From Amycolatopsis palatopharyngis (GTDB taxonomy: Bacteria > Actinomycetota > Actinomycetes > Mycobacteriales > Pseudonocardiaceae): 64,000 bases of DNA. The notes beneath the pieces are model-generated. The model was not told where the DNA came from. It ran no database searches and saw only the letters and a program-made list of their open reading frames with translations. This document shows, in pieces, positions 1 through 64,000 of this stretch. The stretch's first letter is position 1, and every line of letters begins with the position of its first letter. A program made the position numbers and the translations under genes. The DNA lies in assembly GCF_003385185.1 (NCBI RefSeq), contig NZ_PQHZ01000020.1, positions 1 to 64,000 on the forward strand, read 5' to 3'.

Positions 1-90
1 CAAGCCCGGTGGACCATGCGATGGAAACCCGCATTGAACGCGTTCGCCAACACGTTCGGTGACCGCTGGCCGGGCGCCGAGAAGTACTAA
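1..90 (+). pseudogene. C-terminal end of a mutator/IS256-type transposase (cut by window edge)
   Basis: Frame 1 is open from the first base to TAA at 88-90 and gives 29 residues. They include the segment RWKPALNAF followed by a basic/aromatic tail. This resembles the extreme C-terminus of IS256/mutator transposases, which end in a W..R.K.ALN.F pattern. The body of the gene lies outside the window, so I cannot tell whether it is intact. It indicates that an insertion sequence borders the operon starting at 500. Confidence 0.5.
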
Positions 91-499
91 CCACGAACGC
101 CGAAAACACCGTTCCTGTTACAGACCCACGCCTTTTGAGTTCTATGAGGCGCTGGCCCGTGCTGAAAGCCGCAAGCGATGACGTTCGCGCGAGTCGGCCG
201 CCATTGTGTGCGTTGCTCGCGCGAACGGTGGCGCAGGGCCTAGCGAAACTCGGGATCTCGGCTCCGGAAAAGGAGGTAGCGCACCGGGCTCTGACGCCCA
301 CCGTCGCTCACCAGGGGTTGTGCGCGTGTGGCGAGAATCTGCCATGTGACACTCAGAGGAGTCTCCAGGATCCTCGCCTGCGGTGAGCCATTCGAGTGAT
401 CCGGACGGAGGTGGCTTACACGCGCGGCAGGTATCCGTAGCGTTTCGTCTCCTGCGTGACCTGTCGGCTGACCCGAGAAGTGAAGGACTGGAACGGACG
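91..499. other. Leader region upstream of the six-gene operon, no convincing gene
   Basis: About 400 bases between the transposase tail and the S-adenosylmethionine synthetase. Short open frames exist on both strands but have no family resemblance. The notable structures are a 12-bp perfect inverted repeat (182-227) and a purine-rich AAAAGGAGG (about 267-275) with no start codon at a usable distance. The promoter of the operon is presumably here. I do not recognise a known SAM riboswitch class, although the downstream gene makes SAM. Confidence 0.4.
182..227. repeat. 12-bp perfect inverted repeat (hairpin)
   Basis: CGTTCGCGCGAG at 182-193 is followed by its exact reverse complement CTCGCGCGAACG at 216-227, with a 22-nt loop. 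There is no T-run, so it is not a classical rho-independent terminator. It could be an operator or an RNA hairpin in the operon leader. Confidence 0.5.
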
Positions 500-1759
500 A
501 TGCTCCGCGACCACATCGATCTCGACGGTAGCTACCTAGTTGTGGAGCGAAACGTACCCGCCCCCGGCGATCTTGCCATCGTCGAACGCAAAGGCTTGGG
601 CCATCCGGACACGTTGGCCGACCACTTGGCGGAGTCTCTTTCGCGCGCCTACGGTCGCTACACACGCAGGGAGTTCGGGGTAGTGCTGCACCACAACTTC
701 GACAAGCTGAGCTTGCTGGGCGGTTCCTGCGAAGTTCGATACGGAGCGGGCCGAATGGTTGACCCAGTTCGCGTCCTGGTCAACGGTCGCGTGGCCCGTT
801 CCTGTGGGGGAGTGTCCATCCCCGTCGATGACCTGATCGCCGGGGAGGTGCGTGGGTTCTTCGCCGACCGTATACCTGAGCTGGACGGGCACGTGTCCAT
901 TGAAATGAACGTGACCAGTAATCCCAGTCCCGGTGCTGTGCTGACCGGGCAGGGTTCCACTGACCGGGGGCGGTGGTTCGCGCCGCGGTCGATTGATGAC
1001 CTGCGTGAGCGTCGGCAGTTGCTGGCCAACGACACGAGTCTCGGTACAGGCTGGGCGCCAGAGAACCGGGTGGAGCGTTTCGTAAGAACGCTTACTGATC
1101 ACTTCTCCAGTCCGGATGGGTTTCGGGCGTCCCACCCCTGGTGCGGCTCTGACGTCAAGGTGATGGCTCACGGCGTGGATCGGGAGCTCGATGTGGTGCT
1201 GGCGGTGCCGCAAAAGTGCGAACAGGTGACGAGTCGTGCCGAGTACCTGGAGAACAAGGACGCCGTACTGGCTGAGTGCAGACGGATAGCGGAGCGGAGC
1301 CTGCCCGAGGTAGAGGCACGTTTCCACCTCAACGCCCGTGATCTTCCTGAGCGTGACGAGCTGTATCTGACGTACACGGGATCCTCGATCGAGTCCGGGG
1401 ATGAAGGCGTGGTAGGCCGGGGTAACCGGGTGAACGGCCTGATCACGCCGCTGCGCCCGATGAACGTGGAGGGTGTCAGCGGGAAGAACCCCGTCTACCA
1501 CGTCGGCAAGCTCTACAACGTGGCCGCGGACCGTATCGCCCAGCGCTTGTTTGAGGCGACCGGGGCACCGGCTGAAGTGCACCTGGTCAGCGCTACTGGG
1601 CAGCGCTTGGATCGGCCGTGGCGGATTGTGGTCCGGCTGGCCGAGGGCGGCGATGAGTTGGCCAACGACAAGCTGCGGGCGCTCCTGTTGGAGACTCTCG
1701 ACACCTTCCCGTTGCTCACCGACGAGATCATCTCGGGCGATGGACCAGCGACGGCATGA
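500..1759 (+). CDS. mat: Archaeal-type S-adenosylmethionine synthetase
   Basis: Predicted to make S-adenosylmethionine from methionine and ATP in the cytoplasm. The 419-residue protein matches the archaeal MAT family (COG1812), not the usual bacterial MetK. It has ERKGLGHPDT at about residues 29-38 and a glycine-rich stretch at about 293-330 (GDEGVVGRGNRVNG, then a conserved SGKNPVYHVGKLYN segment). The frame is open upstream to 383, but ATG 500 places the first motif where archaeal MATs have it, so I chose 500. It is the first gene of an operon; its TGA overlaps the next ATG. Actinomycetes normally carry a separate housekeeping metK, so this copy is probably specialised for the pathway encoded by the operon. 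Confidence 0.88.
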   Translation: MLRDHIDLDGSYLVVERNVPAPGDLAIVERKGLGHPDTLADHLAESLSRAYGRYTRREFGVVLHHNFDKLSLLGGSCEVRYGAGRMVDPVRVLVNGRVARSCGGVSIPVDDLIAGEVRGFFADRIPELDGHVSIEMNVTSNPSPGAVLTGQGSTDRGRWFAPRSIDDLRERRQLLANDTSLGTGWAPENRVERFVRTLTDHFSSPDGFRASHPWCGSDVKVMAHGVDRELDVVLAVPQKCEQVTSRAEYLENKDAVLAECRRIAERSLPEVEARFHLNARDLPERDELYLTYTGSSIESGDEGVVGRGNRVNGLITPLRPMNVEGVSGKNPVYHVGKLYNVAADRIAQRLFEATGAPAEVHLVSATGQRLDRPWRIVVRLAEGGDELANDKLRALLLETLDTFPLLTDEIISGDGPATA

Positions 1760-2475
1760 CAAGGCCCGCCGCCACGACATACCTGCTCCGCCACGCACCT
1801 AGTGCATACAGCGTCGACTACCGGGTCAACGGGGATCCAGCGGTCGATGTCCCCCTGACCAGCGACGGGGTTGCCGAATGTCGGGTGGCACGGTGGGCGG
1901 TTCCTAGTGAGAATCTCGGGACATGCGTGACCAGCGCGTTTGGTCGGTGCATACGTACGGCTGAGTGGGTTGTTGCCGGACGAGCTGAGGTGTATGTCGA
2001 TCCACGTCTGAACGAGCTGGACTACGGCGCGTTTGAGGGCGCTGCTTTCCTGGACTACGCGCGTTGGCTCATCGAGCATGGCCCGCACGTTCGGCCGCCA
2101 GGCGCTGGGGAGTCGCAAACCGAGGGGATCGAGCGGATGCTTGCTGGCCTGCGGGGGGTGCTGGAACGGCCGGGGCCGCGTCTTGTCGTTGCTCACGGAC
2201 TGCTCGTCTCGGTGATCCAATGGGCGCAGGCGTTCCCGCAGCAGTCGTTGACTGAGGTGTTTCTGCCTCCGGCGCCGTGCCTGAAGCCGGTGCTTATCGA
2301 CGATGAGGAGCTACAGGTCCTGACAGGTTGGCTGTTATGCGATCTCGCTTCGGCGCAGGACCGCGGCTGGCATGTGGACCTCGGGGTATTCCCGCGAGAA
2401 GCGCAGGCTGCACTTGCTACCGTCGGTACACACGCTTCAGCAAATAGAGACGAGGACGAGGCAACTCATGCATGA
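1756..2475 (+). CDS. Histidine phosphatase (phosphoglycerate mutase-like) family protein
   Basis: The 239-residue protein has the branch-1 histidine phosphatase signature: LLRHAPS with Arg12-His13 near the N-terminus, LDYGAFEG in the middle and VVAHGLLVSV at about residue 145, which supplies the second catalytic His. It should remove or transfer a phosphate through a phospho-His intermediate; the substrate cannot be read from sequence. Its ATG overlaps the stop of the SAM synthetase (ATGA) and its 3' end overlaps serS by 8 nt, so all three are translationally coupled. The kinase at the end of the operon suggests a phosphorylated intermediate is made and then dephosphorylated. Confidence 0.8.
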   Translation: MTRPAATTYLLRHAPSAYSVDYRVNGDPAVDVPLTSDGVAECRVARWAVPSENLGTCVTSAFGRCIRTAEWVVAGRAEVYVDPRLNELDYGAFEGAAFLDYARWLIEHGPHVRPPGAGESQTEGIERMLAGLRGVLERPGPRLVVAHGLLVSVIQWAQAFPQQSLTEVFLPPAPCLKPVLIDDEELQVLTGWLLCDLASAQDRGWHVDLGVFPREAQAALATVGTHASANRDEDEATHA

Positions 2476-3760
2476 TGCCCGCACCCTGCTCGACCTGGGC
2501 GAGGACGCTGTTCGCTCCTTGGCTAGGCGGGGCTACACACTCGACCTGACCACGATCGAGGATCTTTTCACGCGCCGGAACTCCTCGATCAAGAGCGCGG
2601 ATGAGTTGCGGGCCGAGTCCAAGAAGGTCGCGGCCGAGGTGGGCAAGACCGCCAAGGCCGGCGACGACACGACCGAGCTGAAGGAGCGTGCCCGAGCACT
2701 CAAGGATCGGGTACGCGAGCTCGAGGAAGAGCAGGAGAAGGTCGAAGGCGAGCTGCGCGAGATCCTGCTGACGATCCCGAACTTCCCAGCCGACGATGTG
2801 CCCGACGGTGCCTCCGAAGACTTCAACGTCGAGGTGCGCAAACACGGCACCCCGCCGAGCTTCAGCTTCGACCCCAAAGACCACGTGGACTTGGGTGAAG
2901 CGATGGGCATTTTCGACTTCGGTCGGGCCGCGAAACTCTCGGGTTCACGGTTCAGCGTCACGCGTGGGCCCGGCGCGGTGCTGGAACGGGCGCTGGCGAC
3001 GTTCTTTCTGAATCTGCATACGGGTCGTCACGACTATCAGGAGATCGGTGTTCCCAACCTGGTGAACCGGGCCACCATGACTGGAACCGGTCAGTTGCCC
3101 AAGTTCGAGGACGACCTGTTCCGTACCGGGGTGGCCGATCGGGAGCTGTTTTTGATCCCGACCGCCGAAGTGCCGTTGACGAACCTGCACGCTGACGAGA
3201 TTCTGCCGTCGGAAGCACTGCCCTACGCCTATACCTCGTGGACTCCGTGCTTCCGTTCTGAGGCCGGGTCGTATGGCCGGGACACGCGCGGCATCCTGCG
3301 GTTGCACCAGTTCTCGAAGGTCGAGTTGGTGCGAATTGTGCGTCCTGAGGAGTCCCGTGCCGAGCTGGAGACGATGCTCGGACACGCCGAAGTGTGCCTG
3401 AAGGAACTCGGGCTGGCCTATCGAGTTGTGGCGTTGGCCGCTGGAGATCTGGGCTTTGGTGCCACGTTCACTTACGACATCGAGGTGTGGTTGCCTAGCC
3501 AGGGCACCTATCGCGAGATCAGCTCGTGCTCGGACTGCGGCACCTTCCAAGCCCGGCGAGCGGCGATTCGCACCAAGACGAAGGACGGTAAGCGTGGGCT
3601 GGCTGCGACGTTGAACGGGTCGGGCCTGCCGATCGGGCGGACGCTGGCCGCGCTGCTGGAGCAGAACCAGCAGCACGACGGCTCGGTGGTCGTTCCCGAG
3701 GTGCTGGTGCCGTTCACCGGCTTCCGTCGCCTCGCAGCTGACGGCACTCCCGAGTCGTAG
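2468..3760 (+). CDS. serS: Seryl-tRNA synthetase
   Basis: Class II synthetase that charges tRNA-Ser with serine. The 430-residue protein has the N-terminal two-helix coiled-coil arm (about residues 30-110), motif 2 (FRSEAGSYGRDTRG, from about 262) and motif 3 (NGSGLPIGRTLAALLE, from about 382). All core elements look intact. The start ATG 2468 is inside the end of the phosphatase gene and preceded by a GA-rich ribosome site at about 2453-2461. It sits within a specialised operon, so it is probably a second copy. It may supply seryl-tRNA to a biosynthetic step, as in valanimycin synthesis, or be a resistant copy, as in albomycin producers. Those precedents are known; their relevance here is inference. 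Confidence 0.92.
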   Translation: MHDARTLLDLGEDAVRSLARRGYTLDLTTIEDLFTRRNSSIKSADELRAESKKVAAEVGKTAKAGDDTTELKERARALKDRVRELEEEQEKVEGELREILLTIPNFPADDVPDGASEDFNVEVRKHGTPPSFSFDPKDHVDLGEAMGIFDFGRAAKLSGSRFSVTRGPGAVLERALATFFLNLHTGRHDYQEIGVPNLVNRATMTGTGQLPKFEDDLFRTGVADRELFLIPTAEVPLTNLHADEILPSEALPYAYTSWTPCFRSEAGSYGRDTRGILRLHQFSKVELVRIVRPEESRAELETMLGHAEVCLKELGLAYRVVALAAGDLGFGATFTYDIEVWLPSQGTYREISSCSDCGTFQARRAAIRTKTKDGKRGLAATLNGSGLPIGRTLAALLEQNQQHDGSVVVPEVLVPFTGFRRLAADGTPES

Positions 3761-3764
3761 TCCG

Positions 3765-4787
3765 ATGCTCGTCGGCGTCTGCGACTTCCCCGGCGACTAC
3801 GCATTTCCGCCAGCTGGCTATGGCGGGATCGAGCGATGGCTGTGGGCGGTAGCCGTAGGCGCACGCGCCGCTGGAGCTGACGTGCACCTGCTCGGTCCGC
3901 ACTGGCGGCCGGAACTGGCGGACGAGTGGCACGTGTGGCCGACCCGGCTGGAGGACGTGACACCGGGGTGCCAGGAGGCCCGCAAGCTGCGCGACGCCAG
4001 CTATGACCTCCTCGTGGTCGGCCACGAGTACCCGTCGCTACCTGCCTGGCGGTCGGTATGGGAGACGCTGGACGCCGATGTCGCCACATTCCAGCATTGG
4101 CCGTACTTCGAACATCGCACCGATGCCTTCGACGGGCTGCGATCGCGGCTGTACTGCTACTCGGAGCAGATGCGGCAGCGATACGCGGAGCATCTGCCCA
4201 TTGCAGAGTTGGCTGTGCATCTCGGTCTGAATGAAGCCGAGTTACCGGCCCGCGGGGAGGGCGAGCTGCTGTGGATGGGCCGTATTGACCGGCAGAAGGC
4301 TCCACACCTGGCGATCCGTGCTGCCGGGCTCCTCGGGCAGCGCATCACCGTCGCCGGACCGGTGTTCGATGCCGACTACGTGGACGCCTACCGCGAGGTG
4401 TTCGGAGCGGAGCACGTGCGCATGGTCGGCGAGGTCGGAGGCGAGGCCAAGATGCATCTGCTGGCCGATGCGAGTGCGTTCGTCTATACCTGCGCCCCCA
4501 ACTACATCGAGGCGGGAGCCGCATCGTTCGGTGAAGCACTACGCGCGGGAACACCAGTCGCCGCACTGGCCTGGCAGACAGGCACCTGCGCTCATGCCGC
4601 CCTTTGCGAGCACACTGGCAGCATCGCCCAGGTTCACCATGACGCCGACGACGCCATCGCTGCAAAAGCGCTCAGTGACGCGATTGAACAAGTGCTACCG
4701 TCCCGCGCTCGGGAGGTGCAGGAAATCGGACTGAGCCGTTTTGACCCGGCCGCGCATTTCCACGCACTCGCTACACGCCCATGCTGA
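3765..4787 (+). CDS. GT4-family glycosyltransferase
   Basis: The 340-residue protein has the two-domain GT-B layout. The N-terminus contains GYGGIERW, typical of the acceptor side. The C-terminal domain begins near GELLWMGRIDRQKAPHLA and carries the E-x7-E type segment EAGAASFGEALRAGTP, which binds the nucleotide-sugar donor. It should transfer a sugar to an unknown small acceptor. It lies 4 nt after serS and overlaps the next gene by 7 nt, so it belongs to the operon. The first residues resemble those of soluble GT4 enzymes; there is no signal peptide or membrane segment. Confidence 0.82.
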   Translation: MLVGVCDFPGDYAFPPAGYGGIERWLWAVAVGARAAGADVHLLGPHWRPELADEWHVWPTRLEDVTPGCQEARKLRDASYDLLVVGHEYPSLPAWRSVWETLDADVATFQHWPYFEHRTDAFDGLRSRLYCYSEQMRQRYAEHLPIAELAVHLGLNEAELPARGEGELLWMGRIDRQKAPHLAIRAAGLLGQRITVAGPVFDADYVDAYREVFGAEHVRMVGEVGGEAKMHLLADASAFVYTCAPNYIEAGAASFGEALRAGTPVAALAWQTGTCAHAALCEHTGSIAQVHHDADDAIAAKALSDAIEQVLPSRAREVQEIGLSRFDPAAHFHALATRPC

Positions 4788-5779
4788 CCGGCCGTTCCGC
4801 CGAACTGCTGGCAGCACTCCAGCAAACCTTCCCGACCTGGAAGTGCACCCTGGACGGCGATCAGGTGACCCTCGTCTACGGACGCGTCACGAACGCGTTC
4901 CGGCCACCACGGCGCTCGCCGTCGTTGCCCGAGATGCTTACGACCCTCACGGAGGCCTGTACTGCCCACGGCATCCAACGACACCACCCGCTGCCGCTTC
5001 GCGGACTCGAGGACGCCGAGCTGACCTTCTCCGCTGTCCAGGCTCTCGACCCGTACCTCAAACACACCCAGCATCACGTCCATGCGCACGGCTTCCTCCC
5101 ACAACCGGTCGTGCGCTTCACCGGCGAGCGTGACGAGCACGGCGCATTGTTACCGGGTTTCGCGACCTCCTTCGTCAACGTCTCGATCGTCGAGCCGATC
5201 GCAACGGTCCGCGAGCACGCCACCCTCATCGACGCCTGGATCGGCGTTCTCTCACGTCTCGGCTTCCACGCCCAACACCTCACCATCAGCGGCAAGCTCC
5301 CCGTCTGGCATCGCGCAGCGGTCGCTGGGATCACCCTGCGGATCCACCATGAGAGCCGGGAACTTGGGGACGCCGTGCTGCTGTGGAACCGCGAGAACCC
5401 GTCGAAACTGGCTACTGATATCGGCTCCGGCCTGGAACGGATGGCCTGGCTACTCACCCAACGCGACTGGGACCAGGTCGTATACGGCACCCTGGCTGAG
5501 CACGTGAGCCTTCGCGTCCTCGACGCTGTCCGAACCGCGACCCTCATTGTCGGCTCCGGCATCGACCTGGCCCCACGCGGCCCCGGCAACGCCATTCGCC
5601 GTTTGCTCCGCCGCGAAGTCACGTGCCAGGGCAGCCTTGGATTGAGTCGAATCGTCCGATGGGCACATGCCTACTGGACCGGGATTGCCCCACTGCCAAT
5701 GCCGTGGGCCGAGGTCTGCCGCATCCTCGACTCGGAATTACTCGACTACTCGGCAACCGGTGCCGCATGGCCCCACTAA
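4781..5779 (+). CDS. Alanyl-tRNA synthetase-like protein (catalytic-domain homologue)
   Basis: This 332-residue protein resembles the catalytic part of alanyl-tRNA synthetase. It has GSGLERMAWLLTQ (motif 3, about residues 214-226) and GPGNAIRRLLRREV (about 267-280), the counterpart of the GYVLRRLLRR element of AlaRS. The first half is more divergent: I cannot find the usual motif 2 or the N-terminal R-HN region with confidence. It lacks the editing and C-Ala domains, since full AlaRS is about 870-900 residues. So it is unlikely to be the housekeeping AlaRS. It may activate an amino or carboxylic acid for a small-molecule step. It overlaps its neighbours on both sides and must be co-translated with the glycosyltransferase and the kinase. 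Confidence 0.68.
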   Translation: MLTGRSAELLAALQQTFPTWKCTLDGDQVTLVYGRVTNAFRPPRRSPSLPEMLTTLTEACTAHGIQRHHPLPLRGLEDAELTFSAVQALDPYLKHTQHHVHAHGFLPQPVVRFTGERDEHGALLPGFATSFVNVSIVEPIATVREHATLIDAWIGVLSRLGFHAQHLTISGKLPVWHRAAVAGITLRIHHESRELGDAVLLWNRENPSKLATDIGSGLERMAWLLTQRDWDQVVYGTLAEHVSLRVLDAVRTATLIVGSGIDLAPRGPGNAIRRLLRREVTCQGSLGLSRIVRWAHAYWTGIAPLPMPWAEVCRILDSELLDYSATGAAWPH

Positions 5780-6678
5780 GCCCGGGCCTTCCGACGGGAG
5801 CGCGCCAGCGGCTTGTCGAGCACTACGGCTCGTCAATCCGTACCTGGTTGGGCGATGTCGAGGACAACGTCGCGGCCACTGCTTCCAGCTGCGACATCAC
5901 CGTCGACGGATTCCACGATGCCGGGTGGGCCTCCGTGGTCGGCGTCGGACGCTTCACGACTGGACAGCCCGTCATTCTGAAGGCGATTCCCGACTCGGAC
6001 CGCTACCAGCAAGAACGAGCAGCTCTCACGCACTGGGGAGGGCACAGCGCAAGTCGCCTGATTAGCTCCGACGATACGACTCAGATCCTCCTAATTGAAC
6101 TCGTCGGAAGTGCGGCGGGTGGATCGCCACGGCCGGACGATCACATCGAACGAATCGCAGATGCGCTGCCACAACTACACGAGGTCGAAGTTAAATCCTG
6201 CACTCCGGTCCCAACCCTTCGCGGCTACTACGTTCGAACAGTTCTGCCAAGGATTGAGCGACGCGCGTCCCGATTCGGCGAGGCTGTCGGCGAACGAAAC
6301 GTTCGGTTGGCCCTCGACCTGGGCGCCGATCTATGTGCGACATCGAATCAGCGCGCGATGCTGCATGCCGACCTCTACGCTGAGAACATCCTGTTCGACT
6401 CAAACCTGACTCCGGTCTTCATCGACCCGCACCCCAAGGTGGGTTCCCCGGCTTTCGACTGGGCGTTCTGGTGCGTCTACTACCGTCAAGACGGCGAATT
6501 TGCCACCAGGATACGACTCTGCCGATCACGAGTGCCTGGGCTGCACGACGAGGTACTGGCGTGGTCACTGACACTGGCCGTGGACGGCGCCTTGTACTAC
6601 AAAGCGAATGACGAAACAAATGTCGCAGCAATGCAATTGGTCATCTCCTCACCCGAGTTGGCCAGCTTGCCCACTTAG
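5767..6678 (+). CDS. Aminoglycoside phosphotransferase (APH/choline kinase-like) family kinase
   Basis: The 303-residue protein has the APH catalytic loop HADLYAEN (about residues 199-206) and the metal-binding segment FIDPHPKVGSPAFDW (about 218-232). It should phosphorylate a hydroxyl on a small molecule using ATP or GTP. ATG 5767 lies within the end of the preceding gene (13-nt overlap); the frame is open further upstream but that part only shadows the previous gene. It is the last gene of the operon that begins at 500. It could be a biosynthetic kinase or a self-resistance enzyme; the sequence does not decide. Confidence 0.75.
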   Translation: MAPLSPGLPTGARQRLVEHYGSSIRTWLGDVEDNVAATASSCDITVDGFHDAGWASVVGVGRFTTGQPVILKAIPDSDRYQQERAALTHWGGHSASRLISSDDTTQILLIELVGSAAGGSPRPDDHIERIADALPQLHEVEVKSCTPVPTLRGYYVRTVLPRIERRASRFGEAVGERNVRLALDLGADLCATSNQRAMLHADLYAENILFDSNLTPVFIDPHPKVGSPAFDWAFWCVYYRQDGEFATRIRLCRSRVPGLHDEVLAWSLTLAVDGALYYKANDETNVAAMQLVISSPELASLPT

Positions 6679-6772
6679 ATAACAGGGCAAACGTCTGGTG
6701 ACGACCCCAGCAAGGGGTTCGCCGCCGCAGACTGATACGCGGAGCCGCAAGCGCCGTCAGACATCTGAATTG

Positions 6773-7204
6773 CTAGCTGGCCCAGGCGCGCCAGAAGGGA
6801 GTTTGTTCGTCAGCAGGGGCCAGGAGAGCGTCTTTGAGTGTGCGTGGTCGCACGTCGGACTCAGCGAGGTCGTCTACGGGACACCAGTGAAATTCCAGGT
6901 GGGCTTCCTGGCTGGTGGGTTCGCTGTCGGCGAGGTCGACCTCGAACACGAAGTTGAGTTCGTGGTGGGTGGTGTCGTCTTCGATGTATCCGTGTTCGAC
7001 GACACCGAGGAACCTCGCAATCGTGGCCTCGGTCCCGAGTTCTTCCGTGATCTCGCGGATGAGGGCGGGTTCGACCCGCTCGCCGGGTTCGACATGACCG
7101 CCGGGCAGGAACGACCAGGACTTCGTGCGTTGCGTGGCGAGCAGCAGGTGTCCGTCCCGTCGGATGACGGCCCTCGCGATGATTTCCGTGGCAGCCGCGC
7201 CCAT
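6773..7204 (-). CDS. NUDIX hydrolase
   Basis: The 143-residue protein has a complete NUDIX box at residues 35-57 (GG-x5-E-x5-L-x-RE-x-TEELG), so it should hydrolyse a nucleoside-diphosphate-linked substrate. I start it at ATG 7204, which has AAAGG seven bases upstream; the longer open frame has no family match. It is convergent with the six-gene operon. NUDIX proteins occur both next to small-molecule clusters and on actinomycete integrative elements (Pif of pSAM2), and either explanation fits here. Confidence 0.88.
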   Translation of the reverse strand: MGAAATEIIARAVIRRDGHLLLATQRTKSWSFLPGGHVEPGERVEPALIREITEELGTEATIARFLGVVEHGYIEDDTTHHELNFVFEVDLADSEPTSQEAHLEFHWCPVDDLAESDVRPRTLKDALLAPADEQTPFWRAWAS

Positions 7205-7246
7205 GTGTGGCCTTTCGTGTCGTTGGTGCCATCTAGTGTCCAGCTT

Positions 7247-7880
7247 GTGACTGTTGCGGATCTTACGGTCGATCAAGTGGTGGCTGCGGTGGAGCGGCTG
7301 TTGCCGGAGGCAGTTCCCGTCCGTCCTGTGGGCGTATTGCGTAAGGGGCGTAGCCATACGTCATGAGTATTGGACTCCGGTCTCGGGCGGCTGGTCGGCA
7401 AGGTAGGGCTGCATGGCGATAAAGCTGTCGCGCTGAGACGGCTCGATGAGCATCGTCGGGTGTGGGAGCACGGTGTGCCGGTGCCGAGGCTGCTGGGTTT
7501 CACGGGCGCCAGCAGTGCGGTGGGTGATCGGTTGTTGATTGTCGCTGAGTATCTGCCCGGTCGCGATGCCGAGGATTCGCGTTCGTTGCCTTCAGCAGTT
7601 ATGGGCGACGTGATGTACTCCGCAGGGGCCGCTCTGGCGGGCTTGCACGGCGTTCCAGTGGCGTGCTTCGGCGATTCGGACAGTGGGCTGGGCCGGGGTT
7701 TCGCCACCTGGGACGCTGCGATCTCGTCGCGTGTCGAGTTGCTCGCTCGCGCCTACAGAGCGCAGAGCGGGTCTTTGGACGGCGACGTGGAGCGATTGGT
7801 CGCCGCCGGCCTGGTGTTGCTGGGTCGGCTCGCCGACGAGGTATCTGCCGTTGTGCGTCCGGCGCACGGGGAAGATGCTG
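7247..7880 (+). pseudogene. Frameshifted and truncated aminoglycoside-phosphotransferase-like gene
   Basis: Two frames together look like the N-terminal lobe of an APH kinase. The first (from GTG 7247) gives VADLTVDQVVAAVERLLP and ends at TGA about 7366. The second (from about 7370) continues with GKVGLHGDKAVALRRLDEH and GVPVPRLLGF, then LLIVAEYLPGRD and AGAALAGLHGVPV. The sequence loses resemblance at about 7880, before the HGDLHxxN catalytic loop. It is therefore broken by a frameshift and missing its catalytic half. It is a different lineage from the intact kinase at 5767. Confidence 0.6.
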
Positions 7881-8034
7881 GTTTACACCCAGCACAACGT
7901 CAACGCTGTCGCCCTCATCCCACGCATGTGCGGTGTACTTCTTGCCTCCGGCGTGACCGACGAAGATGGCCCCGCGCACGCAGACGCCCTGCGCGAGCCG
8001 TCAGATTCCAGGCGAGTCGAACGTACGTGCGAAC

Positions 8035-8409
8035 ATGGTAGTTTGCCGACGTGACTCCGCTGCCTTCACCTCCGCGCCGGACGGCGCGCTGCGCTACCGA
8101 GTCGGTCAGGCTGGCACGACGATCGCCGTCCTTCCTGCCACCTGCAAAGGCGGAGGGCACATCGTCGTTTCAGGAGTCAACAGAGCTATCTCTGCCGGGG
8201 GCGAGGTCCGCGTGGACTGCCCCGCCTGCGCCGCGACGCCCGGAGTCGACGCGAGCTGGCTGTTGACGGATGTCATCACCCTCCCAGCGCGTGAACGGGC
8301 TGTTGATCACGGCACACCTGCCTACCTCGGACCGATCGCCGCCCGCACGCGGTGGATGAGGTCGTCGTACGGTTGGTCGTCCAGCTCGGCACGACCGAGG
8401 CTGGCGTGA
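8035..8409 (+). CDS. Small hypothetical protein, possible zinc-binding
   Basis: An open frame of up to 124 residues from ATG 8035. The middle part looks like a real protein: VGQAGTTIAVLPATCKGGGH, then a glycine-rich stretch, then VDCPACA. One Cys and the CPAC pair could bind zinc. The last 30 or so residues are low-complexity Arg/Ser and look out of frame, so the gene may be damaged near 8330. No ribosome site is evident. I do not recognise a family. Confidence 0.35.
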   Translation: MVVCRRDSAAFTSAPDGALRYRVGQAGTTIAVLPATCKGGGHIVVSGVNRAISAGGEVRVDCPACAATPGVDASWLLTDVITLPARERAVDHGTPAYLGPIAARTRWMRSSYGWSSSSARPRLA

Positions 8410-8638
8410 CTGCTGGTGGGTCGACCTGGACGTCCTCTTCCGGCCGGCGGACGCACCACGGCACGTCATCGTGACCGGGCTGGACCTCACGGGCCTGGTC
8501 CCCGGTCAACTACACGGCCGTTTCTCGAGGGTGGAGGTTAGCCCGGTGTTGCCCCTGATCAACAGCCGAATCACGTAATCCAGAGCGACTTACGCCTGAC
8601 AAGTATTGCCCGGAGGACGCCCGGTGTCCGAGTCGCCT
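8410..8638. other. Degenerate coding remnant between hypothetical gene and hsdM
   Basis: A plus-strand frame from 8414 to the TAA at 8576-8578 reads WWVDLDVLFRPADAP and then HVIVTGLDLTGLVPG, which has protein-like composition but no start codon. It is probably the end of the damaged gene before it, shifted in frame. Nothing else is recognised. Confidence 0.3.
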
Positions 8639-10126
8639 TCAGTCTGACATTCCGCCGGATGACGGCTCGAGCGCCGCGGTGACGGCTTCGAGTTCGACCA
8701 GTGCGGCGGTGAGGTCCTCGATGATCTCGCGGGCGATGAGGTGTGGGGCTGGGAGGTTGTCGGTGTCTTCGAGCGACTCGTCACCAAGCCACGTGATGTC
8801 CAGGTTGACCTTGTCGCGTGCGAGAAGGTCGTCGTAGGTGAACGACTTGAATCGTTCGGACTCGATCCGCTCTGAGCGCGCCTTTCCCGGCGCGTAACAC
8901 TCGACGAAATCGTCCAAGTGTTGACGGCGCAGCGGATTCTGCTTAGGCGTAAAATGTTGATTGGTACGCAGATCGTAGATCCAGAGTCTGTCGGTCCAGG
9001 GGCGTTCGGCCGCAGGCTTCTTGTCGAAAAACAGCACGTTCGCCTTGACGCCCTGTGCGTAGAAGATCCCCTTTGGCAGGCGCAACATGGTGTGCAGATC
9101 GAAGTCGCGGAGCAACTTGCGCCGCAGCGTCTCACCTGCACCGCCCTCGAAGAGCACATTGTCCGGCAGTACGACGGCCGCGCGGCCGTTGATGTCCAGG
9201 ATCGTGGCGATGTGCTGAAGGAAGTTGAGCTGCTTGTTTGCCGTGGTAACGACGAAGTCCTGGCGTTCGATCTCGCGGTCTTCGCGAACCTCCAGCCCAT
9301 CGGCGCCCACCATCGTCAACGAGGATTTACGACCGAACGGAGGGTTGGACAGAACAACAGACCAACGGCGGCCGGGGTCGGCGATCAGCGCGTCGCGCAC
9401 CTCGATCAATGAGTCCCCAGCCGGATCTCCGATGCCGTGCAGAATCAAGTTCATCGCGGCAAGGCGGGCCGTCCCGTCGACAAGCTCGTGGCCGTAGGCG
9501 AAGTCGTGCCGGAGATGGTCCCTCTCAGTGCGGGTCATCGACTCCGATCCACGGGAGGCATACTCGTGCGCTGCGAGCAGGAAGCCCGCCGTCCCTGCGG
9601 CGGGATCGACCACGGTGTCCTTCACCGTAGGCTGGACGCAGTCGACCATAGCCTGGATCACCGCGCGGGGCGTGAAGTATTGTCCGGCACCGGACTTGAT
9701 GTCTTCAGCTCCCTTGGACAGGAGCGCTTCGTAGGCGTCGCCCTTGATGTCGGTGCCGGTGGCCGACCAATTCTCCTTGTCGATGAGGTCGACGATGAGC
9801 CGCTTCAGTTTCGCGGGATCTTGGATCCGGTTCTGCGCCTTCCGGAAGATCGTTCCCAACACGCCTGGCCGCTTCCCGAGCTCTTCCAGAATGTGCCGGT
9901 ACTGCGTCTCCAGCGCGTCACCCCTGGCATCCAGCAGGGTCTGCCAGGAGTATTCCGACGGAACGATCTGCTGCGGATTGAGTTCGCGCGTTGCACGTTC
10001 ATGCGCCATCTTGAGAAAGAGCAGATAGGTGAGCTGCTCGACGTATTCGATCGTGCCGACGCCATCGTCACGCAACACGTTGCAGTAGGACCACAGCTTG
10101 TCGACCAACGACCGCGCGTTAAACAT
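8639..10126 (-). CDS. hsdM: Type I restriction-modification N6-adenine methyltransferase subunit
   Basis: HsdM methylates adenine in the recognition site and forms the modification core with HsdS. The 495-residue protein has the N-terminal helical HsdM_N domain (about 5-130), SAM-binding motif I as VVDPAAGTAGFLLAA (about 172-186) and catalytic motif IV NPPF (261-264). Length and motif order are typical of an intact subunit. It is the last gene of the hsdR-hsdS-hsdM operon, 21 nt after hsdS. Confidence 0.95.
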   Translation of the reverse strand: MFNARSLVDKLWSYCNVLRDDGVGTIEYVEQLTYLLFLKMAHERATRELNPQQIVPSEYSWQTLLDARGDALETQYRHILEELGKRPGVLGTIFRKAQNRIQDPAKLKRLIVDLIDKENWSATGTDIKGDAYEALLSKGAEDIKSGAGQYFTPRAVIQAMVDCVQPTVKDTVVDPAAGTAGFLLAAHEYASRGSESMTRTERDHLRHDFAYGHELVDGTARLAAMNLILHGIGDPAGDSLIEVRDALIADPGRRWSVVLSNPPFGRKSSLTMVGADGLEVREDREIERQDFVVTTANKQLNFLQHIATILDINGRAAVVLPDNVLFEGGAGETLRRKLLRDFDLHTMLRLPKGIFYAQGVKANVLFFDKKPAAERPWTDRLWIYDLRTNQHFTPKQNPLRRQHLDDFVECYAPGKARSERIESERFKSFTYDDLLARDKVNLDITWLGDESLEDTDNLPAPHLIAREIIEDLTAALVELEAVTAALEPSSGGMSD

Positions 10127-10147
10127 TGGCCAACTCTCCCAATAGGT

Positions 10148-11422
10148 TCATGTCAAATTGGTATCCACTTGCCCTCGAAGGAGCTCACCCGAGAAGGCAG
10201 TCATAAATAGTGCTCGCCGTAGGCGATTCACTCGATGTTGCGCCGTTTCGAGTGCCGACTCCTGCATCCTGACGCTGTCCAGACTTTCGCGAACTTGTGC
10301 GGCGATGCGCAACTGCTCACTAAGCGGGGGAAGCACTATCTCGACGTTCTTCAAGTCCGTTCCAGATATACCCATCTGCCCGGATGTTGTCTTTATCTTC
10401 GATTGAATCTGCTTCCTACCGTCTCCGAAACTGCACGCCAATGCGACGAAACCGGGATCTGCAAGATCAGGGTCTGGGCGCACGCGAATCAATTTGTCGG
10501 GATACGTGAGTGCGGGGATCCCGCCGGGAACCACAGCACATGCGCCGACATACTGCGAGTTCCCATTATAACGGGTGAATAGCAAGTCCCCGGGTTGCAG
10601 CAGCGCGTCGCTGCGCAGGAGATCCTCTGCCTCACGCTCCGAATAGCGCAGATCGGTTAGGTCGAGCGCCAATGGACGAACAGCACCGATTCGCAGGATT
10701 GGCGTGCCGTTAGGCTCCGCCTTCGCTCGCGATACAAAGATGCCATTACGCACACCAATGGATAGTCCGCCGATCAGGTGTCGTTTTCCGTTGACCTTGG
10801 CCAGCTCAGCGGAGACGATTGCAGCCCTAAGTCGCCTTGCTCGGCGGCCAGCCTGGTCAAAGTACGTAGCTGCCGCGTCGAGGCGAGAGAGATGGTCCTC
10901 AAGTAAATCCTGCAGTCGCTCCTGCTCATCCAAAGGAGGAATCGGAACAGGTAGCTGCTTGATCATTGAAAGACTTATCGATGCCAGATTTGTAGTCTGC
11001 TTGCCGTACCTCTCGAACCACTCCCTTGCGCACTCGTTGGCGAACCAAGCAAGGAGCTTTGGGCGCAGCGCTTCGTTGCGAATTCGCGCCCGAAACACGT
11101 GGTTCTGATGGATACAGCGAGGGATCTGTCCCTCCCATACCCATCCCCGCCCCAATTTGTCGCGATCGCCGCCCTCATTCAGCAATACATCGCCGGACTG
11201 AAGCTGAAGCCTATTAGCCGTAGATTCGGGCACACGGATTTCGGTCACCGATGAAAGATCGATGCGACCCCGCTGAACATTGGCGACACGCAAGTACGGC
11301 ACAAGGGGAATCGTTGGGTCCGATTGCTTCTTCGAATCTTTCGTTACACCGCCAACAACATCGGCGATTTCGCCTAGCAGTGCCCACGTCCAACCGTCGG
11401 GGATAGGGAGCAGAGGTGTCAT
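10148..11422 (-). CDS. hsdS: Type I restriction-modification specificity subunit
   Basis: HsdS reads the bipartite DNA target and docks HsdM and HsdR. The 424-residue protein has two target-recognition regions. The first starts at about residue 8 with GWTWALLGEIADVVGG and ends in the conserved helix LPVPIPPLDEQERL. The second ends in the parallel segment VEIVLPPLSEQLRIA. Each is followed by a long helix (LLEDHLSRLDAAATY and the later matching helix). Both halves are present, so it appears complete. Its ATG overlaps the stop of hsdR (ATGA). The base and codon use inside the recognition regions look more AT-rich than the flanking genes, as is common for recombining hsdS. Confidence 0.93.
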   Translation of the reverse strand: MTPLLPIPDGWTWALLGEIADVVGGVTKDSKKQSDPTIPLVPYLRVANVQRGRIDLSSVTEIRVPESTANRLQLQSGDVLLNEGGDRDKLGRGWVWEGQIPRCIHQNHVFRARIRNEALRPKLLAWFANECAREWFERYGKQTTNLASISLSMIKQLPVPIPPLDEQERLQDLLEDHLSRLDAAATYFDQAGRRARRLRAAIVSAELAKVNGKRHLIGGLSIGVRNGIFVSRAKAEPNGTPILRIGAVRPLALDLTDLRYSEREAEDLLRSDALLQPGDLLFTRYNGNSQYVGACAVVPGGIPALTYPDKLIRVRPDPDLADPGFVALACSFGDGRKQIQSKIKTTSGQMGISGTDLKNVEIVLPPLSEQLRIAAQVRESLDSVRMQESALETAQHRVNRLRRALFMTAFSGELLRGQVDTNLT

Positions 11423-14172
11423 GCAGGCAGTTCCCTGTTCAGTTCGTCCAGCAGTTCGGCCGCACGGGACACGCCAAGGTCACGGAGGGCGCCGTCGGCA
11501 CCGCCGCGGTCGGTGAAGGGGGCTCGGTCAAGGTCTTCGGGGGTGATACCGGCCGAGGACGCGACTACCTCGACCATGCGATCGAGCCACCACCTCTCGG
11601 TCTCACTGAACCTGGCTCCAGCATGTTCTTGCTGGTTTAGCCACGCAGCGTAGCGCTCACGAATTCGGTCAGCGTAAGGGACCAGCTCTTCGTCTTCGCC
11701 GATCGTGAAGCGTATGAGAGACACCAAGTCGGTGAGGGTGTGGCGGGTACTGCGGCGGACGCGACCAGCCGCGATGGCCTCGTAGGCGGCCCAGAGCACC
11801 TCGGGGGTCCAGTTGTAGGGAGGCCGGCTGATCCGGTCCGCCAGTTCCTGGATGTCGTCGAAGGAGATGTGACGTTCTCGGGCCTCGGTCATCAGTTGAA
11901 TGGCAGTGATCTCGTCGCGGTGCTCTGCGAGGTACTGCGACCAGCTTTCGACGAGAGACCGGGCGCGGTCGGTGTCGACCACGCCGTGTGCGTCCAAGAG
12001 CACGTCCACACTGACCTCGTCGATGATCTGGTCGTGAGCGCGTCGGAGTTCGAGGATCCGGTTGCGCAGCTCGGGGTTGGCCGCCAAGGGCTCGATCGCG
12101 CTATCGAGGAGCTGCTGAACGACAGCGGCCGGGTCAGCGGCCCCCAGGACCGCGTGGGCCTGCTTGTCCGGGTCGACCGCATCCACGAGACCGCGAACGA
12201 TGGCCTGGACTGCGTTGCCCGCAACCAGGTCCAGCTCGGCCCGCTCGGCGGGCGTGAGTTGCAACTCTAAGGCCGTCAAGCGTGAAGCGAGAGTCGCGGT
12301 CTCATCCTCAGTGAGTGTGAGCGTGGCCACCTTGTCCAGCAACTTCTTCAGGCTGATGCCCTTCTGGCGGTTCAGGGGCGGGTCGACGAAGTCGTGCTCG
12401 GTGACCCCGACGGCGTCGACAATGACGAATCGGGTCTTCTCGGTGGCGTCCGGAGTGACAGCGCGGAAGTCGGCAGAGGAGATCGTGCGTGCTCCGCGGC
12501 CCTTCATCTGCTCGAAGTACTGTGCCGAACGCACGTCACGCATGAAGAACACGCACTCCAGCGCCTTGACGTCGGTGCCTGTGGCGATCATGTCCACGGT
12601 GACCGCGATCCGCAGGACCGTCGAGGTGCGGAACGCTTGGAGCCGCCCCTTGGGGTCCTTCGCGTTGTAGGTGATCTTGGCGGCGAAGTCGTTGCCCTTG
12701 CCAAATACCTCCCGCACCGTCGTGACGACCTCCTCGGCGTGGTTGTCGTCCTTGCAGAAGATCAACGTCTTGGGCACGGCCGAGCGGCCGGGGAAGATCT
12801 CGGGCAGCTTGTCGCGGAAAGTCTCCAGCACCAGCCGGATCTGACTGGTGGAGGTCACCGCGCGGTCCAGCTGCCTACTGGTGTAGACGAGATCCTCGTT
12901 GAGCGCCTCTAGGCGTTGCACACGGGTGCGGCGATCCACCATCGGCACGACGGTGCCCGCCTCGATCTCGGAGCCGTCGGCGGTGATCTGTGTCTTGATC
13001 CGGTACAGGTCGAAGTCGACGTTGACCAGGTCAGCCACCGACTCGGGGTAGGTGTACTCGGATACCAGGTTCTGGCGGAAGAATCCGAAGGTCTGCTTGC
13101 CGGGCGTGGCGGTCAGGCCGACGACGTGGACGTCGAAGTACTCCAGCACCCCGCGCCAGACTCCGTAAATGGAGCGGTGCGCCTCGTCGACGATGACCAG
13201 GTCGAAGCTCTCCGGCGGCAGCAGTCGGTTGTACGCGACGGTGACCGGCGCCTCGGGGACGTAGCCATCCAGGCCGGGATCGTCGCCCTCGGCCACGTCC
13301 TCGTTCTTGAGCACCTTGAACACCCGCTGGATCGTGGAGATCGCCACCTGGGTGGAGCCAAGCATCCCCGCGCTGGTGAGCTTGTCGACGTTGTAGATCT
13401 CGGTGAAGCGGCGTCCGTCGTCGGGTGTGCGGTAGTTCTGGAATTCCGCCAGCGTCTGATCGCCGAGGTTGTTGCGATCCACCAAGAACAGTACCCGGTT
13501 AAAGCCACCGAACTTCAGCAGCCGGTAGGACTCGGCGACCGCCGTAAAGGTCTTGCCGGCGCCGGTGGCCATCTGCACCAGCGAACGGTCGAACCGCTGC
13601 TCAGCCAGCGACTTCTCGATCCCACGGATCGCGGCGACCTGAGCCTTGCGCATCGGTCGCTCGTCCAGCACCGGCAGTGTCCGCACCTTGGCTCGCCAGG
13701 TCGGCCGGGCCGGGTCGCGCTCAGCGTCCCGCAGGACGCGGGCGAGTGTCTCCGGCTTGGGAACGTTGAACAGCCGCCGGGACCGAGGCTGGGGGTCGTA
13801 GCCGTTGGTGAAGTGGGTCTCCGTGCCGCTGGCCTCGAAGACGAACGGCAAGCGCCCGTCCACGGTCAACGCCTTCAGCCGCACCTCGGGCGGCAACCCC
13901 TCGGCGTACATGGCGGACTGCCACTCAACGCCGGACAGGGTGGTCCCTACCGACTTGGCCTCGATGACCCCGACTACCCGCTTGTCGACGTAAAGTAGGT
14001 AGTCCACACGGCCGTGCCCCTTGGCCATGATCATCTCGCGGACCGCGATACCCAGGCCGGCGAACAAGTTGATGTGCTTCCGATCCTGGACCAACCATCC
14101 GGCATCAGCCAACTGTTGATCGATGAGCACCCGCGCCCGCTGCTCAGCGGCAAGCCTGGGATCGTCCGTCAC
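11419..14172 (-). CDS. hsdR: Type I restriction-modification endonuclease/translocase subunit
   Basis: HsdR is the motor and nuclease that cuts unmodified DNA. The 917-residue protein has the PD-(D/E)XK nuclease site (Asp57, Glu71-x-Lys73 within VGVIEAKSVG), Walker A MATGAGKT (201-208) and a DEAH box (329-332), followed by the second helicase lobe and a C-terminal EcoEI-type domain. I start it at GTG 14172, which has GGAGG eight bases upstream; the longer frame adds unrelated residues. It is first in the operon, with gene order R-S-M. Confidence 0.95.
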   Translation of the reverse strand: MTDDPRLAAEQRARVLIDQQLADAGWLVQDRKHINLFAGLGIAVREMIMAKGHGRVDYLLYVDKRVVGVIEAKSVGTTLSGVEWQSAMYAEGLPPEVRLKALTVDGRLPFVFEASGTETHFTNGYDPQPRSRRLFNVPKPETLARVLRDAERDPARPTWRAKVRTLPVLDERPMRKAQVAAIRGIEKSLAEQRFDRSLVQMATGAGKTFTAVAESYRLLKFGGFNRVLFLVDRNNLGDQTLAEFQNYRTPDDGRRFTEIYNVDKLTSAGMLGSTQVAISTIQRVFKVLKNEDVAEGDDPGLDGYVPEAPVTVAYNRLLPPESFDLVIVDEAHRSIYGVWRGVLEYFDVHVVGLTATPGKQTFGFFRQNLVSEYTYPESVADLVNVDFDLYRIKTQITADGSEIEAGTVVPMVDRRTRVQRLEALNEDLVYTSRQLDRAVTSTSQIRLVLETFRDKLPEIFPGRSAVPKTLIFCKDDNHAEEVVTTVREVFGKGNDFAAKITYNAKDPKGRLQAFRTSTVLRIAVTVDMIATGTDVKALECVFFMRDVRSAQYFEQMKGRGARTISSADFRAVTPDATEKTRFVIVDAVGVTEHDFVDPPLNRQKGISLKKLLDKVATLTLTEDETATLASRLTALELQLTPAERAELDLVAGNAVQAIVRGLVDAVDPDKQAHAVLGAADPAAVVQQLLDSAIEPLAANPELRNRILELRRAHDQIIDEVSVDVLLDAHGVVDTDRARSLVESWSQYLAEHRDEITAIQLMTEARERHISFDDIQELADRISRPPYNWTPEVLWAAYEAIAAGRVRRSTRHTLTDLVSLIRFTIGEDEELVPYADRIRERYAAWLNQQEHAGARFSETERWWLDRMVEVVASSAGITPEDLDRAPFTDRGGADGALRDLGVSRAAELLDELNRELPA

Positions 14173-14310
14173 CCCACTGCCTCCCCCACGCTGTCGTGTC
14201 GACCACAGAAGTATCTTCCACCACGGGCAGACCAGCGTAGGTAGCACTGACGCTGGAGCTGCTGACATGAAGATCGCCTGCCGACCTCTGCAAGTTACAC
14301 ACCGACAAGT

Positions 14311-15426
14311 TCAAAACTCCACACGAGGCCGTTCGCTGATATCCCTGTTGAGCAGAGTACGAACGTCCGCTTTGGGAAGCCCTGAGCGGTGGATAAACTC
14401 AGGGAATGAGACGCCGGTCGTTTCCGTGAGTTCCAGCGCGCGTCGTAGGAGTACCGGAGCCTCCGGGTTTCCCAGCGGGCCAGGCTCTACCTTGCGCCAT
14501 CCTCGCACGGACAAGGCTTTCCATGCCTGCGCGTAAGTGTGCTCACTCATGACCCCGAGCGTCTTTGCCCTGACCAGCAGGGCCGCAAGTGAGACGTGCC
14601 ACTTTGCCTTCAGGCGGAGAAATGTGGGCCAGTCGAGTCGGGCCGGAAGTTCGGGTTTGATGTCGTCGGCTGGCATGAGGAATGCGGCGGCGAACTCGTT
14701 GGCTTGATTCTCGGTAGCCTTGTCGCCGATTTGGCCATTGATGCCATGTAGGACGAGATGTCCTAGTTCGTGGGCTGCGTCGAAGCGTGAGCGGTCGCGC
14801 AATCCCTTGTCGGCTCCGAGAGCGACCACCGGCCTGTCAGGGAAGTCGACGCAGAATGCATCGACTTTCTCGATGCTGACACGGAAGCGAACAACGACTA
14901 TCCCGTTCATTTCGAGCAGTCTCACGACGTCCTGAATTGGACCACGAGGCACGTTCCAGTGGCTTCGCGTCTGTGCCGCGGCGTGTTCGATATCGGTGGC
15001 TTGTAGAGGCTGTCCTTCGTCGGCAGGAACGCGCGGCAGGTTGAGATCCGGCAGCGCGACGTATTTTTCGAGCTCGAGTGCGAGTTCCCGTGTGAGGTGC
15101 ACGTAGGCCAGTGCTTGTTGGCGATCTCGAGGAGAGGTGGACCTGAGGCTTCGGAAGAATCCGTTGAGCTGCTCCTGAGCAGGGGGACGGGCAGGGGCGG
15201 CGAAGAAAGACGGTGGCACGCGTAGCGCCACCGAGAGCCGACGCAGGGTCGATGCGGCGGGCCGGGTGTGCCCGTTCTCGAACTGGCTGACCGAGGCCGC
15301 CGTGACGGAGCCGACTTCTCGAGCCAGTTGCACCTGGGTAAGCCCTCGAAGCTCGCGCGCCATCCGCAGTCTGGCCCGGTCGAACAGGGCCGCGATGTCG
15401 CCGGGGTCCAATTGCGGGTCGTTCAC
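14311..15426 (-). CDS. XRE-family regulator fused to an ImmA/IrrE metallopeptidase domain
   Basis: The 371-residue protein has an N-terminal XRE helix-turn-helix (about residues 15-75, including LTQVQLAREVGSVTAASVSQ) and a C-terminal ImmA/IrrE peptidase domain with zinc motif HELGH at 219-223. Proteins of this kind repress nearby genes and cleave themselves or a partner on a stress signal, as known for phage and ICE repressors. It lies between the restriction operon (138 nt from hsdR) and the divergent CBASS operon, so it may regulate either one. Confidence 0.88.
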   Translation of the reverse strand: MNDPQLDPGDIAALFDRARLRMARELRGLTQVQLAREVGSVTAASVSQFENGHTRPAASTLRRLSVALRVPPSFFAAPARPPAQEQLNGFFRSLRSTSPRDRQQALAYVHLTRELALELEKYVALPDLNLPRVPADEGQPLQATDIEHAAAQTRSHWNVPRGPIQDVVRLLEMNGIVVVRFRVSIEKVDAFCVDFPDRPVVALGADKGLRDRSRFDAAHELGHLVLHGINGQIGDKATENQANEFAAAFLMPADDIKPELPARLDWPTFLRLKAKWHVSLAALLVRAKTLGVMSEHTYAQAWKALSVRGWRKVEPGPLGNPEAPVLLRRALELTETTGVSFPEFIHRSGLPKADVRTLLNRDISERPRVEF

Positions 15427-15702
15427 GTCTTGTCTCCGCGCCAGTCCACGTCCGCTGGTGAGCGGACGATTCTCGATCTTGATCGGTCCGCTCGCATCTT
15501 AGGCATACCTTGGTTACCACTGAGTCAAGTTGCGTCCACTTCCGCCGACACGCCCGGGTGAGATGTGGCGACTCGGCGGCAATCTTCGCCGTGTACTCTA
15601 CCTGAAACCAAGAAGATGATGCTCAAATCTGAGGCAATCGCACTCGGGGGATGGAGTCGTAGAAGTGAGGGTTCAGGAGTGCGCGGGGGACTTCAGGGGG
15701 TT

Positions 15703-16698
15703 GTGGACGTGACGCCGACGATCACGCATGCCGACGTGGCGGCCTTCGCGGAACGGGCGGTGAACCTGCCGCGCCAGACCGCGATCGACAGGCGAAAGCA
15801 GGTGAACACACTGCGCGACCGGCTGACGTCGCACATCGCGGACAACCCCGGGTTTTCGCTGGTGAAGATGCTGCACGCGGGCTCGGTGGCCAAGGGGACG
15901 GCGCTACGTACATTCAACGACTTCGACGTGGCGATCTACGTCAAGCGCGACGACGCCCCCGTCGAGGAAGCCGAACTGGTGGAGTGGATCAGCGCACGGC
16001 TCCGTGCGGCGTACAAGGGACTGCTCGACCCGTCCCAGATCACGCCGGGCACGCACTGCGTGAACGTCCACTTCAAGTCCACCGGCACCGATGTCGATGT
16101 CGTGCCGGTGCTCTACGAAGGCGACGCGGATGATCGCGGTTACCTGATCGCCAAGGACGCCGTTGACCGGACCGACTGGTTGCTCACCAGCGTCCGGCTG
16201 CACCTCGACTTCGTTCAGGTCCGGAAGAATGACTGTCCTGACGACTGGGCACAGGTGGTGCGCCTGGTGAAGTGGTGGGTCCGCGAGCAGGTCATGAGCA
16301 GCCCTCCGAGAGACAAGTTCCGGTTCAAGTCGTTCATGATCGAACTGCTCTGCGCGCACCTTCTGGATACCGCGCGCGTCGACTTCACCGACTACGCCAC
16401 CGCGTTGGAGGGCTTCTTCGACTACATCGTACGCACGGAGCTCGGCGAACGGATCGCGTTCGACACGTATTACCCGGCGTCGGACCTGCCGAACACACGG
16501 GTCGGGGAGATCGAGATCTTCGACCCGGTCAACCCGGCGAACAACACCGCCCGCCTGTATGAGCACCGGGACCGTGTTCGGATCGTGGACGCGGCCGAGG
16601 CCGCCCTGGACGCCATCACCGAGGCGAGCTTCGCCACGACGAAGGACCAGGCCGTGAAGTGTTGGCAGGTCGTGCTCGGCAGCAGGTTCCGGGGGTAG
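15703..16698 (+). CDS. CBASS CD-NTase (cGAS/DncV-like nucleotidyltransferase)
   Basis: Synthesises a cyclic oligonucleotide alarm signal on phage infection. The 331-residue protein has the nucleotidyltransferase site: Gly60-Ser61 in HAGSVAKGTALR, the metal-binding pair NDFD (Asp73, Asp75), and a third acidic position in TDVDVV (about 130-132). GTG 15703 follows a GGGGG-rich site at 15691-15700 and gives the usual N-terminus for this family. The frame extends upstream to 15565 but the extra residues look random. The protein product clade (C or D) cannot be fixed by eye. It starts a four-gene overlapping operon. Confidence 0.88.
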   Translation: MDVTPTITHADVAAFAERAVNLPRQTAIDRRKQVNTLRDRLTSHIADNPGFSLVKMLHAGSVAKGTALRTFNDFDVAIYVKRDDAPVEEAELVEWISARLRAAYKGLLDPSQITPGTHCVNVHFKSTGTDVDVVPVLYEGDADDRGYLIAKDAVDRTDWLLTSVRLHLDFVQVRKNDCPDDWAQVVRLVKWWVREQVMSSPPRDKFRFKSFMIELLCAHLLDTARVDFTDYATALEGFFDYIVRTELGERIAFDTYYPASDLPNTRVGEIEIFDPVNPANNTARLYEHRDRVRIVDAAEAALDAITEASFATTKDQAVKCWQVVLGSRFRG

Positions 16699-16700
16699 CC

Positions 16701-17213
16701 ATGACCACCTCCTACACGCGCTCAGAGTCCGCGACCTACAGCCTGACCTCCGCCAAATACGTCGCCTCGAAGATCGCCACCGATCTGCGGCAGGTGCAAC
16801 GCTACTACGGCCGCCCCTCCGACACCGACATCGCGGACTACGCCTTGGAGGCGGCGCTGCTGTCCCACGGCGACTACGTCGACAAGGTCATCTACGGCTT
16901 CCAGCGTAACGGGGCCTGGGTTCCCGTCACGCTGGAGTACACCAGCGCCAACGGAACCCTGGTTGCAGACGATCGCGCAGGCGGGATCGACCGCCACGCC
17001 GACACCAGCGGCACCGTGTTCACCAGCTTCCTGCACTACAGCTCGAAATGGTCCCAACTGACCGGCACCGACCGGGACAACTTCACCGAACTGCTGCCCT
17101 TCACTCGCGCCAACGCCCCCGCCCCCGGCTACACGGGCGGTTACCACACCTCCGACCGCACCTACTCGGCCCACGGGACGGGATTCACCAGGAGCACCTA
17201 CCGATCACTATGA
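16701..17213 (+). CDS. cap7: Bacterial HORMA-domain protein (Cap7)
   Basis: The 170-residue protein begins MTTSYTRSESATYS and has LTSAKYVASKIATDLRQVQ followed by YGRPSDTDIADY and VDKVIYGFQRNG, the pattern of short bacterial HORMA proteins of type III CBASS. In known systems HORMA binds a peptide from the phage, then binds and switches on the CD-NTase. It starts 2 nt after the CD-NTase stop; its own stop overlaps the ATPase start. Only one HORMA gene is present, as in the single-HORMA subtype. Confidence 0.8.
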   Translation: MTTSYTRSESATYSLTSAKYVASKIATDLRQVQRYYGRPSDTDIADYALEAALLSHGDYVDKVIYGFQRNGAWVPVTLEYTSANGTLVADDRAGGIDRHADTSGTVFTSFLHYSSKWSQLTGTDRDNFTELLPFTRANAPAPGYTGGYHTSDRTYSAHGTGFTRSTYRSL

Positions 17214-18118
17214 CCACCAGCAACGATCTGTTCGAGGACGACCTCGACCTCCCTGATCCCCTCGCCCAGCAGCGCTACGCACGCTTGATCGGGCTCGACC
17301 ACGTCAAGACCCGTCTGGCCAAAGAAGCCGAACTGATCCTGCAACCGCACCTGTTGCGTGAGTGGAGTCTCCGCGCCCACGACACCGTGCTGCCCGCAGT
17401 CGACCGGCTGACTCACCGACCGCCGCTGATCATCTTCGCTGGCGACGTCGGCACCGGGAAAACCACCCTCGCGGAGACCTTCGCCGACACCATCGCCCGT
17501 CGGCACCGCATCGACGTGCGCGTCAAGCGGCTGAGCCTGCGCGCCCGCGGCACCGGCGCCGTCGGCGAAATGACCCGGCTGATCGGGACCGCATTCGACG
17601 TCGTACTCGACGAGGCCCGCGCCGCCGGTTCGACACGACCCACCATCCTCGTCATCGACGAGGCCGACGCCCTGGCCCAATCCCGCGAAGCCAGCCAAAT
17701 GCACCACGAGGACCGAGCCGGGGTAAACGCGCTGATCCGCGGCATCAGCCAGATCGCCACCGAAGCACCCGGCGTCCTGGTCATCATGTGCACCAACCGC
17801 ATCGGCGCCCTCGATCCCGCGATCCGTCGCAGGGCCGCAGCCGAGTTCGATTTCGTCCGCCCCCACGACGCCCAGCGCGCTGCCATTCTCACCGCTCTTT
17901 TCGAGGGAATTCACCTCAGCCCGTCGAACCTGGATCACCTGGTAGAGCTGACCGGACCAGACGGGCGCGGATACGGCCACACCTACTCCGACCTGGTCGA
18001 CCGAGTGCTCGCCGCGACCTGCCTGGCCGCCTATCCCGACAATCCCATCACCGCCGAGCTCATCGCCGAGCAAGTCCGCACCTGCCCACCAACGCCTCCG
18101 TTCACGGCCCAGTCATGA
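17210..18118 (+). CDS. cap6: TRIP13-like AAA+ ATPase (Cap6)
   Basis: Known TRIP13/Pch2 homologues in CBASS pull apart the HORMA-CD-NTase complex and keep signalling off. The 302-residue protein has Walker A GDVGTGKTT (78-86), Walker B TILVIDEADAL (about 146-155) and a sensor region ending in CTNRIGALDPAIRRRAA. ATG 17210 overlaps the HORMA stop (ATGA); the frame is open further upstream but only shadows the HORMA gene. Its TGA overlaps the effector ATG. Confidence 0.88.
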   Translation: MTTSNDLFEDDLDLPDPLAQQRYARLIGLDHVKTRLAKEAELILQPHLLREWSLRAHDTVLPAVDRLTHRPPLIIFAGDVGTGKTTLAETFADTIARRHRIDVRVKRLSLRARGTGAVGEMTRLIGTAFDVVLDEARAAGSTRPTILVIDEADALAQSREASQMHHEDRAGVNALIRGISQIATEAPGVLVIMCTNRIGALDPAIRRRAAAEFDFVRPHDAQRAAILTALFEGIHLSPSNLDHLVELTGPDGRGYGHTYSDLVDRVLAATCLAAYPDNPITAELIAEQVRTCPPTPPFTAQS

Positions 18119-19584
18119 AGCAGGTGCCAGCCGCCACCCGTCCAAGTGCAAGCGGCGCCCGCCTGACCGGCGACGACGTCCAGCACGCCGTGGCCTGGCA
18201 CGCCGCCCTGCGCACCCTGGTCCCGCACACCGGGATCCAAGCCGTCACCGTCGAAGCCGCCCACGTCGGCAACGTCGACGACGTCGTGATCACCAAAGAC
18301 CCCGGCCCCAACGACTACCTCCAGGTCAAGGCGACGGTGTCCGCACAGCGAGCCGCGACACTCGACTGGCTGTGCGAACCGACCCGAACCGGCGGGGCCA
18401 GCATTCTGCAACGGTTCCACCACGCATGGACCGATCTCTCTCAGAACGAGACGCACCCCCAGTTGACCCTGGTCACCACCCGCTCCATCGACCCCGCCGA
18501 CCCGGTCCTGACCCTGCGAGATCGCCACGACAGGCTTGGCGAGCGACTCCAACACACAACGACGGCTAACGCACTCGCGGCCCGCAGCCGCCTCATTGAC
18601 CACCTGAGCTGCACCGACGACGAACTGTTCGCCTTCCTCGCCGACCTGCGGCTGCGCACCGATGCCTCAGAAGCCGTCTGGCGAGACCATGTGGCCGAGA
18701 TCAGCTACGCCGCCGGCGTCCGCGCTGACGACACCGCCTTCCGCCTCGGTATCACCGAAGTCCGGGAATGGGTCAAGACCAACCGGGTAGAGAGAACAGC
18801 CAGTGACGTCCGGGATGCGGTTGACCGGCTCGGGCTCCACGCCACCGAACCGTTCACCATCCTCGCCATCAACTCCCTCGACGACCACACCGCACATCCC
18901 GACGCCGCGATCAGCGTCAACTGGGTCGACCGGTTCCGCGGCAGCGAGGCCCGCAACCGCCGCGGCTTGAAAAACCCGCAGGAATGGGAAACCGTCCTCC
19001 GCCCACAACTTGTTGCAGCTCAGCGCACACTGCGCAGCCTCCGCGCACGCCGCATCCTCATCACCGGCACCATGCGGCTTCCCACCTGGTTCACCGCCGG
19101 AGTGATGTTCCAGGAAACTGCAGGGTTCACCCCGGCAAAGATCAAAGACGGGCAACTCTGGACCCTCCCAACCGGCCACGTCGCCCCCGCAGCGATCTCC
19201 CTGTCCCGCCCTCTCACCGACCTGCCAGCCGGACAGGATGTTGCTCTAGCCGTCGCCATCTCCGCCGACCTGACCGCCGACGTCCACCAGCACCTCGCCT
19301 CAACTGGCCATGACATTCCCCTGCTGATCGTCCGGCCATCCACCGGCACGTCCAACACGAGCATCGCCAGCTTGGACCACGCCTTCGGAGTGGCACTCGC
19401 CATCCGCGACCTCGCCCGCGAGATCGCCCGCACCCTCAGACCCCCAGTTCTACATCTCTTCCTCGCCACACCCGCCGGATTTGCCGTCCTCCTCGGCGGA
19501 ATCTGGGACCGAGTCCCCACCACTCAGACCTACGAAGACCTCGCAGCCAATGGCTACGAACCAGCCTTCAGCATCCCCAACTAG
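18115..19584 (+). CDS. cap4: CBASS effector: PD-(D/E)XK-type nuclease fused to a SAVED domain (Cap4-like)
   Basis: The predicted effector binds the cyclic nucleotide through SAVED and degrades double-stranded DNA. The 489-residue protein has an N-terminal Cap4/DUF4297-like nuclease part: GDDVQHAVAWHAAL, then Asp55-Asp56 in VDDVVIT, then YLQVKAT with Gln70 and Lys72. The C-terminal SAVED domain (about 315-489) contains DVALAVAISADLTADV and LHLFLATPAGFAVLLGGIWD, and ends in YEDLAANGYEPAFSI. I start it at ATG 18115, which overlaps the Cap6 stop (ATGA). The same frame is open far upstream but that part is antiphase to Cap6. Confidence 0.86.
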   Translation: MKQVPAATRPSASGARLTGDDVQHAVAWHAALRTLVPHTGIQAVTVEAAHVGNVDDVVITKDPGPNDYLQVKATVSAQRAATLDWLCEPTRTGGASILQRFHHAWTDLSQNETHPQLTLVTTRSIDPADPVLTLRDRHDRLGERLQHTTTANALAARSRLIDHLSCTDDELFAFLADLRLRTDASEAVWRDHVAEISYAAGVRADDTAFRLGITEVREWVKTNRVERTASDVRDAVDRLGLHATEPFTILAINSLDDHTAHPDAAISVNWVDRFRGSEARNRRGLKNPQEWETVLRPQLVAAQRTLRSLRARRILITGTMRLPTWFTAGVMFQETAGFTPAKIKDGQLWTLPTGHVAPAAISLSRPLTDLPAGQDVALAVAISADLTADVHQHLASTGHDIPLLIVRPSTGTSNTSIASLDHAFGVALAIRDLAREIARTLRPPVLHLFLATPAGFAVLLGGIWDRVPTTQTYEDLAANGYEPAFSIPN

Positions 19585-20813
19585 AGCCCGTATGTGTCGT
19601 TTGGTGGACGAAGCCGATACCTCATGCCGTCACAAGTGCCTGTGACCACCTTGACCCAATAGAACGTAGATCCACATCGATCAGATTGAGTCGGAGCCCG
19701 GCCCCCGGCCCCGTGACCGCGGGCGTCCCCAAGAGCTTGGGTGAGACGCTGGATGACTGGATCTCCCTTCGCTGAGAACGTCCGACAAGGAGATCGCGGA
19801 GTTCATCGGCTTGTCGCTGGACAAGGTCCGTCATCACAGGCGGGTGATCCCGGCCATTCGGAAGTAGGACACGCCTCTGGCAGTCGATGCAGCCGTGGGG
19901 CGGGACCATCGTTCCCGCCCCCACGTGGCCGTCACACGCGCAGAGCAACTCCAAACGCGACTCGACTACCAGGTTGCCGGCACGAAACCGCTGGTCATCC
20001 CTGTTCCCATACTTGGTACTCCCTCCCCGAGGTCCGGCCCTCCGCAGAACGATCTCGCGCAGGTTGGTGCCCTCCCCGAGGTCCGGCCAGGGCGGCGGCA
20101 CGTACCGAAGTCACCAATCGACAGGAGGGAATGGCGCCGCCACTGGGCTCCCAACAATGCCTCGACCTCCGAAGGATGGCGCGGCAACTGCATCTGACGA
20201 GCTGCGCTCCTCCGTGGCGGTACCCGCCCCAGGCTCCTCACCAGCATCGTCTCGTCGTCTCCGCTGGTGGCGATCCGAGGGGTCTGCTGCAATCGCGCGT
20301 CTCAGCAGGTCACAGAAGAGGCAACCGGACATGGGCAGCAGTCATCCCTGCCCGGCGTCAGCATCTCTGTCCTAAGCGAACGACCTCACCCATGATCCAG
20401 CCGACACACCGTCACCAACATGTTGGCCAGGTACACCTAGCGTCCCGTAGGAAGCCAGGAGCATTCGCAGGGCAACGCCCGCGGAGCGCAGGCGACCTCG
20501 CACGCTCGTCGTGGGTTCGACATCCACGTCGTCCGCCGATCGAGGCAACGCGGCCCCGTCACCACACCACACACATCGGTGGGAACTCATCCCACGACGA
20601 CCCACTGGCTTTATTCTTAAGACCTAGCCTGGGAGGCCGTCACCGACACTGCCGTTTCGAACACCGTGAAGGTACTTCATTGGCCGGCAGGGCAAGCGCA
20701 CTCTTTGTAACGTTTCGGCATATACATGTCTCCAAATGAGCTGTTTCTCGGTATTGCCCGGCGAAACCGACAACCGCGCATGCGGCGTTGTACCGCTCAC
20801 GGAGGCCATCGTC
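19585..20813. other. Gene-poor decayed stretch between CBASS and the excisionase gene
   Basis: About 1.2 kb with no convincing intact gene on either strand. The only protein-like trace is a short helix-turn-helix remnant at 19778-19867. Many overlapping frames of about 70-330 codons are high-GC noise rich in Arg, Pro and His. This fits worn sequence at the edge of an integrated element. Confidence 0.45.
19778..19867 (+). pseudogene. C-terminal remnant of a helix-turn-helix protein
   Basis: Reads TSDKEIAEFIGLSLDKVRHH and a further nine residues, then TAG at 19865-19867. The pattern K-EIA-F-GLS-DKVR is that of a DNA-binding helix-turn-helix at the end of a regulator. There is no start codon or upstream domain in frame, so it is a fragment. 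Confidence 0.4.
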
Positions 20814-21212
20814 ATGATCGACCGTTCGGGTCCCGTTGCCCCGCACAACCAGAATTCCGTCCACGGGTTCGGTGATGTCGTTCCGGCTACGCCGGGAGCG
20901 TCGCTGCCAATTCCCGGCTCCGACTCCGACTCAGCATTGACGGACCGCAACGGTGCCGCCGCTGGCGGCGAGGCTTGGCCGTCGTGTCCGCAGCTTCTCT
21001 TCACCCCGGCTGAGGCGGGTGAGCTTCTCGCTGTGAAGGAGTCCTGGCTACGACGCCAAGCTGGGATGCGTGCGATTCCGTGCACGTTGCTGGGGAAGCA
21101 CTTGCGTTTCTCGCGAACCGACCTGGAGCAGATCGCCGCAGCGGGCCACCGTCCCAGCGTTACGCACCCACGGCGTGGCGGCCGACGGACACGCCGGCCA
21201 TCCCGGTCATGA
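20814..21212 (+). CDS. Excisionase-like helix-turn-helix protein
   Basis: The 132-residue protein has a disordered N-terminal half and a C-terminal MerR/excisionase-type helix-turn-helix (LLFTPAEAGELLAVKESWLR, then HLRFSRTDLEQI), followed by a basic tail. ATG 20814 has GGAGG at 20801-20805. Position immediately upstream of the integrase gene supports a role as Xis or as a small regulator of the integrated element. Confidence 0.7.
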   Translation: MIDRSGPVAPHNQNSVHGFGDVVPATPGASLPIPGSDSDSALTDRNGAAAGGEAWPSCPQLLFTPAEAGELLAVKESWLRRQAGMRAIPCTLLGKHLRFSRTDLEQIAAAGHRPSVTHPRRGGRRTRRPSRS

Positions 21213-21346
21213 TTCGCGGCAACCATCGAGTCTTTTCCTTGTACGCCAGAGATTTTCCGCGGCATCGGGTTGCTCTCTGTCGGTTGTGGAGCGTCCATGG
21301 ATGTCGTTGTGATCGTGACCCCCTCACCTTTGCGAAAGAGTTCACC

Positions 21347-22558
21347 ATGCCCTGGGCAGAACAATCAGCAGACACCACCTGGCGCGTGCGGTATCGGCGC
21401 GACGACGGCACCATCGGCTCCATACCCGGCTTCCCCACCAGCACCGCAGCCAACGACCACATCGCCGACATGGAGGTCGCTCAACGCCACGGAACCTGGA
21501 TCGATCCGGCCGCCGGGCGGATCACTGTGGCCGTCTGGGCGCCGGACTGGCTCGCCTCACTCGACATCGATCAGCGCACCGAGGAGAACTACCGCAGCTT
21601 CCTCACCAAACACGTCCTCCCTCGCTGGGGCAGCACCGCGCTGGCCGACATCACCAACCTACAAGTCCGTACGTGGGAGAAACACCTCCGCGCCTCCGGC
21701 CTGGCGAAGACCACTGTCGACAGCATCATCAAATGCTTCTCCCTCACCCTCGGCGACGCCGCCGACGAGAAACTCATCGCCGCCAACCCCATCCACGCCC
21801 GCCGCCGCGGGCGCCGCCGCCGCGCCCACCGCACGCCACGCAAGGTGTGGGCGGAGCCCGCCGAAGTCCTGCAGATCGCCGACCAGATTGCCCGGATCTA
21901 CGGCCCCGCCGGCGCCGTCCTGTTCGTCACCGCGGCTTGGACGGGCGCACGCTGGGGCGAACTCGTCGGACTGCAACGCCACCACTTGCACCTCGTCGAC
22001 GGCGACACCGGATTCCTCGTCGTCGACCCCGACCACGGCGCCCTGCACGAACCCAACCGGGGGCCGCTCTACCTCGGACCACCCAAAACCGAGGAGTCCG
22101 CCCGCACTATCACCCTGCCCCCGTTCCTCGTACCGCTGCTCCGCGCCCACCTGGCCACTCACAGCCACCCGCACGTATTCGTCACCCCGAACCACGACCT
22201 TCACCGCCGCAGCAACTTCAGCCGCCGCGCCGTCCGCCCCGCCGCCGACGGCAACACCCACATAACTAACCCCGCCCACCGGCTCCACCCCATCAAACCC
22301 GGCCTGACCTTCCACGGCCTGCGCCACAGCCACAAAACCTGGCTCATCGACGATGGCGTCCCCGAAATCGCCCAAGCCCTCCGCCTCGGCCACGTCCTCG
22401 CCGACAAAGTCCAACAGACCTACTCCCACGTCGCCACCGCCGTCGAACAACGACTCCTCCACGGCCTCCAAACCCGCTGGAACAAAGCCCTCGCCGACAA
22501 CACCACCCCACCCGAAAACACCACCTGGCGCACAACCACCTCACCCCAGCAGTCATGA
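21347..22558 (+). CDS. int: Tyrosine-family site-specific integrase
   Basis: Catalyses integration and excision of a mobile element at an att site. The 403-residue protein has an AP2-like N-terminal part, a SAM-like core-binding domain (about 60-150) and a catalytic domain. The latter has Arg in TGARWGELVGL (about 200), HGLRHSHKTWL (about 323-333), a conserved His in LGHVLADKV and the Tyr nucleophile in QQTYSHV (about 359). All catalytic residues appear present. ATG 21347 has AAAGAG at about 21335-21340. A tRNA-Ala fragment lies 280 nt downstream. The truncated integrase at 30808 shares its first 75 or so residues. Confidence 0.92.
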   Translation: MPWAEQSADTTWRVRYRRDDGTIGSIPGFPTSTAANDHIADMEVAQRHGTWIDPAAGRITVAVWAPDWLASLDIDQRTEENYRSFLTKHVLPRWGSTALADITNLQVRTWEKHLRASGLAKTTVDSIIKCFSLTLGDAADEKLIAANPIHARRRGRRRRAHRTPRKVWAEPAEVLQIADQIARIYGPAGAVLFVTAAWTGARWGELVGLQRHHLHLVDGDTGFLVVDPDHGALHEPNRGPLYLGPPKTEESARTITLPPFLVPLLRAHLATHSHPHVFVTPNHDLHRRSNFSRRAVRPAADGNTHITNPAHRLHPIKPGLTFHGLRHSHKTWLIDDGVPEIAQALRLGHVLADKVQQTYSHVATAVEQRLLHGLQTRWNKALADNTTPPENTTWRTTTSPQQS

Positions 22559-22783
22559 AACGCAGCCCTCAGCCGCCCACGGGCCAGCGCCGGCGCACGG
22601 CTACCCCACCGCACCGAAGGTCAACGCCCAAAACGCCTCAACAGAACCACCCATACGGGCGACCGAGGTGGAGCAGTTCTGGTGACCCCATTTCGCCCGG
22701 AACCCCACACTGCTCCAGTTTTGCTCCACCTACTGAACAGTAACTGAAGCGGAATCCACAATGGACGAATTTACGGTGCACCT

Positions 22784-22822
22784 AAAAACAACGCCCGGCC
22801 TGCGACAACACGCAGACCGGGC
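22784..22822 (-). terminator. Rho-independent terminator downstream of the tRNA-Ala sequence
   Basis: GCCCGGCCTGCG (22793-22804) and CGCAGACCGGGC (22811-22822) pair over 12 bp with one mismatch around a 6-nt loop. On the minus strand the hairpin is followed by GTTGTTTTTAGG. It lies 14 nt from the tRNA 3' end, so it would end minus-strand transcription of tRNA-Ala. Confidence 0.7.
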
Positions 22823-22836
22823 GATCATGAAAGCTG

Positions 22837-22883
22837 TGGAGCTAAGGGGACTCGAACCCCTGACCCCCTCACTGCCAGTGAGA
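22837..22883 (-). tRNA. 3' fragment of tRNA-Ala(GGC), probable att site
   Basis: On the minus strand these 47 nt match tRNA positions 27-73. They give the anticodon arm with loop CTGGCAG (anticodon GGC), a 5-nt variable loop, T-arm AGGGG-TTCGAGT-CCCCT, acceptor strand TAGCTCC and discriminator A73. T70 would give the G3-U70 alanine identity pair. The 5' half (acceptor 5' strand and D-arm) is absent: the adjoining sequence cannot form it. Actinomycete integrases use the 3' half of tRNA genes as attB, and an intact integrase gene is adjacent. So this is most likely an att repeat left by integration. Confidence 0.75.
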
Positions 22884-23777
22884 TTAGGGCTACTCTCCGT
22901 TCGCAGGTCAACGGTAGCAAGACGAGAATCCGGTAGTCAAACGTTGCCCTTGATTGCCGTTGGCACCGTTTCCATGCCGTTCAACACGCCCGTGTGCTCC
23001 AGGGTTGCTCCAGGCATAACCGCGTGAAGTCCGGCACTCCATCGTCATCAACCGTGGCTACGCTGCTCTGTCTTTGGGGCCGTTACAGTAGTTCATCGCG
23101 GATCTTCACGGCCGATCAGGCCGCACCAGTGGTCGATCGCTGCACATCGCCAGACTGCCCTACTGGCCCGGCTTGACATCATCTATCCCCTGCGCCAGAC
23201 CGCGCTCGACGGAGATGCACTGCAACCGTCACCTCCACTCTTCCACCCGTGCGGGTTCGTTGCCAGCAGGGCGATCCCTCAGCACCCTCGGCGCTTCCAT
23301 CCTCAGGCGCGTAGCGATCAGGACCGGCAAAGCCATCGAGATACACGACGCGGCCGTCTTTCGAGGTGAAACCTGTCTTGAAAGCGAACATGACGGATCT
23401 ACGCCGCAAGATGCCGTGCTTGAGCACTGCACCGGTCTGTGTTGGAAGAACTTGTCGTTCGACGTCATCGCACCCACCGTGATCACCAGTACCACTAGTC
23501 GGCACCGAAATCACCACCACCATCAGCAATACCGCCAACGGACCCGCGCCCGAACCCGCTCAAGTAACACTGGAGGCCGCGAGCGCGACTTATTCGGTGA
23601 ATCTCATCGTGTTGATCATTGCCTAGGATGTGTGTGTCACACAAATGGAGTAGCCGTCGCACTTCGCAACACGACGATATTGGGTTCGACGCACGAGATT
23701 GTCGGACCTCGTGTCTACAGTCAGAAAGCGGTCACCGACTGGTGCCCTGTCCGGTGACGCGGGAAGGTAACTGAGGC
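22884..23777. other. Non-coding or decayed stretch between att site and Wadjet
   Basis: About 0.9 kb with no intact gene. It holds a minus-strand TcmP remnant (about 23250-23430). The promoter of the jet operon should lie in the last 150 nt; the sequence there is locally AT-richer, but I cannot assign -35 and -10 boxes. Confidence 0.4.
23250..23430 (-). pseudogene. Remnant of a three-Cys-motif partner protein (TcmP)
   Basis: The minus strand encodes KHGILRRRSVMF and then GRVVYLDGFAGPDRYAPEDG followed by EGSP. TcmP proteins start with the pattern KH-IL, then yiDgFAGpGrY, then GSP. Spacing and order match, but there is no plausible start and no downstream catalytic region. It is a fragment of a once complete gene. 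Confidence 0.55.
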
Positions 23778-25322
23778 GTGGCGAAAACGTCGGCTGAGCA
23801 CCTTTTTCACGAGTTCCGCACCAGTGCTACAGCCGACGTGACGATGTCGTTGCTGCGGTCACAGGACGCGTTGCTCCACCTGGCCTTGATGGCGGCTCAC
23901 CTGGGGGACGGTCAGGTGGTCGATGGGCAGACGCTCACCGCCCAGATGGACGCCGATCTCCCCGCGTTACTGCGCAGTAATGTTTCCACTGGTGATCAGG
24001 CTGCAACGGAGGTAACCCTGGATGCCGACACGCTGCTGACCCGCTGGACCAAGAAGGGATGGGTGTATCGCAGCGTTGATCCACAAACTCGCGTTGAGCG
24101 CTACCAACTGGCCTCGGGGGCAGGACAGGCCGTGCGGCAAATGCGCAACCTGCAGCGGCAGACCTCGATTGCCACCGAGTCGGCCCTATCGATGGTGATG
24201 GCCGAGATGAGGCAGATCGCTATCGAGGCGAACCCTGATCCAAACGCCAGGCGAAGCGTGCTGAAGGAACAGCTCAAGGTCCTCGTTGCCCAGCTCGACG
24301 CGCTGGACAGGGGCGAATCCCCGGAGGTCAATCACGCGAACCTCGTCGATAAGGTCGGCACGCTCGCTCAGCTGGTGGAACGTATCCCTCCGGACGTCGC
24401 CCGGTACGGCGAGCAGATGCACGCCAACACCGCGGCACTGCTGCGGCAAAGTCTGAGCGACGACCCTGCTCAGTTCGCCGAGTCGCTGCAACGGATGTTC
24501 GACGGGCACAACGTCATCGCCGAGTCTCCGGAAGGGCAGGCCTTTCGAGCCTTCGCCACCGTCGTCGCTGTCCCCACCCAGCGGGCGCAGCTGGAGTCGG
24601 ACATCGCCGAGATCGTGAGCCGCGTCAATGGGTTGCCATCACATCTGGCCGAACTCTTGGATGGGTTCATCGACGCGGTGTGGTGCCGGGTCCAAGAGGT
24701 GGAGGACACCCGCGCGGTGGCCTTCCGCCGCATGAGTAACTTCGTCCGCGGAGGGGACATCCTGCACTACCGAAGTATGAGCACCCGGATCAACGAAGCT
24801 CAGGCTTCGGCGGCGGAAGCCTTCCAGCGCACGCACGGCGGCCGCGATATCGGGTTCGTCGTCCCAATGAGCGGGGTGCAGACCAAATCGGTAGGTCGTG
24901 TGCGGCTTGATGACGGCGACTTCGCATTGCCTGACCCGGTGACCGACTCCAGCGGTGAATTTGAGATCGATCCCGCCACGCTGCTCGGACAGGAATCTAT
25001 CGACTGGGCCGCACTACGCTTGGCAGTGCACTCGGCGATGGATGCCCGAAGCGGCTTCGCCACCCTCTCCGAGGTGCTCGAAGAGCTGACCAAGCCGCGC
25101 ACCGGGGACATCATCGGCCTTTGGTCACTGGCCACCCGTTTCGGGGACGTCGATGACACCGCGCGAACCACAGTCTGGGCTCACACACGGCGCGGTCGAC
25201 GAGAAATCACCGTCCCCTATCTGGTGTTCGGCGAACTGATTCCCGACCTCGTCGCCCCGCCCGCGCACCGTCCACCGCTGTGGTCTCAGCCCACTCTTCT
25301 AGAAGGTGTCGCCGATGACTGA
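23778..25322 (+). CDS. jetA: Wadjet anti-plasmid protein JetA (DUF3375 family)
   Basis: JetA is the kleisin-like subunit of the SMC-type Wadjet complex that restricts circular plasmids. The 514-residue protein has an N-terminal winged-helix region with LFHEFRTSATADVTMSLLRS, a helical middle with RNLQRQTSIATESALSMVM, and a C-terminal part ending just inside jetB. It overlaps jetB by 8 nt (ATGACTGA). Identity rests on the family pattern and on the strict four-gene order jetA-B-C-D. Confidence 0.88.
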   Translation: MAKTSAEHLFHEFRTSATADVTMSLLRSQDALLHLALMAAHLGDGQVVDGQTLTAQMDADLPALLRSNVSTGDQAATEVTLDADTLLTRWTKKGWVYRSVDPQTRVERYQLASGAGQAVRQMRNLQRQTSIATESALSMVMAEMRQIAIEANPDPNARRSVLKEQLKVLVAQLDALDRGESPEVNHANLVDKVGTLAQLVERIPPDVARYGEQMHANTAALLRQSLSDDPAQFAESLQRMFDGHNVIAESPEGQAFRAFATVVAVPTQRAQLESDIAEIVSRVNGLPSHLAELLDGFIDAVWCRVQEVEDTRAVAFRRMSNFVRGGDILHYRSMSTRINEAQASAAEAFQRTHGGRDIGFVVPMSGVQTKSVGRVRLDDGDFALPDPVTDSSGEFEIDPATLLGQESIDWAALRLAVHSAMDARSGFATLSEVLEELTKPRTGDIIGLWSLATRFGDVDDTARTTVWAHTRRGRREITVPYLVFGELIPDLVAPPAHRPPLWSQPTLLEGVADD

Positions 25323-26106
25323 CACCGACATTCCACCGTTCGGGGATGTGTTCTCCGACGACCTGTTCGACGAGGACGATGGTACGACCACCACCCAAGT
25401 CGCACTTGATCCGTCAGACGTGTTCGACGATACCCACGACGGCATCGGGTCCCGGATCAGCGACGGAGATCTCCACCCGCGTTTCGTGGGCGACAGCAGC
25501 GAACTACCCGCCGAAGTGTGCTGGGCACTGCAGGAACTGGTCGCCGCCCCGCACGTCACCGACAAGTCGACGAGACACTGGCCGATCGTACTGCAGTTCG
25601 AGGACGTACTGCGCCGCCGACTGTCAGAGCTCGGTCTCATCCTTGAGGTAAACCGAGACCACCGGTACGCCTTCACCCGACAGGCCGACGATCCCAGTCC
25701 CCACAGCCGCACGCTCCTGCGAACCAGGACGCTCAGCCTCGCAGCCAGCACGCTGGCGCTGTATCTGTACCACCAATACGTGATCTCCCCGGACAACCCG
25801 ATCGTCGAGACCGCGGACATGATCGACCACATGATGGCCTACAAGCGGGCCGACGACACGGACGAGGCCAACTTCCAGAAGAAGATCAAATCAGCGATCA
25901 AGGCACTCGACGACGCGGTGATCATCAAACCGATCAAGAACACCAGTCGCTACATCATCTACGGCGTGATCACGTCCATTCTCACCGCGGAACGGGTCGC
26001 CGCACTCGATCAGCGATACAAGGCGATCGCCCGGGGCAAATTACCCCACGGAGCCGACACCGACCCGACCACGAACACCCCAGCAGAAGAGGACAAGGAT
26101 GCCTGA
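25315..26106 (+). CDS. jetB: Wadjet protein JetB (DUF4194 family)
   Basis: JetB is the small winged-helix KITE-like subunit that binds JetA and the JetC heads. The 263-residue protein starts with an acidic segment (residues 1-55) and has the DUF4194 core with LVAAPHVTDKSTRHWPIVLQ, RRRLSELGLILEVNRDHRYA and a C-terminal AAIKALDDAVIIK-like helix. ATG 25315 is used rather than GTG 25306 because it overlaps the JetA stop in the usual coupled way. It overlaps jetC by 8 nt. Confidence 0.88.
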   Translation: MTDTDIPPFGDVFSDDLFDEDDGTTTTQVALDPSDVFDDTHDGIGSRISDGDLHPRFVGDSSELPAEVCWALQELVAAPHVTDKSTRHWPIVLQFEDVLRRRLSELGLILEVNRDHRYAFTRQADDPSPHSRTLLRTRTLSLAASTLALYLYHQYVISPDNPIVETADMIDHMMAYKRADDTDEANFQKKIKSAIKALDDAVIIKPIKNTSRYIIYGVITSILTAERVAALDQRYKAIARGKLPHGADTDPTTNTPAEEDKDA

Positions 26107-29100
26107 AACCGTCAACGGCAGCCGTACTATTCACCTGGGCCAGTTCCGCATCACCCGGTTGCAGGTTATCAACTGGGGCACCTTCTGCGGCTACAAAGAC
26201 TTCCCCATAGACGAGCGCGGGATGCTACTTACCGGTCCGTCCGGGTCAGGAAAGTCCTCCCTCATGGACGCTCACTCCATCGCACTCCTACCCACCAACG
26301 ACCATCGGTTCAACGCCTCAGCGGACCTGACCGCCCGCGGCGCCAAACAGGGCACCCGCAGTGTCACCGACTATGTTCGCGGCGCCTGGTCAGAGAACGA
26401 CGACGAGCACGAACAGTCCCACGTGCAGTACCTGCGCGGCGGGAAAACGACCTGGTCAGCAGTCGGCGCCACATACGAAGACGGACTGGGGGCGGTCACC
26501 ACCGCAGTCGTAGTCAAGTGGTTCACCGGCGCCGAAACCGACGGCGCTTCGATAAAGACGATGCACCAACTACACGACGGGCACTTCGATCTCAGAGTCC
26601 TCGAGACGTGGGCCGCGCAGGAGTACAACACACGCTGGCTCAAAGCCACGTACCCGGCGGACTATCCCGATAACCAAGCGAACTATATGCGCGCCCTGGC
26701 CAAACGCGTTGGACTCGGCACCTCGAAAACTGCTCTGTCGCTGCTGGGTAAGGCCAAATCCATGAAGAACGTCGGCGACCTGAACCAGTTCATCCGCAGC
26801 AACATGCTCGACACTCCAGTGACATTCGGCGCAGCACAGAAAATGCTTGACTCGTTTACCCCGCTCAACGCCGCATACGAAACCGCGCGCCGAGCGCACA
26901 CACAGGAACACGTGCTGCGCGACGTACCCGAGTACTGGACTAAATACCAGAAATCCCGCGAAACGGGCAACCGCGCCGCAGCCCTTCTCGGCGCTCCCAT
27001 GGACCACTATCTCCGCGAGGTGCACCTACGAGTGCTCCAAGAGGACATGGACCGTCTGGACCTAAACATCGACGCCTTGGACCGTCGGCTCACAGGACAG
27101 GAACAGGCCAAGAACGACGCTTACCAGAGCTTCATTTCGCTCGACCAACAGTTGCGCCGAGAAGGACAGGCCATGCAGGAACTCAAGGTCCGCCTGCAGG
27201 CCGCGAAAGACGAGGCCACAGCTCGCGAGAGCGCATACGGGTTTTACGCCAGCCACGTCACCAGGCTGGAACGGCGGTGCCCCGAGGATGAACCCGCCTT
27301 CACCGCACTGCGTGAGGAAGTACCGGAGATCCTGCACCAGGCACAAGCCGACAAGAAAAAGATCGAGCCAGACCGGCACACAACGTTCGCCGCCCTAGCA
27401 GACACGCGTCGGCTACACGACTCGAAAGCCGCCGAGCTACTTGCCTTGCAGACCGCAGGATCGCTTATCCCGCAACGAGAAAGTAAGCGCCGAGAGTACA
27501 TCGCGCAAGCCACCAACGTCCCGGTGTCCGACCTGCCATACGCGGCGGAGCTGATCGATATCGTGGACGGGGAGGAGCGATGGCGCCCCGCCGCGGAGAA
27601 GGTACTGCGCAACTACGCCATGCGGATGCTGGTGCCCGACGTCCACAAAGATGTCGTCCGGGAGTTTATCGACAACAACAACATGGGCGGCATTGTCGAG
27701 TACAGCGTAGTGACGGCGACCTCGGCCCACCGACATCAACCACCCGTTGACGTTCTGGCGGGCAAGCTCACTGTAGACACCAACCATCCCAGTGGACCGT
27801 GGCTGGCTGGGCAACTGGCGCGTCAGTTCGAGCACAAGTGCGTCGAAACGGCCCGCGATCTAGAACAACACCGGATAGCCGTGACCGTCCGCGGCACGGT
27901 CAAACTACCGGGCAATCACTATCGCAAGGACGACCGACCGGAGCTAACCAACCCTTCATCGTACGTTCTCGGCGCCAATACCGCGGCCAAGCGCGCAGCC
28001 CTCGAGATCGAGGTCACCGAACTGGCCGTGGCCAAAGAACAAGCCCTCGAGGCGGCCGACGAACTCGACGTGAATTACCGGAACCTGGAGTCCAGGATCA
28101 CGGCCGCGACCCAGATCGCCGACTACGACACCTGGGCTCAGCTGGACCACTGGACATCCAAGCGCAATGCCGGGGATTTTGAACAACGGATCGACGAGAT
28201 CAAGGCAAGCAATGTCGACCTGCAACGACTGGAACGAGACCGCGACGACGCCGAGACCACCTGGACAACCGCGTCGGAACTCTGTTCAACCACCAAATCC
28301 AAGATTACGGAATACGGCCAGCAGCACACACAGCTGCTCAGCACCTATGAACACGAACTACCCAAACCACACACCATCGCCGACGACGAAGATCGTACTT
28401 ACCTCGACCGCATATTCGCCGACATCGAAATCCCCGTTAACCCGGCAGCAATGCGGCAGGTTCGCTCCGCGTTCGGCAAGGCACTCGAACGCCACCGCGA
28501 CCTTGCCGAAGCCGACGGCAAATATTCCTTCACGAAGGTCAAGACAGCCGTGGACCGCTTCCTGGAGTCTTGGCGAGACTTTGCCCCAGATGCCAGCGGT
28601 GACATCGAACGTTCGGGAGGCGACTTCGCAGCCCTGCACGAAGAGATCGTCCAACGACGACTGCCCGAAGCGATGTCACAGTTCCAGCAGATCATTACCG
28701 AGGACATGGTCCCGTCCATCGGTATGCTGCAACGAGAGATCGAAAATGCTGCCACCGACATCAAACGTCGCGTTTACATGGTCAACGACGGACTCCGGCG
28801 AGTCAAGTTCAACCCGGACACCCACCTCCAAATCGCATTCAAAGCAAACCCCTCCAACGATGTCAAGGAGTTCCAGCGCAAGGTGGACGCCTTGCTGAGC
28901 AACGCCCCAGCCGCACAGCGGGACGCACATAAAGCGTTGGCACAGTTCAAACGTGTGCGTGAGTTGATGACCCGATTCACCGCAGACGACGCAGCGTCGC
29001 GCCAATGGCGCAGCAACGTGCTAGACGTGCGCACCAGCTACGCCTTCTACGGCAGAGAAGAGAATTCCCATGGGATCACCGTGTACACCTATCGCAACAC

Positions 29101-29479
29101 CGCCAGCAATTCCGGTGGCGAACAGGAAAAGTTAGTCGCATTCTGTCTGGCCGCCGCCCTGAGCTACAACCTGGCGGACGACGACTCCGACGGCCGCCCA
29201 CGGTTCGCGCCGTTGATGCTCGACGAAGCGTTCAGCAAGTCCGACGAGACCTTCTCCGGACAGGCCTTGTCGGCCTTCGACGAGTTCGGGTTCCAGTTAC
29301 TCATCGCCGCACCCATCCGCATGTCCGGCATCGTTGAACCCTTCATCGGGCAGGCGATCCTCGTCGAAAAGCGCATGACCACCGAGGGAAGCCACTCCAA
29401 CGCGGCCATGGCCACCTTCGGCGACCTTGCGGTTCGCCGCACTGACGAGTCGGACGGAGGCACGGGTGCGGCAGCCTGA
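26099..29479 (+). CDS. jetC: Wadjet SMC-like ATPase JetC
   Basis: JetC is the DNA loop-extruding motor. The 1126-residue protein has the N-terminal MukB/SbcC-type head with INWGTFCGYKDFPID and Walker A GPSGSGKSS (46-54), long coiled-coil arms around a central hinge region, the C-terminal signature NSGGEQEKLVAF and Walker B FAPLMLDEAFSKSDE (about 1035-1049). Both ATPase halves are intact. It overlaps jetB at its start, and jetD begins 13 nt before its stop. Confidence 0.95.
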   Translation: MPETVNGSRTIHLGQFRITRLQVINWGTFCGYKDFPIDERGMLLTGPSGSGKSSLMDAHSIALLPTNDHRFNASADLTARGAKQGTRSVTDYVRGAWSENDDEHEQSHVQYLRGGKTTWSAVGATYEDGLGAVTTAVVVKWFTGAETDGASIKTMHQLHDGHFDLRVLETWAAQEYNTRWLKATYPADYPDNQANYMRALAKRVGLGTSKTALSLLGKAKSMKNVGDLNQFIRSNMLDTPVTFGAAQKMLDSFTPLNAAYETARRAHTQEHVLRDVPEYWTKYQKSRETGNRAAALLGAPMDHYLREVHLRVLQEDMDRLDLNIDALDRRLTGQEQAKNDAYQSFISLDQQLRREGQAMQELKVRLQAAKDEATARESAYGFYASHVTRLERRCPEDEPAFTALREEVPEILHQAQADKKKIEPDRHTTFAALADTRRLHDSKAAELLALQTAGSLIPQRESKRREYIAQATNVPVSDLPYAAELIDIVDGEERWRPAAEKVLRNYAMRMLVPDVHKDVVREFIDNNNMGGIVEYSVVTATSAHRHQPPVDVLAGKLTVDTNHPSGPWLAGQLARQFEHKCVETARDLEQHRIAVTVRGTVKLPGNHYRKDDRPELTNPSSYVLGANTAAKRAALEIEVTELAVAKEQALEAADELDVNYRNLESRITAATQIADYDTWAQLDHWTSKRNAGDFEQRIDEIKASNVDLQRLERDRDDAETTWTTASELCSTTKSKITEYGQQHTQLLSTYEHELPKPHTIADDEDRTYLDRIFADIEIPVNPAAMRQVRSAFGKALERHRDLAEADGKYSFTKVKTAVDRFLESWRDFAPDASGDIERSGGDFAALHEEIVQRRLPEAMSQFQQIITEDMVPSIGMLQREIENAATDIKRRVYMVNDGLRRVKFNPDTHLQIAFKANPSNDVKEFQRKVDALLSNAPAAQRDAHKALAQFKRVRELMTRFTADDAASRQWRSNVLDVRTSYAFYGREENSHGITVYTYRNTASNSGGEQEKLVAFCLAAALSYNLADDDSDGRPRFAPLMLDEAFSKSDETFSGQALSAFDEFGFQLLIAAPIRMSGIVEPFIGQAILVEKRMTTEGSHSNAAMATFGDLAVRRTDESDGGTGAAA

Positions 29480-30698
29480 CGACGTCATCGAACAACTGCG
29501 CAGGCGCTTCGTCCAAGAGTACCCGGACTGGGCCCGGCAAACGGGGACTTGGCCGATACGAATCAGCCTTCAGCCACCGACTACAACACAACGATCAGCC
29601 GACCCGATCGCCTGCCACACCTGGGCAGAGCAATGGCGTGCCTACAAGGGCCCCGGAGTGATCGAATACACCAGCTCGCGGTTCCCCACCGGCACACACA
29701 AGATGCCGAAAACACTGGTGTTGGGTCACCCGCGCGAAGTGGCGGCCGCCCACGCCGACACCCAACAAACATGGCAGCGCTGTGGGAGACGTCTGACCTC
29801 GCTGTACCACAGATTCCCAGAGGCCCAGTTCACCGGCATTATTCGCCGCCTCAACGACATGGGCGAGCGCGACTACCTGCGATTAGTCACGACAGTCACT
29901 TGGCTGCAAGCCAACCCAACATCCGGGATGCTGTTGCGCCAGCTGCCCATCGAAGGCATCGACACTAAATGGCTCGCCAAAAACGCCCACCTCGTACTCG
30001 CCCTACTCGGCACCAGCGACGCCGCCGACGACGAAACAACACCCGTGCCTCGGCGCAGACGCCTACACGAACGGCTCGGACTGCGCATTCCACCAGACCT
30101 CGTCCAGGTCGCCTTACTCGACCCCGCACTACGAGCGCAACTGGCGGGCATGCGTCACCTAGCTGCCAGTGTCGAAGACCTCAACCGATGGCAACACGTA
30201 CCCAGCACCGTGGTGATCTTGGAAAACAAAGAAACCGGATACGCAATAACGGAGGACCACACCGATGTCGTCGTACTCCACGGCCACGGCTTCAGTGTCT
30301 CCTACTACGCTCAAATCGCCTGGGTGCGAACCGCTCGACGAGTCATCTATTGGGGAGACATCGATGCACCTGGACTCCAATTCGTCAACGATCTACGTGG
30401 CTACGGTATCGCCGTCAACACAACGCTCATGGACATGACGACACTGGAAGAGTTCCGACACCTCTCAGTCGACGGTGCAGGCCCTCAACGCAAATCGCTT
30501 CCCCATCTCACCGACACCGAACAACAACTGTACGAGCATCTAGTCGACCACGCCGCCAATCATGACAACGGACTACTTCTCGAGCAGGAACGCATCCCCT
30601 GGCCCCATGCACACCGTGCACTGGCCACAGCAATAGGAAGCGCTCATGACTCAACAGACGCTCAACGAGAAAAACTCGGCAGACCGACTACGAAGTGA
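29466..30698 (+). CDS. jetD: Wadjet nuclease JetD (DUF3322/DUF2220, Toprim-like)
   Basis: JetD cleaves circular DNA once JetABC has extruded it. The 410-residue protein has the N-terminal DUF3322 domain and a C-terminal Toprim-like nuclease domain. The latter has the acidic residue in VVILENKETGYAI, the metal-binding GDIDAPG (about 297-303) and a further Glu in LLLEQERIPW. GTG 29466 lies within the end of jetC and gives the usual JetD N-terminus. It is the last gene of the operon; the spacing to the next sequence is 109 nt. Confidence 0.93.
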   Translation: MRQPDDVIEQLRRRFVQEYPDWARQTGTWPIRISLQPPTTTQRSADPIACHTWAEQWRAYKGPGVIEYTSSRFPTGTHKMPKTLVLGHPREVAAAHADTQQTWQRCGRRLTSLYHRFPEAQFTGIIRRLNDMGERDYLRLVTTVTWLQANPTSGMLLRQLPIEGIDTKWLAKNAHLVLALLGTSDAADDETTPVPRRRRLHERLGLRIPPDLVQVALLDPALRAQLAGMRHLAASVEDLNRWQHVPSTVVILENKETGYAITEDHTDVVVLHGHGFSVSYYAQIAWVRTARRVIYWGDIDAPGLQFVNDLRGYGIAVNTTLMDMTTLEEFRHLSVDGAGPQRKSLPHLTDTEQQLYEHLVDHAANHDNGLLLEQERIPWPHAHRALATAIGSAHDSTDAQREKLGRPTTK

Positions 30699-30807
30699 TC
30701 TTCGATCCAGTCCCGTCATAGTCTCAGGCCCCTCTTGACCTCATGATGTAGCGGTACCCACCTCCCAAATCGGGACAACCAGCAACATCACACTCTCGAA
30801 GGTCGTC

Positions 30808-31047
30808 ATGGCATGGGCCGAGCAATCAGGACAACATTCGTGGCGGGTCCGCTACCGGCAGACCGCGGGCGGCACAAGTTCAGTGGGCGGATTCCACAGC
30901 GCCGAGGACACCCACGCCTACCTCTCCGACATGACCACCAACCGGCGGCGCGGTGCCTGGATCGACCCCGCCGCCGCCCGGACGCCCCTCGCCGACTGGG
31001 TCCAGCGCTGGCTACCCGCCCTCGACCTGGACCGCGTCTGCCGTCCA
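30808..31047 (+). pseudogene. N-terminal fragment of a second tyrosine integrase
   Basis: The first 80 or so residues (MAWAEQSGQHSWRVRYR, then RGAWIDPAAARTPLADWV) align without gaps to the start of the integrase at 21347 (MPWAEQSADTTWRVRYR, then HGTWIDPAAGRITVAVWA). After about 31047 the resemblance ends, and the core-binding and catalytic domains are missing. The two integrases are related but not identical, so this is a remnant of a different element rather than a recent copy. Confidence 0.75.
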
Positions 31048-31194
31048 GCGGCAGCGTGGGTCCGGCGATCCTGTCCGCAACCGGACCATGTGGCCGCGAA
31101 ACCACGCATCGAGCCCGGGGCACCGGCCGGCTCTGGCTGCAAACGTTCGGCGATCACGGGACGTGATCTGCGCCCTGGGCCGTCGCACAAGCGC

Positions 31195-31527
31195 TCACCA
31201 CCAGTTGGGGTCGTCTATGCCTAACTCCTGCTGCATTCGACGTACGAGGATTTGAAAACGTTGCTCAAATTCATTGCCAGCCACGTGACTGTCCTCGATC
31301 ACGAGATTACGTCGATGTGCAATCAAGAAGGAGGTGTCGCAAAAGAACTTTCGGAAGCCTTGACACTCGTAGTAGAGCGCCGGAGGGAGAACGAGGCAAA
31401 GTCGCGATAGCTTTGCCCGTAATTCTTCAGCGCCGGCAGGTCCGGTAGGTGACATGCGGATGTTTGGGCCTGACGAGTAGCGACTGTTCGTCGGGAATCT
31501 TTGACGATGGAGCGTCCGAAGGTGCAT
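31195..31527 (-). CDS. Hypothetical protein
   Basis: A 110-residue frame from ATG 31527. The second half (RAKLSRLCLVLPPALYYECQ, then RFQILVRRMQQELGIDDPNW) has protein-like composition with two probable helices, unlike the random Arg/Pro frames nearby. No ribosome site is evident and I recognise no family. It is convergent with the integrase remnant and divergent from the TIR gene. Confidence 0.3.
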   Translation of the reverse strand: MHLRTLHRQRFPTNSRYSSGPNIRMSPTGPAGAEELRAKLSRLCLVLPPALYYECQGFRKFFCDTSFLIAHRRNLVIEDSHVAGNEFEQRFQILVRRMQQELGIDDPNWW

Positions 31528-31683
31528 GACGAACGACGCGAAGCCCGTCCTACCCGTGCCGACAGGCTTCGAGATTGCTGGTTGACTCGGGTAGACTGGC
31601 GCGTCAGGCTGCGCGATGATCTTTGTGAGAGGCTGTCGTACGCAGCATTTCGGGAGTGATTCAACTAACGCAGGAGTAAGGGC

Positions 31684-32196
31684 TTGAGCTACCGGAACAA
31701 GACGTACGTAGCCTTCGCCAGCGAAGACATCCATTGCTATCGGATGATGGAAGCCTGGCGTGATAATGCGAACATCGACTTCTCATTCTTCGATGCCCAC
31801 GATCTCTACGTAGCCCGCGATACTAGCTCGCGTGAACAGATCAAGCGCCGGTTGCGAGAGCGTATCTCAAACACTGCCAAGCAAGTTGTCTTGCTCGGGA
31901 GTAGTGCGGGTCGCCGCAAAGGCGGCGACGGATACTCGTTCTTGGCTTATGAAGTTGACACGGTTATTCAACTGGGGCTGCCGGTGGTTATCGTCAATCT
32001 GGGCGGAAGTCGTTCAGTCGAGAGAAGCTTTATTCCTCAGCCTTTTCTAGACGCCAACTACTACACTATGTCTGTCTCGTTTCAGCCCGCAATCATCAAG
32101 TATGCCCTAGATGAGTATGTGCCCGTCTTCAACGCCGGAGACGTGGCGGGCCCGCATTACTACAACCCGGATCACTATGCAAAGGTCGGCCTGTGA
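31684..32196 (+). CDS. thsB: Thoeris ThsB-like TIR protein (TIR 1)
   Basis: A TIR-like NADase of the MTH538/DUF1863 type found as the sensor in Thoeris. In known systems it detects infection and makes an ADP-ribose-derived signal. The 170-residue protein has YRNKTYVAFASEDIH, FFDAHDLYVARDTSS, VVLLGSS and YEVDTVIQLGLPVVIVNL; the Glu in YEVD (about 90) matches the TIR catalytic Glu. The start is TTG 31684 with AGGAG seven bases upstream, mirrored by the second TIR at 34032. Its stop overlaps the GTG of the TM-Macro gene (GTGA). Confidence 0.82.
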   Translation: MSYRNKTYVAFASEDIHCYRMMEAWRDNANIDFSFFDAHDLYVARDTSSREQIKRRLRERISNTAKQVVLLGSSAGRRKGGDGYSFLAYEVDTVIQLGLPVVIVNLGGSRSVERSFIPQPFLDANYYTMSVSFQPAIIKYALDEYVPVFNAGDVAGPHYYNPDHYAKVGL

Positions 32197-33050
32197 GTCG
32201 TCGACTATTGCGCGATCTGGGGACGTGGCGTTTCTGGGCTCGATTTGGACTGCGAGTCTTCGCGGTCGTCGGTGTCGAGGCGATGCTGCTTGGCCTGTTT
32301 GACGTCATTAAGCCGGACGCTATCTCCAAACTCAACTTTCCTGTGATTCTCGCGGTCGTGCTTATCGCATTGATCATCGGCGCAGTGCGTTCTTGGCCAC
32401 GTCCCGTCGAGGAGAAGTACTCGGCACCCAAGACAGAGATCCGTTTAATCCCCGGCAACCTGTTTGAGTGCGCTGATAACTTAGTGATCGGGATGTCCAA
32501 CACGTTTGATACGGCCGTGCCACATATTATCCAGCGCGGCAGTGTTCAGGGGCAGTTTCTGGAGAAGGTCTACAAGCAAGATCAAGACGCGCTCGATCAG
32601 GACCTGAACAGGGCGCTTGGTGGAGTTCAGTCATGTGGAACGATCGAAAAGCCAGGTAAAACGACGACTTACCCGGTAGGAACGATCGCCGTTCTACGTC
32701 ATCATCGGACGCACTACTTTTGTGTTGCGTATTCGGCGATGGACAAGAACAACAATGCACAGGCCGACATCGACGGCTTGTGGCGCAGTCTTATGAACCT
32801 TTGGGAAGCCGTCCGCCAGACTACGAACGGTGAGGCGGTGGCTATACCTATCATAGGTGGCGGACAGTCCCGACTTTCCCAGGTTCTTCCCGCCCAGGAC
32901 TCGATCCGATTTATTGCTCTATCGTTTATGTTCGCATCCAGACAAAAAAGAGTCTGTGAACGATTGGATATATTCGTGCGTCCAGAAGATCTGAATCGTA
33001 TCGACATGCTTGAGTTTCAGGACTTCCTCACTTCGCTGAAACCGTCATAA
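32193..33050 (+). CDS. thsA: Thoeris ThsA-like effector: two transmembrane helices plus Macro domain
   Basis: The 285-residue protein has two hydrophobic helices (about 14-39 and 47-68) and then a Macro-type domain (from about 80) with EIRLIPGNLFECADNLVIGM, IPIIGGGQSRL and SIRFIALSFMF. This is the TM-Macro architecture (DUF6430) of type II Thoeris, where a TIR-made ADP-ribose conjugate (reported as His-ADPR) is sensed by the Macro domain and the membrane is attacked. Its start overlaps the TIR stop, and its TAA overlaps the ATG of the HIT gene (TAATG), so the three are co-translated. Confidence 0.8.
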   Translation: MSRRLLRDLGTWRFWARFGLRVFAVVGVEAMLLGLFDVIKPDAISKLNFPVILAVVLIALIIGAVRSWPRPVEEKYSAPKTEIRLIPGNLFECADNLVIGMSNTFDTAVPHIIQRGSVQGQFLEKVYKQDQDALDQDLNRALGGVQSCGTIEKPGKTTTYPVGTIAVLRHHRTHYFCVAYSAMDKNNNAQADIDGLWRSLMNLWEAVRQTTNGEAVAIPIIGGGQSRLSQVLPAQDSIRFIALSFMFASRQKRVCERLDIFVRPEDLNRIDMLEFQDFLTSLKPS

Positions 33051-33502
33051 TGGCGACGGACAACATCGAAGCGCCTGAGGCTACTAGGTGCGCGTTCTGC
33101 GAGTATCTCTCTGGACTTCGTCCCTATACAATCCTTGGCTGCGACCGCTTGACTGCAACGCTTGTAACTCGGGAACAGCGCGGTATTTCTCATCTTCTCG
33201 TAGTGCCGCTGCGGCATTGCGAGACGATACTTGACCTTGAGGACAATGAGGCTGCGGCGCTGATGAAGGCCGTCAGGCAGGCGGCGCGAGCGATAGATGC
33301 TGCCGACAAGAGGCCCGGGATTGCGGTGTGGCAGAACAATGGCGTTCCGGCTCATCAAACCATTCCGCACGTGCACTTTCATGTCGCAGGAACGCTTCCC
33401 GGGGGGGATACCGAACGGGGGCGGGTCCGGGAGCTGTCCGTTGTCGAAACCGACCGAATTGCGACACGACTTCGCCCGTTCCTCCAAATGCGATCTGCGT
33501 GA
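33050..33502 (+). CDS. HIT-family nucleotide hydrolase in the Thoeris operon
   Basis: The 150-residue protein has the histidine triad IPHVHFHVAG (His107, His109, His111, with His102 before it) and an N-terminal CAFCEYLSG, typical of HIT proteins that bind zinc there. HIT enzymes split nucleotide conjugates such as AMP-lysine or Ap4A. Its ATG shares one base with the stop of the TM-Macro gene, so it is made together with the effector. It is not part of the Thoeris architectures I know. It could remove or remodel the TIR-made signal; this is inference. Confidence 0.82.
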   Translation: MATDNIEAPEATRCAFCEYLSGLRPYTILGCDRLTATLVTREQRGISHLLVVPLRHCETILDLEDNEAAALMKAVRQAARAIDAADKRPGIAVWQNNGVPAHQTIPHVHFHVAGTLPGGDTERGRVRELSVVETDRIATRLRPFLQMRSA

Positions 33503-33525
33503 CGCGGTACGGAAGGATTGAAGGG

Positions 33526-34032
33526 TCAAAGGCCAAGGTTGATGTAGGTTTCGTCAACGTAACGAAATGTGCCGTTTAGTGCTTCCACTTTATTGCCATA
33601 GTAGTAGTCAGGCCAGTTGTCCAGAGCGTATTTTATGATCTTAGCCTCAAAGGAGATGTGAACAGCACCTTTGCCTCCTTCGATACTGGAGGGACAGCGA
33701 GCGGCGTCATATTGACGCATATCGTTGAGGTTCGCGACGATGATAGGTAGATCCAGGTAGCGAGCGTAACCGATCTCCCAAGGAATGTAACCGCGGATGT
33801 ACTTCGTTCGCTCGCCGACCAGCAGAAGTAAAGTCTTCGAGTTTTGCATCCGAGCACGAAGTTGCACCTTGATTGACTCTGGCAGGCTGGAGTCACGCGC
33901 CATGTTAAGGTCATGAGCGTCGTGGAAGCCAAAGTCAATATGTTCGTTGTCGCGCCATGCCTTCAGGATGTTGTACCAGCGCATGTCCTCGTCGCCATCA
34001 AAGGCAACGTAGAGCTTGTTCCGATATGCCAC
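33526..34032 (-). CDS. thsB: Second Thoeris ThsB-like TIR protein (TIR 2)
   Basis: The 168-residue protein is a paralogue of the TIR at 31684: YRNKLYVAFDGDED, WRDNEHIDFGFHDAHDLNMA, LLLLVGERTKY and PWEIGYARYLDLPIIVANLN; the Glu in WEIG is the likely catalytic residue. I start it at GTG 34032, preceded by AAGGAG at 34041-34046, because it aligns with the other TIR start; GTG 34041 is the alternative. It is on the opposite strand, convergent with the TIR-Macro-HIT operon, 24 nt from HIT. Thoeris loci often carry several TIR sensors with different triggers. Confidence 0.8.
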   Translation of the reverse strand: MAYRNKLYVAFDGDEDMRWYNILKAWRDNEHIDFGFHDAHDLNMARDSSLPESIKVQLRARMQNSKTLLLLVGERTKYIRGYIPWEIGYARYLDLPIIVANLNDMRQYDAARCPSSIEGGKGAVHISFEAKIIKYALDNWPDYYYGNKVEALNGTFRYVDETYINLGL

Positions 34033-34097
34033 TATTTCCACTCCTTGAGATCAGGCCTCCGCAAGGTGTCCAGGATGGTGCGTATCGGAAGTGTCAT

Positions 34098-34916
34098 TCA
34101 ACGTTCATCATTGACAGCATCCATTTCCGGGTCGATACCGTCAGGTCGAACGACCGCAGCGATCTCGTCGGCGATCTCCTCAATGGTGGACAGCGCGGTG
34201 TTACGGGCAATCTTGTCGACCAAGGACGGCGACTGCGCCATGACCTCATCCTTGGTGATCTCGTGCCAGATGGGCAGCAAGGTTTGCTCGCCGGACACCG
34301 ATCGGCTGACGATGCCGTCCAGCTCGTACTGCGGCCAACCCTTGGCGAAGAACGACCGCGACAACACCACGATGCCGAACCTGCTCCGCGCTAGGCCGGT
34401 ATCGATCTTGCGTCGCAAGCTGTAACCGATTCGCAGCTCGAAGTCGTCGAGCCATACCTCAACGCGGCGTTGCTGGAGAGCCTCGGCCAACGGCCGGGCC
34501 ACAGTCGCCTTGTCCTCGCTGGCATGTGAGATGAACACGTCCCAGACGCGGCTGTCGTCACCATTGACGATTGGCGGAGCTTCGTGGCGGATGTTGGCGA
34601 GCGATCCGGCAGATGCCGAGCGGACTGTCGGTAGCGGCGGAGGCTCTACCGCCACGCTGGATCGCACCGAGTTCGCCCGCAGCCCCATGAGATCGACTGT
34701 GACGTACCAGTGACCGCTGCTGGGCACGGTGATCCGGAACGGGGAGCGCTTGGCCAGCCCGCCGTGGTAGCGATGCCGCTGACCGTTCTTGTACGCGCGC
34801 AGGTTGGTGCCGTTCATCAGGCGAACGTTTGCGCCTGTGTTCAGCGTTACGACCATGGTCGATCCACGCTGCAGGTTACCTAAGTTGTACTCCACGAACT
34901 TGGTACCCGTGGCCAC
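34098..34916 (-). CDS. DUF1883-TIR domain protein
   Basis: The 272-residue protein has an N-terminal beta-rich DUF1883-like domain (about 1-90; KFVEYNLGNLQRGSTMVVTL) and a classical TIR_2 domain (from about 125) with VWDVFISHASEDK, VEVWLDDFELRIGYSLRRKI and WPQYELDGIV, where Glu198 is the likely catalytic residue. GTG 34916 has an excellent ribosome site (GGAGAGGAGG at about 34922-34931). It lies 65 nt upstream of TIR 2 on the same strand, so the two may form one operon. It is distinct in family from the two ThsB-like proteins. Confidence 0.82.
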   Translation of the reverse strand: MATGTKFVEYNLGNLQRGSTMVVTLNTGANVRLMNGTNLRAYKNGQRHRYHGGLAKRSPFRITVPSSGHWYVTVDLMGLRANSVRSSVAVEPPPLPTVRSASAGSLANIRHEAPPIVNGDDSRVWDVFISHASEDKATVARPLAEALQQRRVEVWLDDFELRIGYSLRRKIDTGLARSRFGIVVLSRSFFAKGWPQYELDGIVSRSVSGEQTLLPIWHEITKDEVMAQSPSLVDKIARNTALSTIEEIADEIAAVVRPDGIDPEMDAVNDER

Positions 34917-35051
34917 GATGGGACCTCCTCTCCGAGACGTACGTCGCTCAGGAAGGCCAAGTTGAGGTCGTCCTCGTGATCGCGTGCCGTACTGCTCTTG
35001 AACCACTGCTTCTGGCAGGGGCTGTTGCCGCCGTGACGAGCGCCACGAGCG

Positions 35052-35219
35052 CTACAAGTCCAGCATGGGTAGCTGGTAGATCTGAGAACGACACGCGGGG
35101 GTATTTCCGCCGAGCTCGGGGCGTTTCGCGATAAAAAGGAACGGCGACGACACGGGCTTCGCAGCGTGCGTGGTGAACGTGGGCGGAAGCGGCGCAAGCA
35201 CATCACCACGTCCAGTCAC
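35052..35219 (-). CDS. Possible small protein with a strong ribosome site
   Basis: A 55-residue frame from GTG 35219, with AGGAGGAG at 35223-35230 just upstream. It reads MTGRGDVLAPLPPTFTTHAA and later SPFLFIAKRPELGG. No family is recognised. The ribosome site is as strong as any in the region and is otherwise unused. It sits between the inverted repeat (35235-35283) and the DUF1883-TIR gene, so it may be a leader peptide or a small component of that locus. Confidence 0.3.
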   Translation of the reverse strand: MTGRGDVLAPLPPTFTTHAAKPVSSPFLFIAKRPELGGNTPACRSQIYQLPMLDL

Positions 35220-35234
35220 ACACTCCTCCTATCA

Positions 35235-35283
35235 CGAACTAAAACCATACCATTAGACATCGATCTGGCATGGTTTTAGTTCG
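35235..35283. repeat. 14-bp perfect inverted repeat upstream of the TIR locus
   Basis: CGAACTAAAACCAT (35235-35248) is followed by its exact reverse complement ATGGTTTTAGTTCG (35270-35283), with a 21-nt spacer. It is AT-rich, unlike its surroundings. It may be an operator, a terminal inverted repeat, or a hairpin. It lies 16 nt upstream of the small ORF ribosome start on the minus strand. Confidence 0.6.
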
Positions 35284-35937
35284 GCACTCGCAGCTAAAAG
35301 ATCGACTGAAGTGACTACCCCCGCTGCAGCCAAGTGTGCCGAGCAAGAGTCTTGAGCACGACAGAGCGAACGGAGACATAGAGGAGCCAGAACGGCCGTT
35401 CACAACCGTCAGCATGACCTTGAATTCGCCAAAGCCGCAGGTAGAAGCCCCTGCAATCGAAAGCCGTTTCAAGATCACCGGGATCTAACCATCGGGCTTT
35501 TAATCTGTGGGAATGCCGTGTCAGCGATTGTCGCATAGTGTCGCCCAGGGTTGATTTGTGCAGGTCAAACGGCATTTTTCGTCGGCGTTAATGCCGGGCA
35601 GTGTTGCGGTGTATCGGGCGCTCTGTGAGCAACGGAGCCCAATCGGAGACCGGCGGCTCACGCAAGCACCGTGCCGTCTACGAGCTGTGACTCTCGACGG
35701 CGCGCCGATGATGGCGGACAACCGGTCGTTCAGCGGTGGTGACGGCACCTTTCGACGGGGCTCTCCCCGATGAAGGTTGTGCCCGTGCTCGGCGCGTAGA
35801 TGTCCACCGTGTTAGGTGGCGGCTGCTGTAGTCAAGGAATGTTGATTTTCGGCGTGTCGGGCCGGTGATGGGAGCGGAGCTTCGGTAAGAGAGGTCGTCC
35901 GCCAAAGACATCCTCGCCACCAGGAGCTCCGCTGAGC
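35284..35937. other. Gene-free stretch before the IS4-type transposase
   Basis: About 650 nt with no recognisable gene. It includes mosaic remnants, e.g. a minus-strand frame (about 35315-35575) with RLKARWLDPGDLETAFDCRG that matches nothing I know. The last 120 nt should contain the left end of the insertion sequence, but I cannot define its terminal inverted repeat because the right end is decayed. Confidence 0.35.
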
Positions 35938-37099
35938 GTGAATTCTGTCATCACTCGTGTCATCACTGTAGCGGCGGGCCGGTCCGCGCCCGGTCATCTT
36001 GGTGAGCTGACCCAGCACCTGCCGTTCGAGATGGTCGATGAAGCACTGGCCGCCACCGGCACCACACAGTCCCGGCTGCGGGACCTGCCGTCGCGGGTGG
36101 TGATCTACCTGCTGCTGGCCGCTTGTCTGTTTCCCGAGATCGGGTATCCGGGTGTGGCGCAAACTCACCGCAGGCCTCTGGACGCTATCCGGACCGCGAC
36201 ACCGACCGCGGGTGCGTTAGCGCAGGCCCGCCGCCGGATCGGGGTCGCGCCGCTGCGGTGGTTGTTCGACCTGCTGCGCGGCCTAGCAGCCATACCGCGG
36301 CAGCGCGGACCCTGGTGGCGCGGGCTGCTGGTGTGCGCGATCGACGGCACCACCATGACCGTGCCCGACAGCCCGGCGGTGCTGACCCGCTTCACCAAGC
36401 AGGCTGGCAATCACGGCGGCACCGGCTACCCTCAGCTGCGCCTGCTGGCGCTGGTGGCCTGCGGCACCCGCAACCTCATCGACGCGGTCTTCGGCCCCAC
36501 CACCACGGGTGAGACCACCTACGCTGCTGCGCAGTCTGCGGCCCAGGATGATCCTGCTGGCCGACCGAAACTTCGCCGCCAAAGACCTGATCGCCGACGT
36601 CGCCGCGACCGGGGCCGAGGTACTGGTGCGGCTGAAGAACGACCGCAAAATGCCGGTGCTGGCCCGCTACCGCGACGGCTCCTACCTGTCGACACTCGGC
36701 GCCGTGCGTGTGCGCGTCATCGAGGCCGAGATCACCATCCACGCCACCGCCGGCCACCACACCGGAACCTACCGGCTGGCCACCACCCTGCTGGACCACC
36801 ACCGCTACCCGGCCGCCGAACTGATCCAGCTGTATCACCAGCGCTGGGAGATCGAGACCGCCTACCTAGAGCTGAAGTCGTCCATCCTGGACGGCCGCGT
36901 GCTGCGCGCTCGCACCCCCGGCGGAATCGAGCAGGAGGTCTATGCCCTGCTGGTGACCTACCAACCGCTGCGCATCGCCATGGCCGACGCCACCATCACC
37001 CAACTCGAGGTAGACCCCGACCGCGCCAGCTTCACCACCGCCCGGCACGCCGCCCCGCGACCTGGTGATCCAGGCTGCCGACGTCATCGCCGATGGTAC
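35938..37099 (+). pseudogene. IS4-family transposase, frameshifted
   Basis: Two overlapping frames make one DDE transposase. The first (from 35938) has LTQHLPFEMVDEALAATGT and the first Asp in VCAIDGTTMTVPDS. The second (from about 36520) has the second Asp in ILLADRNFAAKDLI and the catalytic Glu in YHQRWEIETAYLELK, the IS4 Y-R-E-K signature. A further shift near 37050 moves the last segment (DLVIQAADVIADGT) to another frame. The element is therefore inactive. It separates the defence island from the catabolic cluster. Confidence 0.82.
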
Positions 37100-37146
37100 T
37101 AGTCAGTGCCAAACCATTCACCTTCGGCGCACCCCTGAGTAGGACC

Positions 37147-38166
37147 TCACGGCTCGCCACGCCCGGCACCGGCCAGGTCAAGGGCGATGTCAATGATCAT
37201 GTCCTCCTGCCCGCCGACCATACTGCGACGACCGACCTCCACGAGAATTGTTCGGGTATCCAGGCCGTATCGAGTGGCCGCCGCCTCGGCGTGGCGCAGA
37301 AAACTCGAGTAGACGCCCGCGTAGCCCAGGCTGAGGGTTTCCCGGTCCACGCGGACCTCGCGATCCTGCAACGGCCGAACGAGGTCATCAGCGGCGTCCA
37401 TCAGCGGGAACAACTCGCACCCGTGCTCGAAGCCCATCAGATCGGCGACAGCGATGAAGGCTTCGAGCGGGCAGTTTCCGGCTCCAGCCCCCTGGCCGGC
37501 AAGTGAGGCATCGACGCGAGTGGCGCCGTTCTCCACCGCAACGACGCTGTTGGCGACGCCCAGGGCGAGGTTGTGGTGGGCGTGGATTCCCAGTTCCGTA
37601 GCGGAGTCCAAGCCGTCACGGTAGGCGCGGAAGCGTTCGCGCACATCGTCCATCGTCAGCCGCCCACCCGAATCGGTGACATAGACGCAGCAGGCTCCGT
37701 AGGACTCCATGAGCTTGGCCTGGCGAACCAACTCTGCGGGCTCGGCCATGTGGGACATCATCAGGAATCCCGAGACGTCCATACCCATTTCACGAGCGGC
37801 GCTGATGTGCTGAGCGGAGATGTCGGCTTCGGTGCAGTGGGTGGCGACCCGTACCGAGCGGACGCCCAGGGCATACGCCTGCCGAAGGTCGTGCAGCGTG
37901 CCAATCCCGGGCAGCAGCAACGTGGTCGGCACTGCTCGGCGGGCGGCGTCGCACACCGCCTCGATCCAGTCCCAGTCGGTGTGGGCGCCGACGCCATAAT
38001 TGATGCTGGAACCGGAAAGTCCGTCGCCATGGGCGATCTCGATGGCCGCGACCCCGGCAGCGTCTAGAGCCGACGCAATCGCCCTGGCCTGCTCGACGGA
38101 GTAGCGGTGCCGGACGGCGTGCATCCCGTCCCGCAGGGTCACATCCTGGATGTACAACCGGTTCAT
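37147..38166 (-). CDS. mhpE: 4-hydroxy-2-oxovalerate aldolase
   Basis: Cleaves 4-hydroxy-2-oxovalerate (or a homologue) to pyruvate and an aldehyde, the last carbon-carbon cut of the meta pathway. The 339-residue protein has the HMGL-like barrel with [10 protein letters not shown] (residues 8-17), metal-binding [14 protein letters not shown] (about 195-208) and the C-terminal communication domain. Its ATG overlaps the stop of the acylating aldehyde dehydrogenase (ATGA). The two proteins form a complex that channels the aldehyde, as known for BphI-BphJ and HsaF-HsaG. Confidence 0.95.
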
Positions 38167-39104
38167 CGGGCACTCCCTTCACCCGAGCGACGTGCGGCGA
38201 TACGTTCGGCGGTGCCCAGCGCCGCAGAGGTCATGATGTCGAGGTTCCCGGCGTATGCGGGCAAATAGTGCGCGGCGCCTTCGACCTCCAGGAAGACCGA
38301 CACCCTCACCGGAGCCGCGCCGCTTGGCAGCAGCGCGCGCAGTGGATCATCCACGGCGACCGCGTCGAACTGCACCTTCTGCTTGAGCCGGTAGCCGGGT
38401 ACATAGGCCTGCACCCTGCCGACCATCGTCTCGACCGACGCCGTGATCGCCTCGGTATCATCGTCCGAGACCAGACAGTACACAGTGTCGCGCATGATCA
38501 GCGGCGGCTCCGCGGGATTCAGCACAATGATCGCTTTGCCTCGCTCCGCGCCGCCCACCTGTTCGATCGCCGCGGTAGTGGTCTCGGTGAACTCGTCGAT
38601 GTTCGCTCGCGTGCCGGGCCCGGCGGACCGTGACGAGATCGAGGCAACGATCTCCGCGTAATGCACCGGCGTGACCGCGGCGACCGCCGCGACGATCGGG
38701 ATCGTCGCTTGGCCGCCGCAGGTCACCATGTTCACGTTCGGGGCGTCGAGGTGAGCCTCCAGGTTGACCGGCGGCACAACGTAGGGACCTACGGCAGCCG
38801 GTGTGAGGTCGATGACCGTCCGGCCCAGCGCGCGCAGGACTTCATCGTGGTACTGGTGCGCCCCGGCGGAGGTCGCGTCGAAGACGTAGCGGACGTCGGT
38901 GAACTCGTCCAACCGCACGAGCCCGTCGACGCCTTCGTGTGTCGTCGCGAGCTTCAGCCGACGAGCGCGGGCGAGGCCGTCGGAATCCGGATCGATGCCG
39001 GCCATCGCGGCAATCTCGAGGGTTTCGGACAGCCGCAGTACCTTGATCATCAGGTCTGTGCCGATGTTGCCCGACCCGATGACGGCAACTTTCGCCTTGC
39101 TCAC
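38163..39104 (-). CDS. mhpF: Acetaldehyde dehydrogenase (acylating)
   Basis: Converts acetaldehyde (or propionaldehyde) with CoA and NAD to the acyl-CoA. The 313-residue protein has the NAD motif [10 protein letters not shown] (8-17) and the catalytic Cys129 in [14 protein letters not shown] start it at GTG 39104, with GGAGAA upstream; the open frame extends about 240 codons further but that part is antiphase to the hydratase gene. It overlaps the hydratase stop (GTGA) and the aldolase start, so the three genes are one translational unit. Confidence 0.95.
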
Positions 39105-39928
39105 AGGGATTCTCCTTCGGCGGCGAAGACGACCCGTACCGAACCGAGTCCGGAGAGTTCGGCGTGAAAGACGTCGCCCGGCGCGGCGGCGACCATCGGC
39201 CCGAGCGCGCCCGTCAGCACCACGTCCCCCGCCCGCAGCGGGTCTCCTCGGCGGGCCAGCGTGGACGCCAGCCAGAGCGCGGCGTTGAGGGGGCTGCCGA
39301 GGCAGTCTGCACCGCTGCCCTCCGACACCACAGTGCCGTGACGAGACAACGTCATGCGCACCGACCGCAGGTCTACGCGGTCGAGCGTCACCCTGGTGCC
39401 GCCCAGCACGAACAGGCCGGACGAGGCGTTGTCCGCAACAGTGTCGACGATGGAGATATCCCAGGCGGCGATCCGACTGTCCACGATTTCCAGCGCGGCA
39501 ACGGCGAACCCGGTGGCACGTACGAGTTCTGCCACGGTACAGCTGGGGTTCGGCAGGTCGTCGGTCAGGACGAGCGCAACCTCGGCCTCGACCTTCGGCT
39601 GCAGCAGCCGCTGGACGGGCACGAGCCCGCCGTCGGCCACGGCCATGTCGGTGAACAGCGCCCCAAAGTCGGGCTGCGCGACACCGAGCTGGCGCTGGAC
39701 GGTGGGCGATGTCAAGCCGATCTTGCGGCCGGCCAAGCGTCGCCCCTCGGCCACGGCACGCTCGGTGTTCAGCCGTTGCACCGAGTAGGCGGCTTCGACG
39801 TCGCCGAAACTGAAAAAGTCGCGGACCGGCAGACACGGATTGCCGGTATCGATGGCGCCCTGCAGTAGATCCGCAGCTTCACGGACGGCGGCGCTCACGG
39901 CAGCCGCCTGGATGGGACGGGAGGACAT
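39101..39928 (-). CDS. mhpD: 2-keto-4-pentenoate hydratase
   Basis: Adds water to 2-hydroxypenta-2,4-dienoate to give 4-hydroxy-2-oxovalerate. The 275-residue protein has [18 protein letters not shown] (about 67-84), the metal-binding pattern [10 protein letters not shown] (about 111-120), ALEIVDSRI and [15 protein letters not shown], all typical of the MhpD/HsaE family. ATG 39928 has AGGAGG nine bases upstream, so I prefer it to the earlier ATG at 39952. It lies 16 nt downstream of the flavin reductase. Confidence 0.94.
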
Positions 39929-39944
39929 GGGATACCTCCTGAAT

Positions 39945-40508
39945 TCAGGCACCTGAAGGGGGACAGAACGGGGTCAAGCAGAAGCCGGACCAGGCGTCGG
40001 AGTACTCCGAGTCCGCCGCCGGGCTGAGCAGGTGGCGATAGCGTCCGGCGTAAAACACCAGCGGCTCTCCAACGCCGTCGGCGAGGTGGCGCACCTCGCC
40101 GACAAACAACGTGTGGTCGCCCACGGGGCGCGCTTCGACGATCTCCGCGCCCACCTGTGCCAACGCTCCCGGCACGAGGGGGACGTCGGCGTGGTCTTCG
40201 AACCGTGGTGCCAGGTCCGGGTCGGGCCTGCCGCTGAAGTGCTTGCTGACGGACTCCTGGTCCGCTGCGAGGACGCTGACGCCGTACACGCCGCTGGCCA
40301 GGAGGAGGTCGTGCATCTTCGCACGTTTGGCGATGGATACCACGACGAGGGCGGGCTCGAGGGACACTGACATGAACCCGTTCGCGGTCATGCAGTGCGG
40401 TCCCGCCGGGGTCGGCGTGCTGATGATTGTGATGCCGGTAGCGAACCGACCCATGGCGTCGCGGAACCGCCGAGGGTCAACGCTCGCCGCCGGCGCGGCG
40501 GTATCCAT
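39945..40508 (-). CDS. hpaC: Flavin reductase (HpaC/HsaB-like)
   Basis: Supplies reduced FAD or FMN to a two-component monooxygenase, most likely the HpaB-type enzyme at 48138. The 187-residue protein matches the DIM6/NTAB flavin reductase family: RDAMGRFATGITIISTPT, MTANGFMSVSLEPALVVVSI, and FVGEVRHLADG with FYAGRYRHL near the end. ATG 40508 has TTAGGAGG upstream. It is the first gene of the operon reductase-hydratase-dehydrogenase-aldolase and has a palindromic operator copy 11 nt upstream of its start. Confidence 0.88.
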   Translation of the reverse strand: MDTAAPAASVDPRRFRDAMGRFATGITIISTPTPAGPHCMTANGFMSVSLEPALVVVSIAKRAKMHDLLLASGVYGVSVLAADQESVSKHFSGRPDPDLAPRFEDHADVPLVPGALAQVGAEIVEARPVGDHTLFVGEVRHLADGVGEPLVFYAGRYRHLLSPAADSEYSDAWSGFCLTPFCPPSGA

Positions 40509-40519
40509 AAGACCTCCTA

Positions 40520-40535
40520 AAGATTCTAGCATCTT
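40520..40535. promoter_or_regulatory. Palindromic operator copy 1
   Basis: AAGATTCTAGCATCTT is a near-perfect palindrome of the form AAGAT-N-CTAG-N-ATCTT. It lies just upstream of the flavin reductase operon. Four other copies stand in intergenic regions of the same cluster (45811, 46446, 47231, 54123). Probable site for the GntR-type regulator encoded at 46514. Confidence 0.65.
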
Positions 40536-40569
40536 AGTCAGGTAAAAAAAAATATGTGATCATGATGCT

Positions 40570-42360
40570 TCAACTCGCGGCCGCACCAGAGGTCGCCAGC
40601 AACAGGTCCAGAAGCACCCCCTCCACGTTCGCGCTCACGACGGCGTCCACGAGACCGGCGAACTCGTCGAGCGAGGCGTCCGGGTCGACGACGATGACCC
40701 GGCCGGCGGCCTTGACCGCCTTGAGCGTGCCGAGGTCGTGCCGCCCGAGCCCGAGGTAGACCGCAGGCGCGATGCTGCGGGCCAGTGGCCCTATCTCGAG
40801 CTGCGGGGGCGCCTCCTCCGCAGCCACCGCGGCCGACGTCGCGACGAGCGCGATGCCCCGAGTCGCGGCGACGCGCTCGGCGACGCGCCGGGCGCCGGTG
40901 CCGAGACCAGGCCCGAGGCCGATGACCAACCGGGCCGCGGCGAGCCTCGGGCCGTCCGGAACTTCGACCCGGCGCTCCACCGCGGTGCACAAATCGTCGC
41001 CGGTCGCGGTGACGTCGGCGAACTCGACGTCCGGTTCTCCCTGGTCGCGAACGGCTCGCGTCGTGAAGGAACCGGGCCGCAGCGTGCCCAACGACGGTGT
41101 GGAGTGCGCGATCACCGGCGCGATCACGTCCGCCGATAGCGCCGGTTTGAGCCACAACAGGTCCGGCTCGTCGGTGTCCGCGTCGCGGACTTCCAGCGCG
41201 GTAAAGTCCCCCGTCAGGCCGAGGCCGAGTCGGGCGGCGACGCGCGGAGCGTAATCGCGGCCACGGGCGCTGAACGGGGCGATCACCGCGAACGGCGAAC
41301 GCGCGGCGATCGCCGTGCTCAGCGCGTCGGTGACCAGATTCGTGCGGTATTCCGCCGGTTCGCCGCAGCGCAGCACCAGTACCCGATCGGCCCCATGCGC
41401 GTAGAGTACGCGCGGGAGGTCGTGCGGCTGGTCGCACGGCAGTACCGCGACGACTGTGGCTCGCAGGTCGCAGGCGACCGAGCGGGCGCAGGCCAACGCT
41501 TCGAGACTCGCCGGGTGCAGGCCGCCACCGGGCAGCGGCTCGGCGACCGTCCAGATCTCGCGCGACGGCGTGGGCACGACGACTTCGGCCACAGGTGCGA
41601 CCGGCGCGAAAGCGGCCTCCAGCAGTTCTGCGGCGTCGAAGCCGACGCCGCCGTACTCCGCCGCCGAGCGCTCGCGGGCCTGGTGCCGGATCTCCGCGAC
41701 GAAGGTCGGCGAACCCCGGGTGCCGAAGTCCCGCGGTCCTCCCCCAAGTTCCTCGGCGGTCAGCGTTTCGACGGCCGACGGATCGGCCTCGGTCACCCAC
41801 GGCGGCTCGGCACCCCGCCCGACGGAGACCACCGCGGGCAACGCGACGGTCCAGGCTTCGCGGCCGACGTCGGTTTCGACGTCCGCGGAGAGGACGCCGT
41901 CGCCGACCCGCAGGTTCGTCACCTGGGTCAGCTGCGGCAGGCCGACCAGCTCGGCGACCTGAGGTCCAACCTGCGCGGTGCCGCCGTCGAGCGTCCACCG
42001 ACCGGTAAGCACCAGGTCCGGGCCCTCCCGCGCTACGAGCCGAGCGAGCGCGCGGGCCGTAGCCAGGGTGTCGGCACCGGCGAAGCGCCGGTCGACCAGG
42101 TGCACGGCGCGGTCGGCACCCCGGCGCAGCGCGTCGAGTAGTGTCTCCGCGGCCGCGGGCGGCCCCATCGTCACGGCCACCACCTCCCAGCCGGTCTCCG
42201 CACGCACGGCCAGCGCCTGGGCCAGCGCGTGCAGGTCCGGCGGGTTGGTGACGGTCTGGTCGTCGTCCCGGCGGATCCGTTTCGTACGTTCGTCGAAGAC
42301 GCCCCGCCCAGGCACCGGGACCTGCTTGAGACAGACGAGGATGCGGCCCGGTGTGCTCAC
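40570..42360 (-). CDS. Fused electron transfer flavoprotein (beta-alpha)
   Basis: ETF passes electrons between flavin enzymes and other carriers. The 596-residue protein has an EtfB-like half (1-260: [43 protein letters not shown]) and an EtfA-like half (from about 270) with [20 protein letters not shown] and a C-terminal FAD-binding part ([35 protein letters not shown]). Fusion in the order beta-alpha in one chain is uncommon. GTG 42360 overlaps the rubredoxin stop (GTGA), so the two are translationally coupled. There is no acyl-CoA dehydrogenase nearby, which suggests that the oxygenase operon uses it. Confidence 0.85.
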
Positions 42361-42614
42361 CCCTGCGCTCCCGCGTATGCGTCGTCCTCGACGTCGTACT
42401 CTTCGCCCGGCGCAAGCATCCGGAACTCTTTCTTGCGCGCCCCGCACACCGGGCAGACCCAGTCGTCGGGGATGTCGCCGAACGGCGTGCCGGGCTCGAT
42501 CCCGCCTTCGGGGTCGCCGAGGCGGGGGTCGTACACGTCTTGGCAGACATCGCAGATCCACAGTGCGCTGGCCGGGTCGGCCTGGGTTTCTTCGGTAGCC
42601 ACCAGCGTCTTCAT
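42357..42614 (-). CDS. Rubredoxin
   Basis: A small iron carrier with one Fe bound by four Cys. The 85-residue protein has CDVCQDVYD (Cys21, Cys24) and VCPVCGARK (Cys54, Cys57), with the aromatic residues usual for the fold (Trp19, Trp52). It has short extensions at both ends. It is coupled to the ETF gene downstream and belongs to the Rieske oxygenase operon; a 2Fe-2S ferredoxin would be the usual partner there. Confidence 0.95.
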
Positions 42615-42698
42615 CGACGCCTCCTTTCGAGGGTGGAAGGGAGACGGCCCGGAACTCTGGACATCCGAGGCCGTCTCCCTGCTTTGCGCGGTGCCGGA

Positions 42699-43514
42699 TC
42701 AGGGCTCGAGCCCCGCCATGCGCGTCATCCCGCGCACGCCCAGCCCGCCGTCGCTGTGGATAATCGTGCCGGTGACCGCGGGCGCACGTTCCTTCGCGGC
42801 AAGGAACGCGTAGGCCCAGGAGTGATCGTCCGGCTGGGCGACGACGCCCAGCGGGTTGATCCCCTTGATCAGGCCCTCGATGTCCGGGACGTCCTTCAGC
42901 GATTGGCCTTCGTTCGCGAGCGCGGGGATGCCGCGCAGATCCGTGATCGTGCCGCCGGGCGCCACCCCGTTGACCCGCACGTGCGGCGAAAGTTCGTACG
43001 CCAACTCGGTCACCAGACCGCGGACGGCGAACTTCGACGACACGTAGAGCGGACCGCCGCCCCCGGGGTAGAACCCGGCGTTGGAAATGGTGAGGATGAC
43101 CTGGCCCCGGTTCTCGATCAGCTGGTCCAGCGCCGCCTTCACGGTCAGCAGGTTGCTCTTCACGTTGACGCCGAAGAGCTGGTCGAACGCCTCGTCGATC
43201 TTGTCCTTCGGTAGCTGCGGGATCTCGGTGAAGTAGTCGAACACCCCCACCGCGCACACGAGCGTGGTCAGCGAGCCGAACGCCTCTGTCACGTCCGCCA
43301 CGGCGCGTTCGTTGTCCCCCATCAATGTCGCGTCGCCCTGCGTCACAACCACAGCCTCACGTGGCAGTTTCTCCTGCAGATCCCGCGCTTTCTCAGGCGA
43401 GATCTCGAGGACTCCAACCTTGGCACCCTCCTGCACGTACAGATCGACCACGGCACGGCCGATACCCGATCCACCTCCGGTGACCAGTGCCACCTTTCCG
43501 TCTAGGAATCCCAC
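42699..43514 (-). CDS. cis-dihydrodiol dehydrogenase (SDR family)
   Basis: Predicted to oxidise the cis-dihydrodiol made by the Rieske oxygenase to a catechol, using NAD. The 271-residue protein has the cofactor motif TGGGSGIG (12-19), the catalytic Ser in ISNAGFYPGG, and Tyr-x3-Lys in LYVSSKFAV. It resembles BphB/HcaB enzymes in length and in the C-terminal GTIIHSDGGLGVRGM segment. GTG 43514 follows a weak AAAGGA. It lies 5 nt after the small protein gene and 84 nt upstream of rubredoxin. Confidence 0.86.
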   Translation of the reverse strand: MGFLDGKVALVTGGGSGIGRAVVDLYVQEGAKVGVLEISPEKARDLQEKLPREAVVVTQGDATLMGDNERAVADVTEAFGSLTTLVCAVGVFDYFTEIPQLPKDKIDEAFDQLFGVNVKSNLLTVKAALDQLIENRGQVILTISNAGFYPGGGGPLYVSSKFAVRGLVTELAYELSPHVRVNGVAPGGTITDLRGIPALANEGQSLKDVPDIEGLIKGINPLGVVAQPDDHSWAYAFLAAKERAPAVTGTIIHSDGGLGVRGMTRMAGLEP

Positions 43515-43519
43515 GTGAA

Positions 43520-43792
43520 TCAGTCCTTTCCGAGCAGAGCCGACAGCGGCCGCGCGTCGAGCTTCACGCCGGGGCCATAAGGAGTGTCGAGAAGCTTCGA
43601 ATACATTTCGGGTGTCTGCCAGGTGAGGCTTTCCAGCTGCAGCGGGTCGAGCAGGGTCTGGAACCCGAGCCTGGGGGAGCTGACGAGAAGGCGTTCGCGT
43701 TGGCCGGTACTGATGTAGCTGACCTGGATCACCGTGAATTCGTTGGCAATCTGGATGATCGGGTCCTGGCCTTCGTTACGGATAATGGTCAC
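43520..43792 (-). CDS. Small conserved protein of Rieske oxygenase operons
   Basis: The 90-residue protein (PIIQIANEFTVIQVSYIST, then LLVSSPRLGFQTLLDPLQLE, then LTWQTPEMYSKLLD) resembles short proteins that accompany actinobacterial ring-hydroxylating oxygenases. Such proteins are often annotated, without evidence, as dihydrodiol dehydrogenase. It has no NAD motif and no metal site. GTG 43792 has GGAGG upstream. Position directly after the oxygenase beta gene suggests an accessory or stabilising role. Confidence 0.6.
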   Translation of the reverse strand: MTIIRNEGQDPIIQIANEFTVIQVSYISTGQRERLLVSSPRLGFQTLLDPLQLESLTWQTPEMYSKLLDTPYGPGVKLDARPLSALLGKD

Positions 43793-43805
43793 CGAACTGC
43801 CTCCG

Positions 43806-44324
43806 TCACATGATCAAGGCGAGGTTGTGTGTCATGACGGTGGTCTGGTCGAGCACGACCACCCGCTTGACGAGGCGGTAGCCGCCGGCCACCCGACGGA
43901 GCACGTCGTGGCGCTCACCGGAGAGAATGTCGAACGTCGCGACGTCACCGCGGGTGCGGTAGAGCAGCAGGTTCGACTTGACGGCCACCTCGTCCTCCGC
44001 CTCGCCGGCGGCGACCCGGATGTTGGTCACGAAGTGTCGTGATCGCGACGGCGGGTCCTCCGCCCACGCGTACTCGGTCTCCAACCTCAGGACGCGCATT
44101 TCCATCGAGTCCCAGTCGTCGTCCATGAGAGTCATGCCCTCGACGATGTCCGTCTCGGCCTCACGCTCGCGCGTGACCCGCAGCGGCACGACGTACGACA
44201 GGTCCTCGGCCACCAGGTCGAGCCACTCCCGGTACTTGCCAGCGTCGAGCAGTTCGGCTTCGGTGAAGAGCCATTCGGTGGCTTCACGGACCATGATGTC
44301 GGTGATCTCGGTTGCAGTAGTCAT
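43806..44324 (-). CDS. Ring-hydroxylating dioxygenase beta subunit
   Basis: Structural subunit of the alpha3-beta3 oxygenase. The 172-residue protein has the SnoaL/NTF2-like cone fold typical of this family: EATEWLFTEAELLDAGKYRE, LVAEDLSYVVPLRVTRERE, RSRHFVTNIRV and SGERHDVLRRV. It follows the alpha gene by 5 nt on the minus strand. Confidence 0.93.
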   Translation of the reverse strand: MTTATEITDIMVREATEWLFTEAELLDAGKYREWLDLVAEDLSYVVPLRVTREREAETDIVEGMTLMDDDWDSMEMRVLRLETEYAWAEDPPSRSRHFVTNIRVAAGEAEDEVAVKSNLLLYRTRGDVATFDILSGERHDVLRRVAGGYRLVKRVVVLDQTTVMTHNLALIM

Positions 44325-44329
44325 AGGTG

Positions 44330-45718
44330 CTACGCCTCCGCTCGCGCGAGTGTCTCGGCCGCGGCATCGTCGGACACCTTGCCGTTGCCGCTGCGCGGCG
44401 CCGGGTCGGTGACCATCAGCTGCATCCAGTACTCCATGAAATTCCGCTGGTTAGCTTCGGCATAGTCCATTGGAAAAGCCTTGCCAGGACCGGGCCAGTC
44501 GGGGTCGGGCTCGTAGACGCCACGGCCCATCTGGTAGTTGAGCTCCATGGTCTTGGCGTACTGGGCGCCCAGCACCCGCGTGATGCTGCGCCAGTTCTCG
44601 GCATCGTCCTGCTCGAACGCGCCGGAAATACCGAACGTGCGCACGTAGGCCTGGTAGCTCTCCTCCTTGTACCAGTCCGGCGCTTCCTTCTCGATCAGAA
44701 AGAAGGACATGATCTCCATCTTGTCCGGGCCGAGCGGGTGCCACAGCCGAAGCGTGAGGAACGACGTCGGCGGCGAGACGTGGTCCTTCGACATCAGGAA
44801 GTTGCCGATCGACAGGTTCGGGAACACGGTGCCGTGGATGAACGCGACCGGCCGGAACACCTCGACCTGCTCCGGGGAAAGCCGGCGCTGCAACTGCTCG
44901 ACGATGTTCTCCGGCATACCCAGGAATTCGGGCAGCGGCATGCCCGGCGGCGGGCCGATGATGCCGAGGCCGTGCCCGTTCTCGGTGTGCACGTGCTCGC
45001 CGTAGAGCGCGAACTTCGGGTCCGGCGGGGCGAGCCCGAGTTCCACCATGGAGCGGTGCGTCATCATCGTGTGGTAGGCGTCGCCGACGAAGTTGTCGGC
45101 GCCGAGCTTCCAGTTCGCATCGACGACCCAGCGCTGCGGGGCGCCGACGACCTCCAGACCGGCGTCACTGCGGTCCAGCACGATGTCGAGGTAGAACTTC
45201 ATGTCCCCGAGGTAGTCCTCGAGCGACTGGGCCTCCGGGTCGAGGCAGCCGAAGATCAACCCCTTGTAGGTGTCCAGTTTCGGGACCGGCTTGAGCTGCC
45301 ACAGAGACTTGTCCAGCTTGTTGCCGTACGCTTCCCGCCCGGCCGGCACGCCCACAAGACTGCCCTTGTTGTTGTAGGTCCAGCCGTGGTACGGGCAGCG
45401 GAAGTGCGACGTGTTTCCCATTTCGGCGCGGCACACCTGCATGCCACGGTGGCGGCAACTGTTGAGGTGGCCACGGACCTCGCCGTCTTCGTCCCGGCAG
45501 ACGATGAACTGATCTTCCGAGATGTAGCGGACGACGTAATCGCCGCGCTCCGAGATTTCACTCTCGTGCGCGAGGAACACCCACGAACGGCCGAACACGC
45601 GCTCACGCTCGGCATCGTGCATCTCCGGGTCATTGATGATCGCGGCTGGAACAGTCCAGTCGGCCTCTACGTCACGCAAACCCTGCTCGAGGATCTGCCG
45701 AAGTTCGTCCCTCAACAT
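44330..45718 (-). CDS. Ring-hydroxylating dioxygenase alpha subunit (Rieske type)
   Basis: The catalytic subunit dihydroxylates an aromatic ring with O2. The 462-residue protein has the Rieske 2Fe-2S site (Cys88-x-His90 and Cys108-x2-His111, in SCRHRG and CPYHGW) and the mononuclear iron site DNFVGDAYHTMMTH (His216 and His221). A bridging Asp is present near 213. Length and motifs are those of the biphenyl/naphthalene/phenylpropionate group, but the substrate cannot be read from sequence. First gene of the operon; a promoter with an overlapping palindrome lies upstream. Confidence 0.95.
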   Translation of the reverse strand: MLRDELRQILEQGLRDVEADWTVPAAIINDPEMHDAERERVFGRSWVFLAHESEISERGDYVVRYISEDQFIVCRDEDGEVRGHLNSCRHRGMQVCRAEMGNTSHFRCPYHGWTYNNKGSLVGVPAGREAYGNKLDKSLWQLKPVPKLDTYKGLIFGCLDPEAQSLEDYLGDMKFYLDIVLDRSDAGLEVVGAPQRWVVDANWKLGADNFVGDAYHTMMTHRSMVELGLAPPDPKFALYGEHVHTENGHGLGIIGPPPGMPLPEFLGMPENIVEQLQRRLSPEQVEVFRPVAFIHGTVFPNLSIGNFLMSKDHVSPPTSFLTLRLWHPLGPDKMEIMSFFLIEKEAPDWYKEESYQAYVRTFGISGAFEQDDAENWRSITRVLGAQYAKTMELNYQMGRGVYEPDPDWPGPGKAFPMDYAEANQRNFMEYWMQLMVTDPAPRSGNGKVSDDAAAETLARAEA

Positions 45719-45810
45719 GTGACCACCTTGGCGTCAGACATCTTTGTCTCCTCCGGAAAGCGCGGGCCCGATACGGAGCAGGACCGCGTTCACAGCTTGA
45801 CTGGTTCTAG

Positions 45811-45840
45811 GATACTAGTATCTTTGACTGCGATGTCAAA
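45811..45840 (-). promoter_or_regulatory. Promoter of the Rieske operon with operator copy 2
   Basis: On the minus strand TTGACA (45834-45839) and TAGTAT (45812-45817) are separated by 16 nt, a good sigma70-like pair for the oxygenase operon. The perfect palindrome GATACTAGTATC (45811-45822) covers the -10 box, so a bound repressor would block transcription. A partial second site, TTCTAGGA, adjoins it at 45805-45812. The SCP2 gene is divergent from the same region. Confidence 0.65.
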
Positions 45841-45883
45841 CCCCAGTTGTCCGTCACGCAACCGAACCGAAGGAGAGCACACC

Positions 45884-46282
45884 ATGGGAACACCCGTCCT
45901 GTCGCCGGAGTGGATGAAGTCTTACGCAGAGCTGTGGAACACCACGGACGCGACGCGCGAGGGCCTCAAGGAGCTGAGTATGGTCGTCGAATACCGGCTC
46001 GCCGAGAACGAGAGTCGCGCGGGCCAGATCGAGGTCAACGCCGGCGAAGTCGTGCGCGCCGGCACCCCTGCCAAAGGTGTGAAGCCGGACTTCCTGCTGA
46101 CGGCGAAGGTCGAGACCTGGCAGCGCCTCGGCGCCGGCGAACTGCCCGCCGCCAAGGCGATGGTCACCCGGAAGGTCAAGTTCCGCGGTTCCATGTCGGT
46201 GGCACTCGCCAACCTGCCCGGCCTCGAAGCCGCCATGAAGATGTTCGGCCAGATCGACGACACCGACTGGTCGGTGGACTGA
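45884..46282 (+). CDS. SCP2 sterol-carrier-like protein
   Basis: The 132-residue protein has an SCP2-type fold pattern: VVEYRLAENESRAGQIEVNA, PDFLLTAKVETWQRLGAGEL and FRGSMSVALANLPGLEAAM. Members bind hydrophobic molecules, so it may hold the aromatic or lipid-like substrate in the cytoplasm. ATG 45884 has AGGAGAG upstream. It is divergent from the oxygenase operon, with the palindromic operator between them, so it is likely co-regulated. Confidence 0.75.
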   Translation: MGTPVLSPEWMKSYAELWNTTDATREGLKELSMVVEYRLAENESRAGQIEVNAGEVVRAGTPAKGVKPDFLLTAKVETWQRLGAGELPAAKAMVTRKVKFRGSMSVALANLPGLEAAMKMFGQIDDTDWSVD

Positions 46283-46445
46283 CCGAGGTCGCTGTCCACG
46301 GCCTCGGCGTACCTGAAGCCGGAGCGGGAGTCCGCTCCGGCTTCAGCGCTGCCACCAGACGGCGGGAGACCGGCGCTCCACCCGGACCAATGACCGGCCA
46401 CTGCAACCCGGCTCCCGCTCCAGCGCAGCCCGCTCGCCGTTGACA

Positions 46446-46457
46446 CGCTAGAATCTC
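46446..46457. promoter_or_regulatory. Palindromic operator copy 3, upstream of the regulator
   Basis: CGCTAGAATCTC is the reverse complement of GAGATTCTAGCG, matching one full half and the CTAG centre of the consensus. It stands 57 nt before the GntR-type regulator gene and points to autoregulation. Confidence 0.55.
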
Positions 46458-46513
46458 GGCGTGAGCGACAGTACGCAGCCCCGACCTTCCCACACCGAAA
46501 GGCCGGATAGTCC

Positions 46514-47149
46514 ATGCCCATGATCGCGGCAGTCACCAAAACAGACCAGATCTACCAAGCGCTCCTCACCCAGCTACTCGAGGGACGCCATCAATTCGGC
46601 GAGCTCCTCAGCACCTACGACCTCGCGACTGAATTCGGCGTGAGCCGCAGGCCGGTGATGGACGCGATGATGCGACTGGCCGCCGCCGGATTCATCTCGA
46701 TCATTCCACAGGTCGGATGCCAGGTGACGGTCCCGGACGAACGCAAGGTGCGCGACCACTTCGCAGTGGCGGGCATCCTCGAAGGGGCGGGCGCACGGCT
46801 CGCAGCACTCACCGCCACCGGCGCCCAACTGGCCGAAATCCACGACATGCTGGTGCGCGGCATCGGCCCGGCCAAGCGGAACGAAGCACTCGCCTTCGCC
46901 GCAGCCAACCGGGACTTCCACTCCGCCATATTGGCGGCCAGCGGCAACCAGCGTCTGACCGACCTGGCCATGGACAGCTGGGACCTCAACGACTTCTACC
47001 TCCAGAAGAACCGGTTGAGCACGGACCTGACGCGGGCGCAGACCGAGCACACAGAGATCGCGGAGGCGATCAAGCGCCGCGACGCGGACCGGGCCGGCAG
47101 GCTCATGGAGGAGCATCTTTCGCGGTTCTGGAAGTTCATGGAAGTGTAG
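46514..47149 (+). CDS. GntR-family transcriptional regulator (FCD type)
   Basis: The 211-residue protein has an N-terminal winged helix-turn-helix (about 10-75; LLSTYDLATEFGVSRRPVMD, GFISIIPQVGCQV) and a C-terminal FCD ligand domain (about 80-205) with EGAGARLAALTATGAQLAEI, NRDFHSAILAASGN and EHTEIAEAIKRRDADRAGRL. The His and Asp pattern is compatible with metal and acid-ligand binding. It is likely the repressor of this cluster, released by a pathway intermediate. Its own promoter and four others carry the same palindrome. Confidence 0.9.
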   Translation: MPMIAAVTKTDQIYQALLTQLLEGRHQFGELLSTYDLATEFGVSRRPVMDAMMRLAAAGFISIIPQVGCQVTVPDERKVRDHFAVAGILEGAGARLAALTATGAQLAEIHDMLVRGIGPAKRNEALAFAAANRDFHSAILAASGNQRLTDLAMDSWDLNDFYLQKNRLSTDLTRAQTEHTEIAEAIKRRDADRAGRLMEEHLSRFWKFMEV

Positions 47150-47230
47150 TCACTCTCCCACCGAACGGGTGCGTGCCTACGACCATGGCACCCGTTTTCG
47201 CCATCGAGCGACGACAAGCTTGTTGCTTCT

Positions 47231-47246
47231 GAGATTCTAGTATGTC
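47231..47246. promoter_or_regulatory. Palindromic operator copy 4
   Basis: GAGATTCTAGTATGTC lies 35 nt upstream of the hydrolase gene that starts the plus-strand operon. It shares AGAT-N-CTAG-N-AT with the other copies. Confidence 0.6.
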
Positions 47247-47280
47247 AAAATGGAGGCAGGTTGCGACAGGAAGGAATGCT

Positions 47281-48138
47281 GTGGAGCAGCACGTAAGCAT
47301 CTGGGGCGATTTGGCGGGCGTCGAGTTGCGCCAGCGGACCGTGGACGCGGCCGGCATCGCCACCCGGGTGGTAGAAGCGGGTACCGGTCCGGCACTGGTC
47401 ATGGTGCACGGCACGGGCGGGCATCTGGAGGCGTATTCGCGCAACGTCCGCGATCTGGCGAAGGAATTCCGGATCGTCCTCTACGACATGGCGGGGCACG
47501 GGCTTTCGGCGAAACCTGACCGGCCCTACACGATCGACTACCTCAGCGATCACCTGATCGCGCTGCTGGACGCGCTGGACATTGGAAAAGCGCATCTCTC
47601 CGGCGAATCGCTCGGCGGCTGGGTGGCGGCGTGGGCCGCGGCACACCACCCCGAACGGATCGATCGGCTGGTGCTCAACACTCCCGGCAACGTCACCAAC
47701 AAGCCGGAGGTGATGGCCGGGCTGAAGGAATCGAGCATGAAGGCGGTCCGCGAAGCGAGCAGGCAGACCGTGCGCACCAGGGTCGAATGGCTTTTCCACG
47801 ACAAGAGCCTCGTCACCGACGAGCTCGTCGACCTGCGGTTGCGGATCTACACCCAGCCGGGGTTCGAGGACGCGATGCGCAACATCCTCGCGGTGCAGGA
47901 CTGGGAACACCGGCGCCCGTACGTCTGGTCCTCGGAGTGGTGCGGCCGCATCGTCTCGCCGACCCTGCTGCTGTGGACCGACCACGACCCGACGGCCTCC
48001 GTCGAGGAAGCCGCGCTACTGGAAGAGCTCATCCCCGGCAGCCGTCTCGAAGTCATCGAGGGCGCCGGCCACTGGCCGCAGTGGGAGAAGCCGGACCAGT
48101 TCAACGAGACCCACGTTAGGTTCCTGAAAGGAAAGTGA
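47281..48138 (+). CDS. Meta-cleavage product hydrolase (alpha/beta hydrolase)
   Basis: Predicted to split the C-C bond of a ring-cleavage product, giving 2-hydroxypentadienoate and an acid. The 285-residue protein has the nucleophile elbow GESLGG (Ser110), an acid in LLLWTDHDPT (about 237) and His in GAGHWPQWE (about 263), the BphD/MhpC triad arrangement, with HGTGGHLEAYS as the oxyanion region. GTG 47281 has AGGAAGGA upstream. Its stop shares a base with the next start (TGATG). Confidence 0.88.
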   Translation: MEQHVSIWGDLAGVELRQRTVDAAGIATRVVEAGTGPALVMVHGTGGHLEAYSRNVRDLAKEFRIVLYDMAGHGLSAKPDRPYTIDYLSDHLIALLDALDIGKAHLSGESLGGWVAAWAAAHHPERIDRLVLNTPGNVTNKPEVMAGLKESSMKAVREASRQTVRTRVEWLFHDKSLVTDELVDLRLRIYTQPGFEDAMRNILAVQDWEHRRPYVWSSEWCGRIVSPTLLLWTDHDPTASVEEAALLEELIPGSRLEVIEGAGHWPQWEKPDQFNETHVRFLKGK

Positions 48139-49616
48139 TGACCGCACGAAACGGCACCGCGTACCTCGACCGGCTGCGCGCACACAGTCCCGAGCTGTGG
48201 GTCGGGGCCGAGAAGATCACCGACGTGGCCGGGCACAAGGCGACGTCCGGCGCCGCGGCCGAGATCGCCCGCCTCTACGACCTGCAGTTCAAGACCGACA
48301 GCATGCTCTTCGCGCCCGACGGCGGTGCTCCCAAGGAAGGCGTGCAGTTCCTGATGCCCCGCACTGCGGAGGACCTCGAGCTCCGCCGCGTCATGCACAA
48401 GCAGTGGGCGGATTCCAGCTTCGGCATGATGGGGCGCAGCACGGACTTCGTCAGCGCGATGCTGGTGGCGTGGAACGCCAACGCCGAGTTCTTCGGCGAC
48501 GGCGCCGACCGGGTGCGCGCGTACTACAAGTACGTGCGGGACAACGACCTGTTCTTGTCCCACGCGCTGGCGGACCCGCCGGTCGACCGTTCGAAGCCGC
48601 CGTCGCAGCAGCCTGACCCCTACACCTACCTCGGCGTGAAACGCGAGACTCCGGACGGCATCATCGTGAGTGGCGCGAAGATGCTCGCGACGGCCGCGCC
48701 GTACTCCGACGAGATCCTGGTCTGGCCGTTCTCGCTACGGAAGTACGCGGCCGAGGAGAAGCCCTACGCCATCGCGTTCGCCATCCCGGCCGACGCGCCG
48801 GGCGTCCGACTGATCTGCCGCGAGCCGTTCGGCGGGGGGAATGCCTTCGATCACCCGCTGTCCAGCCGGTTCGACGAGATGGACGCCGTGATCGTGTTCG
48901 ACGAAGTGCTGGTGCCTTGGGACCGGGTCTTCATCAATCAGGACTACGAGCGAGTGAACAACATCTGGGCGATCAACTCCAACGCCTTCACCGGCGTCCA
49001 GACCTCGGTCCGGATGCTAGCGAAGCTCCAGTTCGTCGCGGGCATCGCCAAGCGCGCGACCGAGATCGTCAAGACCGACCAGTTCCCCCAGGTCCGCGAC
49101 GCGCTCGGCGAGATCACCACCTACATCGAACTGACCAGGGCGGCCGTCCTCGCGTCCGAGTCCGGTGCACAGCGCAACGAGGAGGGCTTCCTGTTCCCCG
49201 ACGTCCGCCCGCTCTACGCGATCCGCAACTCCGGGAACCGCTGGTACCCGCGGGTCCGGGAGATCCTGCAGCAGATTCTCGCCGGTGGCTTACTCTACCA
49301 GCCAGCCGACGTAAGCGCGTTCGACTCACCGATCGCCGAGGACATCACCCGGTTCTACCGCGGCCCCGAGACGAACAGCCTGGACCGCATCGCGATCTAC
49401 AAGGTGGCCGCCGATCTCGCGGTCTCCGCCTTCGGCGGCCGCCACGAACTCTACGAGCGGTTCTACGCCGGTGACCCGCTATTCCTCCGCATCAACACCC
49501 AGTTCAACCAGTACGACTGGACCGAACCGCTCGGCCTGATCGATGGGCTGCTGGCCACGTCGATCGGGCAAGCCGGCGTCCTGTCCGGCGGCACTGGCGA
49601 GGGTGCTGCGGCATGA
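48138..49616 (+). CDS. hpaB: FADH2-dependent phenol monooxygenase (HpaB family)
   Basis: Hydroxylates a phenol ortho to its OH to give a catechol, with reduced flavin from the reductase at 40508. The 492-residue protein matches HpaB-type enzymes: ADSSFGMMGRSTDFVSAML, RDNDLFLSHALADPPVDRS, and FDEVLVPWDRVF in the flavin region, with a C-terminal helical domain including RHELYERFYAGDP. I use ATG 48138; GTG 48135 is an alternative. Its stop overlaps the next gene (ATGA). Confidence 0.9.
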   Translation: MTARNGTAYLDRLRAHSPELWVGAEKITDVAGHKATSGAAAEIARLYDLQFKTDSMLFAPDGGAPKEGVQFLMPRTAEDLELRRVMHKQWADSSFGMMGRSTDFVSAMLVAWNANAEFFGDGADRVRAYYKYVRDNDLFLSHALADPPVDRSKPPSQQPDPYTYLGVKRETPDGIIVSGAKMLATAAPYSDEILVWPFSLRKYAAEEKPYAIAFAIPADAPGVRLICREPFGGGNAFDHPLSSRFDEMDAVIVFDEVLVPWDRVFINQDYERVNNIWAINSNAFTGVQTSVRMLAKLQFVAGIAKRATEIVKTDQFPQVRDALGEITTYIELTRAAVLASESGAQRNEEGFLFPDVRPLYAIRNSGNRWYPRVREILQQILAGGLLYQPADVSAFDSPIAEDITRFYRGPETNSLDRIAIYKVAADLAVSAFGGRHELYERFYAGDPLFLRINTQFNQYDWTEPLGLIDGLLATSIGQAGVLSGGTGEGAAA

Positions 49617-50377
49617 GGGTGCGCGGCCGGCGGGCCCTGGTCACCGCCGGGTCGAGTGGGCTCGGCGCCGCGATCGCGGCTTCTCTACGGGCAGACGGGG
49701 CAGAGGTCTTCATCACGGGAACCGGGCCGCACACCGGCGAGGTCGCCCGTGATATCGGTGCGGCGGACTGGGCGATTGCTGACTTCACCCAGCCCGGTGC
49801 CGCGGCCACCGCAGCCGCCGCCGCGCGCGAGGCGCTCGGCGGCATCGACATCCTGGTGTCTAACACCGGCGGCACGCGCGCGGCGAAGGCCTCCGAACTC
49901 TCGGCGGAGGACTGGGATTCGGCATACCGTCTCCTGCTGAACAGCGCGATCTCCCTGACCAGCGCGGTATTGCCGGCGATGTCGGCGGCCGGGTGGGGAC
50001 GGCTGATCTACGTCACCTCGGTCGGCGTGGTCAAGCCGTTGCCACTGCTGCACCTGTCCAACGTGATGCGGGCCGGAGTGGCCGCGCTGGCGCGGTCACT
50101 GGCCGCCGAGGTGGCTCCAAACGGCGTCACCACGCACGTCATCGCCCCCGCCCACATCGACACGCCGCGGCGGCGCGCGCTCGCCGCGGCGCGCGCCGCG
50201 GCGGCCGACGCGCCGGTGGCCGAGCTGGAACAACGGCAGCTCGCCACCGAGTTGCCCATCGGCCGGTGGGGACGTCCCGACGAGATCGCCGAGCTGGTGA
50301 CCCACCTCTGCTCGGACTTCGCTGGGTTCCAGACCGGGCAGACACACGTCGTCGACGGCGGGATGACCTCAACCTAG
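49613..50377 (+). CDS. Short-chain dehydrogenase/reductase
   Basis: The 254-residue protein has the NAD(P) motif TAGSSGLG (about 11-18), with a Ser in the usual glycine pattern, and ILVSNTGGT in place of the usual NNAG. The catalytic Tyr is not obvious: the usual YxxxK region reads LLHLSNVMRAG, so the Tyr-Lys pair seems missing. The catalytic Ser is present in YVTSVG. It may be a non-classical SDR acting on a pathway alcohol or ketone. It ends in HVVDGGMTS, typical of the family. It is coupled to hpaB. Confidence 0.75.
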   Translation: MRVRGRRALVTAGSSGLGAAIAASLRADGAEVFITGTGPHTGEVARDIGAADWAIADFTQPGAAATAAAAAREALGGIDILVSNTGGTRAAKASELSAEDWDSAYRLLLNSAISLTSAVLPAMSAAGWGRLIYVTSVGVVKPLPLLHLSNVMRAGVAALARSLAAEVAPNGVTTHVIAPAHIDTPRRRALAAARAAAADAPVAELEQRQLATELPIGRWGRPDEIAELVTHLCSDFAGFQTGQTHVVDGGMTST

Positions 50378-50386
50378 GGGAGAATT

Positions 50387-50863
50387 ATGACAAATTTCGA
50401 GCAGTGGATGCACAAGCTCCACGAGATGAAGGACTACGACCCGGAGCGGTCGATGCCGGGCAACCTGATCACCCCTTCGGCGAGTGCCCGGTGGCTTGAG
50501 GAGGACGTGACCGGCAACCCCAGCCGGGTCGGAGTGCTGGCCGACCTGCCGGCGAAGTCGATGGAGTTCTACCTCCAGGAAATTCCGGCAGGCACGGCGA
50601 CCGACCTCCAGCGCCATGTGCACGAGTCCGTGCACTGCGTGCTCGAGGGCAGCGGCTACTCCGAGATCGGACCGGAAACACTCCGGTGGTCGGCCGGGGA
50701 CTTCGTCTACACCCCGCCGTGGGTCTGGCACCGGCACTACAACGACGGCACCGAACGCGTTCGCATGATCCTCGTCGAGAACTCGCGGCAACTCGATGGC
50801 CTCGGCATCAACCGGCGGGAAAGCGCCGGGAACATCTCTTACGACAAAGTGGATAGGAGTTGA
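50387..50863 (+). CDS. Cupin-domain protein
   Basis: The 158-residue protein has a single cupin barrel: HVHESVHCVLEGSGYSEIG (motif 1 with two or three His and Glu) and VWHRHYNDG (motif 2 His). It should bind a metal, and could be a small dioxygenase, isomerase or decarboxylase of the pathway. The start ATG 50387 has GGGGAG upstream. It stands between the SDR and the extradiol dioxygenase genes. Confidence 0.78.
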   Translation: MTNFEQWMHKLHEMKDYDPERSMPGNLITPSASARWLEEDVTGNPSRVGVLADLPAKSMEFYLQEIPAGTATDLQRHVHESVHCVLEGSGYSEIGPETLRWSAGDFVYTPPWVWHRHYNDGTERVRMILVENSRQLDGLGINRRESAGNISYDKVDRS

Positions 50864-50870
50864 CCTACTG

Positions 50871-51746
50871 ATGGGCATTTCACAGGTGGCTCACGCCGAA
50901 CTCGCCGTAGCCGATCTGGACGAGGCGATCGGCTTCCACACCGACGTCCTCGGCATGCAGGAACTCGGCCGGTCCGACGGCGCGGTGCGGCTGTCCGTCG
51001 GTATCGACGGCGGCTGCGACCTGGTGCTGACCGCCGGCGGGACCGGGGTTCGGAAGTTCGCGCTGCGCGTCGACGACGTCGCCGACCTCGACCGCTACGC
51101 GAAGCGTCTCGCCGAAGCCGGCGTTGCGACCGAGACCCGCACTGACGAACACCCCGGTGTGGTCCAGTCGCTGCAGTTCCAGGCACCCTCCGGGCACGTC
51201 ATGGAACTGGCGCTGCTCTCGACCGGACCGCAGTACATCCACCCGTCGAAGGCCCCTCACCGAGGCGGGATCCGCGCGCTGGACTTCGACCACATCACCG
51301 TGCAGGCACAGGACCCGAAACCGCTGGTCGACTTCCTGGTCGAGCTGCTGGACTTCCAGATCTCCGATATCTTCGCCCCGGCGCCCGGAGTCATCGGAGC
51401 GGCCTGGTGCCGGGCCAGCACGCTGCACCACGACATCGCGATCATCTCCACCCCCGAAGCCGGTAAGTCGCTACACCACTACGCACTCGGGATGGAGTCG
51501 TTCGACCATCTCAAGCTGGCCGCCGACGAGCTCGCCCTGCACAACGTGCCGATCGAGGTCGGGCCGGGCCGCCACGGCGTGGGCGGCAACGTCTACACCT
51601 ACTTCTGGGCCGCGGGGAACCGCTACGAGCTGTCGGCCGAGATGCCGCGGGTGCGCCGCAACGACCCCGTGGTGTGGGACGACTTCCCGAAGGCGTTCAG
51701 CCCGTGGGGGCTGCAGCCACCGGAGTCGTTCGGCCGCACTTCCTGA
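50871..51746 (+). CDS. Extradiol catechol dioxygenase (VOC/BphC type)
   Basis: Opens a catechol ring next to the two hydroxyls, using Fe(II). The 291-residue protein has two repeated VOC modules. The metal ligands lie in the C-terminal module: His141 (FDHITV), His202 or 203 (LHHYALGM) and Glu253 (RYELSAE). His181-like and other second-shell residues of the BphC group are less clear. It is shorter at its N-terminus than BphC. ATG 50871 follows GGAG at a long spacing. It likely acts after the cis-dihydrodiol dehydrogenase. Confidence 0.88.
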   Translation: MGISQVAHAELAVADLDEAIGFHTDVLGMQELGRSDGAVRLSVGIDGGCDLVLTAGGTGVRKFALRVDDVADLDRYAKRLAEAGVATETRTDEHPGVVQSLQFQAPSGHVMELALLSTGPQYIHPSKAPHRGGIRALDFDHITVQAQDPKPLVDFLVELLDFQISDIFAPAPGVIGAAWCRASTLHHDIAIISTPEAGKSLHHYALGMESFDHLKLAADELALHNVPIEVGPGRHGVGGNVYTYFWAAGNRYELSAEMPRVRRNDPVVWDDFPKAFSPWGLQPPESFGRTS

Positions 51747-51766
51747 AAGTCCCCCAAAAAAGCCGG

Positions 51767-51811
51767 TTGGCCCGGCGGGTCAGTAAGCCCCCACCTGACC
51801 CGCCGGGCCAA
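51767..51811. terminator. 16-bp perfect hairpin between the extradiol and aldolase genes
   Basis: TTGGCCCGGCGGGTCA (51767-51782) is followed after 13 nt by its exact reverse complement (51796-51811). On the minus strand it is followed by a T-run (from the AAAAAA at about 51756-51761); on the plus strand no T-run follows. It may attenuate or stabilise the operon transcript between the extradiol dioxygenase and the hydratase-aldolase genes. Confidence 0.6.
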
Positions 51812-51844
51812 GCGCCCTTTCCCAGCGAGCACAAGGAGAGCCCC

Positions 51845-52834
51845 GTGGTGCAGAAGTTCGGTGTCGACGACGTGCGTGGCGTCATCGCCGTCGCCCCGAC
51901 CCCCGCGCTGCCCGGGGCGGCCGAGCTCACCGCACGCGACACCGTCGACCTCGACGAGTCCGACCGGATGATCCGTGCGCTCGTCGCCGACGGCGTGGAC
52001 GGGATCATCACCAACGGCACACTCGGTGAGATGGCGACCCTGACGCTGGACGAATGGCAGGCCTTCACCGCCTGCGTCGCGGACGCGGTTTCGGACACCT
52101 CATCGGACCTACCGTTGTTCGTCGGCGCGACCACCCCTAACACGAGGGAGACCATCGACCGGATCCGCTTCCTGCGGGATCTCGGCGTGCGCGGGGTCAT
52201 CCTCGGCCGTCCGATGTGGAGCGCACTCGGCGCCGACGCCCTGCTCGCCTTCTACCGGGACGTCGCGAACCTGTTCCCGGACATGGCGATCGTCCTCTAC
52301 GACAACCCTGAGGCGTTCAAGGGGCCGATCCCGTCTGCGGTCTACGCCGAGCTCGCCAAGGTGCCCCAGATCATCGGTGCGAAGTACATCGCGATCACAC
52401 CCAAGTTCACCGCGGACGTGGCCGCGGTCGGCGGGCGGCTCCGACTGCTGCCGCTGGAGAGCGACTGGCTCGCGGCCCATACGCTCCACCCAGAAACGTC
52501 ACTCGGCTGCTGGAGCAGCAGCGCCCTGTGCGGCCCACAACCCGTGCTCGCCCTGCGCGACGCGATCCGCTCCGGCGACGTCGAGGCGGCACGGCACCTC
52601 ACCCACCGCATCGAGTGGACCTACGAGCCTTTCCTCGCCAGGACGAACTTCGGCGAGTTCTCCAAGTACAACATCAGTCTCGAGAAGCTGCGCTTCGACG
52701 AGGCCGGCTACGTCACCGCAGGCCCCGTGCGCCCGCCGTACCACGTCGTCCCCGAGGCCTATGCCGAAGGCGCGCGGGAGAACGGCCGCCGCTGGCGCCG
52801 GCTCGTCGGCGAAGTCCGGGACTCGGACTCCTGA
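51845..52834 (+). CDS. Hydratase-aldolase (trans-o-hydroxybenzylidenepyruvate type, DHDPS family)
   Basis: Predicted to add water and split a benzylidenepyruvate-like ring-cleavage product into an aromatic aldehyde and pyruvate. The 329-residue protein has NGTLGEMATLTLDEW, GATTPNTRETIDRIRF, GRPMW, the Tyr152 region VLYDNPEAFKG, the Schiff-base Lys180 (GAKYIAI), and a C-terminal GPVRPPYHVVP. These are the marks of the NahE/PhdJ type rather than of dihydrodipicolinate synthase. GTG 51845 has AAGGAGA upstream. It implies a bicyclic or styryl-like substrate. Confidence 0.88.
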   Translation: MVQKFGVDDVRGVIAVAPTPALPGAAELTARDTVDLDESDRMIRALVADGVDGIITNGTLGEMATLTLDEWQAFTACVADAVSDTSSDLPLFVGATTPNTRETIDRIRFLRDLGVRGVILGRPMWSALGADALLAFYRDVANLFPDMAIVLYDNPEAFKGPIPSAVYAELAKVPQIIGAKYIAITPKFTADVAAVGGRLRLLPLESDWLAAHTLHPETSLGCWSSSALCGPQPVLALRDAIRSGDVEAARHLTHRIEWTYEPFLARTNFGEFSKYNISLEKLRFDEAGYVTAGPVRPPYHVVPEAYAEGARENGRRWRRLVGEVRDSDS

Positions 52835-52882
52835 ACCTCGCCCAGACCGCGCTGTGCATGGGGCGCGGCCGGTCGTGAAAAA

Positions 52883-52922
52883 ACTGATGGCGCCGCCTCT
52901 GTAACTGGGCGGCGCCATCAGT
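52883..52922. terminator. Bidirectional terminator between convergent genes
   Basis: ACTGATGGCGCCGCC (52883-52897) pairs exactly with GGCGGCGCCATCAGT (52908-52922) over 15 bp. An A-run lies before it (minus-strand termination) and CCGTTTA after it. It separates the hydratase-aldolase gene from the convergent lytic transglycosylase gene. Confidence 0.8.
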
Positions 52923-52926
52923 CCGT

Positions 52927-54081
52927 TTATCGAGATTCAGATGCGCGGAGAGGGCCGAGGAGCCCACCCACCGTCTGCCCGACGGTCGTGACCACACCAT
53001 CCAGCGGCGCCGACACGCTGACCGGCAGCTCGGCGATCGGTGCGGGTGCGGGAGTCGGTGCGGGAGTCGGTGCGGGAGTCGGTGCGGGAGGCTTAACCGG
53101 CTCGGCGGGCGCGGACCTCGCCGGAGCGGGGTCGGCCACACCACCGCGCGATGCCGAGGCTGGGCGAGCCGGAGCGCGGTCGACGTTCTCGCCGTGTGTC
53201 GGGTCCTGGTCTGCGTTTCCGGGCGCGTCCGGGACTGCGAACGACCCGGCGGAATAAGCTCGCATCCAGGCCATGACCTTGTTCAAATAATCCTCAGACC
53301 TGTTGTAACTGAGGATGGCACTGCGCAGTCCCGTCGCGGTTTTAAGGTCGCGATCGGCCGCGCAGAGATACCGCCCCGCCGACTCCGAGGAATCGTAGAT
53401 GTTCTGCACATCAGCGTTGCCGTCACCCGATCCATCCGTGCCCCACTTTTCCCATGTCGACGGAATGAACTGCATTGGGCCGGCAGCACGTGCCCACTGC
53501 CCGCTCTGCCGGTCGACGATACTCGCGAAACCTGGCGAACCGTCCAGGGCGGGGCCGTAAATCGGGCGGACCATTGTTCCCTGTGCGTCAACGTCGCCAC
53601 GTCGGGCGTGGTTCGACTCGATCTTGCCGATACCCGCGAGCAACACCCAAGCCAGGTGACAGCCCGGATTCTCGCGAGCTAGCAAGGTCTCGGCCCGACG
53701 GTAGGCGTCGAGAACCGTGGCCGGAATGCCCGAACTCGCACCAGGTCCGGTGGCAGCGCCGCGTCGGTGGCCCACCGGCGCGGCGAGCGGCGGCAGCACC
53801 GAAACTTCTGGGAGCGTAACTGGGAGCCGGGCCCCGGACACGAACGACCATGCCTGCGGAACCGGCGTGGTCGCCTGTGCCCGGTCCGTCGTGAAAAGGG
53901 GCAGGCGCCGCCCATCGGCGACGGGTTCGACCAGCAGCACCCCGCTGCCGACCACGACCGCGCTCGTCAGCGCGACTGCGGCGTAGGCGGCAGAGCTGAT
54001 CCGGTGACATTTTTCCATCTTCCTTCGCTTTGTCCGAGCCCTGTGACTGCCTTTGCTGCGATTCCCGATCGATGCTGCCAT
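52927..54081 (-). CDS. Lytic murein transglycosylase, membrane-anchored or secreted
   Basis: Cleaves peptidoglycan glycan strands without water. The 384-residue protein has a basic N-terminus, a hydrophobic segment (about 33-52), and a transglycosylase domain (about 125-285) with the catalytic Glu in GIGKIESNHARRG and AGPMQFIPSTWEKWGTDG, then YLCAADRDL and LSYNRSEDYLNKVMAW. The C-terminus is a Pro/Ala-rich linker. ATG 54081 has AGAAGGG upstream; a later ATG at 54018 is the alternative. It is divergent from mhpB and shares its upstream region, with an operator copy there. Confidence 0.86.
   Translation of the reverse strand: MAASIGNRSKGSHRARTKRRKMEKCHRISSAAYAAVALTSAVVVGSGVLLVEPVADGRRLPLFTTDRAQATTPVPQAWSFVSGARLPVTLPEVSVLPPLAAPVGHRRGAATGPGASSGIPATVLDAYRRAETLLARENPGCHLAWVLLAGIGKIESNHARRGDVDAQGTMVRPIYGPALDGSPGFASIVDRQSGQWARAAGPMQFIPSTWEKWGTDGSGDGNADVQNIYDSSESAGRYLCAADRDLKTATGLRSAILSYNRSEDYLNKVMAWMRAYSAGSFAVPDAPGNADQDPTHGENVDRAPARPASASRGGVADPAPARSAPAEPVKPPAPTPAPTPAPTPAPAPIAELPVSVSAPLDGVVTTVGQTVGGLLGPLRASESR
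53046..53090. repeat. 12-bp tandem repeat inside the transglycosylase gene
   Basis: GTGCGGGAGTCG occurs three times in a row (53046-53081), plus a partial copy to 53090. On the coding (minus) strand it encodes the repeated PAPT linker near the protein C-terminus. Copy number may vary between strains. Confidence 0.8.
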
Positions 54082-54122
54082 GCCAGATGCCCTTCTGTTG
54101 CCTCGTCGAAACCAGGGGTGCT

Positions 54123-54138
54123 AAGATTCTAGCATGTT
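54123..54138. promoter_or_regulatory. Palindromic operator copy 5
   Basis: AAGATTCTAGCATGTT lies between the divergent transglycosylase and mhpB-like genes, 40 nt before the mhpB start. It shares AGATTCTAGCAT with copy 1. Confidence 0.6.
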
Positions 54139-54177
54139 TCACCTGGAACATGAGTACAAAGAAAGGCTGGTGGCTCG

Positions 54178-55122
54178 ATGCCCGTTGCTGTGTGCGCCCT
54201 GTCCCATTCGCCGCTGATCGGGTTCAACCATCCGGCGAAAGCTGTCGAGAAGCGAGTCGAGATGGCTTTCGACCAGGCGCGAAGTTTCATCGCGGAATTC
54301 GATCCAAACCTCGTTGTGCTCTTCGCGCCCGATCACTACAATGGCTTCTTCTACGACATGATGCCGCAATTCTGTATCGGAACGCACGCCACCGCGCTCG
54401 GTGATTACAACACTCCGGCTGGCGAACTCTCGGTCGCCAAATCCGCGCGGACAATGGCCAAGGACGTGCTGGCGGCCGGGATCGATATCGCCGTGTCCGA
54501 ACGGATGTACGTCGACCACGGGTTTTCCCAGCCGCTGCAGATCCTTTTCGACGGGCTCGACAAAGTTCCCGTCGTCCCCATCTTCATTAACTCGGTTGCC
54601 ACACCACTCTGCCCCGTCGGCCGCATCCGGCAACTCGGCACGGCGGTCGGCCACGCGAGCGCACACATCGCCGAGCAGCGCGTGCTGTTCCTCGGCTCCG
54701 GCGGACTCTCGCACGATCCCCCGGTGCCGCAACTGGAAAACGCCACCGAAGAGGTCGCCGCCCGGCTGATCGACGGCCGTAACCCGACGCCTGAAGAGCG
54801 CGCACGGCGGCAGTCCAGGGTGATCGCCTCCGGTCTGGAGCTAGCCGCGGGCACGTCGTCGATGCGGCCGATCAATCCGGAGTGGGATCGACAGTTCCTT
54901 GATCTGATTTCGGCAGGCGAGCTCCAGCACGTCGACGCCTGGGACAACGCATGGTTCGCCGAGCAGGCTGGGAACTCCTCACACGAGGTGCGAACCTGGA
55001 TCGCCGCGTACGCCGCGATGGCAGCCCGCGGGAATTACGTGATTAACTACCGGTTCTACGAGCCGGTACCAGAGTGGGTTGCGGGATTCGCCGTCACCAC
55101 AGCCGTTTCCGCCGACGCCTGA
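54178..55122 (+). CDS. mhpB: Extradiol dioxygenase, 2,3-dihydroxyphenylpropionate type (MhpB)
   Basis: Class III (LigB-type) extradiol enzyme that cleaves a substituted catechol to a 2-hydroxy-6-keto-dienoate. The 314-residue protein has His10 (ALSHSPL), His53 (PDHYNGF), His114 (YVDHGFSQP) and His179 (GGLSHDPP), the last two matching the catalytic His pair known in MhpB. Its product would feed the hydrolase at 47281 and the hydratase at 39928. The nearby operator suggests regulation with the rest of the cluster. Confidence 0.93.
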   Translation: MPVAVCALSHSPLIGFNHPAKAVEKRVEMAFDQARSFIAEFDPNLVVLFAPDHYNGFFYDMMPQFCIGTHATALGDYNTPAGELSVAKSARTMAKDVLAAGIDIAVSERMYVDHGFSQPLQILFDGLDKVPVVPIFINSVATPLCPVGRIRQLGTAVGHASAHIAEQRVLFLGSGGLSHDPPVPQLENATEEVAARLIDGRNPTPEERARRQSRVIASGLELAAGTSSMRPINPEWDRQFLDLISAGELQHVDAWDNAWFAEQAGNSSHEVRTWIAAYAAMAARGNYVINYRFYEPVPEWVAGFAVTTAVSADA

Positions 55123-55215
55123 TCCTCAAGGCACAGCGCCGCGCCGGACGCGTTCGACGACGAGGTCACGAGCGGGTCCGGCGCCCCGTGTCTCGTCCCG
55201 GCTTGAGAGGAAACC

Positions 55216-56376
55216 ATGAAGTCAACGTTGACTCCGCCTCGGCTCGGCCGAGGGCACCGTATTCCCAAAGTCGTCTTGCGCGAGATCCGGGCGGTCACCG
55301 CACGAGCCCGGGCTCTGTTCGGCGGTGGTCCAGACCCGGACGTGGCCGACGATTTCGTTGCCGCGCACGAGATTCTGGCCGAAATCGCCGAGCGGGTCGG
55401 CCAACGTGCCACCGCAGGCCATACCGGCGAGGTCCTGAACCTGTTCATCGAGGTCTCCGATGTCCGCGAGCGACTGCGACAGGCTCAACTCGAACTCCGC
55501 GTGAGAGTCCACACTCAAGTCCAGGAAGCATTGGACCGGTTGCAGGACGCGCGCTCGGTGGCCCGGCTCGTGGAACGCGTGCCGGAGGCCGTATGCCAGC
55601 TCGGCTTCGACCGAGCGCTGTTCTCCGAGATCCGCGAATCGGTGTGGATACCACAGTCCTGCACCGTGCTGGGTGATCCCGGCTGGGCTGCGGAGATCCT
55701 GCGGATCGGCCGCACGGAATCCCCGGTGCTGGACCGCACCCTCGTCGAGACCGAGGCCGTGCGCAGACGACGTGCGCTGCTCGTCGCGGATACGCAGCGC
55801 GAAGTACGTGGGCTCGCCTGCCTGGTCGAGGCCGCTCGAATGGAGTCCTATGTGGTCGCTCCCGTGCTCAGCGACGACGGCGTCCTCGGGCTGGTGCACG
55901 CGGACCGGCACGTCCAGAGGCGTCAGGTCGACGAGTTAGACCGCGAGGTGTTCGGCATGTTCGCCCAGGGGCTCGGCATCGTGTTCCGCCGCACCGTGCT
56001 GGTCGAACGCGTCCAGTCGCTGCGGACCGAGGTCGATCAGTTCACGATGAACATCGCCAACACCATGGACCGGATCCTGAGTACCGGCCTCCCGGCTGCA
56101 CCGGTCATCGGTGACCCCGTGGTGCCGCCGCCCGGCCCGGTGCCGACCCGGTCCTTCGTGGAGTCCGCGCTCACCCCGCGTCAGCTGGAAGTACTCAGGC
56201 TTTTGGGCGACGGCAAGACCAACGCAGGAATCGCCACCCGGCTGACGATCTCCGAGGACACAGCCAAGTCCCACGTCAAGCATATCCTGCGCAAGCTCGG
56301 CGCCGCGAACCGTGCCGAAGCGGTCTCGCTCTTCCTGCGGACGCAGCAAGCCCGGGGCGCGCCCGATTCCTCCTGA
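55216..56376 (+). CDS. GAF-domain LuxR-type transcriptional regulator
   Basis: The 386-residue protein has a helical N-terminus (about 20-110), a GAF-like sensor domain (about 115-285) and a C-terminal LuxR helix-turn-helix (about 318-375; LTPRQLEVLRLLGDGKTNAG, SEDTAKSHVKHILRKL). It resembles helix-turn-helix activators that accompany actinobacterial aromatic pathways. It is the only gene between mhpB and the Mce operon, so it could activate either. It is convergent with the Mce operon (4 nt apart). Confidence 0.88.
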   Translation: MKSTLTPPRLGRGHRIPKVVLREIRAVTARARALFGGGPDPDVADDFVAAHEILAEIAERVGQRATAGHTGEVLNLFIEVSDVRERLRQAQLELRVRVHTQVQEALDRLQDARSVARLVERVPEAVCQLGFDRALFSEIRESVWIPQSCTVLGDPGWAAEILRIGRTESPVLDRTLVETEAVRRRRALLVADTQREVRGLACLVEAARMESYVVAPVLSDDGVLGLVHADRHVQRRQVDELDREVFGMFAQGLGIVFRRTVLVERVQSLRTEVDQFTMNIANTMDRILSTGLPAAPVIGDPVVPPPGPVPTRSFVESALTPRQLEVLRLLGDGKTNAGIATRLTISEDTAKSHVKHILRKLGAANRAEAVSLFLRTQQARGAPDSS

Positions 56377-56379
56377 GCC

Positions 56380-56589
56380 TCACCAGAGGCTCCAAATCGC
56401 GGCGAGCGTGAACACCACGCCGATGACCTGGAGCGCATATCCGCTTCCCCGCAGCTTCCTGATCCGTCTCAGACGCTCGGTTTTCGGCAAGGTCGGGCTG
56501 ATCCGCACTGCCGCCGCGCGGCGGCCCCACCGTCCTATCGTCAGCAGTACCGCACCCACAGCCGCGAGCACCGCGAAGTCCACGATCAT
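56380..56589 (-). CDS. Small two-helix membrane protein
   Basis: The 69-residue protein has two hydrophobic segments (MIVDFAVLAAVGAVLLTIG and YALQVIGVVFTLAAIWSLW) separated by a basic loop. ATG 56589 overlaps the stop of the isomerase gene (ATGA), so it belongs to the operon. No family is recognised. It may be an assembly or anchoring factor of the transport system. Confidence 0.6.
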   Translation of the reverse strand: MIVDFAVLAAVGAVLLTIGRWGRRAAAVRISPTLPKTERLRRIRKLRGSGYALQVIGVVFTLAAIWSLW

Positions 56590-57698
56590 CGCGGCGGCTG
56601 GGGATGCCCGGGCGCCTGTCCCGGGATCTGTCCCGGCGACGGCGACCAGCCCGGCGCCTGCTGCGGCGGTGCGGACGGGTCGGCCGGGCGGTATGCGTCG
56701 GCGTACCGCACGTCCGCACCCACGAGTTTCGCTCCGAGCCATTCTCGCCACGTTGCGAGCGCCTTCTCCAGCACTAGTTGCTGCTTCAGCTGGTCCTTCA
56801 CCTGGTCGAAGACTGCGGGCTGTGGCGGCAGGACCTGGCGGACCCGGCCAACGTTCCAGCCATGAGTGGTTTGCGTGGGACCGAAAAGGCCGCCGGCGGG
56901 TACCGCGAACGCCGCCTTCGCGTATCCGTCCTCGAGCTGCGCCGCCGTCACCTGGCCGAGATCGCCGCCCTTGTCGCGCGTGGCGCCGTCCAGACTCCGC
57001 TGAGCGACGAGAGTTTCGAACGGTGTCCCGGCGTTGAGGTCGGCGAGCACCTGGTCTGCGTCCTCTTTCGTCCGTACCACGATATTGGTGATCTGCCGTC
57101 GTTCCGGATTGCCCAGCTGCTCCTTCCGCTGGGCGAACGCGTCCGCGACCTCGATGTCGCTGACCGAACTCCCCTTGGTGACCGAATCGAACAACTGCGA
57201 AACCGCGAGCTGTCGCTTGATCTCGTCGAGCACCGCGTCCTCGGACGTCCCGGTGGTGCCAAGCGCCTGTACGAACTTGCTCCTCGCGTCCGGCCCTTCA
57301 CCGATCCGCTCGGAGATGAACCGGGTCAGAACGTCCTGCGCCGCCTTGTCCGCGATGACGATCCCGCGATCGCGCGCCGCACGCTCCAGCACCATGCCCA
57401 CGGCGACCGCCTTCGCCGTGTCCCGGCGAAATGCTTCCGACTTCACGGTGTCCTGCGCGTCCGGTGGCTGTACCCCGTAGAGCGCCTTCAGGGTCTGGAT
57501 CCGGTCCTGCAAATTCTCGACCGTCTCGGTCTGGTCGCCGTATGTGAAGACCACGCCGTCTGGCAGATCGTCAGCGCGCGACGACCACCAGGCGAGCCCG
57601 GAGCCGCTAAGCAGCACCACGAGCGTCAGTATGGTCAGGATGCGCCAGCTGCGCCTGCGGGGCAGTCGGATCTTGCCGGGCAGTGCGGTGAGTTTCAT
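56586..57698 (-). CDS. SurA-like peptidyl-prolyl cis-trans isomerase, membrane-anchored
   Basis: The 370-residue protein has a basic start, a hydrophobic anchor (about 17-38), a SurA-N-like helical region (about 70-190) and a parvulin-type rotamase domain (about 205-300) with RRQITNIVVRTKEDADQVLA and DKGGDLGQVTAAQLEDGYA. The C-terminus is Pro/Gln-rich. It should help fold exported proteins outside the membrane, probably the Mce subunits. ATG 57698 overlaps the MMPL stop (ATGA). Confidence 0.86.
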   Translation of the reverse strand: MKLTALPGKIRLPRRRSWRILTILTLVVLLSGSGLAWWSSRADDLPDGVVFTYGDQTETVENLQDRIQTLKALYGVQPPDAQDTVKSEAFRRDTAKAVAVGMVLERAARDRGIVIADKAAQDVLTRFISERIGEGPDARSKFVQALGTTGTSEDAVLDEIKRQLAVSQLFDSVTKGSSVSDIEVADAFAQRKEQLGNPERRQITNIVVRTKEDADQVLADLNAGTPFETLVAQRSLDGATRDKGGDLGQVTAAQLEDGYAKAAFAVPAGGLFGPTQTTHGWNVGRVRQVLPPQPAVFDQVKDQLKQQLVLEKALATWREWLGAKLVGADVRYADAYRPADPSAPPQQAPGWSPSPGQIPGQAPGHPQPPR

Positions 57699-59968
57699 GA
57701 GTTGACTCCCACGAGTAGATCGGGCACTGGGGTGGTTTCGGAAGAGGGACCGGACCGGGTGCGGGTGGGCGCGAGCCAGACCACGAGCCACGCGGCAGCT
57801 ATGGACAGCAAGACGGCGGCCGCGAGCAGTAGTCCGAACTGCCGGATCGCGTCGAGCCGCGAGAGCGCGAGCGCGAGGTAGCCGACGGTCGAGACCGCAG
57901 CGACCAGCAGCACGGATCTGCGCAACACGAGGTCGCGACGCCGTTCGGCCTCGGCCAGCAATACCGTGAACTCGCAGCCGACGGCGGCGATGAGGGAGCC
58001 CAGCGCCATCGTAATCGGCGTCAGGGAGATCCCGGTCATTCCGATGCCGAGCAGGCCTATACCGGTCGCGACGAGTGCGGCAGTGACCGCGCGCAGCGCG
58101 TCCTTACGCCTGGCGAGCACCACTACGAGCACCAGCCCTGCGACGGCGATGCCGAGCCCGTTCGTCCAGAACCGGTTTTCGGACACGAGCTCGTACCCGC
58201 GCGCGGCGACGACCGGCAGACCCGTCAGCTCGGCGTGGTACCCCGGCGGTGCCGGAGGAAGTTGGTTCAGCAAGTCGTCGCGCAGGCCGACCAGGCCCTC
58301 GACGTCATTGAGCCGGACCCCGAACGAGAGCACGGATTCCTGCCCGTCGGCCCGCAGGACCGAACCGGTGAGGTAGGGCGGCAGCAACCGGACGGCCGCG
58401 GTGATTTCGTCCTTGGTGGGCGCGGGCCCGAGAAAGTTCAGCAATGTCGGCAGCGAAACGACCGGGCGGAGGCGGTCCCCGTGCCGAGCGATGGTCACGT
58501 CCTGGGCCTGGCGCAGCCAGTCCAGCGCTTCCGGAGAGGTGACATCTGGGCCGTGCAGGACGACGTCGACCTCGCCCGAGGAGCCGATGACCTGCTCGAC
58601 CCGCTTCGCGTCTTCGAACGCGGGCAACCCGTGCACGAAGCTCTCGATATCGCTCTGCAGTGACACCTTCGGCAACATCGCCCAGCCGCCGGCCGCGAGC
58701 ACCGCCACTACCAGCCCCACACCCAACCGAACCGGCAAACTCGCCTTGCGTCCATTTCGGGCAACAGTGGATTCGGGCTCCACGTCGACCGGCCGGAACA
58801 ACAAGCCGATGGCGAAGGCCACCAGCACACCGATACCGAGTGCGATGCCGAGATCCTGCACGAATGGCAGCGGCGCGAATGCCAGCGCACCGAACGCGGC
58901 CGCCGTGGCCGCCGCGACTGCGAACACCACCCGTCGGTCGGCCCGCCGTGACAGGTAGGTCGGGAAATCGCTGCCGACGCCGAGCAACACCGGCAGGAAC
59001 GCCACCACCCCGAGTGACAGCGGCCGGCCGAGCCAACCGAACACCGCCACAGTCACCGCGGCGGCGGTCAGCGAGCCGGCGAGTGGGAGCAGCCGACGCC
59101 GGCGCCGGTGCCACGGCACGAGCAGGAAACACAGTGCGATCGCTAGCAGGGCTGCACCACCGAGCAGGGGCAGTTCCGCACGGACCTCGTCTGCCAGTGC
59201 ACCGGCCATAGCGGGAACCCCGGACACGGTCACCGTCGCCCCGTCGACGCGGGCCGCATCGACTGTGTCCCGTACGCCCTGGACGAGCCCTTCGGTGGCT
59301 GCCTGATCGAGGTTCTGCCGGGGCCGCACCAGGATTGCCGCCGCCTTCGCCGACGGCACCACGAAATGCCACTGCGGTCGCGGGTTCCCGTCCGCACCGA
59401 ACACCACGGCCTTGACGAACGCCTGGTTCTTCAACGTTGGCAGTCCGGCGGGCAGGGCCTGCACAAGCAGCTTGCCGTACCGCTGGTCGAACCCGCCCAC
59501 CGCGTCGTCAGCAATCCTGGCGGCGGCCGCGTCGGACGCGCCGCGCTCCTTGGCCTGCGCCTGAGCCTGCGCGCGCAGCCGGTCACGGCGGCCGGACAGT
59601 TCGGCCATCAGGTCCTGCGCCCGACCAGCGACCTGGTTCAGCACGGTCCCCGGCCCGTAGACGGCCGCGACGTCGGGTAGCTTCGCGAGCTCGCCCTCCA
59701 GCTTGACCAGCGACGGCAGGTGCGGCTGGTCCAGCAGCAGCCCAGGCTGCTCCGCCTCGAGCAGCACGACCACCGGGTCGCCGCCGAAGGATCTGCTCAG
59801 CTCCTCGAACCGGGTGACGGCAGGGTCGTCACCCGGCAGCAACGAGCTGACCCCGGTCTCGATGCGCGTCCTCGCCAAGCCGGTGCCGACGAACCCGGCG
59901 AGGACGAGGAGAGCCGCTGCCATCGCAAGGACCTTGCGGGACGGGCAGCTCAGTTTGAGGCGTCTCAC
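57695..59968 (-). CDS. MMPL/RND-family lipid transporter
   Basis: The 757-residue protein is a typical MMPL permease with 12 predicted membrane helices in two halves, each with a large extracytoplasmic loop (about 35-235 and 430-560). Conserved parts include GVVAFLPVLLGVGSDFPTYL in the first half and GSLIAAVGCEFTVLLAEAER in the second. Such proteins move lipids or other hydrophobic molecules. GTG 59968 overlaps the stop of the Mce gene (GTGA). Presence inside an mce operon is unusual and suggests joint function. Confidence 0.92.
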   Translation of the reverse strand: MRRLKLSCPSRKVLAMAAALLVLAGFVGTGLARTRIETGVSSLLPGDDPAVTRFEELSRSFGGDPVVVLLEAEQPGLLLDQPHLPSLVKLEGELAKLPDVAAVYGPGTVLNQVAGRAQDLMAELSGRRDRLRAQAQAQAKERGASDAAAARIADDAVGGFDQRYGKLLVQALPAGLPTLKNQAFVKAVVFGADGNPRPQWHFVVPSAKAAAILVRPRQNLDQAATEGLVQGVRDTVDAARVDGATVTVSGVPAMAGALADEVRAELPLLGGAALLAIALCFLLVPWHRRRRRLLPLAGSLTAAAVTVAVFGWLGRPLSLGVVAFLPVLLGVGSDFPTYLSRRADRRVVFAVAAATAAAFGALAFAPLPFVQDLGIALGIGVLVAFAIGLLFRPVDVEPESTVARNGRKASLPVRLGVGLVVAVLAAGGWAMLPKVSLQSDIESFVHGLPAFEDAKRVEQVIGSSGEVDVVLHGPDVTSPEALDWLRQAQDVTIARHGDRLRPVVSLPTLLNFLGPAPTKDEITAAVRLLPPYLTGSVLRADGQESVLSFGVRLNDVEGLVGLRDDLLNQLPPAPPGYHAELTGLPVVAARGYELVSENRFWTNGLGIAVAGLVLVVVLARRKDALRAVTAALVATGIGLLGIGMTGISLTPITMALGSLIAAVGCEFTVLLAEAERRRDLVLRRSVLLVAAVSTVGYLALALSRLDAIRQFGLLLAAAVLLSIAAAWLVVWLAPTRTRSGPSSETTPVPDLLVGVNS

Positions 59969-61263
59969 TTCGGCGGATCCTTCTCGACACGCGGGTAGGA
60001 ACCGGTGAACGGGCCGGGATTCGCCGACTGTCCCGGCGCCGGGAAGGGGTTGTTCTTCTTGAGCGGCCCGACGTCGATGTTCGCCGGCAGGCCCTTCACG
60101 CTCTGCTCGTTGAAAACCATGAACAGCCGGATCGCGTTGCCGTTGGCGTCACCCCGCGCCGTCACCTGGCCAATGTTGGTGAAGAACGCGGCGACGTCGC
60201 GGGCGTAGGGCACGAGATAGGACAGCATCGGGTTCACGTCGCCCAACGCCACGTTCAGAGTCGGCAGGAAATTCGACGCGTCCGCGGCTACCGCGGGCAC
60301 CCGCTGCAGCGTGCCGGGAGCCGCGTCGAGTACGCCGTTCAGCGAAGGCAGCAGGCCACGCAAATCCGCGGATGCGGCCGGCAGGTCCTGCAGTGCGGCG
60401 TTGAGATCGGGCGCGGCCGCATTCAGGCCGCTCGCGACCGGGGCAAGCGCTGGCGACAACCGGCTCAGCTCACCGCTCGCGTTCTTGGCGGTGTCCATCA
60501 GGCCAGGCAGCCGCCGCAGAACCTCACGGAGCTCGGTGTCACTGCCCGCGGTCGCCTTGGTGAGCTTCTCGGCATCTGACACGAGGTCGGCAATCTGCCC
60601 CTGCCGGGTGTCCAGCGCCGCCAGCAGCTTGGCGGTGTTGCCGGTGAGCTCCTGCAGATCCCCGGACTGGGCCGCCAACGCGTCGAGCGCATCGTGGCCC
60701 TCGCGCCCGAGGTCGCCCAGGCCCTGCAGCGCCTGGGAAACACCCTCCTTGGTGTCCTTCGTACCGGCACCAAGCGAGCGGACCAGCGAGCCCAGTGAAT
60801 CCTTCGTCGGCTTGTCGAGGCTCGTGAGCACGTCGTCGAGTTCGACGGCCTCCTTGCCCGCCGACGACGGCAGCACGGTGCCGTCGGGCAGAGCAGGTCC
60901 GCGGCCGTCGGTGATCTCGAGGTAGGTCTCCTGGATCAGCGTCTTGTTCCGGACCTTGACAGTCACACCCTCGTGTAGCGGAGCGTTCCGGTCGAGCCGC
61001 ATCGTGACGTGCGCGAGGTCGCCTTCGGTGCGCAACGCCTGGACCTTGCCGACCTTGACCCCTGCAATGGTGATGTCGGAGTCGTAGACCAGGTTCGACG
61101 CCGTGCGAAACTGCACCTCGGCCGTGTAACCCGCCTTGGAGATGCCGGGTAGCCGGCCACCGGAGTTCAACCACAGGTACCCGAACAGTCCGGCACAGGC
61201 GGCGATGAACACGGCCAGCACCAGGGTCCGGATGTGGGGGACATGCCTACCGGGAATCCTCAT
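59965..61263 (-). CDS. Mce-family (MlaD-domain) lipid transport protein
   Basis: The 432-residue protein has an N-terminal membrane anchor (about 12-32), an MlaD/Mce domain (about 42-120; AEVQFRTASNLVYDSDITIA, KVGKVQALRTEGD) and a long helical C-terminal region rich in L, A and D that forms the tunnel barrel of Mce complexes. It is the last Mce gene before the MMPL gene. Each Mce operon normally has six such subunits. Confidence 0.93.
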   Translation of the reverse strand: MRIPGRHVPHIRTLVLAVFIAACAGLFGYLWLNSGGRLPGISKAGYTAEVQFRTASNLVYDSDITIAGVKVGKVQALRTEGDLAHVTMRLDRNAPLHEGVTVKVRNKTLIQETYLEITDGRGPALPDGTVLPSSAGKEAVELDDVLTSLDKPTKDSLGSLVRSLGAGTKDTKEGVSQALQGLGDLGREGHDALDALAAQSGDLQELTGNTAKLLAALDTRQGQIADLVSDAEKLTKATAGSDTELREVLRRLPGLMDTAKNASGELSRLSPALAPVASGLNAAAPDLNAALQDLPAASADLRGLLPSLNGVLDAAPGTLQRVPAVAADASNFLPTLNVALGDVNPMLSYLVPYARDVAAFFTNIGQVTARGDANGNAIRLFMVFNEQSVKGLPANIDVGPLKKNNPFPAPGQSANPGPFTGSYPRVEKDPPK

Positions 61264-61274
61264 TAGACACTCCC

Positions 61275-62537
61275 TTATCGTGGGACGGCGGCTTGCAGTG
61301 CGGGCAACAGCGGCAGCAGGCCCGTGATGCTTTCCGGCGAGAGCTGGGCCATGGCCCGGTACGCCCCGCCGGTCCCGTCGCGCAGACTCGTGATCGACCG
61401 GGAGTTCGTGACGAACGCGGCCAGGTCGTTCAGGTACGGCAGCACCGCCGTCGTGATCGGTCCCAGCTGTCCGGTCACGGCATGCAGATCGCCGAGCGAG
61501 GCGTTGAGGTCACCGACGAACGGCCGCAGGTCTCGGACGACGGGTATCGCCTTGTCGACGACCGGTCGTGCGGAGTCGACGGTCTGCCCGAGCTTGTCGA
61601 CCGTGCCGGTGAACTTCTCGAGCGAGCTGGGCAGGGTTCCGCTCGCCTCGCGAAGCTTGTCCAGGACTGGGTCCAGCTGGGCACTCAACGCACCGACGCT
61701 CCCGGTGGCCTGCTGGAGCTGGTCAGTGAAGTCCGGCAGCTGTGCGAGCGCGGCATCGAGGTCACCGTTGCGCTGCCCCACCGTCGCCAGGGTCTTCTGG
61801 AGTGACTCGGCCAGTGCGCCGAGCCGCTCGTCATCACCCCCGGTAGCCGACGCGATCTGCCCCAGCGCGGTGACCAGCTTCTGCAACGTCTCCTTGCGGG
61901 TTTGCAGAGCGGTGACGACGGGCTGCAGGTCCCGCACCACTTGATCGGTCGCGTCGAGGCCCTCTGGCAGGTTGGCGGGCGCCCCGGCCAGCGCGACGTC
62001 CGATTCGGCCAGCAGGGTGGTCAGTGCGTCCCGAGTGTTGGCATCCAGGTGCCCGAGTGCTTCGTCGACCTGCACCGGCCGCACCGAGTTGGCGACGGGC
62101 AGCACCCCGCCCTCCGGCAGCCGCTTTCCCGGCGGACCACCAGGATTCAGCTCGACATACATTTCGTTCAGCGGGCTCTTGGGTCGTAGTAGGACACGTG
62201 CGTTGTCGTAGATCTGGTGTCCCTTGTCGATCGCCAGCTCGAGCCGCGCGTGCCCTCGGTCGTCGACGCTCGCCTCGCGGATGTCACCGACGGCTATCCC
62301 CGCGATCCGCACCTCCTGCCTGCTCGCGGGGTTGATCGCCGGCGCGGACTCGAAGGTGACCGAGTAGCGGTTCTTGCCATCCCAGGGCACTCGGACCTGC
62401 TGCATCGTGAGGATGTAGCCACCGGCCACCAGCCCTGCGGTCACGAGCGCGACCAGCGCAAGAACGTTGCGCTTGAGCTGCGGTTCGCTCGAGATCCGCT
62501 GCCAGGTACGCCGAATCCGGCTCGGGTGCGCGTTCAT
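61275..62537 (-). CDS. Mce-family (MlaD-domain) lipid transport protein
   Basis: The 420-residue protein has an anchor (about 27-47), an MlaD domain with YSVTFESAPAINPASRQEVR and IAGIAVGDIREASVDDRGHA, and a long coiled helical C-terminal region with regularly spaced TDQLQQATGSVGALSAQL-type repeats. ATG 62537 overlaps the preceding Mce stop (ATGA). Eleven nt separate it from the next Mce gene. Confidence 0.93.
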   Translation of the reverse strand: MNAHPSRIRRTWQRISSEPQLKRNVLALVALVTAGLVAGGYILTMQQVRVPWDGKNRYSVTFESAPAINPASRQEVRIAGIAVGDIREASVDDRGHARLELAIDKGHQIYDNARVLLRPKSPLNEMYVELNPGGPPGKRLPEGGVLPVANSVRPVQVDEALGHLDANTRDALTTLLAESDVALAGAPANLPEGLDATDQVVRDLQPVVTALQTRKETLQKLVTALGQIASATGGDDERLGALAESLQKTLATVGQRNGDLDAALAQLPDFTDQLQQATGSVGALSAQLDPVLDKLREASGTLPSSLEKFTGTVDKLGQTVDSARPVVDKAIPVVRDLRPFVGDLNASLGDLHAVTGQLGPITTAVLPYLNDLAAFVTNSRSITSLRDGTGGAYRAMAQLSPESITGLLPLLPALQAAVPR

Positions 62538-63874
62538 CGGCCGCTCCTGTTCTCCGGTGTTGCGCCCTGCAGGTGGGCGAGCGTGTTCATCAACTGCTCG
62601 AAGTTGATCGGGGTGCCCGCGATGCTGCCGCCGCCGAAACCCGGCTGGAGGCCGACGGCTGTCCCATTCGGGTCGGTGAGCGAAGAAGCGCGGTCCATGG
62701 TCGCGAACATGTAGCCGACCTCTTTGTACAACGGATGGTCCGAGCCGCCGCCTGCGTAGATGCCGGTGCCCTTGAAGGGCGACAGCACCCTGTTCATGAT
62801 CGGGCCGTTGACACGGTCAAGCACCGGCCCACGAACGTCGTCCAATACCTTCGTAGTGCCGTGCGCGGCGGGCACGAGCTGCTCGACCAGCGGCTGCACG
62901 TCGGTTAGCAGGCCGCGCACGTCCGTAAGCAGCGGCCGGGTCCTGGCGAGCACCGGATCGGCGTGCTCCAGGAACACGTCGAGCTCCTGCGCGACCGGAC
63001 GCGCGGGGTCCGCGGTGTCCCGTAGCTTGCCGAGCGTGACGCCGAGGTGGGCCAGCCCGTCATCCGCGTTATCCAGCGTCCTCGGCAGGTCGGCGATCGC
63101 GGTGGCGATGTCGGTCCGCCGGTTGTCGAGCGTGGAAGTGACCTGCTGTAGGTTCTGCACGATCGAGTCGAGCTGTCCCGGATTCTCGGTCAGCACGCGA
63201 GCGGTCGACTCGAACCCGTGCACGACGCTAGTCAGGTCCGTGCGCGGGTCCGTGCCCTGCAGGCCCTGCAAGACCGGCGTCGCCGCGTCAAGCGTGCCCG
63301 GCGCGTGGGCAAGCAGTCGTTCGATCGCCGATCCCCCGCCGGCACGCAGAGTGCCGTCGAGGCTCTGTGTCGCGGACCGGATACCCTTCACCGCGTCGGG
63401 CTGCAGGGTGTCCGCGAGCTGCTGAAGCTCGACCGGGATCCGAGTCCGCTCGACCGGGATCGTGCCGGCGAAGGTGGTCCGGTCGCCACCCGGGGCGAGT
63501 TCGACGTAGTACTTGCCGCCGAGAATGGTGGTCGGGCGCAGGGCCGCGCGCGGTGCGCCGCCGAGTTTGTCCGTGACACCGTCGTCCACCTTGACCTCGA
63601 CCAATGCCGAACCGTCGTCGGCCCGGCTGACTGAGGACACCACTCCCACCGGGACACCGGCGATCTTGACCTGGGACACGAACGGCTGCAGGTGGTAGTC
63701 CTGGGCGAACTGGACGCGGACGATGTCTCCGGGCCGGAGCGCCGTCGCGAGACGATCCTTCTCGACCAGCGCGTACCCGGCCAGCAGCGTCACTACGAGG
63801 ACTACGACGCCGAGCTTGAACGCTGACACCGGACGTCGTTTCGCCGTACGGAAGTGCAATGACAGCGCCTTCAC
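62534..63874 (-). CDS. Mce-family (MlaD-domain) lipid transport protein
   Basis: The 446-residue protein has an anchor (about 18-38), an MlaD domain (VRVQFAQDYHLQPFVSQVKI, AGVPVGVVSSVSR) and a helical tunnel region, followed by a C-terminal part with YKEVGYMFATMDRASSLTDP. GTG 63874 overlaps the stop of the preceding gene (GTGA). Confidence 0.93.
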   Translation of the reverse strand: MKALSLHFRTAKRRPVSAFKLGVVVLVVTLLAGYALVEKDRLATALRPGDIVRVQFAQDYHLQPFVSQVKIAGVPVGVVSSVSRADDGSALVEVKVDDGVTDKLGGAPRAALRPTTILGGKYYVELAPGGDRTTFAGTIPVERTRIPVELQQLADTLQPDAVKGIRSATQSLDGTLRAGGGSAIERLLAHAPGTLDAATPVLQGLQGTDPRTDLTSVVHGFESTARVLTENPGQLDSIVQNLQQVTSTLDNRRTDIATAIADLPRTLDNADDGLAHLGVTLGKLRDTADPARPVAQELDVFLEHADPVLARTRPLLTDVRGLLTDVQPLVEQLVPAAHGTTKVLDDVRGPVLDRVNGPIMNRVLSPFKGTGIYAGGGSDHPLYKEVGYMFATMDRASSLTDPNGTAVGLQPGFGGGSIAGTPINFEQLMNTLAHLQGATPENRSGR

Positions 63875-64000
63875 CGGTTTCCTCCTGGGATCTTCCGTGC
63901 GTCCTGGGCCGCCTCGCCCGGTGCGGGATAGGGATTCCTGGCGACCAGTGGATCCCGCACACCGCCCTGCCCGAGCACGGACTCCTCGCTGAACAACAGG
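63871..64000 (-). CDS. Mce-family protein, C-terminal end (cut by window edge)
   Basis: The minus strand is open from the window end to the stop at 63871-63873 and reads LLFSEESVLGQGGVRDPLVA, then RNPYPAPGEAAQDARKIPGG. The NPYPAPGEA-type tail is common at the end of Mce proteins. It overlaps the next Mce gene (GTGA). The rest lies beyond the window. Confidence 0.75.
   Translation of the reverse strand, partial: LLFSEESVLGQGGVRDPLVARNPYPAPGEAAQDARKIPGGNR

Follow-up and report, generated by a model that had tools for sequence, protein, structure and literature searches.

A six-gene operon with two synthetase homologues

What might an operon make when it joins a seryl-tRNA synthetase (SerRS) to a shortened protein resembling alanyl-tRNA synthetase (AlaRS)? 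We addressed this question for six genes at positions 500–6678 of the window, i.e. the whole stretch of 64,000 nucleotides that was analysed. The genes lie on one strand, overlap by 4, 8, 7 and 13 nt and leave a single gap of 4 nt, the arrangement described in an earlier note made before any database search. By coordinates, the order is metK-phosphatase-serS-GT4-alaL-kinase. The first gene, metK (500..1759, +), encodes an archaeal-type SAM synthetase (methionine adenosyltransferase, MAT; PF01941, 2.8e-90), for which an alternative GTG start at 383 is possible and which has archaeal MATs as solved relatives (4hpv, 9.3e-94). It is followed by a histidine phosphatase (HP; 1756..2475, +; PF00300, His_Phos_1, 8.4e-21; best solved relative CobC 6nru, 5.6e-12), by serS, for a second, divergent full-length SerRS (2468..3760, +; TIGR00414, 458.6 bits for a family cut-off of 301.65), and by a GT4-type glycosyltransferase (3765..4787, +; PF00534, Glycos_transf_1, 1.2e-8; best solved relative 2iuy, 1.8e-11). 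The last two genes are alaL (4781..5779, +), for the AlaRS-like protein AlaL, whose predicted fold suggests a catalytic core only, and an APH-like small-molecule kinase (5767..6678, +; PF04655, APH_6_hur, 4.4e-17; solved relative fructosamine-3-kinase 3f7w, 1.7e-5) with a longer open reading frame from 5623 also present.

These Pfam matches bear out the archaeal-type SAM synthetase, GT4 and kinase/phosphatase pair proposed earlier. In the alignments for genes other than alaL (19–22 sequences each), residues R12, H13, R64, E87 and H147 of the phosphatase are invariant in 19/19 sequences, E249 and E257 of the GT4 (EX7E) in 22/22, and H200, D202, N207 and D220 of the kinase in 22/22. We found no tRNA gene in the window, as claimed in the earlier note, and an Rfam search of the window gave zero matches. 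The operon lacks a transporter gene. Position 1 of the window is the start of the contig, where the view upstream of the operon ends.

Conservation and distribution of the operon

The operon is conserved as a unit in dozens of actinomycete genomes, with a nearly identical gene order. When one genome per GTDB species was scanned, alaL was found at 79 loci, all actinomycete (L018–L096, the only loci behind counts out of 79; contig ends truncate some, e.g. L018, L019 and L048, and L027, L084 and L088 are decayed copies). The order metK-kinase-phosphatase-serS-GT4-alaL is found in 60 of them, and serS-GT4-alaL is contiguous in 72. The recurrence of the order argues for a grouping beyond chance. 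Individually, metK is found in 71/79 loci, the APH kinase in 69/79 and the HP phosphatase in 67/79. Hence, the gene order is conserved, as the earlier note required of a dedicated pathway, and AlaL co-occurs with serS-GT4.

For sequence comparisons, we used 85 loci (79 from the species scan, five others and the window). Three of these loci entered twice, once from each of two collections (L014/L028, L015/L026 and L016/L047). We excluded sequences that contained stops, had split matches or were of odd length, and also the metK of L014 and L028 (start out of frame). This left 68 metK, 70 APH, 62 HP (64 in the analysis of divergence between genes, where the length limit was wider), 76 serS, 75 GT4 and 72 alaL. 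Divergence is correlated between the genes (r 0.87–0.95, a value uncontrolled for the shared ancestry of the hosts).

AlaL is present in none of 35 genomes of the same genus and is absent from the plasmid and phage records searched. In viral contigs, 20 stretches fit a search pattern and zero are relatives. Four weak AlaL matches in the same taxonomic order were set aside as apparently ordinary AlaRS pieces (open frames of 478–989 aa).

The SerRS of the operon is not the housekeeping enzyme

Elsewhere, the genome encodes a separate serS (C59), 42.5% identical to the operon SerRS over 395 aligned residues, as well as a separate alaS (C60) and two metK genes of the bacterial type (C126 and C60). 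The housekeeping copies of serS and metK that the earlier note wanted confirmed are thus present, and its refuting case, a genome with no other serS, does not apply. We built SerRS trees with 25 and 11 operon sequences. The operon SerRS and 24 others form one clade (support 100/100), apart from actinomycete housekeeping SerRS for all 25 sampled, in a comparison set of one phylum sample plus E. coli that may lack a closer donor group. This clade also holds two relatives from other gene clusters.

Two matches to the SerRS N-domain were counted by eye in 14 of the 388 genomes of a class sample (the window's own included), and all six genomes in which one search found AlaL are among the 14. Among genomes with two such matches but no AlaL, G049, G086, G213 and G280 have one SerRS each at E 1e-40, and G189, G230, G291 and G340 have one SerRS that is 59–69% identical to that of the operon. 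In G281, where only a scrap of AlaL is left, the second SerRS is of the ordinary type (43%).

The very divergent locus L176 keeps MAT, phosphatase, GT4, SerRS and AlaL, and adds a UDP-GlcNAc 2-epimerase. Its SerRS was placed outside the operon clade, on a branch of length 2.08 that makes the placement unsure. That L176 still has a SerRS, though of another lineage, speaks for SerRS as a functional component of the system.

AlaL resembles an AlaRS catalytic core

AlaL (332 aa) falls below all family cut-offs (for PF01411, E 0.0042, 16.1 bits versus 30.3), and its identity as an AlaRS therefore rests on the predicted fold. The AlphaFold model (pLDDT 93.2, pTM 0.90) matches AlaRS 2ztg with Z 27.1 over 320 residues, and AlaL aligns to residues 1–428 of 2ztg and 1–376 of 3hxu. 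On this model, AlaL is the catalytic core of an AlaRS without the editing and C-terminal domains, which fits the earlier description of an intact SerRS next to a shortened AlaRS-like protein.

We aligned 54 AlaL sequences chosen for spread. In the motif-2 region (residues 104–135; 5090..5185, +), Q108-P109-V110-V111-R112, F131 and N133 are invariant in 54/54, R112 and F131 being equated by eye with the motif-2 Arg and Phe of AlaRS. The motif-3 region (residues 213–220; 5417..5440, +), placed by hhalign to E. coli AlaRS, has D213, G215, E219 and R220 invariant in 54/54. Pocket Asp, pocket Gly and motif-3 Arg are thus kept throughout, while N203 is found in 48/54 sequences and replaced by His in five and Pro in one.

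A putative pathway to a seryl glycoconjugate

We give about an even chance to the reading that the operon makes a seryl glycoconjugate not yet described, by a compact pathway in which SerRS and AlaL attach serine in the manner of AbmK and AbmF of albomycin. The APH-like kinase would phosphorylate a small acceptor, to which the GT4 would add a sugar, conceivably a HexNAc, as hinted only by the epimerase of L176. The histidine phosphatase would strip the phosphate after glycosylation. The dedicated SerRS would yield seryl-adenylate or seryl-tRNA, and AlaL, with its AlaRS-type pocket for small amino acids, would move serine onto an amine or hydroxyl of the intermediate. SAM provided by the MAT would probably be a building block, because there is no small-molecule methyltransferase among the recurring neighbour families scanned; this use of SAM is the least certain step. 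Since the operon has no transporter, the product may act intracellularly or exit via a general pump.

The glycosylated, amino-acid-containing small molecule of the earlier note is thus retained as the best reading, but there is less support for its activation of 'serine and another acid'. AlaRS-type pockets also accept serine, and SerRS is the sole full synthetase, so that serine alone is simpler. Against the seryl conjugate stand the operon-type serS genes without alaL (L172, L174, L175 and a broken copy on C115), the absence of the kinase or the phosphatase at some loci, and the loss of two AlaL pocket residues in L176 (positions W176 and N203). AlaL moreover retains the residues with which it could form an adenylate itself, in which case serine need not come from SerRS.

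Six simple enzymes with neither NRPS nor PKS are easily missed in searches for biosynthetic clusters. This operon is an easily expressed test of the recruitment of synthetases to small-molecule synthesis and possibly a source of a new SerRS inhibitor or intracellular cofactor, and AlaL plus SerRS provide a handle for finding further such pathways. Two other kinds of actinomycete cluster likewise combine a full-length duplicate aaRS with an aaRS-like protein that has diverged, one with GluRS, GluRS-like and MAT genes (L114–L116) and one with TyrRS, Tyr/TrpRS-like and radical SAM genes (L173). We tentatively suggest a hidden class of actinomycete pathways in which a full-length duplicate aaRS and a synthetase-like partner that is divergent or shortened, in many cases together with an archaeal-type MAT, might lead to aminoacylated SAM-derived glycoconjugates or nucleosides. 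Within this proposed class, the SerRS and AlaRS-like operon would be the most widespread seen and the other two perhaps siblings in design, a grouping that we find possible, if short of probable.

Alternative explanations

AlaL alone could be an ATP-dependent amino-acid ligase (MshC-like, for Ala or Ser), with SerRS as a self-resistance copy against a product that, as a mimic of seryl-adenylate, inhibits the housekeeping enzyme. We regard this as rather unlikely. It is favoured by the motif-2 and motif-3 Arg and pocket Asp of AlaL, kept in 54/54 sequences and reported as lost in AcmF (available part of PMC12945691). Near motif 3, the operon SerRS also carries fixed substitutions (E. coli H386 to A in 25/25 and A394 to P in 23/25; count limits 88% and 80%), and SerRS2/AbmK gives albomycin resistance in the available part of PMC9032320. 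However, Ala at the H386 position also occurs in one of 31 other SerRS (by eye, the genome's own housekeeping enzyme), the operon lacks a transporter, L176 pairs AlaL with a SerRS of a separate lineage, and the precedents use SerRS in synthesis too.

It is improbable that AlaL aminoacylates a macromolecule (tRNA base, protein or carrier protein), like GluQRS, EpmA or aa:CP ligases, while the other genes make the modification. Such roles have been described for truncated aaRS paralogues (available part of PMC9437257), but the six packed genes include no carrier-protein gene and leave no space for one, although one may lie elsewhere, and the glycosyltransferase, small-molecule-type kinase and phosphatase suggest a small molecule.

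A large anti-phage defence island borders the operon in the window, where it adjoins type I RM, CBASS-like, Wadjet and Thoeris genes. RM-type genes are also near some other copies, e.g. a Mrr_cat cluster at seven loci and a relaxase cluster at 24 (raw counts). The operon could then be an anti-phage system, of a chemical or metabolic kind, that is carried in defence islands. We hold this to be a poor prospect: five of the six core proteins have no match with PADLOC, SerRS has one uninformative coiled-coil match to JetC (16.2 bits), and common carriage on mobile elements accounts for the neighbourhood. Least probable is that spare housekeeping enzymes (SerRS, MAT) simply lie together in an island with no common pathway. 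The solitary operon-type serS of L172 and C115 would suit this view, but the order kept in 60/79 loci and the same five functions in L176 speak against it.

Comparison with known systems

We found no description of the six-gene operon in the literature searched, in agreement with the earlier note, but close precedents pairing SerRS or AlaRS with an aaRS-like enzyme do exist. In mycothiol synthesis, the GT4 MshA, a phosphatase and the CysRS paralogue MshC carry out glycosylation, dephosphorylation and amino-acid ligation, a logic resembling that of the seryl-glycoconjugate pathway proposed here. MshC is described as the CysRS-paralogue ligase in the available part of PMC9437257. A mycothiol-type pathway was dropped because the fold of AlaL is that of AlaRS (class II), not CysRS; the solved relatives that the operon GT4 has at E 0.001 do not include MshA.

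Valanimycin offers another cluster-borne SerRS for seryl transfer, VlmL, acting with the transferase VlmA; VlmL provides seryl-tRNA in azoxy clusters (available part of PMC9379638). That transferase is of the LPG_synthase_C (VlmA-like) type, whereas none is among the six genes of the operon. At L175, serS adjoins genes for an LPG_synthase_C protein and a class-III aminotransferase. This azoxy-like locus is reminiscent of clusters using VlmL seryl-tRNA, and its SerRS lies within the operon SerRS clade (the likeness to VlmL is by description).

Ascamycin shares with the operon a full-length synthetase and a shortened AlaRS-like protein. According to the available part of PMC12945691, AcmD is an AlaRS and AcmF a truncated AlaRS-like transferase that couples a small amino acid with a small molecule; AcmF accepted Ser-tRNA, retains a tRNA-recognition domain and has lost the residues for activation, Asn being replaced by Gln and Asp by Glu. 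AlaL differs in being shorter, in keeping the Asp in 54/54 and the Asn in 48/54 sequences (residues equated by us), and in having SerRS, not a full-length AlaRS, as its partner.

The albomycin cluster, likened by description, also encodes an aaRS-like enzyme, AbmF, beside AbmK, a divergent SerRS that is the second of its genome: AbmF joins seryl-adenylate, apparently from AbmK, to an amine (available part of PMC9032320). None of the operon's six genes, however, is a PLP transaldolase, an epimerase or a radical SAM enzyme of the thionucleoside path. The same part of that source reports AbmK in both biosynthesis and resistance, which makes the inhibitor reading of the earlier note compatible with the seryl conjugate: a product inhibiting SerRS, with a resistant SerRS, could hold in addition to the biosynthetic role.

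Conservation of the six-gene operon in actinomycetes

The six genes all lie on the forward strand (500-6678), with neighbours 4 nt apart or overlapping by 4-13 nt. They encode an archaeal-type SAM synthetase (MAT), a histidine phosphatase, a complete bacterial-type SerRS, a GT4 glycosyltransferase, a 332-aa AlaRS-like protein (AlaL; 4781-5779) and an APH-like kinase. We searched one genome per GTDB species using peptide patterns, which distant copies can escape, and obtained 79 AlaL loci, all with actinomycete names (hosts include Streptomyces, Kitasatospora, Nocardiopsis, Thermobifida, Actinomadura, Kribbella, Lentzea and Nocardia). In 60 of these loci the genes follow exactly the order metK-kinase-phosphatase-serS-GT4-alaL; metK, phosphatase, serS, GT4 and alaL are all present in 65, and serS-GT4-alaL are contiguous in 72. 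The kinase is the last gene in the window and in two other loci (L020 and L021). Hence, the same-strand operon proposed in the earlier note is a real unit, and its gene order is conserved in other genomes. Literature searches returned no description of it.

At 71-75%, the copies in Gandjariella, a Pseudonocardiaceae MAG and Saccharomonospora are the closest to that of the window. The six proteins diverge in step from locus to locus (r 0.87-0.95), a correlation to which host relatedness, uncontrolled here, may contribute. AlaL is scattered: it occurs in 6 of 394 genomes of the class, our genome included, one of the other five keeping merely a 95-residue remnant, and in 28 of 392 Streptomyces genomes, counting the 95-residue remnant and one distant relative. 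Locus L017 is the one with an AlaL remnant. Gandjariella thermophila has two AlaL copies (L018 and L019), each on a contig opening inside GT4, as if two operon copies had broken the assembly.

Housekeeping counterparts and genomic surroundings

Separate housekeeping serS and metK genes, whose presence the earlier note had left to be checked, are both found in the 7.0-Mb genome. Another SerRS on contig C59 is 42.5% identical to that of the operon over 395 aligned residues, and bacterial-type SAM synthetases are encoded on C126 and C60. That there are two of them may result from contamination, for which the record is flagged (6.49%). The ordinary AlaRS is present in one copy (C60). A further serS on C115 (L156, 9836-11026) is 96% identical to the operon gene but broken near its N-terminus, and lies close to a contig end; no other operon gene accompanies it in the 11 kb read. 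Two SerRS N-domain matches occur in 14 of 388 genomes, ours counted, including all six with AlaL.

The window begins where its 110-kb contig begins, inside a frame that by eye resembles a transposase end (1-90). After the operon (6773-8041) come a NUDIX gene on the reverse strand and an ORF resembling an APH kinase by eye, which had no Pfam match. NUDIX genes lie near other operon copies at 16 loci. The window is a defence island, and the dense anti-phage stretch adjoining the operon (8639-35006) encodes a type I RM system (8639-14268), an RmrA-like regulator (14311-15426), a CBASS-like cyclase (15565-16698) with TRIP13 (17048-18118), Wadjet JetABCD (23778-30698), Thoeris ThsB/ThsA (31744-33050) and, on the reverse strand, a second ThsB-like gene (33526-34041) and a TIR-domain gene (34098-35006). 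A relaxase protein cluster was found near 24 of the loci examined. Both surroundings fit the operon being mobile cargo.

AlaL is a predicted AlaRS catalytic core

No family model matched AlaL at its cut-off. Its AlphaFold model (pLDDT 93.2, pTM 0.90) aligns with 2ztg at Z 27.1 over 320 residues, the top non-AlaRS match reaching Z 15.0; as modelled, AlaL is an AlaRS catalytic core. It lacks the editing domain, the C-terminal domain and the greater part of the tRNA-recognition region. When its profile is compared with that of E. coli AlaRS (142 columns, E 3.4e-5, probability 72%), W176, N203, D213, G215 and R220 fall on residues of the AlaRS amino-acid pocket and motif 3. All 54 sequences share W176, D213, G215 and R220, and 48 keep N203. 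The Arg and Phe that by eye correspond to those of motif 2 (R112 and F131) do not vary in these 54 either.

The SerRS and a divergent version of the cluster

The operon SerRS in our sample (25) all group in a single clade (support 100/100) when set against 31 others (a phylum sample, our housekeeping enzyme and E. coli). Of these others, the E. coli enzyme is the closest to the clade (mean 51%, vs 39% for our housekeeping enzyme). In a larger tree, lone copies (L172 and L173) and SerRS of other neighbourhoods (L174 and L175) fall inside it; membership is therefore not limited to operon enzymes. The operon enzymes carry fixed changes near motif 3, including an H-to-A also present in 1 of the 31 others. 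These changes may or may not confer resistance, one of the roles that the earlier note proposed for this SerRS.

One Streptomyces genome (G676, locus L176) has a very divergent cluster with a MAT (45%), histidine phosphatase (50%), SerRS (39%), AlaL (27%), GT4, UDP-GlcNAc 2-epimerase, GMC oxidoreductase and a 389-aa protein without family match. Its SerRS does not group with the operon clade, and its very long branch makes the exact placement unsure. The same five functions occur here with another SerRS, which speaks for SerRS being a functional component. The epimerase hints that the sugar is a HexNAc. In the divergent AlaL, the residues of motifs 2 and 3 are conserved, as are the Asp and Gly of the pocket, but not those at the W176 and N203 positions. 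This protein (L176, 9484-10671) is also extended at its N-terminus by a stretch whose CxxC...C pattern looks, by eye, like a zinc ribbon.

Proposed mechanism and related systems

The kinase, glycosyltransferase and phosphatase suggest that a phosphorylated acceptor would be glycosylated and then dephosphorylated. A second APH-like kinase directly precedes metK in 33 of 77 loci. Besides this kinase, the recurring neighbour families scanned, part of all neighbours, comprise XRE-type regulators, NUDIX, creatininase, HAD, flavoprotein, aminotransferase IV, P-loop protein, Mrr-type nuclease, relaxase and SPDY; there is no small-molecule methyltransferase among them. SAM may accordingly be used as a building block.

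Archaeal-type MAT occurs in 13 of 388 class genomes, ours included, five of them with the six-gene operon. In three (L114-L116), it accompanies a sulfatase-like protein and a divergent GluRS-like protein (429-474 aa; PF00749 19.8-28.8 bits, cut-off 23.4) adjoining a full-length GluRS, with a second full GluRS elsewhere in each genome. Three more (L117-L119) have other genes, such as a TIM-barrel protein and a carbamoyltransferase in L118; one MAT lies on a short contig (L120), and around another (L113) no operon genes were seen. At L173 (4449-10885), a radical SAM gene, a Tyr/TrpRS-like protein (PF00579 1.9e-12), a second TyrRS and an unknown protein are followed immediately by a serS of the operon type and a 39-residue fragment of AlaL. 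The L114-L116 and L173 clusters are sibling designs to the operon.

The operon probably belongs with aaRS-dependent amino-acid conjugation in specialised metabolism. The L175 neighbours (a class-III aminotransferase, an LPG_synthase_C protein and a weak AurF match below cut-off) recall azoxy clusters, where VlmL supplies seryl-tRNA (PMC9379638). The nearest design to AlaL is AcmF of ascamycin, whose activation Asn and Asp are reported lost (PMC12945691); AlaL keeps the residues that we equate with these in most sequences (D213 in 54/54, N203 in 48/54), and therefore we do not class it as a member of that family. By analogy with albomycin, where AbmK plus AbmF carry out serine transfer (PMC9032320), SerRS and AlaL might together transfer serine.
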